From a virus, in the IMG/VR virus record IMGVR_UViG_3300025174_000095, positions 1 to 27,108 of that record: a stretch of 27,108 nt of DNA, one strand, 5' to 3'. The position numbers were made by a program, and so were the translations under genes. The notes below the pieces were generated by a model. It was given only the letters and a program-made list of their open reading frames with translations, was not told the origin of the DNA and searched no databases. How positions within the stretch are numbered: the first letter of the stretch is position 1; every line of letters starts with the position of its first letter. Of the stretch, positions 1 through 27,108 are shown one piece after another.

Positions 1-116
1 GGGGGGCGGGGGGAACGGGACGGGATGATACATTAGCTGGGGTAGGTATTTGTCGTGGTTATGTTGGGGTTCGGTTGGGTCGGGCATTTTCCACTGTGCC
101 TACTTCTCGTGTATTC

Positions 117-145
117 TTGACAGCCCCGCCCAAAGAAAGTAGAAT
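117..145 (+). promoter_or_regulatory. Sigma-70-type promoter P1
   Basis: TTGACA (117-122), a 17-bp spacer and TAGAAT (140-145) make a near-consensus sigma-70 promoter. The start site would be near 152, leaving a leader of about 37 nt before the ATG at 189. The spacer contains AAGAAAG (133-139), which matches one arm of the dispersed 15-bp palindrome, but the second arm is missing. Confidence 0.75.
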
Positions 146-188
146 GGGATTACCGCCCCGCCGCGGTTAGACAGAAAAGGAGATAGCC

Positions 189-509
189 ATGTACGTAAAA
201 GTAGTTTCCCCCGACAACGATAGAATCTATATGTTCGAGACCCCCATCGCCAAGCTGTCCTATATCCGCATCGAGACCATGGGACATCTAAACAGGCTGA
301 TGGAATTTGGGGACTGGGCGATTGGGTACGAAGACGTAAATCTTCCCGCCGGAGACCCCCCGCCGACTGACGACACGAAGATCGACGTTCGGGTAAGGTC
401 AATTGATCTGAAAGAACTCTCCAGGCCCACAGCAAGCATTTTGGTCTTTCCCGGCGCCAACGTTTTTTTGATGAATGACGATGGAAAAACCATAGATACC
501 TGGAATTAG
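189..509 (+). CDS. Hypothetical protein (106 aa)
   Basis: I do not recognise this protein. It is 106 residues long, mixed in composition, with no signal peptide, membrane segment or cysteine motif. The segment NLPAGDPPPTDDTKIDV in the middle looks like a loop, and the strand-rich C-terminal half suggests a small beta-containing domain. The start is well supported: AAAAGGAG at 175-182 lies 6 nt before the ATG. It is the first gene after promoter P1. Confidence 0.75.
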   Translation: MYVKVVSPDNDRIYMFETPIAKLSYIRIETMGHLNRLMEFGDWAIGYEDVNLPAGDPPPTDDTKIDVRVRSIDLKELSRPTASILVFPGANVFLMNDDGKTIDTWN

Positions 510-551
510 ACCCCCGCCGCGGGGCGGCCCATTCTGGTGTAAAATAATCCT

Positions 552-767
552 ATGCCCAAAAAACTTTATGCTCTTGACATACGAGGACGAAAACGGGAGT
601 GGAGTTTCCCCCTGCGCGCCGACCCCCGCCGGGCCCGCGAGTGGCAGGAGGATGGCCTGGAAATCTACGAGATCATCAACGAAGTCCCACAGTGGGTAGC
701 CGGCCTCGGCGAGGGGGCAGTAAGGTTTTGGTGCTGGCTTCAAGATTGGGGATTCCTTCCCCTTTAG
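552..767 (+). CDS. Small conserved phage-type protein (71 aa)
   Basis: The layout (an N-terminal strand, then W-S-F near residue 17, DPRRAREWQEDGLEI, N-E-V-P-Q-W-V, and W-CWLQD at the end) resembles a family of roughly 70-residue phage proteins of unknown role that I have seen in phages of Proteobacteria; that comparison is from memory. The C-terminus is rich in Trp and Phe. There is no convincing Shine-Dalgarno sequence before the ATG, only an A/T-rich stretch at 540-551, so initiation is unexplained. A G+C-rich inverted repeat (516-528) lies between it and the upstream gene. Confidence 0.65.
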   Translation: MPKKLYALDIRGRKREWSFPLRADPRRAREWQEDGLEIYEIINEVPQWVAGLGEGAVRFWCWLQDWGFLPL

Positions 768-776
768 GAGAAATAA

Positions 777-1019
777 ATGTCTGTAACTGCCCGCCGCCGG
801 CCTGACGGCACACTCGTGTTGAAAATCCCCCTTGGCGAGGATGCCTTCCAGATCATTCTCGGCAGGGAATCGACCTGGCAGTACCTCGCCGGGGAAGATA
901 CAGTAACCGGATACATCCCCCCGGCGGCGGTCGAAGAAATCCTTTCTTGGGCGAAGGGGGAACCGGTTAGCAAGGGGGTTCCCAGGAATGTCACTTTGGT
1001 TGTGAGGGGAAAACGATGA
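777..1019 (+). CDS. Hypothetical protein (80 aa)
   Basis: This is an 80-residue unrecognised protein. An AGGAG (767-771) lies 5 nt before the ATG. The N-terminal half is strand-rich (GTLVLKIPL, FQIILGR) and a short helix follows (AAVEEILSWAKGE). A dispersed 15-bp palindrome (934-948) lies inside the coding sequence. The stop codon overlaps the ATG of a 14-codon ORF at 1016. Confidence 0.7.
   Translation: MSVTARRRPDGTLVLKIPLGEDAFQIILGRESTWQYLAGEDTVTGYIPPAAVEEILSWAKGEPVSKGVPRNVTLVVRGKR
934..948. repeat. Dispersed palindrome, site 1 (AAGAAATCCTTTCTT)
   Basis: This is the symmetric form of the AAGWAANNNTTWCTT family, with two perfect 6-bp arms around TCC. It lies inside the 80-aa gene, where it is read as E-E-I-L-S. 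Confidence 0.8.
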
Positions 1020-1035
1020 GAAACCGCCCCCGCCG
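1014..1035 (+). repeat. 22-bp direct repeat, copy A
   Basis: The 22 bases starting cgatgagaaaccg match 1540-1561 with one mismatch. Both copies start a reading frame for MRNRPRR. The first opens a 14-codon ORF (1016-1060) and the second a 44-codon ORF (1542-1676). Confidence 0.7.
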
Positions 1036-1060
1036 TCAAAGCCGCGCAGGAGGACGATAA
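1016..1060 (+). CDS. Possible 14-codon ORF, remnant or coupling peptide
   Basis: ATG at 1016 overlaps the stop of the preceding gene (ATGA). The ORF reads MRNRPRRQSRAGGR and its TAA touches the TTG start of the next gene. The first seven residues equal those of the 44-aa ORF at 1542. It may be a truncated copy of that gene, or a short coupling ORF that hands ribosomes to the TTG at 1061. Evidence for expression is only positional. Confidence 0.25.
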   Translation: MRNRPRRQSRAGGR

Positions 1061-1609
1061 TTGAATTTCGAGACCGTCTACGAAATTGAACCCAAGATTG
1101 CTAGGTGGTTTGGTATTCGCACACACCTCGTCGTACCCAATATTGGCTGGGGGCTGGGGTTTTCCTGGGAACTAGACTTGGCCGTAATGACAGCATCTGA
1201 TTATTTATATGAGGTCGAAATCAAAGTAAGAAAGCATGACCTTATTCGTGACCAAGAAAAGCGCAAATGGCTATTCTATGGGGGCGGCAAAATTAGAAAG
1301 CTCTGGTTTGCGATGCCAGAGAAACTGAGACCTCACATCGACTTTGTTCCAGAAATCGCAGGCATCCTGATTGTAAGTGGCGAGGGCAAGATTGAGGAAA
1401 TAAGGAAACCTGTCATTGATCAACGTGCCAGAAAACTCACAGACAAGGAGAAGTATCAATTGGCGAGGTTGGGCACGCTCAGAGTTTGGCAGGCTAAAGA
1501 AGAAATCGTAAGGTTGCGTAGGCGATTGATAAGGAGATGCGATGAGAAACCGACCCCGCCGCACGAAGAGACAGAAACTAATTCGCACGACGAAGAACCT
1601 ATTGGCTGA
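1061..1609 (+). CDS. PD-(D/E)XK-type nuclease-like protein (182 aa)
   Basis: The protein carries the layout of the PD-(D/E)XK nuclease fold: E37 and D39 (WELDLAV), then E53-x-K55 (YEVEIKV) on the next strand, followed by KHDLIRDQEKRK. This spacing is seen in MmcB-like and related small phage nucleases, which act on DNA. A basic helix (IVRLRRRLIRR) and an acidic, hydrophilic tail end the protein. The start is TTG, chosen because AGGAGG (1049-1054) lies 6 nt upstream and no in-frame ATG fits. The last 68 bp overlap the 44-aa ORF in another frame. Cutting activity is an inference; it could also be an inactive or structural member of the fold. Confidence 0.65.
   Translation: MNFETVYEIEPKIARWFGIRTHLVVPNIGWGLGFSWELDLAVMTASDYLYEVEIKVRKHDLIRDQEKRKWLFYGGGKIRKLWFAMPEKLRPHIDFVPEIAGILIVSGEGKIEEIRKPVIDQRARKLTDKEKYQLARLGTLRVWQAKEEIVRLRRRLIRRCDEKPTPPHEETETNSHDEEPIG
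1540..1561 (+). repeat. 22-bp direct repeat, copy B
   Basis: This is the second copy of the repeat at 1014-1035, with one mismatch (A for C after aaaccg). It lies at the start of the 44-aa ORF and inside the 3' end of the nuclease-like gene. Confidence 0.7.
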
Positions 1610-1676
1610 GAAGCTGGGGCGCCCGCCGAACGGGAAGGAACTCCGCAAGGAACTGGAGAAGTTTGGCATCCGATGA
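1542..1676 (+). CDS. Small basic protein (44 aa)
   Basis: AAGGAG (1530-1535) lies 6 nt before the ATG, and the stop overlaps the next ATG (ATGA at 1673), so both ends look like a real coupled gene although it overlaps the 3' end of the nuclease-like gene. The protein starts with a run of Arg and Lys (MRNRPRRTKRQKL) and ends with LAEKLGRPPNGKELRKELEK, which resembles part of a helix-turn-helix, though too short to assign. It would be expected to bind nucleic acid; this is an inference from charge. Confidence 0.5.
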   Translation: MRNRPRRTKRQKLIRTTKNLLAEKLGRPPNGKELRKELEKFGIR

Positions 1677-1882
1677 ACACCTTTATCCTCGATATTGATT
1701 TGGGTCGGATGAGGAGCCTCCCGCCGGAGGGATATTTTGAACGCCTTATCCAGAAAACCAATACCCAGAAGTATTCTTATTGGATTGATGAGATCGATGG
1801 GAAGTTCCGGGTCCAATGTGAGAACCCCCCGCAGGATGACCTCGGGCGGGGGATCTTGTGGCTACGTGAAAAAATAATGTAA
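1673..1882 (+). CDS. Hypothetical protein (69 aa)
   Basis: I do not recognise this 69-residue protein. It has no cysteine pair or membrane segment; the middle (YSYWIDEIDGKFRVQCEN) looks like two strands and the end (GRGILWLREKIM) like a helix. Its ATG overlaps the stop of the 44-aa ORF and the nearest GGAG is too far upstream, so it is probably translated by coupling. Its stop codon forms the first bases of palindrome site 2. Confidence 0.65.
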   Translation: MNTFILDIDLGRMRSLPPEGYFERLIQKTNTQKYSYWIDEIDGKFRVQCENPPQDDLGRGILWLREKIM

Positions 1883-1895
1883 GTAAGGCTTTCTT
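1881..1895 (+). repeat. Dispersed palindrome, site 2 (AAGTAAGGCTTTCTT)
   Basis: The site begins in the stop codon of the 69-aa gene and ends 11 bp before the -35 of promoter P2. It is identical to site 11 (24217-24231), and site 9 is the same sequence on the other strand. Of all copies it is the best placed to act as an operator. Confidence 0.85.
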
Positions 1896-1906
1896 TGTGT
1901 TCCCCC

Positions 1907-1935
1907 TTGACAAAATTGAATGAAAAGTGTAAGAT
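1907..1935 (+). promoter_or_regulatory. Sigma-70-type promoter P2
   Basis: TTGACA (1907-1912), 17 bp, TAAGAT (1930-1935). It lies in the only long gap of the left half, with palindrome site 2 just upstream. It would drive the small genes from 2035 and, through the continuous overlaps that follow, probably the whole glycosyltransferase operon. The start site would be near 1942. Confidence 0.8.
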
Positions 1936-1941
1936 GATGGC

Positions 1942-2034
1942 ATGGGCCCCCGGGCCAGAAAAGCAAACGACCCTCAAGCCGTGGACCTGGAAGGTCTTTT
2001 ATAGGGTCTTGAGGGCCGCGTAGCGGTGGGCGCT
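1942..2034 (+). ncRNA. Structured 5' leader after P2
   Basis: The roughly 90-nt leader can fold. GGCC (1945-1948) pairs with GGCC (1953-1956). CCCTCAAG (1971-1978) pairs with CTTGAGGG (2008-2015), enclosing a second stem GACCT (1984-1988) with AGGTC (1992-1996). The inner stem is followed by TCTTTTAT, so it looks like a weak intrinsic terminator nested in a larger stem. It may be an attenuator, an antitermination signal or only a stabilising leader. I recognise no known riboswitch or RNA family. Confidence 0.4.
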
Positions 2035-2196
2035 ATGGAAGAGTATACATCAATGGAGAAATCTGTCAAGCCTCCCCGCCCGACGAAGCTGTGGTCACAT
2101 CTTTGCGGCGGGAGGGTTTTGGAATATTTGTGGGTAACTCCCTGCCCGCATTGTGGAAAGGAAAGGAAGAAAGAAGATGACAGTCCCAAGGTATGA
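2035..2196 (+). CDS. Possible small zinc-knuckle protein (53 aa)
   Basis: This frame reads MEEYTSMEKSVKPP and later LCGGRVLEYLWVTPCPHCGK, ending SPKV. A single CPHC knuckle with an earlier Cys (LCGG) could bind zinc. The start has no good Shine-Dalgarno sequence (GGTGGG at 2025-2030 at best), and the end overlaps the next gene by 20 bp. It is supported mainly because it fills the space between leader and next gene and has a protein-like cysteine motif. Confidence 0.4.
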   Translation: MEEYTSMEKSVKPPRPTKLWSHLCGGRVLEYLWVTPCPHCGKERKKEDDSPKV

Positions 2197-2416
2197 CTTG
2201 GTAGTTCTTATAGACGGTGGGCCGGGGGCGGTGGGGGGATCCCGGTCAACCAGGATGTTTCATACGTTGGCATCAGCAAGGAAGGAGGCAGAGGAGGCCA
2301 TGCGGAGGGGGTGGTGGGACGAAAACATCCTTATTGCTCCTTGTCGGATAAGAAGCATAATCGTAGAGGAAATCGAACAGGAAGAAAAAGGAGAACAAGA
2401 TGAAAGTCAGGATTGA
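2177..2416 (+). CDS. Hypothetical protein (79 aa)
   Basis: I do not recognise this protein. It begins with a strand (YDLVVLIDGGPG), continues with a basic helix (LASARKEAEEAMRRGWWDEN) and a strand (RIRSIIVEEI), and ends in a highly acidic tail. The ATG at 2177 is preferred to the upstream in-frame GTG (2153) because purine-rich AAAGGAAGAAAG precedes it and the GTG form only adds a run of Lys and Arg. It overlaps the genes on both sides. Confidence 0.65.
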   Translation: MTVPRYDLVVLIDGGPGAVGGSRSTRMFHTLASARKEAEEAMRRGWWDENILIAPCRIRSIIVEEIEQEEKGEQDESQD

Positions 2417-2717
2417 AAAAACGGTTGAGGGGCTGGCGTTGGATAGGGTAGAGGACTATGGGTGCGGTAAAGAGGATGTTGTCAATCATGGGGTCTTTGT
2501 CTACTCCGACGAAAATGGGTGGTTCCTGAACGGGGATGAAGATGTTGATGAGGCCATCAAGCATTACGACGGGGACTTGAAGAAGATGCTCTCGGACATC
2601 TCCAAGAGTTTGGCGGGAGAGGTATCGAATGTTCGAGAAGCTGCCCGGGCGGACATTGAAGCCCTGTGGCTGGAGATTTCCGAACTGAAGCAGACCATCG
2701 CAGAATTGCAAGGATGA
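2400..2717 (+). CDS. Hypothetical protein with C-terminal coiled coil (105 aa)
   Basis: The first 60 residues are a mixed acidic domain (YSDENGWFLNGDEDVDEA). The rest is one long helix with heptad-like hydrophobics (SLAGEVSNVREAARADIEAL, then LEISELKQTIAELQ), so the protein probably forms oligomers. No family is recognised. AAGGAG (2389-2394) lies 5 nt before the ATG, and the stop overlaps the ATG of the GT4 gene (ATGA at 2714), placing it at the head of the glycosyltransferase operon. Confidence 0.7.
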   Translation: MKVRIEKTVEGLALDRVEDYGCGKEDVVNHGVFVYSDENGWFLNGDEDVDEAIKHYDGDLKKMLSDISKSLAGEVSNVREAARADIEALWLEISELKQTIAELQG

Positions 2718-3853
2718 GGCTGCTCTTCTTTTCCAACTCCCCCGCCGAGCCGACGGGGTATGGTACGCAGATGAAGTACATCCAGCGTTACCTCCCCCCG
2801 CTCGGCTACGAGGTCGCCTTCGCCGCCAACGTCGGGGTGGGGACGATGCGCATGGTCGGGAAGGGGATGTCGATCTATCCCGCCGGACGACGGACGAAGG
2901 CGGGAGACGATCTGGTATGGGCGGCGGTCGAGGATTTCAAGCCTGACCTAGTTATTAGTTTATATGACCCGTGGGCGCTGACTTTCCCCAAGGACATCGA
3001 AGTTCCATGGGTTTCCTGGGCGATTGTAGACAGCCTGCCGCTAGACTTTTTGGCAGTGCGGCGCCTACTTGAAGCCGATGGCATCGTCGCTTGTTCTCGC
3101 TGGGGAGAGAGATCGCTGAAACGTGCGGGCTTCGAGCCTGCGTACATCCCTCTTGGCATCCCAACAGATTTCTACGTTCCTGGAGACCGCTCTGCCGCCC
3201 GGGCGGGTCTGCACGACATCCCCGACGACGTTTTTCTTGTGACGATGGTTGGCAGGAACAACACCGTCCCCGCCCGCAAAGGCTTTGTGCAGGCCATCGA
3301 AGCCTTTGCTCCTTTTCATGCCCAGCATCCAAACACCGCCTTGTACCTTCACACCGGAGACGATGAATGGGAGGGGGGCATCAGCATCCGTTCGTTGGTC
3401 GAGGAGGTTGGCGGCGGGGGGATTTATTGGGCGGATCAGGCGCAGTACAAGTTGGGCTTGCCTGAGGGCGTCATGTTACAGATTTATCAGACCAGCGACG
3501 TGCTGCTCTTCCCATCCGACCGGGAGGGCTTTGGACTGCCCATCGTCGAGGCCCAGGCATGTGGGGTTCCTGTGATTGCGACCAATTGGGGGCCGATGAC
3601 TGAATTGGTCAAGGAGGCGGGGGGATGGCTGCTTCCAAGTTCGAGGGACTGGGGGCCGCACAGGTCGTGGACTCGGCGCCCGGGGGTCAAGCCGATTTAT
3701 CAGGCTTTGACATCGGCTTACAGGTCGTGGCAGAATGAGGAAGAATGGAACTACCGCAGGGAAGCTGCCCGGCGGGGGGCGCTACCGTATGACTTCAACA
3801 ACGTGGCGGGGGGATGGGATGAATATCTTAGGAGCAGAAAATGGCAAAACTGA
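2714..3853 (+). CDS. GT4-family glycosyltransferase (379 aa)
   Basis: This is a GT-B fold, family GT4 retaining glycosyltransferase, which moves a sugar from a nucleotide-sugar donor to an acceptor in the cytoplasm. The N-terminal half opens with a Rossmann strand (MRLLFFSNSPAEPTGYGTQM). The C-terminal half has the strand VFLVTMVGRNN, then SDVLLFPSDREGFGLPIVEA with the E-x7-E pair at E271 and E279, then CGVPVIAT and GPMTELV, all usual in GT4 donor domains. The length is typical. The ATG at 2714 overlaps the previous stop; an upstream in-frame GTG (2666) would add 16 unsupported residues. Donor and acceptor cannot be deduced. Confidence 0.88.
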   Translation: MRLLFFSNSPAEPTGYGTQMKYIQRYLPPLGYEVAFAANVGVGTMRMVGKGMSIYPAGRRTKAGDDLVWAAVEDFKPDLVISLYDPWALTFPKDIEVPWVSWAIVDSLPLDFLAVRRLLEADGIVACSRWGERSLKRAGFEPAYIPLGIPTDFYVPGDRSAARAGLHDIPDDVFLVTMVGRNNTVPARKGFVQAIEAFAPFHAQHPNTALYLHTGDDEWEGGISIRSLVEEVGGGGIYWADQAQYKLGLPEGVMLQIYQTSDVLLFPSDREGFGLPIVEAQACGVPVIATNWGPMTELVKEAGGWLLPSSRDWGPHRSWTRRPGVKPIYQALTSAYRSWQNEEEWNYRREAARRGALPYDFNNVAGGWDEYLRSRKWQN

Positions 3854-4152
3854 ACCTAAAAGAGATTGAGTGCGACTGGAAGGAACTGATTGACCCTACT
3901 AGTTCCCCCATGCCATTTGAGGAGTGGGAAGCTACATGGGACAGAATAGAGATTGCATTTCCCGCCCTTATCGCCAAAGTAAGGGAGCAGAACAAAGTGC
4001 TGAAAAAAGTTCAATTCAATTGGGAGTACCAAGAACGGACAGGCGGGAAGTATTTTACATCTGCTCCCACCGAACAGGAATACAAGAAGGACCACCAGAA
4101 ACTAACGGAAAAAATGGTGGCTGAGGCCCTCGCCGATTTGGAGGATGAGTAG
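3841..4152 (+). CDS. Hypothetical protein in the glycosyltransferase operon (103 aa)
   Basis: I do not recognise this acidic, mostly helical protein of 103 residues. It is rich in charged residues and Trp at the start (WKELIDP, FEEWEATWDRIE) and ends in a helix (KLTEKMVAEALADLEDE). AGGAG (3830-3834) lies 6 nt before the ATG, and it overlaps the GT4 gene by 13 bp. Its place between two glycosyltransferases is the only hint of function. Confidence 0.7.
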   Translation: MAKLNLKEIECDWKELIDPTSSPMPFEEWEATWDRIEIAFPALIAKVREQNKVLKKVQFNWEYQERTGGKYFTSAPTEQEYKKDHQKLTEKMVAEALADLEDE

Positions 4153-4155
4153 AAA

Positions 4156-5013
4156 ATGGTCCTCATAAGTGAAGAAATAATCCCAGAGGCTCAGGTGTTG
4201 GGACTTCCGTGGAGAACGGAAGATGGGAGGTCAAATCTCCCCCGGGTCGCAATCATCATTACCAATTTCAACATGCCGGAGAGGGCCGATGCCTTGGTCG
4301 AATACATTCAGGAATTTTGCTATTGGCCCAACGACATCTATCTTGTAGACAACGGCTCGGACATCATGCCCCCTGCCAAGCACACGACGGTTCGGCTTTC
4401 AGCCAATCTCCAAACGGTTGGAGGATGGTCGGCGGGGTTCGAGGCGGCAGACCGGGCCGAGGCCCGCAGGGGGTTCAAATACTTCGCTTATTGGGTAATG
4501 ATAACGAGTGCGGAGTTTCCCAAGCAGCCTCTATATGCAGATGTATTGACCGAACTTGTGGAAGTAATGTTGGCGAACGATGACATTGTTGGGATACATC
4601 CGGGATTAGACAGGTACAGCACGACTCATTGGAAGCATCTTTATGCAAGGGAGGCTTCCGACGGGCTGTGGGCTTGTAGACAAACCTGGATGATCGACAA
4701 TATCGCCGCATTGTGGCGGGCGGATTGGTTCAACTCGATTGGCCGCTTCGACCGCCGGCTGGAGTACGGGTGGGGGGTTGATTTGGAGACCTGCTATCTC
4801 GCTCGCAAGCAGGGAAAGTCGCTGTGGGTACACGACGGGGTTCTCATTCACAAAGAAACCGATATAGGCTACACTCTCGGGCGCATGGGGATGAGCGCAG
4901 AGGACCGCCGGCGGAGGGCGGCAGACAACATGAACAAAGTATTGACACGGAAGTACGGACCCGACTGGAGGAAAATGATGGAGAATGATTATGTCGAACC
5001 GGAGTGGAGATGA
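4156..5013 (+). CDS. GT2-like glycosyltransferase (285 aa)
   Basis: A GT-A fold, GT2-type inverting glycosyltransferase is suggested by the N-terminal Rossmann segment VAIIITNFNMPERADALV, then IYLVDNGSD (D65-D69) that binds the nucleotide, then NLQTVGGWSAGFEAA. Toward the end come NIAALWRADWFNSIGRFD and the acidic YGWGVDLETCYLA, laid out as in rhamnosyltransferase-like GT2 enzymes (a D/E-rich motif followed by a conserved aromatic). GGAGGA (4140-4145) lies 10 nt before the ATG. The stop overlaps the next ATG. Sugar specificity is unknown. Confidence 0.82.
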   Translation: MVLISEEIIPEAQVLGLPWRTEDGRSNLPRVAIIITNFNMPERADALVEYIQEFCYWPNDIYLVDNGSDIMPPAKHTTVRLSANLQTVGGWSAGFEAADRAEARRGFKYFAYWVMITSAEFPKQPLYADVLTELVEVMLANDDIVGIHPGLDRYSTTHWKHLYAREASDGLWACRQTWMIDNIAALWRADWFNSIGRFDRRLEYGWGVDLETCYLARKQGKSLWVHDGVLIHKETDIGYTLGRMGMSAEDRRRRAADNMNKVLTRKYGPDWRKMMENDYVEPEWR

Positions 5014-5846
5014 ACAATAAAGTAAGCCTTTCTTGCCCCCACTGCGGGGGGAGCATCGACTTATTTGCCTCAGAAGAAGAGGCCGCCCGGGAGAAGCGGG
5101 ACATTCCCATTTCCATTGTGTGCATAACCCGGGCTGACCCGCAGTTGCTCCCGCTTCTGGAGCAAATGTCCCAGGCCGCCGTGGAGATGGGCGGGGAGTT
5201 TGTTCTTGGGCTGGATTGGGAGCCGGATTTCGAGAAGGCTGATGACATCGCTCGCTACTCAGCTTTGTCAGGGCTTTCCAGCCGAATCATATTTGTAAAA
5301 TCGAAAGGATACGTCGAGAGTGTGTTGCAGTACGTCATCGACAAATGCAAGGGGGAATGGATATTCAGACTGGATGATGACGAAGGGTTGACCCCGGCGG
5401 GGTGGGAGTGGATGAAAGAGAGGAAGTATGAGGCAAATGACAATTGGCTGATCCCAACGGCGGCGCTGTGGGGGGACGATGAACACTTTATTACCTCCCC
5501 GCCTTTCTGGGCCGACCGTCACATGCGTTTATCGAGATGGGACAAGATTGGAACCTGGCCGGATGCCCCCCATGCACACCCGGGCTTTGACCATTCCAGA
5601 TTGCCGACAACCCCCTTCGCCATCCTGCACTACAAGTATCTGCTTCGCAGCTACGAAGAGCGGAGGGATGATGCAGAGGTTCGGGAGGCCCTTGTCGAAG
5701 ACGCCGGGCTAGGAAAGCGGACGGTGTACAGCCTCCCCGAGGATGTGCTGCCGTATTTGATTCTCCATCCGGTTGGGGATGGGATCGTATCTACCGTCAA
5801 GAGTGGAGATGGGGTAAGAGTCGATGTCGCTCGCAAAGAGAGTTGA
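5010..5846 (+). CDS. GT2-like glycosyltransferase with N-terminal Cys knuckle (278 aa)
   Basis: The core is a GT-A domain: PISIVCITRADPQLLPLL, then FVKSKGYVESVLQYVIDKC and the metal-binding RLDDDEG (D122-D124), followed by the acceptor-side region with FWADRHMRLSRW and ILHYKYLLRSYEER. Before it sits a CPHCGG knuckle (C9, C12), only half of a zinc ribbon because no second pair is visible. I choose ATG 5010, which overlaps the previous stop by 4 bp, with GGAG at 5001-5004; an in-frame GTG at 5004 is possible. Palindrome site 3 lies in its first codons (read as K-V-S-L-S). Confidence 0.8.
   Translation: MNNKVSLSCPHCGGSIDLFASEEEAAREKRDIPISIVCITRADPQLLPLLEQMSQAAVEMGGEFVLGLDWEPDFEKADDIARYSALSGLSSRIIFVKSKGYVESVLQYVIDKCKGEWIFRLDDDEGLTPAGWEWMKERKYEANDNWLIPTAALWGDDEHFITSPPFWADRHMRLSRWDKIGTWPDAPHAHPGFDHSRLPTTPFAILHYKYLLRSYEERRDDAEVREALVEDAGLGKRTVYSLPEDVLPYLILHPVGDGIVSTVKSGDGVRVDVARKES
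5020..5034 (+). repeat. Dispersed palindrome, site 3 (AAGTAAGCCTTTCTT)
   Basis: This copy lies just inside the 5' end of the GT2 gene, about 10 bp after its start codon, a position where a bound protein could block transcription or initiation. Confidence 0.8.
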
Positions 5847-6882
5847 GGAAAGTTTGACACGCAGCAGTTTCCGGGTTGTCTTGCTGGGATACACCAGCAC
5901 CAATCCCATTCACACGAACTACTGGCCGTGGGGGATGTTCGCCAAGGTCCTGAAAGATCTGGGGTACACGGTCGAATGGAAGGAATTGGAGGACTGCCGC
6001 AGGGGTCAGGGACATCCTCGCATTTTCATCTGCTGGAACAAACCCAACGCCCAGGACATTATCGAGGCGGGCGTCTATCAGCCGGGGGATGTCATTTTGC
6101 AGAAGGTAACTTCCCTCGGGCGGGGGGACGATGGGGTAAGTTGGGGGGACGACCCGCTCGGGTTCTTCAAAACTTGGACGTGGCCGACGTATCAGATGGT
6201 CGAGCGGCTTCTCGACGGGGGGAAGAACATTTACGCTTTTGGATGTCGGACGAACGTAGACCTGTTTCCTGAAAAGAAGAGAATTTGCAAGAAGCTGGGA
6301 AAGCGGCTGTTCTGGATCCCCTGGGGGTCGAGCCTGTTTACCTGGAACGAGATTGTCAACGCCGCCCCAAAGATGGGCGGGCTGGCTTACGACGTTTGCT
6401 TTGTGGGATCGGTGTGGGGGCAGGAGGGGCGGGGGAACATCGAGTCTTTCATTGATTACGTCAGGCCGCTTCTGCGCGGGTCTTTGTACTTGTTGGCGGG
6501 GCGGGGGACCGCCCGGGGGGTCGTTTCCAATCAGGAACACAAGCAGATGCTCCAGATGTCAACGCTGTGCCCGATTATCAATGCTCCAAGCTGGAGAGCC
6601 GAGCGGGGGGTCCAGGACCGTTTCTGGTCGGTATTTACCGCCGGGCGGTTCGGGGTCGTAGACTCGGAGGGGGTTTACGAATTTTTCGATGAGAAGGATG
6701 TCGTATGTGAAACCGACCCGGGGGAGTACATCGAGAAGTCCAGGTTCTTTCTGGAAAACCCGGCGGCGCAGGTCCCATACATCGAAAAGATACAGAAGCG
6801 AATCAAGGAAGAATACAACTACTATCATACGTGGGCGAACATTATCGACACGATTATAAGGAGAGAAGGCAGTGGACGGTAG
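5824..6882 (+). CDS. CgeB-like glycosyltransferase (352 aa)
   Basis: The protein has the look of a GT-B enzyme of the CgeB / Glyco_trans_1 group. An N-terminal Rossmann strand is followed by TNYWPWGMFAKVLKDLGYTV. The middle has RLFWIPWGSS and YDVCFVGSVWG. The C-terminal half has APSWRAERGVQDRFW, GRFGVVDSEGVYEFFD (about residues 274-288), a DPGEYIEK loop and a helical tail ending in YNYYHTWANIIDTII. CgeB-type proteins transfer sugars and in Bacillus are linked to spore crust glycosylation. It overlaps the GT2 gene by 23 bp; the Shine-Dalgarno is weak (GGTAAGAG). Assignment is by motif layout, not by a search. Confidence 0.72.
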   Translation: MSLAKRVEESLTRSSFRVVLLGYTSTNPIHTNYWPWGMFAKVLKDLGYTVEWKELEDCRRGQGHPRIFICWNKPNAQDIIEAGVYQPGDVILQKVTSLGRGDDGVSWGDDPLGFFKTWTWPTYQMVERLLDGGKNIYAFGCRTNVDLFPEKKRICKKLGKRLFWIPWGSSLFTWNEIVNAAPKMGGLAYDVCFVGSVWGQEGRGNIESFIDYVRPLLRGSLYLLAGRGTARGVVSNQEHKQMLQMSTLCPIINAPSWRAERGVQDRFWSVFTAGRFGVVDSEGVYEFFDEKDVVCETDPGEYIEKSRFFLENPAAQVPYIEKIQKRIKEEYNYYHTWANIIDTIIRREGSGR

Positions 6883-7519
6883 GCCAGAAGAGATGTTTCA
6901 TTTGGGGGAGGGATACAAGATGGGGATAGAGATTGCCCAGACAATCAGAGACGGCGGGATATTGGGAAGAATTGCTGGACTTAGACATGACATGGGGGTT
7001 CTGTCCGAGGCCGTCTTCCGGGCGGGGGATGGAGACCATGTTGAGATTGGAACATTGTATGGGGCGTCGGCCATCCAGGTCGCCTTGGTCAAGAAGCACT
7101 TCAACCTAGGCGGGGATGTTTACTGCATCGATCCCTTCGACGGATACTATGGGCCCGGACGGATGGACGGAAGCGGGGTCCCAGTTGTTGCTGAAACCTT
7201 TCTGAAGAACTGTACTACCTTCGGTGTTTTGGATAGGGTTGTGCCAGTGGCGAAGAAGTCAATCCCATGGCCGCTGGGGGACAAGAAGTTCGTTTCTGCC
7301 TACGTTGATGGAGATCATGATGGAAAGGCTCCATGGAAGGATATTGAGATTTGCAGGTATGCCGGGGCGAGATATATTGTTGTTGACAACTATGACACCT
7401 TGCACTCAGCGGTAAGAGATGCTTGTATGACAGCGGCGTGGGGGGAATATCAGATTGCAGATGCAGTTCACATAAGTGGCATTACCTGTGTATTGGAGAC
7501 GTTGAATGAACATAAGTGA
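6872..7519 (+). CDS. SAM-dependent methyltransferase, Methyltransf_24-like (215 aa)
   Basis: This is a class I methyltransferase fold. Motif I is HVEIGTLYGASAIQVA (G60 in the SAM loop), motif II is VYCIDPFDGYYG, and then come FVSAYVDGDHDGKAPWKDIE and YIVVDNYDTLHSAV. The VDGDH...D pattern is typical of the Methyltransf_24 group, which often sits in sugar-modification clusters and O-methylates sugars or small acceptors. GTG (6872) is chosen as the start because AAGGAG (6858-6863) lies 8 nt upstream; the next ATG (6893) has no such site. It overlaps its neighbours by 11 and 14 bp. Confidence 0.82.
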   Translation: MDGRPEEMFHLGEGYKMGIEIAQTIRDGGILGRIAGLRHDMGVLSEAVFRAGDGDHVEIGTLYGASAIQVALVKKHFNLGGDVYCIDPFDGYYGPGRMDGSGVPVVAETFLKNCTTFGVLDRVVPVAKKSIPWPLGDKKFVSAYVDGDHDGKAPWKDIEICRYAGARYIVVDNYDTLHSAVRDACMTAAWGEYQIADAVHISGITCVLETLNEHK

Positions 7520-8111
7520 TTTCTTCCATGTAGACGACCCCCACACCAGAAAGTGGGAGGGACACAACCTCCCGGCGGGGTGGTGGAGCAGGCACTATGA
7601 ATACCCATGGGCAATCCAGTGGGCGAGGCCGCACATGACGGTTATGGATGCGGGGACGGGGCAGGTCTTCAGCCCCTTCCGCTACGTCTTGGCAGACAAA
7701 TGCCGGGAGGGCATTGCGGTAGATACGAAGGAGCCCGAGGACGTAAAGAACTGGCCCCAGAACCTCAGCTTTACCGACGCCGATCTGGCCGGCCCGGGGT
7801 CGGACATCTTTGATTATTTTGATGCCATCTTCTGCATCAATGTCCTACCGGAGGTTGACAGAATTGGAATGGTTCTGAAAAATTTCGCCCAGTGGCTCAA
7901 GACGGGAGGCATTGCCGTTCTGACCTTCGATGTACAATATGAGATGGATAAACCCCTCGGGGCGCCGGGGGTTGACATCCTCGACTTTCACCGGGCAGCT
8001 ATGGATGCCAAACTGAAACATCAGGAAGAAAACTACTGGGGCAGTAAGGAAAATGCCTTGCACCATCCGGTCTTCAATCTCTGTATCTACCATGCGGTGT
8101 TGAAGAAATGA
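7506..8111 (+). CDS. SAM-dependent methyltransferase, class I (201 aa)
   Basis: Motif I is TVMDAGTGQVFSPFRYVL (D48, G50, G52), an acidic loop (IAVDTKEP) follows, then the motif IV region FDYFDAIFCINVLPEV and post-motif strand LKTGGIAVLTFDVQYE. This is the layout of Methyltransf_11/25-type small-molecule or glycan methyltransferases. GGAG (7495-7498) lies 7 nt before the ATG. Its stop codon is part of palindrome site 4. Target unknown; the setting suggests a sugar. Confidence 0.8.
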   Translation: MNISDFFHVDDPHTRKWEGHNLPAGWWSRHYEYPWAIQWARPHMTVMDAGTGQVFSPFRYVLADKCREGIAVDTKEPEDVKNWPQNLSFTDADLAGPGSDIFDYFDAIFCINVLPEVDRIGMVLKNFAQWLKTGGIAVLTFDVQYEMDKPLGAPGVDILDFHRAAMDAKLKHQEENYWGSKENALHHPVFNLCIYHAVLKK

Positions 8112-8117
8112 TTTCTT
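8103..8117. repeat. Dispersed palindrome, site 4 (AAGAAATGATTTCTT)
   Basis: This symmetric copy is extended to GAAGAAAT-G-ATTTCTTC (8102-8118), a perfect palindrome around one base. It covers the methyltransferase stop codon and ends one base before the GGAGG of the next gene, so a bound protein or RNA stem there could affect initiation. Confidence 0.85.
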
Positions 8118-8130
8118 CGGAGGCAGTGCT

Positions 8131-8571
8131 ATGAGTGTAATTGTGTGGGACGGAAAAACTTTGGCGGCGGACAAACAGTCAACCATTGGTGGAACCGTCT
8201 TTACGGTCACAAAGATAAAGAAAATCAGAGGGCATCTTGTTGGAGTTGTTGGGAATACTGACCAGGTTCAAGAACTGTTCCGATGGTTCGATGGGGAAGA
8301 GAAGGAAGACAAGTGGCCGAAATTTCAAGAAGATCCGAATACCATGTCCCACCTTTTAGTTATCGAGCCGCCCGGGAGGATTTGGAAATACGAGACACGG
8401 CCCATCCCTTTTGAAGTTGAGCAAGATTTTTATGCTATGGGAAGTGGGCAGGATGTTGCCATCGGCGCCCTGACGGCGGGGGCCGACGCCAAAAGAGCAG
8501 TAGAGATTGCATCTCAATGGGAGGCTGAATGTGGGCAGGGGGTAGATGTGTTGGAGTTGGGCGATGGATAA
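8131..8571 (+). CDS. Proteasome/HslV-like Ntn-hydrolase (146 aa)
   Basis: The first 60 residues follow the proteasome beta/HslV pattern: MSVIVWDGKTLAADKQST, then VTKIKKIRGHLVGVVGN. Compared with HslV, D14 takes the place of the conserved Asp17 and K28 that of the catalytic Lys33. The residue exposed after Met removal is Ser2, not the Thr normal in HslV. Such HslV-like proteins occur in several phages with unknown substrate, and may be peptidases or acylases acting in virion maturation or host takeover. GGAGG (8119-8123) lies 7 nt before the ATG. It is short for the family (about 175-200), so the C-terminal helices may be reduced. Confidence 0.7.
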   Translation: MSVIVWDGKTLAADKQSTIGGTVFTVTKIKKIRGHLVGVVGNTDQVQELFRWFDGEEKEDKWPKFQEDPNTMSHLLVIEPPGRIWKYETRPIPFEVEQDFYAMGSGQDVAIGALTAGADAKRAVEIASQWEAECGQGVDVLELGDG

Positions 8572-10228
8572 ACTCTACATCGGCATGGTTACGTTTGGAA
8601 ATCTGCCTTACACGAGGATGGCGATACAGTCGTTGATGGAGACAGCGTCTCCCCCCGCCGAGTTTGTGGTTGTGGTTGGGAAGCCGGGGGATGAAGAAAC
8701 GGTTTCTTATTTAGACGGCATCCCAGAAGAAAACGAGGAGGGGGATTCAATTATTATTTTGAAGAGACATCCAACCAACCTCGGCTTCCCCTGGGGCATA
8801 AACGATATTATGCAGTATGTGTTCAAGATGGCGGGGGCAGATAAACTCCTGATCGTGGGGAATGATTGCATTGCCTATCCTGACGCAGTTGACGAGTTGC
8901 TCTATGTGGCGGCGGCTTACCCGGACTTCGATTATTTTTCTGGAACAGAAACGAAGTCTGTATGGTTCAAAGACAAGTATCCCCACAGATCGAGCATGAT
9001 AAATCCCGATGGAGTTCTGAATGTTGGGGGGGTTGGGTGGGAACCATATTACTTCAAGGAACATCTGGCACATTGGGAAGATGTGAAGAGAAATTCTTCG
9101 CTGTGGGGGAAGGTCAAAGAGATTACTTACATCAATGGCTTCCACAACTTTGCCCTGATAAGAAAGTCTTACTTCGACAAGGTTGGGTACGTTGACCCCG
9201 CCTTCTTCCCGGCCTACTATGAGGACGTTGACTACGTGCGGCGGGGGAGGCTGGCGGGGTGCAAGTTCGCCGAGGTCCCTATGGCTCAGTATTTTCACTT
9301 CGAGAGTACAACCATCAAAACCGAGACCGGGGACATGCACCGCCGTTATTTCCCTCTAAACCGCCGATATTACGAGGAGAAGTGGGAGGGCGGGCCGGGG
9401 GAGGAATTGAACGTGCGCCCCTTTGCTGGCCGGACGACCCGGCACGGAAGGGTGTTGGCCTCGGCGGAACATTTCGACTTGAAAGAAAGAAACGACATCT
9501 TCGAGCGGGGGATGGTTGACTACATGAAATGGACGCCGGCGGGGTTCAAGGACTTGCACAAAGGACAGCGATGTGTCATTGCCTGCAACGGGCCAAGCCT
9601 GAACGACGTAGACATGGATCTCCTGCGGGGGGAGATTGTCTTCGGATTGAACCGTGGATACATGAAGAACAAGCTGCCAATGACGTATCAGGTTGCTGTC
9701 AATCTGAATGTGTTGCATCAATGGGGAGAAAAAATTGTTGACTATCATTTTTTGGGGGACGGGGCATGGGATGTGATTCCGACTTTCATTCCCCATGGCC
9801 TTGATGAGTTCTGGCACCCCCACGTCTACGGATTGCTTTTTGGGCCGCCGGAGGAGAGGTTTTTCAGCACAGACATCGATCGGCCAATTTACCAAGGTCA
9901 CACGGTTTCCTTCGTCGCCCTCCAGATTGCCTACTACATGGGATTTTCAGATGTTATAATGGTGGGGATGGACCATCACTACCCCCGGGCGGAGGGTCAT
10001 CCTACGAACACTCCGATTGAGAGCAAAGGACCCGATACCGACCACTTCCATAGCGAATACTTTCCGGTGGGGTCCACGTGGGAGACGCCGAACCTGGGGA
10101 GGTCCGAAGAAGCCTACCGCATGGCCCTGGAAGCATACACGGCGGCGGGGAGGCAAGTCGTCAACGCCAGCACATTCAGCAGGTGCGACGTTTTTCCTCG
10201 GGTAAGTTTAGAGGAGGCATTGAGATGA
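8564..10228 (+). CDS. Two-domain glycosyltransferase: GT2 fused to DUF115/GT42-like domain (554 aa)
   Basis: Residues 1 to about 270 form a GT2 rhamnosyltransferase-like GT-A domain: YIGMVTFGNLPYTRMAI, TNLGFPWGINDIM, KLLIVGNDC, NFALIRKSYFDKVGYVD and PAYYEDVDYVRRGRLAG (E220-D223). Residues from about 330 form a second domain with CVIACNGPSLNDVDMDLL, IVFGLNRGY, then QGHTVSFVALQIAYYMGFSD and VIMVGMDHHY, then HFHSEYF. That order matches DUF115/MptE-like and Maf proteins and the GT42 sialyltransferase CstII (GNGPSL at the N-terminus, a late GxD). ATG 8564, not 8546, is chosen: GGAG (8553-8556) lies 7 nt upstream. It is the last clear gene of the glycan operon. Palindrome sites 5 and 6 lie inside it. 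Confidence 0.8.
   Translation: MDKLYIGMVTFGNLPYTRMAIQSLMETASPPAEFVVVVGKPGDEETVSYLDGIPEENEEGDSIIILKRHPTNLGFPWGINDIMQYVFKMAGADKLLIVGNDCIAYPDAVDELLYVAAAYPDFDYFSGTETKSVWFKDKYPHRSSMINPDGVLNVGGVGWEPYYFKEHLAHWEDVKRNSSLWGKVKEITYINGFHNFALIRKSYFDKVGYVDPAFFPAYYEDVDYVRRGRLAGCKFAEVPMAQYFHFESTTIKTETGDMHRRYFPLNRRYYEEKWEGGPGEELNVRPFAGRTTRHGRVLASAEHFDLKERNDIFERGMVDYMKWTPAGFKDLHKGQRCVIACNGPSLNDVDMDLLRGEIVFGLNRGYMKNKLPMTYQVAVNLNVLHQWGEKIVDYHFLGDGAWDVIPTFIPHGLDEFWHPHVYGLLFGPPEERFFSTDIDRPIYQGHTVSFVALQIAYYMGFSDVIMVGMDHHYPRAEGHPTNTPIESKGPDTDHFHSEYFPVGSTWETPNLGRSEEAYRMALEAYTAAGRQVVNASTFSRCDVFPRVSLEEALR
8694..8708. repeat. Dispersed palindrome, site 5 (AAGAAACGGTTTCTT)
   Basis: Symmetric copy, two perfect 6-bp arms around CGG, inside the two-domain glycosyltransferase gene and read there as E-E-T-V-S. 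Confidence 0.75.
9160..9174 (-). repeat. Dispersed palindrome, site 6 (AAGAAAGTCTTACTT)
   Basis: Asymmetric copy in reverse orientation, inside the same gene as site 5 but in a different codon phase (read as R-K-S-Y). Conservation is therefore at the DNA level. Confidence 0.75.
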
Positions 10229-10548
10229 AGGCCGCTAAATTTTGGGTTTCGACAGACTTGATTCGGGAATTATTGGGGATGCCAAAAGGGGCGGAACTTT
10301 TGGACATAAAAATAAACAGAGACACAACTCATTTTCCAGTCGAGATTACGTTTACTCATCCTCAACTAAAGGACCAGCCGGAGGGGTATGGCATACCTCT
10401 CCTCTCTGTTGTAGTTAGAACAACGACAGATGTAAGCAAACCCGCGGTGCATCAAGAGTGGGAATTGGATCAGATTCCAGAATTTGAGGCCGGGGAGGAT
10501 AGTCATGGCAATGAAGAAAAGGAGCATCTAAATGGAACAGGAAATTAG
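10225..10548 (+). CDS. Hypothetical protein (107 aa)
   Basis: This is an unrecognised 107-residue protein: MKAAKFWVSTDLIRELLGM at the start, several strands (ELLDIKIN, FPVEITFTH, LLSVVVRTTT) and an acidic tail (EAGEDSHGNEEKEHLN). ATG 10225 is chosen because GAGGAGG (10211-10217) lies 7 nt upstream and the codon overlaps the previous stop. The tail resembles that of the next protein because both are encoded across a similar DNA stretch. Confidence 0.7.
   Translation: MKAAKFWVSTDLIRELLGMPKGAELLDIKINRDTTHFPVEITFTHPQLKDQPEGYGIPLLSVVVRTTTDVSKPAVHQEWELDQIPEFEAGEDSHGNEEKEHLNGTGN
10505..10531 (+). other. Eight-codon ORF resembling the start of the 68-aa gene
   Basis: ATG at 10505 opens MAMKKRSI and stops at once, touching the next gene's start. 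The 24 bases from 10502 match those from 10800 (the MAMKKRKW start) at 19 positions. It looks like a decayed duplicate of that gene's 5' end, or a chance result of similar acidic tails in the overlapping frames. Confidence 0.3.
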
Positions 10549-10861
10549 TTCGGGATGGTTTGTGGACCCGCCCATTATTGAGGTTATCCATAAGAGGTAT
10601 CCCCCGACCAACCCCCACAAAGAAACTGTGGGGGTGAAAATAAAAGTGGACGGAAACTTTTGCGGAAAGTGGGAGCCGGTTGAGTTGGGAGAAAACCCGC
10701 TGGATGTCTTTTTTCGGGTAGTGGAGAAGCTCAAGTCTGCCGTGGAAACCCCATCCGAATTTGGTCTTTATGATGCGCCCCATAGAGAGGAAGATAATAG
10801 CCATGGCGATGAAAAAGAGGAAGTGGATACAGGGGGCGGTAAAACGCCCGGGGCGGCTTGA
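10532..10861 (+). CDS. Hypothetical protein (109 aa)
   Basis: This protein is unrecognised. The N-terminal part (GWFVDPPIIEVIHKRYPPTN, then VGVKIKVDGNFCGKWEPVEL) looks like a small beta domain, followed by a helix (NPLDVFFRVVEKLKSAVE) and an acidic, Gly-rich tail. AAGGAG (10518-10523) lies 8 nt before the ATG. The last 59 bp are shared, in another frame, with the 68-aa gene at 10803. Confidence 0.65.
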   Translation: MEQEISSGWFVDPPIIEVIHKRYPPTNPHKETVGVKIKVDGNFCGKWEPVELGENPLDVFFRVVEKLKSAVETPSEFGLYDAPHREEDNSHGDEKEEVDTGGGKTPGAA

Positions 10862-11009
10862 GGAACTTGCCAAGAAGGAGGGGGTATTGAAGGGTGGGAA
10901 AATCCCCTGCGGCTGGCTGGCACAGAAAGCCAAGAGCGACGATAAGAGCCTGGCGTCTGCCGCCCGGCTTGCGATGAGAATGAAGGGGTGCGGGGGGCAG
11001 GAATTGTGA
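10803..11009 (+). CDS. Small basic phage protein (68 aa)
   Basis: The pattern MAMKKRKWIQGAVKRPGRLE, then LAKKEGV and a later segment SLASAARLAMRMKG resembles a common type of short, Lys/Arg-rich phage protein (K-W-I-Q-x-A-x-K-x-P-G followed by a helix ending in A-R-L-A). Its role is unknown; recognition is from memory. Its ATG lies inside the upstream gene with GAGGAAG about 8 nt before it, and its stop overlaps the GTG start of the next gene. The same frame runs open further upstream (to 10761), but the start there lacks a ribosome site. Confidence 0.65.
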   Translation: MAMKKRKWIQGAVKRPGRLEELAKKEGVLKGGKIPCGWLAQKAKSDDKSLASAARLAMRMKGCGGQEL

Positions 11010-11230
11010 TTTTTGCCAGAGGCATCGGATCTCACGGAGGGAGCGAAGCGGGAGATGACCCGCTTGATATGGGGTTTTGGTTTGGTGGCTTGTTCATTAC
11101 GCTTCAATGTACAGATACTTATGAGGACGATTTGAGAACACTGGAGCGGGCAGTAGAAATCTTGAACGACCCCAATAAGACAAAAAAGCCCGAGGTCGTT
11201 TTGGGTGGGAAGATGCATCGAATAAAGTAA
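11006..11230 (+). CDS. Hypothetical protein (74 aa)
   Basis: This is an unrecognised protein: an N-terminal Gly-rich part (ARGIGSHGGSEAGDDPLDMG), a hydrophobic stretch (FWFGGLFITLQC) and a helix (DDLRTLERAVEILND). It starts with GTG overlapping the previous stop (GTGA), with AGGA just upstream; an in-frame GTG at 10988 is a longer alternative. Its stop codon lies in palindrome site 7. It is the last gene before the terminase. Confidence 0.6.
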   Translation: MIFARGIGSHGGSEAGDDPLDMGFWFGGLFITLQCTDTYEDDLRTLERAVEILNDPNKTKKPEVVLGGKMHRIK

Positions 11231-11239
11231 TCCTTTCTT
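11225..11239 (+). repeat. Dispersed palindrome, site 7 (AAGTAATCCTTTCTT)
   Basis: This copy covers the stop codon of the 74-aa gene and lies 23 bp before the terminase start. With one more matching pair it reads AAAGTAATCCTTTCTTT (11224-11240). It sits at the boundary between the accessory region and the head module. Confidence 0.85.
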
Positions 11240-11262
11240 TGGGTGGGCGGGGAGAATAGATT

Positions 11263-12819
11263 TTGAGGCCCTTTGTTGATTGGATCGACAACGCGGGTTT
11301 CTGGGTTTCCGAGACCTGGGATATAGAAAAGAAAGAGTGGGTGGGGGCGGGGTGGTTGAAACTCTTTCCTGAACAGCGGGCCATCTTCGAGTATTGTCTG
11401 ACCCCCGACGCCGAGGGGAAGTTTCCCTATACGACTCTGCTCTTCAGCACCACGAAAAAATCTGGGAAATCTACCCTGGCTGCGGCGGTTGCTCAGTGGT
11501 GTGCAGAGGAACTCCCGCCGGCCTCCGAGATTTTCGTTTGTGCTAACACCCAGGAGCAGGGAGAGGGGCGGGTCGGCAAGGACTTGAAATATCACATTGA
11601 CCACTCGGGGCGGGTCTATTTGAACAAGGAGGGGGAGGAAGAAGATGCCAAGGTAACACAGTGGGGGATCAAATATCCGAACGGGACGCTCATCGGCATC
11701 CTCGCCCAGAACTATCGCTCCGCCGCCGGGTCCAGACATGCTCTCGTTGTGTGGGATGAGTTGTGGGGGCGGGAGACAGAGGCCGACCGCAAGATGTGGG
11801 ATGAACTGACCCCCATCCCGACCGTGCCGGTCAGTCTCCAATTCATCGCTACCTACGCCGGATATGAGAACGATTCCAAATTGCTGTGGGATTTGTACTT
11901 GCAGGGCGTAGGAAAGGACGAACACAAAGATGGGCAGGGGGAGCCCATCCCCGAACTGGAGGGGCTGCCCTGTTGGAAGAATGGGAAGCTGTTTACTTTT
12001 TGGGACCATGAGAACCGGATGCCCTGGCAAACCCAGGAGTATCTGGATGACGAACTGGCCCGCAACCGCCCATCGGCTTACCTGCGCTTCCATGAGAATC
12101 AGTGGGTAACGTCTCACGAAATCTTCATCCCAATTGAGTGGTGGGACTTGGCGGCGAAGGCGTATGAGAAAGATGCAATTCTTTGGAACGATCATCCTTA
12201 TCGCCAGTATCCGGTGTTCATTGGCATTGATGCCGCAGTAAAGAAGGACAGCACGGCAGTCGTTGGGGTTTGCTACGATGCCGCCGAGGGAGTCGTCGTC
12301 GAGATATTCCGCAAGATTTGGCAGCCGACTACGGGGGAGATTTTTAGCCTCCAGGATACCGTTGGAGAATTTGTGAAATCCGTGTATAATGACTTCAACG
12401 TGCAGAAGGTCGTGTACGATCCGACCCACATGCACGAAACGATGTCCAGCTTGGTCAAAGAGGGGATACCGATGGAGCAGTATGTCCAATCCCCCGGCAA
12501 CATGATTGCTGCAAGCCAGGCGTTTTATGATTTGCTCCAGAAGGGAGCCTACAAGACCTTCCCTGGGGAAGATGCCCGCCGCCACATTCAGATGGCGGTT
12601 GCACAGGAGACGGGGAGGGGATTTCGTATTGTCAAGGACAAACAGAAACGGAAGCATCCAATCGACTACGCGATTGCCGCAGCGATGGCCTGCAAAGCCT
12701 CTCTTGATTCCGGCGGGGTTGATGTTGTGAAGCCCATTCGCATACCGTCGAATTTCTCTGACTCTTCTGCATGGCGGGAGGACGACCAATCCTGGTTGCC
12801 CTTCCCGCTCCAGGACTAG
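11263..12819 (+). CDS. terL: Terminase large subunit (518 aa)
   Basis: This is the packaging motor ATPase and nuclease. The ATPase domain has a Walker A of the phage type (STTKKSGKST, S62-T71, Lys69) and Walker B VVWDE (D165, E166), followed by a coupling segment (SLQFIATYAGYEND). The RNase H-like nuclease domain has FIGIDAAVKKDS (D323), VVYDP (D386) and HPIDYAIAAAMA (D468), three likely metal ligands. The start is TTG with GGGGAG about 8 nt upstream; the first in-frame Met is near residue 178, inside the ATPase domain, so TTG is needed. No small terminase subunit was recognised. Confidence 0.93.
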   Translation: MRPFVDWIDNAGFWVSETWDIEKKEWVGAGWLKLFPEQRAIFEYCLTPDAEGKFPYTTLLFSTTKKSGKSTLAAAVAQWCAEELPPASEIFVCANTQEQGEGRVGKDLKYHIDHSGRVYLNKEGEEEDAKVTQWGIKYPNGTLIGILAQNYRSAAGSRHALVVWDELWGRETEADRKMWDELTPIPTVPVSLQFIATYAGYENDSKLLWDLYLQGVGKDEHKDGQGEPIPELEGLPCWKNGKLFTFWDHENRMPWQTQEYLDDELARNRPSAYLRFHENQWVTSHEIFIPIEWWDLAAKAYEKDAILWNDHPYRQYPVFIGIDAAVKKDSTAVVGVCYDAAEGVVVEIFRKIWQPTTGEIFSLQDTVGEFVKSVYNDFNVQKVVYDPTHMHETMSSLVKEGIPMEQYVQSPGNMIAASQAFYDLLQKGAYKTFPGEDARRHIQMAVAQETGRGFRIVKDKQKRKHPIDYAIAAAMACKASLDSGGVDVVKPIRIPSNFSDSSAWREDDQSWLPFPLQD

Positions 12820-12822
12820 AAC

Positions 12823-14694
12823 ATGGCTGATAGTTATCGGGATAAAACTTACGTGCTGGGCCGCATCTCGGCGGCCCGGAAGGACAGTGAGGGCTGGCAT
12901 GGCGGCATCAAGCACTATCGCAAGCTCTATGACTTCAAGCATTATGATGGTCAAAGGCGCAAGGGGGAGGTCCGTTACGAAGACCCGACCTATGCCAATG
13001 TTGTAGACACGGCGGTGGGCATCCTCCTGGCGAACCCAATTGGTTTCAGGGCTTACGGGTGGGAGCCAGATTTGCGGGAGGAGCAGGAAACCAGCAACAT
13101 TGAGAAGTATCTCTCTGCCCTCATCCAGATCAATTCCGAGCGCAACGAATACGACATTGCCTATGAAAGCACGTTGAACATCGTGCGGGACGGGGCGGCA
13201 GTTTTGTATTCGGTGTGGGATCCGAAGTTACATGCCCGTTATCGGACGACCTTTCAGAAACCTTCCAGAGAAAACGCACAGGGAGTCGAAGCCGTCGGGG
13301 GTTTCATAGAGCCCCCGCTGACCTTGGAAGTTATTGACCCTGTGCAGATATATGCTTCTCCTGGGGGGCCGCATCGCTGGCAGACTGTCATCCGAGTTGT
13401 CAAGAAATCTGTATGGGATGTTGAGCATCAGTTTGGAGTTACTCTCGAACAGCACAAGGGAATTGAGGACCACCGGAAGCGAGCGATGATGGGGGAGCTG
13501 ACGGATTTCTGGGAAATTGCCGAGGAGCCGGAGGAGGGGGGTTCGTTCTTCCAGCGCCTCTTGGGGGGCGAACAGGAGACCGCTCCAGATCAAATCGTAG
13601 TTTACAACGCTGTACTCTTCAACGGTGAGTTCATAAAAGGCTTCGAGTACAGGCCCATGAGGGATTACGATGCCATCCCCTACTCCATCCAATTCTTCAA
13701 GCCGGTAAATCGAGACGACGCAAAGGGGTGGGGGCAAAGCATTATTCGGCCCTTGGAGAGTTCGGTAGACCTTCTTTCCCGAACCATCAACCGCCGCCAA
13801 CGGCAGATTGATGTCTTTTCTGAATTGGATTTGTTCTATATCCCGGCACAAGAGGGGAGGGATTTGCAGCTTGACCCCGGCATTGGGAAAGCGCATACCC
13901 TCCACCCGGGGGATTCGATTGTGTACCCGCAGTGGCCGGGTAATCCTCCTGACCTGAATGAGCAACTTGGCTTTTTGAGTGGGCGCATCCAGCAATCCGG
14001 TTTTTCGGATGTAATGTTCGGGACGCAAGGGGGCATGACCGGCTATGCCCTTTCTCAGATGGGGGATCAGAACCGCATCCGGCTCAACCAGCCGGTGCAA
14101 CACCTCCAGCTTCTCTGGAGGATCTGGGCGAAGAAGGTTTTGGATTTGACCGAAAAGTTTGCTTCGGATGCCTTCGTTCGAGTGTATGGGCGGACGAAGG
14201 GGCAGTTTTTCTCCGAACACATTTCTGGGGAAAAGGCTAATCTCTACGGAGTCATTGCAGAAATCAAGCCGGAGTTTCCCAATGAGAAGGTCAGGAAACA
14301 CGCCATGGCGACCCAAGCCCGGGGTATTCTCTCTGAGCATCGTTTGATGGAAGACTACTACGATGTCGAGAACCCGGATGATGAAAAGACCCGCCGCCTC
14401 CAAGAGGCGTTGGAACACAACCCGGTGCTTGTCCAATACAACATTATGAAACATCTTCGCCGGCTGGCTTCGACGGGGGATGAAGATGCCAACATTCTCC
14501 TTGAGCAGTTGCAGCGTGGAGGCGTCATGGGAACCCCCGGGCGGCCCCCCGGACCCCCCGGCGCCGAACAGCCTCTTGGCCTTCAATCCCCGACCGGACA
14601 GGGGCAGAACCCGGCTACCCCGCCGGGGGGAGACTTACTGAGCCAATTGGCGGGCATGTCTGCCGAAGCCCCGACCATGCAGGGGACGTTATGA
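12823..14694 (+). CDS. Portal protein (623 aa)
   Basis: It lies directly after the terminase, as portal genes do, and has the size of a portal. The dodecameric portal forms the DNA entry and exit channel at one head vertex. Portal-like features are the N-terminal helices (HYRKLYDFKHYDGQRRKG, NVVDTAVGILLANP), the wing strands around LEVIDPVQIYASP, the segment PYSIQFFKPVNRDDAKGWGQ, and the long helix after SSVDLLSRTINRRQRQ. The C-terminus is a Pro/Gly/Gln-rich, probably disordered tail of about 75 residues. An AGGA lies about 7 nt before the ATG. Identified by layout and position. Confidence 0.88.
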   Translation: MADSYRDKTYVLGRISAARKDSEGWHGGIKHYRKLYDFKHYDGQRRKGEVRYEDPTYANVVDTAVGILLANPIGFRAYGWEPDLREEQETSNIEKYLSALIQINSERNEYDIAYESTLNIVRDGAAVLYSVWDPKLHARYRTTFQKPSRENAQGVEAVGGFIEPPLTLEVIDPVQIYASPGGPHRWQTVIRVVKKSVWDVEHQFGVTLEQHKGIEDHRKRAMMGELTDFWEIAEEPEEGGSFFQRLLGGEQETAPDQIVVYNAVLFNGEFIKGFEYRPMRDYDAIPYSIQFFKPVNRDDAKGWGQSIIRPLESSVDLLSRTINRRQRQIDVFSELDLFYIPAQEGRDLQLDPGIGKAHTLHPGDSIVYPQWPGNPPDLNEQLGFLSGRIQQSGFSDVMFGTQGGMTGYALSQMGDQNRIRLNQPVQHLQLLWRIWAKKVLDLTEKFASDAFVRVYGRTKGQFFSEHISGEKANLYGVIAEIKPEFPNEKVRKHAMATQARGILSEHRLMEDYYDVENPDDEKTRRLQEALEHNPVLVQYNIMKHLRRLASTGDEDANILLEQLQRGGVMGTPGRPPGPPGAEQPLGLQSPTGQGQNPATPPGGDLLSQLAGMSAEAPTMQGTL

Positions 14695-14918
14695 CCGACC
14701 CGATGCAGGGCGCCATGGATAGACTGGATAAAGTAGTTGGAGGGGTCTTCGATTCTGCCCGGGCCGGAAGCGGGGACGTGATAGACCCCATGCTGTCTGA
14801 CTACTTGAAAATTGACGAAGTAGATTTGTGGAATTTGGTGGCCGAATTGGGCCTGAAGGGGACCATCGACTACGTGAAGGAAATGGAAATGAGGAGGGTG
14901 GAAAATGCCAAGCCCTAA
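14691..14918 (+). CDS. Hypothetical protein in head module (75 aa)
   Basis: This short, mostly helical protein begins MTDPMQGAMDRLDKVVGGVF and ends with a charged helix (IDYVKEMEMRRVEN). Its ATG overlaps the portal stop (ATGA) and its end overlaps the next gene by 14 bp. The role is unknown; tight coupling to the portal suggests a head-assembly or virion function. Confidence 0.65.
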   Translation: MTDPMQGAMDRLDKVVGGVFDSARAGSGDVIDPMLSDYLKIDEVDLWNLVAELGLKGTIDYVKEMEMRRVENAKP

Positions 14919-15906
14919 TGTAAACGTTCCTGAAATCGGAAGCCCTGAATGGTATCAACAGTGGCAGAATTATGCTCAGGCTGAGTCTGGAGGGGAGTAT
15001 AAGCCCCCACCCGCCCAAGAGGAAAAGCCTAAGTGGGAGGACACCCCGGAGGGAAAGGCCCAGATTGCCAAACATGCCGCCCGGCGGGGGGCATGGGTCA
15101 AGGATCTCAATCAGCTCTATAAACAGGGAGGCATCCAGGGCATTTTGGATGCAGGTTACGATCCTTACGACATTTTGGAAAAGATGGGGGTCAAGAACCC
15201 CGGGCGGGTAATTGCCAAATATGGGGACCAGTTCGACCTTGGCGGAGGCGGGGGAGCCGGAGGGGGAGGCAATGCCCATGGAGCTACCGACTGGACTTCG
15301 GATGCTTATGACCTGATGCCCAGTGTGACCCCGCCAGAGTGGTGGAACGCCATGTTGCCCGGGCAGTGGACGCCGGAGACGGAATATGCAGCTTTGATGA
15401 ACAGCCTGCTGCCTTTCCTCTCGCCCGAGGACCAGCGGACGATTTCAGAATATCTCTATACTAACTTCCCGGATCCATTCTCGGGATACAACCCGCAGTA
15501 CACGAACTTCCCCGTCCCCCCGGAAGTGACGACGGAGATGCAAGATTACTATACCTCGGCCAACTATGCTGCTCAAGTGCTTGGCGCCTTGGCGAATTTC
15601 CAGCAGGCCGCCGGCGCCGCTGGAGGAACGACGGGCCCGGGGGTGCAGTTCTTACAGCAGCTCATGGACGTAATGAAGGACTTCGGTGGGCTGACGGGGG
15701 AGGGGCAGACCAACTTCCAATACGAGAGTATGCTGGCCGCTCTCGACCCACTCCTGGGGCAGGCCGCCTCGGGGGATCTGGCGGTCTACCAGGAACTCGC
15801 CCGGATGCTAACCCAGCCTTTCTTCTCGCAGGGGGCGTTGATGCCAACCTATATTGGACCGAACGGGGAACCGATTTACGGAACCCCCAATCCATCTTTT
15901 CAATAA
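14905..15906 (+). CDS. Probable virion-associated protein (333 aa)
   Basis: No family is recognised. The N-terminal third is hydrophilic and Pro/Glu-rich (PPPAQEEKPKWEDTPEGK), then a small helical part (LYKQGGIQGILDAGYDPYDI), then a Gly-rich linker (DLGGGGGAGGGGN). The rest is Gln, Tyr and Pro-rich helices (LPFLSPEDQRTISEYLY, VLGALANFQQAAGAAGG). This makeup resembles flexible internal or connector proteins. GAGGAGGG lies just before the ATG, inside the previous gene. The position between portal and giant protein supports a virion role. Confidence 0.65.
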   Translation: MPSPNVNVPEIGSPEWYQQWQNYAQAESGGEYKPPPAQEEKPKWEDTPEGKAQIAKHAARRGAWVKDLNQLYKQGGIQGILDAGYDPYDILEKMGVKNPGRVIAKYGDQFDLGGGGGAGGGGNAHGATDWTSDAYDLMPSVTPPEWWNAMLPGQWTPETEYAALMNSLLPFLSPEDQRTISEYLYTNFPDPFSGYNPQYTNFPVPPEVTTEMQDYYTSANYAAQVLGALANFQQAAGAAGGTTGPGVQFLQQLMDVMKDFGGLTGEGQTNFQYESMLAALDPLLGQAASGDLAVYQELARMLTQPFFSQGALMPTYIGPNGEPIYGTPNPSFQ

Positions 15907-15916
15907 GGAGTAAATG

Positions 15917-16207
15917 ATGCCTGAGTATGATGTTCTATTCGCCAAGCGTTTTGGGGACCTAAAAGATTCCATTGTGGCTGCGGGGAAGAAAGGGTGGAGG
16001 TTTGTGGAGATGGACTTTCTCAACGGGCAGTATCTCATTGTAGTTGAGAAAGAAACCCCCGCCCCAAAAGAAAGGAAAGAAAGCGTTACTTCGGCCCACG
16101 AATTTACCGAGGATCAGATACAGAGACTAAAAAAGGCCCTTGAGGGCCAGACCAAAGGAATCCCTCCGAATCCAGAGAAAGATGAGATCGTGACTTTGGA
16201 AGGATAG
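15917..16207 (+). CDS. Hypothetical protein (96 aa)
   Basis: The N-terminal part (MPEYDVLFAKRFGDLKDSIV, then KGWRFVEMDFLNGQYLIVVE) looks like a compact alpha/beta domain; a charged linker and a helix (FTEDQIQRLKKALEG) follow. There are two adjacent in-frame ATGs; 15917 sits 6 nt after AAGGAG (15905-15910) while 15914 sits only 3 nt after it, so I choose 15917. Palindrome site 8 lies in the linker, read as K-E-S-V-T. Confidence 0.68.
   Translation: MPEYDVLFAKRFGDLKDSIVAAGKKGWRFVEMDFLNGQYLIVVEKETPAPKERKESVTSAHEFTEDQIQRLKKALEGQTKGIPPNPEKDEIVTLEG
16077..16091 (-). repeat. Dispersed palindrome, site 8 (AAGAAAGCGTTACTT)
   Basis: Reverse-oriented copy inside the 96-aa gene, about 120 bp before the start of the giant gene. 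Confidence 0.8.
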
Positions 16208-16210
16208 GCT

Positions 16211-19200
16211 GTGCCTGTGCCTGTTTCTCCGTATACCGGAAGACAGCCTGTAGCGGGGGGTGATAGGGACGAAAAACCTACGACTCCCCCGCCCGAAGAG
16301 TCTGTTTTCTCCGGTTTCTATGAGGCCCTCTACGGACCCGGGTCTACTTCTCCCCCAACCGCCCCGCCGGGGGAGACAGCCAGCCCGAGCGAATACAAAG
16401 AGCGCATCGCCGCCGCATTGGAGCAGTCCCGCAAGTCCAAGGTCGAGTCTCAATCTACTGTTCCAGATTTCAAGATCGGCGGGCGGGTCTATTTGGACAA
16501 AGAAACCGGCCAGCTAACTCAGGAGAAGACCAAATATCCAGCCTATTGGGACGCCAGGGAGAAGAAAGTAACCATCGAACCAACTCCCATCCCGTTTTTG
16601 TGGGGAATGATTGGTTCGATGCAGACGATCCAGGAAGCCTACAAGAAGATGTTCCCAGAAGCTACCAAGGAAGGCAGCACCGTGTCTTTGTGGCAGGGGC
16701 TTTCTGGCCCCTTCACACCTAATCTTGAGGCCAAGCAAGCCGCCTATGAGTTTGTGAGATCAGGCATCCCGGGCCTGGCGCCTCCCATGGCAGGGCCCCC
16801 CAAACCGGGGGAGGAGGCGTGGTACGAAGAGGGAGAAGCTTATCCTGAGCAATATCGTACACCCATAATGGGCATCCTGACCCCAGAGTGGGCGACTCCA
16901 ATTGTGGACTTCTGGCAGGAGACAATCGTTCCGGCGGCTAAGAGCGTCGCAACAGCGATAGGGTGGTTGGCTGTGCCTGGAATTATGTCGCTTGGAAAAG
17001 CCAACGAGGAATTAGAAAAGCGAGGGGTCAATTTTGCCGGGGCGTTGACAATGGCTTGGGAGGCGACCGGCATCCCAGGGGCCATAACCGGGGATGTTTA
17101 TTACATCCCCAAAGAGGGGGGAGAAACAACCTTTGAAGGATTGGAGGCGGCAACGCCTTTTGGGGGATTGGAAGAGGCGCCGAAGACCTTTTGGGAAAAA
17201 GCGATTTGGGGACTGCGCTGGGGGGCGGAGATCTTTATCGAAGCAGAGGGGCTGTCCCTAACAACAGCCCCAATTGTCAGGCTGGCATTTGCTACCGGAG
17301 GTGTGCTTCTCAACGCAACGCAGTGGGCGGCGGGGAAGTTTTTCCTCAATTCAATTGCATTTGGTGTAGAGAAGCTGGGCGGGGAAGAAGCCGCAGATAA
17401 AATGCGGGCTGTCACGGACAAGCAAAAGGCGGATTTGGATTTCTGGTGGATGATAAGCGGGGAGGCGACCAAGGCCATTATTGAAGGCGAGGATTACGAG
17501 GATGCGTGGATTTCAAAGATGGCCCCAGAAAAAGCTGCCATTGTTGAGGCCCAAAATGCCCTTATCCCGCCCTCCCCCGGGAAGCTGGACCAACTAATAA
17601 TCGACTTCAAAGCCGCCCAGAAAAGGGCGGAAGGACAGGCAGCCGCACTCCGCCAAAGTGCGAGGATTCTTTATACCGCCGCCGAGAACGCTGAACAATT
17701 CAACCGGGCGCTTGATCTGACCCGCCAGGCCATTGAATTGGACAGGCTGTATGGATGGGATTGGTTGAATCCGTACAATGCCTGGACGTGGCAGTTGGAG
17801 GGGGAGGATCAACAGGAAAAATTCCTGCGGGCGGTTGCCTGGGCGGAGTTGCAGCGTGGCCGGCCACTTACCCGCTACGAGATTGTGCAGATTCGAGATC
17901 GCTTTGTTTCGGCGGGAACGGAGTTGGCGGGGGAGATGGTATTCGACTTGCTGAATTTTGTCCCGGCTAAAGTTTTTGATTTCCTTCTTGTGACCCCCGC
18001 CAAGGCATTGGGGATTGTAGCCAAGGAAGTTGGACTGAAGACCCCGATTGTCGGCAGCATCATGCGGTCGGTAATGAAGTCGGCAACTCGGTCGGTTGGG
18101 TACAAAATCGAGCGGGCGGCTATCATTCTTTTCAACGACGTGGCGGGGGGCGCCAAGAACTCGGATGACCTCATTGACCGACTTGGGCGCATGGGGGATT
18201 TGGTCGATGATTTCAACGCCGGAAAGATTGCCGAGGCAGAAATGACCGATGGACTGCGGGAGATTACCCCCCGCCTCAACCGAACTGCCCCAGTGTTGGT
18301 CAAGACTGGCAAGATGCCTGCGCTGTCCAAAATTCCTCGGGTTGACAGTTTTGGAGATTGGATACGGACGACGTTGGCATCGGCAACAGATGGCTTAGTC
18401 AAAGCCTATATGGATGACATCTACGAAAATGCCTATCGCGCTCGTGGGCTAAGGGGCATGGGTAACACCGCCAAAGTGTTCGCTGACGCAATGGCGGAGG
18501 CGGCGGCCAAGGCGGGGAAGAAAGCCAAGCTGGAAGATATTGTCGCTCTGCTTGATCCCGAGATAAAGAAACAAGCCAGGAAGATTGCTTCCAGCCAGGT
18601 ATCCGACCCAAAGTTGCTGGCGAGGGGGTTTGGACAGTCCTTCCGTGAGGCGTACTGGGAAGCAAACCGAGCGTGGACGGGGAGCAAGTTGCTGAAGGGA
18701 CAAATCCTTGGGGAATTGGGGGCGAAGGTTCCTTGGACTCGGGGGGCCATCAATGCAACGACCTACCTTACTGACCTTATTTTTCGAGCCTGGGTAAGTG
18801 CGGTGCTGACGACCCGCCCCGGCTGGGTCATGTTCAACTATATTGACTCGGCTGCCCGCTTCGTTATTATGGGTGGGAGCCTTCTTGATGATTTGGCGAC
18901 AACGACCGCCGGACTTATTGATAATGGCTTCGGCATTGACCCGAACTTCCTAGGTATCCGATTGGGATTAGGGGACGAGAAATGGTCGGAAATTGCGGAA
19001 CAGATCGCTCGGGGAGAGGGGCCCAAAGTCTACAACTGGCTTACCGCCCCGGTTGCCGGAACCATCCAGAGGATCGGGAAGCTGTTCGGGCAGGATTGGC
19101 TGCCGGGGGTTGCTTATACCAAATGGACACAGGTGACGACAGCACTGAATGACAGCATCGAGTTTTCTCTGCGGATACGCCTGTTTGCCAAGAAAGCCTA

Positions 19201-22200
19201 CGAGATTACCAACACCCTCGACCCCATCGCTCTCGACCGGATGCTGGCGCAAGTGCCGGAGAAGTTGCAGCCTCTTTACAAGCAGATGTGGATAGAAAGT
19301 GGGAACAACCCGGACAAGTTCATGGCTCTTGTGGATTCGTGGGCGGGGGGCGTCGGACAGAAGCCCGGCTGGGCATTGACCATCCCGGAAGAATTGTTGG
19401 ATACCCCCATCGGACACACCGCTCAGGACCAGCAGCAGATCCTTGGGGCCATCAATAAAGAGATGCGGGAACTGGTGAGCGCCAAAGCCGCCCGCAAAGA
19501 AAGCCTTACTTTGGAGGACATCGACAATCTTTTCGATGACATCTTGGACAGTTTCCGCAAGCGGTATGAGGAAATCGCCAACTCCCGGGGGCGGCTGGGG
19601 GAACTGAGCAACGATTTCACAGGGAAGGTCAACATGGACGAACCCTTCCCGGAGAGCGTAATTCCTCCTCCGCCGAGGACAGATGCCGACATTGCCCGGC
19701 AACTGGACGAACTGCCCCGAGGGGGCATTCCTGAAAATATCGAGGGGGCCGTTGATGAATATATCAACCAAGGCATCATGGATGGGAGGACTCCTGAGCA
19801 GCGGGCAAACGTCGAACTCCGTAGCCAGGCATCCAAGACTCTGGATGACTTTGCTTTTGGGTTGACCCCCAAAGTGCCGGAGGGGTGGGAGTTCCCGAGG
19901 GCTCTTGCCGTCCAACAATACCTGGGGGATTACAGCAAGAACATCGACGAGAACTATCGCTTTGTTCAAGACTTGGTTTATCGTTATGTGAATCCAGAAC
20001 AATACAAGTCCGGCTCTCAAGAATGGCGGTTGGCCTGGGATAACTATTTTGATTTCGTAGACTCCATCAAGACCAAGGAGATCTCCATCTTCAATTCGCT
20101 TCTTGATGCCGCTCGGACGGGGGACTTCGAGAGCCTGCCCAAGCCAATGACGGTCAAAGAGTATCTGGCTGAGATGGGAATTACTTACGAGCAGGCCCAA
20201 ACCAAGGTGGGATGGAAGATTACTATTGAGGCCCCCTGGGGGAAAGTGACCAAGACGAGTTGGAAAGCCCGGGGATGGTTGCTCGAACCCTACAAGAACG
20301 TAGGCATCACCCTGATTGACGATCTGGAAAATGCTGTCCTCGTGCGGCGAGTCGAAGATATACAGAAGTATGCCGAAGAAATCGCCGCCGGGATGTCACC
20401 GGAGGCGGCCTACTTTGGCGGAAAGCTACCAACCTCTGAGGCGCTGACGAAGAAATTTGGAGATTACGAACCTTTGTCTTGGGAAGTTGAACTCAATAAA
20501 CAGTGGGATGATCTCAGCATCAACAAGCCAGAGCTTCGATTCATATTCAAGGGAGACGATGACCTTTTACCAAACATTCTTCGTCGGATTTCTGAGAAAG
20601 GATATGCAACTTTCGACGAGGTAGCGACCCTATTCGACAACTTGGACGACCCTATGGCGGTGGCGTTGTGGTCATGGATTGATTTTGACGACAGCTGGAA
20701 AGGATACCTTCCTGCATTGGCCGAGCGGTATTCAAAAGAAGCGAAGACGATACAGCAGCAGACGTGGTGGGTGTTGATGAACAAGTATGGGGATAGTGTC
20801 ACAGGCTACCCGAAGACTATAGAACTCTACCGAGCAGTGGCAGAGGGGCGTCCGCTACGCGATTGGGACTCTTTTACCACCAGCAAAAGAGTGGCGGAGA
20901 AGTTTATGGGTAAGGCAGCAAACCAACTAAACAATCCAAAACTGGTCAGGGTTGAAGTTCCCATCGAGAACATCTTTGTTTCTTATGACTCCCATGCCGC
21001 CTTCCACCGCTTTGTGGATGAGCAGGAATTTATCATCAAGAACTTGGACAACGTAAAGATTCTTGAGGGGGGAGAAGAAATCCTTACTTTGACTTCCCAG
21101 CAAAAATTGGATAATCTCTCCACGATGGCGAAGCAGGATATGGATGCCTTCTGGAAGGCGTGGGCGAAAAATAACGAACTGGATTTTCTGTATGGAGAGC
21201 CGGCGGGGAGCTACGAAAACTTTGCTTCCTACCTGCGAAAAGAAATCCCCCGGGCGACGAAGAAATTCGGTAAGGACTCGGAGATGGTCAGGTTCCTGGA
21301 ATGGAGGCTGGCGCAGGCGGAGCAGACGATGGCTGCTACAGCTTCCTTCCTATACCCCGAGGCGATGGGAATGGTCCCCCCGCCGGTCCCGGTATGGGAG
21401 ATGCCGGAAAGCGCCGCCACAAGGCTTTTAGCCCAGGAATATCTTGGAACCCACTTCAGGAAAATCGAGCAGGGGCTCGACATCTTCCGCAATGCAACCA
21501 AGCAGGCGCTTGAGAGTGGAGCCTTCTATGATGCCACCAAGTACACCGCCGACGAGATAGCTGACCTGCGACGGCTCGTGCGGGACGGGGCGGTTTGGAA
21601 GCAGGAAATCATCGACGTTGCCCGCAATGGAGGCGTTAGCCAATTGATGCCGACGATGAGCTTCGAGGGGGCGGCGCCGTTTACCAATCGCACCATGATC
21701 GACTACACCGACTTCAGCGCCTTCGACGAGGGGATGAGGAACTTCTTCCCCTTTTGGAAATTCTACAAGAACTCCATTCCCTTCTGGATTGAAACGATGG
21801 CTTTGCATCCAGAGATTGCCGCCTTCTATACCAAGTACCTGCGATATACAGACCGGATTGCCTGGTCGGAGGGGGCCATCAACTCCCGGGGCGAGACGCT
21901 TCCATCATTGAAAGGAAAAATACGCATCCCGGGGACAGACATCTGGGTAAATCTCTCCGCCCCGTTCTCCCTGCGCTTTGTTTTCCCGAGGCTGTACCAG
22001 CCCTATGAGGACCAGGATGAAGAGCAAATGGGACCGTTGGGAAAGACAGTGAAGTGGCTATATGATTTTGGTTCGGAGCGGGGGCTGTCGATTGCTCCCT
22101 GGACTGCCGCCCTGCTTTATGGGACGGGGGTTTTGAATCAGGCCGAAAATCCGAAGTGGTCAGTGTTCCCTATGGCGCAACTTGTCCCCCCAAACTGGCA

Positions 22201-24505
22201 GCGCCGCATTGTCGATTGGCTGAGAGGGTCTACCTTTGGGACTGCGGTTGCCGACTGGATGTGGCCGGATGTGGCATGGAAGGACATGATTGTTGAGCGG
22301 GAGTTGTTCCGTGAACTTACCGAGCGGATTTCGGCCCCCGGACTGACCGACGAAGAGAAATATGAAATTGCCCAGGAATACTGCCGGGCGCTGGGGGGCC
22401 AAGCCTGCACCGCTGAAAATTCCTTGAAAAGTTGGGACATGCAGGCCCGAGAGAACAACAAGCTCTGGTTGGCAGCGAGGGACCGGGTAGAAAAGTCGGA
22501 TTATTACCTCCGCACCGTAGGATTCTTTACCGGATTTTACGGGCGGGTATGGACGGACGCCGATGCCGAACTCATACAAATTCGCAACGAAATCAACCAA
22601 ATGAAGGATGCCGTCGAGAACCAGCTCCTCGCTGCCATGTTCGGGATGGACGATGATGCCTCCAACCGCTATACCTACTACATCGAAAACCGCTACAACA
22701 CCCCCGAGGGATACGTCAACAATCTCTATCAAGCAACACAGTGGGTAATTTCTCCGACAACGGGAGAGCAACTCTATGGCCCAGACCGCCGGGACCTGAT
22801 TGCTCAACGCATCATGGAAGACTCGATGACAACTGCCTACTACGACTCGGTGAGGCAGCTGGGGGAGCAATTGGATGGATGCCTTGGGAAACTGCCCATT
22901 GGAGCGGCGGGAGGGGCGAAAGGCGGCTGCTACGAGAGATATTTTGAGGGGCGCCTAGAACTCGAAGACACCGATATGTACAAAGCCGCCAACCGCCCCT
23001 GGGTGGAAGGACTGAAGCCGAGCGAACTCGTCGTCGAACACTATCAGGAAATGTGGTGGTACATGGTGAAGGCGACCAAGCCGAAGTGGAGGGTCGAGGA
23101 GGGCGAAGAATATGGTGACTGGCAGCAGCGGGTCGCCATCTGGCAAGCAGAGCTTCCGGCGATGGCACAGAGCATGGGGGCGGCTTTCGTGCGGGTTGCC
23201 GGCGCAAAGGGCTGGTTTACCCAGAAATTTACCGAAAAGAATTTGCAGGACATGATCGCCAATACAACGGCAGAGAACTATGCGGCCTGGCAACTGAGCA
23301 AGGACCGCCCCTTCGATGCTATCGACAACGCCTGGGACGACATCTACTACTCGCAGTATTGGGATGCCATCCGGGGCAAGACCGGGGCGGCAAGGGAACT
23401 GGCCGAGAGGGAATTTTACAAGCAGTGGGAAAGCCCGCCGACCTTCGAGCAGCTCTGGGGCTGGATCGAGCAGAACTATCCGCCTGGGCAGTTTACCAAA
23501 TCAGACATCTGGCGGGCCTACAATGGCAGGGATGTCGAGACAGTAGAATCCCGCATCGAGGAAACCAAGTCGGAGTGGGACAAGATGGAGGATGACATCT
23601 GGGCGGGGATGAACCTGGCAGGGCCGCTGGGGTCGGAGACCTACGACGAACTTATCGACCTGTTTATCCGCTCGGGAGGGGAGCGGTCACAAATCGACTT
23701 CTGGTTCATGTCGGATGGAAACCTGGAAGCCTATGGGGACCCTGAAGATGCCCAAGCCTTCTACGAGAGTTTCATGCTGGCGGTCAATGAGATGCGCCGA
23801 CTGAACAAAATCAAGGAACCGACTGATGCCGAGCTGCGAGAGCGGGCGGTTGCCGAGGAATTGAACAGCAAATACAAAGAGCAGATAACCCAGAAATTCG
23901 GAGAGAATATCTATTGGCTGCTCGGGCTGGTGTATGGGGAGATGAATGCCTCCGAGCGGAACGAGTGGAAGAAGAGCAATACCGAGGATTGGGAGAAGCT
24001 GCAAGCCTACTTTGATTTCAAAGATACTTACTCCGCCGCCAACCCGCTCTGGGCCAGATATTACAACCCCGACTTCGAGGCCGGGGGGACGACCAAGCAG
24101 CAGGCCCAGAAGGTTTACACGAAGTCCAAAGTCAGGCGCAAGGGGCCAAGCCGGAGCGGGAAAGCCGCCCGCCGCTACCTTGGCTCGCTCGGGGGGACCC
24201 AACCCGTACACGTAGAAAGTAAGGCTTTCTTACCCCTTGGGCGCCGGGGCGGGGATATTACCGATTTGCTGACCAAGGGATTGGGGCGGGGTGGATACTC
24301 CGAACTACCCCGATGGCCCGCAGACCTGAAGGCCGCCGTGGGGGATACGGCCCTAGAGGTCATCGACAATGCACACAAACAGGGGCAGCCCTACCCGATT
24401 TCCCTCAAGCAGCTGATTCTGAAGCTGCGGGGGAGACATCCTGAGTGGCGTGAGTATATTGACCGACTGTTACACGACGAACCTGGATTGACACAATCCA
24501 TTTAG
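16211..24505 (+). CDS. Giant virion-type protein with ADP-ribosyltransferase signature (2764 aa)
   Basis: One uninterrupted frame of 2764 codons. The start is GTG with GGAAGGA 6 nt upstream. After a Pro-rich N-terminus come hydrophobic segments (about 240-262 and 348-375), then a segment around TTRPGWVMFNYIDS (867-880) that recalls a region often seen in giant phage proteins. Residues about 1535-1610 carry the R-S-E signature of ADP-ribosyltransferases: LYRAV (R1541), SFTTS (S1554-S1558) and DEQE (E1604 and E1606), as in the ART domains of phage polyvalent proteins. A later NFFPFWKF segment (1844-1851) recalls large polyvalent protein-associated domains. A basic stretch (about 2636-2660) precedes the C-terminus. 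It lies between portal and scaffold, the slot of MuF-type minor head and toxin proteins, so it is probably packaged and delivered with the DNA. No RNA polymerase motif of the N4 virion type was found. Sites 9-11 lie inside. Confidence 0.75.
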   Translation: MPVPVSPYTGRQPVAGGDRDEKPTTPPPEESVFSGFYEALYGPGSTSPPTAPPGETASPSEYKERIAAALEQSRKSKVESQSTVPDFKIGGRVYLDKETGQLTQEKTKYPAYWDAREKKVTIEPTPIPFLWGMIGSMQTIQEAYKKMFPEATKEGSTVSLWQGLSGPFTPNLEAKQAAYEFVRSGIPGLAPPMAGPPKPGEEAWYEEGEAYPEQYRTPIMGILTPEWATPIVDFWQETIVPAAKSVATAIGWLAVPGIMSLGKANEELEKRGVNFAGALTMAWEATGIPGAITGDVYYIPKEGGETTFEGLEAATPFGGLEEAPKTFWEKAIWGLRWGAEIFIEAEGLSLTTAPIVRLAFATGGVLLNATQWAAGKFFLNSIAFGVEKLGGEEAADKMRAVTDKQKADLDFWWMISGEATKAIIEGEDYEDAWISKMAPEKAAIVEAQNALIPPSPGKLDQLIIDFKAAQKRAEGQAAALRQSARILYTAAENAEQFNRALDLTRQAIELDRLYGWDWLNPYNAWTWQLEGEDQQEKFLRAVAWAELQRGRPLTRYEIVQIRDRFVSAGTELAGEMVFDLLNFVPAKVFDFLLVTPAKALGIVAKEVGLKTPIVGSIMRSVMKSATRSVGYKIERAAIILFNDVAGGAKNSDDLIDRLGRMGDLVDDFNAGKIAEAEMTDGLREITPRLNRTAPVLVKTGKMPALSKIPRVDSFGDWIRTTLASATDGLVKAYMDDIYENAYRARGLRGMGNTAKVFADAMAEAAAKAGKKAKLEDIVALLDPEIKKQARKIASSQVSDPKLLARGFGQSFREAYWEANRAWTGSKLLKGQILGELGAKVPWTRGAINATTYLTDLIFRAWVSAVLTTRPGWVMFNYIDSAARFVIMGGSLLDDLATTTAGLIDNGFGIDPNFLGIRLGLGDEKWSEIAEQIARGEGPKVYNWLTAPVAGTIQRIGKLFGQDWLPGVAYTKWTQVTTALNDSIEFSLRIRLFAKKAYEITNTLDPIALDRMLAQVPEKLQPLYKQMWIESGNNPDKFMALVDSWAGGVGQKPGWALTIPEELLDTPIGHTAQDQQQILGAINKEMRELVSAKAARKESLTLEDIDNLFDDILDSFRKRYEEIANSRGRLGELSNDFTGKVNMDEPFPESVIPPPPRTDADIARQLDELPRGGIPENIEGAVDEYINQGIMDGRTPEQRANVELRSQASKTLDDFAFGLTPKVPEGWEFPRALAVQQYLGDYSKNIDENYRFVQDLVYRYVNPEQYKSGSQEWRLAWDNYFDFVDSIKTKEISIFNSLLDAARTGDFESLPKPMTVKEYLAEMGITYEQAQTKVGWKITIEAPWGKVTKTSWKARGWLLEPYKNVGITLIDDLENAVLVRRVEDIQKYAEEIAAGMSPEAAYFGGKLPTSEALTKKFGDYEPLSWEVELNKQWDDLSINKPELRFIFKGDDDLLPNILRRISEKGYATFDEVATLFDNLDDPMAVALWSWIDFDDSWKGYLPALAERYSKEAKTIQQQTWWVLMNKYGDSVTGYPKTIELYRAVAEGRPLRDWDSFTTSKRVAEKFMGKAANQLNNPKLVRVEVPIENIFVSYDSHAAFHRFVDEQEFIIKNLDNVKILEGGEEILTLTSQQKLDNLSTMAKQDMDAFWKAWAKNNELDFLYGEPAGSYENFASYLRKEIPRATKKFGKDSEMVRFLEWRLAQAEQTMAATASFLYPEAMGMVPPPVPVWEMPESAATRLLAQEYLGTHFRKIEQGLDIFRNATKQALESGAFYDATKYTADEIADLRRLVRDGAVWKQEIIDVARNGGVSQLMPTMSFEGAAPFTNRTMIDYTDFSAFDEGMRNFFPFWKFYKNSIPFWIETMALHPEIAAFYTKYLRYTDRIAWSEGAINSRGETLPSLKGKIRIPGTDIWVNLSAPFSLRFVFPRLYQPYEDQDEEQMGPLGKTVKWLYDFGSERGLSIAPWTAALLYGTGVLNQAENPKWSVFPMAQLVPPNWQRRIVDWLRGSTFGTAVADWMWPDVAWKDMIVERELFRELTERISAPGLTDEEKYEIAQEYCRALGGQACTAENSLKSWDMQARENNKLWLAARDRVEKSDYYLRTVGFFTGFYGRVWTDADAELIQIRNEINQMKDAVENQLLAAMFGMDDDASNRYTYYIENRYNTPEGYVNNLYQATQWVISPTTGEQLYGPDRRDLIAQRIMEDSMTTAYYDSVRQLGEQLDGCLGKLPIGAAGGAKGGCYERYFEGRLELEDTDMYKAANRPWVEGLKPSELVVEHYQEMWWYMVKATKPKWRVEEGEEYGDWQQRVAIWQAELPAMAQSMGAAFVRVAGAKGWFTQKFTEKNLQDMIANTTAENYAAWQLSKDRPFDAIDNAWDDIYYSQYWDAIRGKTGAARELAEREFYKQWESPPTFEQLWGWIEQNYPPGQFTKSDIWRAYNGRDVETVESRIEETKSEWDKMEDDIWAGMNLAGPLGSETYDELIDLFIRSGGERSQIDFWFMSDGNLEAYGDPEDAQAFYESFMLAVNEMRRLNKIKEPTDAELRERAVAEELNSKYKEQITQKFGENIYWLLGLVYGEMNASERNEWKKSNTEDWEKLQAYFDFKDTYSAANPLWARYYNPDFEAGGTTKQQAQKVYTKSKVRRKGPSRSGKAARRYLGSLGGTQPVHVESKAFLPLGRRGGDITDLLTKGLGRGGYSELPRWPADLKAAVGDTALEVIDNAHKQGQPYPISLKQLILKLRGRHPEWREYIDRLLHDEPGLTQSI
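19497..19511 (-). repeat. Dispersed palindrome, site 9 (AAGAAAGCCTTACTT)
   Basis: This is the exact reverse complement of sites 2 and 11. It lies in the giant gene and is read as K-E-S-L-T. With flanking bases it forms a 17-bp imperfect inverted repeat (19496-19512). Confidence 0.85.
21075..21089 (-). repeat. Dispersed palindrome, site 10 (AAGAAATCCTTACTT)
   Basis: Reverse-oriented copy in the giant gene, just after the part encoding the ADP-ribosyltransferase signature; read as E-E-I-L-T. Confidence 0.8.
24217..24231 (+). repeat. Dispersed palindrome, site 11 (AAGTAAGGCTTTCTT)
   Basis: Identical to site 2, over 22 kb away. It lies near the 3' end of the giant gene, about 257 bp before promoter P3, and is read in a different phase from sites 8-10 (E-S-K-A-F-L). 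Confidence 0.85.
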
Positions 24506-24516
24506 TATGATAGAGT
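24488..24516 (+). promoter_or_regulatory. Sigma-70-type promoter P3 for scaffold and capsid
   Basis: TTGACA (24488-24493), 17 bp, TAGAGT (24511-24516), with an extended -10 TGA (24508-24510). The -35 lies in the last codons of the giant gene. Transcription would start near 24523, giving scaffold and capsid their own strong transcript. Confidence 0.72.
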
Positions 24517-24529
24517 AACGGAACAACGG

Positions 24530-24556
24530 ACAGGCGGCGGATCCCCGCCGGACTGT
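24530..24556 (+). promoter_or_regulatory. Hairpin in the 5' leader of scaffold mRNA
   Basis: CGGCGG (24535-24540) pairs with CCGCCG (24545-24550) around ATCC, and ACAG (24530-24533) pairs with CTGT (24553-24556) across a small internal loop. There is no T run after it, so it is not a normal terminator. It would sit close to the 5' end of the P3 transcript and may protect it from decay. Confidence 0.45.
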
Positions 24557-24575
24557 TCTCATATAAGGAGCGGAA

Positions 24576-25319
24576 ATGACAAAGCTACCAGTTTCCACCG
24601 AGCCGGGGCCCGGGGTTTTACCAGAGACGCCCGCCGCCGGCGGAGTTCCACAAGGGACGCCCGCAACCGAGCCAAAAGGAGATGGGGGAGTAACGAAGGT
24701 TCAAACTCCAGAAGAACTTCAGGCGCAGCTCAAGCAAGCTCAAGAAGTTGCCGAGAAGTATCGAAAGGACATGGACCGGATGCGCTCCTCGCTACAACAG
24801 GGAGAGCATGTGCGGGCTCAGGCTTATGAGCAGCGCATTGCCGATATGGATGCCCAACTCAAAGCGGCCCTGACCGCCGACATGGATGAAGTCGAGCGTA
24901 TCAAGTTTGAGAATGAAGAACTCAGGCGGAACTACGCAAACCTCCAAAACCAAACGGCGCAGGACCGCGCCAGGCAAGCCGAGTACACAGCGAAGCTGGC
25001 CTGGGCGCAGGAGTTTCAGAAGGTAGGAGTTGATGTCAGCCAATTGGACATCAATGCCCCCTTCAACCAATTTTTTGGGGCGGGATGGTCCGCTCTTATA
25101 GAAAAGGTTGGAACTCCTGCGGCAGAGGCAATGCTGAAGAAACCGGCGGCAACCCCTCCCCCTGTGGTGTCTGGAATTTCGGGGCAGCCCTCGACTGGAC
25201 CATCGTGGAAAGAACTCAGAGAAATGACCGGCAAAGATTCTGAGGAGGAAATCTACAAGATGGTCGAGAAGGGGTATCTTGACCCCAAACTTATCCCCGG
25301 CCAGCCCTTTGACGAATAG
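24576..25319 (+). CDS. Capsid scaffolding protein (247 aa)
   Basis: Scaffold proteins guide assembly of the capsid shell and are then removed. This one has the usual makeup: a disordered Pro/Gly/Thr-rich N-terminus (about 40 residues), a long central coiled coil from LQAQLKQAQEVAEKYRKDMD to about residue 140 (heptads around IADMDAQLKAAL and IKFENEELRRNYANLQNQ), and a C-terminal part with WKELREMTGKDSEEEIYKMV, which may contact the capsid protein. It lies immediately before the major capsid gene. AAGGAG (24565-24570) lies 5 nt before the ATG. It is first on the P3 transcript. Confidence 0.85.
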   Translation: MTKLPVSTEPGPGVLPETPAAGGVPQGTPATEPKGDGGVTKVQTPEELQAQLKQAQEVAEKYRKDMDRMRSSLQQGEHVRAQAYEQRIADMDAQLKAALTADMDEVERIKFENEELRRNYANLQNQTAQDRARQAEYTAKLAWAQEFQKVGVDVSQLDINAPFNQFFGAGWSALIEKVGTPAAEAMLKKPAATPPPVVSGISGQPSTGPSWKELREMTGKDSEEEIYKMVEKGYLDPKLIPGQPFDE

Positions 25320-25358
25320 TTAGAGGAGGACGGGGGAGACAAATAGGGAGGCTATCAA

Positions 25359-26387
25359 ATGCCTACTTCTCCTAATCTTACTCAGACCGCTCTGAGTGAC
25401 TCCATCAAAACCCGTTACGAGCGGCGTTTGCTGGTGAGGGCGATTCCCCGCCTGATCCACAGCCGCTTCGGCGAGAAGGCTTCCATCTCCCAGTTCGGTT
25501 CTTTGGAATGGCGGCGCTACAGTGGCCTAGCTGCAATTTCGTCTGCGCTGACGGAGGGCCAAACCCCTACCGAACAGTCGGCCCCCACGCTGACCCTCGT
25601 AACTGCTACTCCGCTCTTCTATGGGGCCTGGATTGGCATGTCGGATGAGCTGGAAATGACGACCATGGACCCCTTGGTGCTAGAAGTTTCCGGCATCCTG
25701 GGTGAACAGGCCGGCCTTTCCGTCGATACTCTGGTCCGCAACACTCTAACCGACGGGGCGACCAAGCTGTACTCCGGCGTTGGCAACTCCGCCCGCACGA
25801 CCCTGGACGCTTCTCAGGACAACATCGCTTTCGATGACATCCTGGTTGTTCTGGGCACCCTGTGGGCAGGCAACGCCCGGGAGTTCGCAGACGGACGCTA
25901 CAAGTTGCTTCTGCACCCTCACACCTACGTTACCCTCATGTCCGACCCAACCTTCGTCAGCCTCTTCGAGAAAGCTGACCCGGCGGGAGACTCGAATCCG
26001 CTGCGCTCGGGCTTCATGGGCACCCTGCTCATGTGCGACATCTATATGTCGTCCAACGCCCGGGAGTATGCCGATGGAGGCGTCGGTGCGACCGACGTTT
26101 ACTCGGCAGTCTTCATCGGACGGGAAGCCTACGGCGTGACGGGCATCGGCAACACAACCCCGCAGGAAGTCGATATGGCAGGCCCGGAAGGGCGGACCAT
26201 GACCGGCACTCCTGGTACGGCTGTGTCCCCGGTGGACATCATCGTAAAGCAGCTCGGTTCCGCCGGCGCTGCTGACCCCCTGAACCAACGTTCGACTATC
26301 GGCTGGAAAGCCTCGGTCGATACCGACGTTCTCAACAGTGCCTTTGTCGTTGATCTGGAGCATACAAACTCCTTCAGTGACAGCTAG
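25359..26387 (+). CDS. Major capsid protein, N4-gp56 family (342 aa)
   Basis: The protein follows the N4-gp56 capsid pattern throughout: RYERRLLVRAIPRLIHSRFG, then SLEWRRYSGLAAISSALTEG with QTPTEQ, the strand TATPLFYGAWIGMSDELEM, TMDPLVLEVSGILGEQAG and VDTLVRNTLTDG, and the later RYKLLLHPHTYVTLMSDP. It forms the HK97-fold shell. The length is within the family's usual range of about 300-400. GGGAGG (25346-25351) lies 7 nt before the ATG. A bacterial protein of the same family would look similar, but the gene order settles the role. Confidence 0.92.
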   Translation: MPTSPNLTQTALSDSIKTRYERRLLVRAIPRLIHSRFGEKASISQFGSLEWRRYSGLAAISSALTEGQTPTEQSAPTLTLVTATPLFYGAWIGMSDELEMTTMDPLVLEVSGILGEQAGLSVDTLVRNTLTDGATKLYSGVGNSARTTLDASQDNIAFDDILVVLGTLWAGNAREFADGRYKLLLHPHTYVTLMSDPTFVSLFEKADPAGDSNPLRSGFMGTLLMCDIYMSSNAREYADGGVGATDVYSAVFIGREAYGVTGIGNTTPQEVDMAGPEGRTMTGTPGTAVSPVDIIVKQLGSAGAADPLNQRSTIGWKASVDTDVLNSAFVVDLEHTNSFSDS

Positions 26388-26396
26388 GAGGAAGCC

Positions 26397-26858
26397 ATGC
26401 CTCTTACTAATCCTGTAGAGCTAAAGTTTCCTCCCAAGCACCAGGGACACGACTCGGACGCCCTCCTGAGCCATGACCTCATCGTGAAGGCCGCAAGGAT
26501 TACCCATGACAGTTTCACTGGGAATGGTACGATCCAGCTTTTCAACGTCCCCCAGAACACGCTGATCCTGGAACTCATCCTGGACATCGTGGGGGCGTGG
26601 GGAGGCTCCCAGACCTTTACGTTGGGTGATGGCAGCGATACTGATCGCTTCATGGACAACACAATTGCTGGTCCGAACACGGTCGGCTTCAAATCCTCGA
26701 AACAGGATGACAGCCAGCCGGGGGCGGGCGGGCATGTGTACACCGCAGACGACACCATCGACATCGTAGGGACAGGAACCCCGACGGCGGGAACCGCAGA
26801 CATCTACCTGCGCTACGTCCCGTTCGCCGACGACCGCAGGCTGTTGCCTGGACAGTAA
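26397..26858 (+). CDS. Putative head decoration or minor virion protein (153 aa)
   Basis: A beta-rich protein directly after the capsid gene, with AGGAGG (26386-26391) 5 nt before the ATG. The segments GTIQLFNVPQNTLILEL, GSQTFTLGDGSDTDRFMDN and TADIYLRYVPF match a type of small phage structural protein with a beta sandwich in which a T-F-T-L-G-D-G-S-D loop is common. A decoration (cement) protein on the capsid is the simplest role for this position. The family assignment is from memory; the position is strong evidence for a virion role. Confidence 0.6.
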   Translation: MPLTNPVELKFPPKHQGHDSDALLSHDLIVKAARITHDSFTGNGTIQLFNVPQNTLILELILDIVGAWGGSQTFTLGDGSDTDRFMDNTIAGPNTVGFKSSKQDDSQPGAGGHVYTADDTIDIVGTGTPTAGTADIYLRYVPFADDRRLLPGQ

Positions 26859-26866
26859 ACTACCTC

Positions 26867-26896
26867 AGAGGGAGGGCAAGGGGAGGCCCTCCCTCT
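26867..26896 (+). terminator. Strong hairpin, probable partial terminator
   Basis: An 11-bp perfect stem (AGAGGGAGGGC, 26867-26877, with GCCCTCCCTCT, 26886-26896) closes an 8-nt loop. It is followed by TCTGG, so the U tract is poor. It may end part of the capsid transcripts or act as a processing or stability element. The ribosome site of the next gene (GGAG at 26900) comes just after it. Confidence 0.6.
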
Positions 26897-26908
26897 TCTG
26901 GAGAAAAC

Positions 26909-27108
26909 ATGTCTGAACGGGATCTGGTTCGTGAGCAAGAAGTTTTGAGTTCCCAGGTTCGGCTGGACGGGAAGGGGGAAGACCCCGCCGTGGCCGCCTT
27001 GCTGTCCCCCGAGTTCGAGACCATGAGCAATACCGAGGCGTTGAATGTTGCCCTGGCGCTCCAACAGCTCGTGCGGGGGGTCAACTCCCTTTTAGACAAC
27101 GATAAGAT
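26909..27108 (+). CDS. Partial CDS, hypothetical (first 66 codons)
   Basis: The frame opens at ATG 26909, with CTGGAGA 6-10 nt upstream, and runs off the window. It reads MSERDLVREQEVLSSQVRLD and then EDPAVAALLSPEFETMSNTE and a helix (LNVALALQQLVRGVNSLLDN). It is mostly helical. In this position after capsid and decoration genes a connector or tail-completion protein is common, but nothing here identifies one. Confidence 0.6.
   Translation, partial: MSERDLVREQEVLSSQVRLDGKGEDPAVAALLSPEFETMSNTEALNVALALQQLVRGVNSLLDNDK

Follow-up and report, generated by a model that had tools for sequence, protein, structure and literature searches.

The window analyzed here, a stretch of 27,108 nt, contains a string of nine tightly packed genes that are all real open reading frames. 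Five of them encode glycosyltransferases and two encode methyltransferases; the remaining two are an HslV-like Ntn-hydrolase and an orphan. Because the last gene holds two glycosyltransferase domains, there are six such domains in all. These features, together with the terminase and capsid genes of the window, are:

2714..3853, + strand: GT4 (GT-B) glycosyltransferase (PF00534, 1e-17; phrog_2170, 4e-36)
3841..4152, + strand: orphan of 103 aa (no PHROG match; Pfam match sub-threshold)
4156..5013, + strand: GT2a, a GT-A glycosyltransferase (no Pfam match; AlphaFold model pLDDT 87)
5004..5846, + strand: GT2b, a GT2-like glycosyltransferase (Pfam match absent or sub-threshold; invariant RLDDDE, N-terminal CxxC)
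5824..6882, + strand: CgeB-like GT-B glycosyltransferase (Glyco_trans_1_2; PF13524, 1e-9)
6872..7519, + strand: class I methyltransferase (Methyltransf_24; PF13578, 6e-6)
7506..8111, + strand: class I methyltransferase (Methyltransf_11/23; PF13489, 3e-5; Methyltransf_11, 4e-4)
8131..8571, + strand: HslV-family Ntn-hydrolase (phrog_1040, 3e-33)
8564..9541, + strand: GT2 domain, N-terminal half of the last gene (reading frame from 8546, better start ATG 8564; PF00535, 4e-4; phrog_29879, 5e-14)
9542..10228, + strand: GT42/Maf-like domain, C-terminal half of the last gene (Pfam MptE-like; PF01973, 2e-8)
11263..12819, + strand: terminase large subunit, TerL (phrog_9, 3e-33); the head module begins here, adjoining the cassette
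25359..26387, + strand: major capsid protein (MCP), candidate acceptor (phrog_1357, 8e-34; C-terminus EHTNSFSDS Ser/Thr-rich)

The preliminary description had proposed a glycosyltransferase/methyltransferase operon, and both its coordinates and its gene content are confirmed. The accompanying statement that nearly all genes overlap by 4–23 bp holds for most of the string: six of the eight internal junctions do overlap, but orphan/GT2a and second methyltransferase/HslV-like are gaps (3 and 19 bp) and one overlap reaches 26 bp. The overlaps are 13 bp for GT4/orphan, 10 bp for GT2a/GT2b, 23 bp for GT2b/CgeB-like, 11 bp for CgeB-like/first methyltransferase, 14 bp between the two methyltransferases and 26 bp for HslV-like/last gene, the latter falling to 8 bp with ATG 8564 as the start, a candidate that has GGAG upstream. 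The string runs past the nine genes, as flanking small genes overlap too, with ATGA at both ends; the upstream gene overlaps the GT4 gene by 4 bp. The last glycosyltransferase ends ~1 kb before TerL, on the same strand.

The GT4 family of the window shows the tightest linkage to phage capsid genes. At least 596 IMG/VR stretches contain a member, and 76 of the 81 loci examined also carry a head gene within the stretch (median gap ~0.7 kb), usually in the order capsid, GT4, GT2/methyltransferase, neck. In a capsid-seeded scan, GT4 followed shortly downstream of the capsid gene in 57/57 distinct loci, and in 44/44 of those offering 2.5 kb of sequence or more; because the capsid seeds were drawn from GT4-bearing loci, this figure holds for that capsid family and not for the window's. 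The setting had been called rare in a head-gene neighbourhood, which is contradicted by these loci and by the published mycobacteriophage Corndog, where an O-methyltransferase and three glycosyltransferases lie between portal and protease and are proposed to modify the capsid (PMC4351075). The window GT4 is 37% identical to that of the Microcystis phage Mae-JY09 and 31% identical to that of the Pontimonas phage phiPsal1, both located near MCP; it also weakly matches the GT4-conflict family (2e-6). The Ser/Thr share is higher at the C-termini of GT4-linked capsids (0.21 versus 0.15), a hint only, since that family offers no cassette-free capsids for contrast.

Among the middle genes, GT2a has relatives in 20 viral loci (45–57% identical). 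Its best Foldseek match, made with the AlphaFold model, is a polypeptide GalNAc-transferase (E-value 8e-10; a fold-level match at ~15% identity), and the solved folds nearest to it are enzymes that glycosylate polypeptides. ITSAE stands in place of the canonical DxD, and the missing aspartates count against the virion glycosylation considered below. GT2b homologues (27–38% identity) sit inside glycosyltransferase cassettes. Relatives of the Methyltransf_24 gene adjoin GT2a in L054 and L118-L122, and those of the Methyltransf_11/23 gene directly follow GT2a in L079, L125, L126 and L051 (about 1e-34). The HslV-like family comprises 434 phage records, and relatives start with MSVV or MTTI; Ser2, after removal of Met, is the candidate nucleophile. 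For the CgeB-like glycosyltransferase, neither the phage collection nor the cassette loci yielded a relative, and the cassette loci contained none of the orphan or the HslV-like gene. The absence of these three genes from related cassettes is another observation that counts against virion glycosylation.

The last gene had been read without recognition of its C-terminal half as a separate transferase. Its N-terminal GT2 domain has relatives in the GT2 proteins of the phiPsal1 and S-CBS4 cassettes. The C-terminal domain is, as judged from profile and fold comparison, sialyltransferase-like and of the GT42/Maf type. A profile of 20 homologues matches CstII (2e-7), CstI (2e-6) and Maf 5mu5 (9e-5), and CstII (1ro8) is the sole Foldseek match below 1e-3 for the domain model (pLDDT 88; E-value 4e-4, probability 1.0). 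The likeness to the CstII, CstI and Maf flagellin transferases includes an NGPSL-like motif. It is nevertheless distant, at ~13% identity to CstII and a Foldseek TM-score of ~0.5, and the window domain differs in being fused to a GT2. The family shares an invariant His (domain residue H168, within DxxHF), but the profile alignment places it insecurely on the sequence of CstII, where the position of the catalytic His is known. The Pfam label MptE, a pterin diphosphokinase, was dropped, since MptE (8sd5) scored only 0.48 in the profile search versus 2e-7 for CstII. Genes for CMP-sugar cytidylyltransferases occur in 6/16 related loci versus 0/110 others, and none lies in the window. In L131 and L135, GT42-like genes occur together with CMP-sugar synthetase genes, in L135 also with NeuB and a sulfotransferase, shortly upstream of an open reading frame of ~520 aa, which is of terminase size and has no Pfam match. 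We predict that the domain is a CMP-ulosonic acid transferase.

Besides GT4, the capsid-linked cassettes also contain relatives of the window's GT2a and GT2b, of its two methyltransferases and of its GT42-like domain, at up to 57% identity. Adjacencies such as GT4-GT2a-methyltransferase recur in several loci; cassette content as a whole differs widely between phages. A tblastn search of genes 3–7 and 9 against 50,697 phage genomes gave no match, and relatives of most of these genes surfaced only via GT4 neighbourhoods. The examined loci whose terminase and portal are related to those of the window lack the cassette. Metagenome-assembled genome contigs, scanned for host assignment, yielded four distant loci and no host. 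The window set lies upstream of TerL and not beside the capsid gene, which counts against a virion role. The best reading of these comparisons is that it represents an enlarged virion-glycosylation cassette placed upstream of the terminase.

Several known systems resemble the locus in part. Corndog and cluster O phages also carry a methyltransferase and several glycosyltransferases (gp35 and gp36-gp38) as one block in the structural region. Corndog, which we compared by its published description, has three glycosyltransferases versus the window's five, in a block between portal and protease, and PMC4351075 mentions no GT42-like domain. Virion proteins that carry glycans have been reported in Che8, Corndog and Myrna (Freeman 2023, cited by PMC12363180 and PMC12619734). 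The array of phiPsal1 (MCP, GT4, methyltransferase, GT2, neck) shares with the window GT4, a related GT2 and a methyltransferase, but it comprises only three genes, of predicted function, which lie after MCP and not before TerL. In Che8, gp108 and gp109, of the group gp108-gp110, match the cassette GT2 family profile (5e-9 and 8e-8, search size set to 10); however, these genes lie at the right genome end, away from head genes, and neither GT4 nor GT42-like matches were found. Two points go beyond these systems: the GT42-like domain, which in other phages lies next to CMP-sugar synthetases, and how strongly GT4 is linked to the capsid.

Overall, we suggest, with a probability of about 0.75, that the genes form a virion-glycosylation cassette whose enzymes would assemble a short glycan on one of the phage's structural proteins, with the capsid protein or one of its neighbours as the likeliest acceptor. 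The soluble cytosolic enzymes would draw on host nucleotide sugars, the two methyltransferases would put methyl groups on the sugars, and the GT42-like domain fused to GT2 would, we predict, use a CMP donor to attach an acidic ulosonic sugar of sialic-acid-like or Kdo type. The resulting methylated glycan may end with a sialic-acid-like sugar, and could serve for shielding from host defence or the environment, or for altered adsorption. We infer the virion protein as acceptor, the sugar order, the host donor supply and the purpose. That the genes build and methyl-cap a short glycan, as previously suggested, is supported. Neither the window nor a further 9.4 kb from a near-identical contig, which bring the known part of this incomplete genome to roughly 36.5 kb, showed a nucleotide-sugar synthesis gene, in agreement with the preliminary description, and its notion of host-supplied donors is consistent with the gene content seen. 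No membrane segment is predicted in any operon protein, as expected for cytosolic protein glycosylation.

Three targets had been named, and virion proteins are favoured among them. Surface-polysaccharide loci typically contain GT4, GT2, GT42 and sugar methyltransferases, so the enzymes could instead alter a glycan of the host surface, such as LPS, capsule or teichoic acid, to block superinfection in the manner of serotype conversion. GT42 enzymes and WaaZ, both among our matches, act on lipooligosaccharide and LPS. We consider this reading unlikely: many different phages carry the genes within their structural module, and, with no membrane segment predicted, there is no GtrA/GtrB-like pair. 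The gtr type of conversion, with its membrane flippase and membrane-bound polyprenyl-sugar transferase, was therefore set aside. Glycosylation or hypermodification of phage DNA bases against restriction appears highly improbable. Some phage glycosyltransferases do act on DNA (Pyle 2024, as cited in PMC12619734), and the weak GT4-conflict match points the same way, but no base-hypermodification gene was recognised in the window and 9.4 kb more of this partial genome, and DNA modification does not predict a long multi-enzyme cassette, a sialyltransferase-like domain or linkage to capsid genes. It is also very unlikely that the genes were acquired horizontally and loosely gathered without a joint pathway. 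The wide variation in cassette content and the three of nine genes without a partner in other cassettes would fit such a collection; against it stand the gene overlaps, the intact reading frames and the adjacencies that recur.

Few phages have documented virion glycosylation, and bacteriophages are described as not typically glycosylated (PMC11256854). In environmental phages, however, GT4 is linked almost without exception to one capsid family, which suggests that virion glycosylation is common. More tentatively, capsid glycosylation might be obligate, via the capsid-linked GT4, in a large group of uncultured tailed phages, some of which, the window phage included, would add a sialic-acid-like or Kdo sugar by a GT42-like enzyme, with O-methyl groups. 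If true, a phage enzyme attaching sialic-acid-like sugars to capsids would matter for recognition by hosts and immune systems and for glycoengineering. The GT4-capsid linkage makes the idea testable in isolated phages such as phiPsal1 and Mae-JY09.

The 27,108-base window, from an uncultured virus record, has three near-identical contigs, one of which (30,048 bases) adds ~9.4 kb of largely structural-type genes beyond it. All nine genes of the 2714–10228 cassette are present with the overlaps reported in the preliminary description, the last (listed at 8546–10228) probably starting at 8564. They encode five glycosyltransferase (GT) proteins, as described, with six GT domains among them, and the two methyltransferases expected, both class I; the remaining two genes encode an HslV-family Ntn-hydrolase and a 103-aa protein for which no relatives were found. 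No nucleotide-sugar synthesis gene was recognised among the nine, as described, or elsewhere in the ~36.5 kb of known sequence. Since the small genes flanking the nine on either side overlap too, the nine belong to a longer string of genes. The head module consists of TerL, portal, a 2764-aa protein, a scaffold-like protein and the major capsid protein, the portal and scaffold assignments resting partly on position. The 2764-aa ORF (16211–24505, portal on one side, scaffold on the other) had no PHROG match; its homologues are the giant ORFs of comparison loci L008 and L009 (about 24–29%). In the HslV-like gene (8131–8571), inside the glycan cassette, Ser and not Thr follows the start Met; the two relatives that were checked differ at this position, one having Ser and the other Thr. 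A 508-aa ORF among the structural genes of the extended contig (L109, 10517–12043) carries a DUF559 endonuclease-like domain, apparently split by an intein-like splicing domain.

The cassette had been thought rare near head genes, a view that the distribution of the GT4 gene (2714–3853) contradicts. Named phages searched gene by gene gave few matches except for GT4 and HslV. GT4 shares 37% identity with a gene of Microcystis phage Mae-JY09 (order: capsid gene, one small gene, GT4, with an epimerase close by) and 31% with one of Pontimonas phage phiPsal1, where GT4 directly follows the capsid gene and precedes a methyltransferase, a GT2 and the neck protein. Synechococcus phage S-CBS4 has GT4, GT2 and methyltransferase genes between portal and capsid. 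A GT4 profile built from three proteins matched at least 596 IMG/VR stretches. The best 80 of these loci, plus named phages, were annotated with iterative profiles, and a head gene lies on the same stretch in 76 of 81 annotated loci (median distance ~0.7 kb). Typically, portal, protease, capsid, a ~130-aa gene and GT4 come in this order, followed by a variable GT2/methyltransferase/epimerase set and then neck and tail genes. As a check for sampling effects, a separate scan seeded with the capsid protein found GT4 just downstream of capsid in 57/57 distinct loci examined, and in 44/44 loci with at least 2.5 kb downstream; these seeds came from GT4-bearing loci, and the capsids retrieved range down to about 40% identity. 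We found no description of this linkage in openly licensed papers. The window block is neither rare nor a new kind of locus; we regard it as a variant, enlarged and in a different position, of a virion-glycosylation cassette linked to head genes. One GT4 cassette (L039, 4667–9783), with capsid genes on one side and neck genes on the other, includes an ORF resembling a radical-SAM protein, with what looks like a CxxxCxxC-type motif near its start.

A distinctive part of the window cassette is the domain at the C-terminal end of the last gene's product, labelled MptE-like by Pfam. A 20-sequence profile of this domain placed GT42 sialyltransferases at the top (CstII 2e-7, CstI 2e-6), followed by structure 5mu5 (9e-5), which is titled an uncharacterised protein and which we take to be the flagellin transferase Maf. 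MptE itself matched at just 0.48, behind both, and this identity was rejected. For the AlphaFold model (pLDDT 88), CstII was the sole match that Foldseek gave below 1e-3; the TM-score, about 0.5, was moderate. The sole NCBIfam match, to the Kdo transferase WaaZ, fell far under the cut-off. A CMP-sugar cytidylyltransferase gene occurs in 6/16 distinct loci with the GT42-like domain versus 0/110 cassette loci without it (Fisher test, P-value 1.6e-6), a comparison biased upward because the profile was built from four of the 16 loci, and the 110 are not fully de-duplicated. Together, the profile and fold matches and this co-occurrence make it probable that the domain transfers a CMP-activated ulosonic acid. 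As CMP-sugar synthetases are absent from the window, the donor would have to come from the host; one candidate is CMP-Kdo, which most Gram-negative bacteria make. No description of a GT42-like member of such cassettes was found in openly licensed papers. Locus L135 carries NeuB and a sulfotransferase besides a CMP-sugar synthetase, and its phage may make its own nonulosonic-acid donor; the cassette there (1591–8957) also holds a nucleotidyltransferase, two GT42-like genes and a GT2.

GT2a (4156–5013) was unmatched in every family library used. By its model (pLDDT 87) it is a GT-A glycosyltransferase whose nearest folds are polypeptide GalNAc-transferases, with a conserved ITS(A/T)E in place of the metal-binding DxD; that it starts the glycan on protein is a guess. 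Its relatives occur at 20 loci (45–57% identity in 13 aligned), mostly downstream of the capsid gene, with GT4 present or absent and often followed by a methyltransferase akin to one of the window's two. Cassettes of this kind also hold relatives of GT2b (5004–5846) and of the GT42-like domain.

We propose that soluble enzymes encoded beside the head genes would assemble, on a virion protein, a glycan that is methylated and may be acidic, with the GT42-like step drawing on a host donor; no membrane segments were predicted in the cassette proteins. Mycobacteriophages provide the nearest experimental precedent. In Corndog, a methyltransferase and three GTs are located between portal and protease, and modification of the capsid was proposed as their role (PMC4351075); a later study reported glycosylated virions in Che8, Corndog and Myrna (Freeman 2023, as cited in PMC12363180, PMC12619734 and PMC11256854). 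The cassette GT2 family profile matches two Che8 GTs. Mycobacteriophage virion glycans have been placed at the C-terminal ends of capsid and tail-tube proteins (PMC12619734). Many capsids from the capsid-seeded scan have a C-terminal tail resembling DA[ST]xP[TS], which as a pointer to the glycan site is a hint, not evidence.

Among relatives of the window's terminase and portal, neither L007 nor the 36.7-kb L008 contig (both incomplete) carries the cassette, so it was either gained by the window lineage or lost by these relatives. In three loci (L132, L133, L136) a reverse fusion parallels that of GT2 and the GT42-like domain in the window. At 5598–12201 in L137 and L142, a large ORF and genes of ~245, ~410 and ~113 aa precede GT42-like, GT2b and 639-aa GT4 genes; order and sizes resemble the window's head module followed by its cassette, the head genes being without clear sequence homology.
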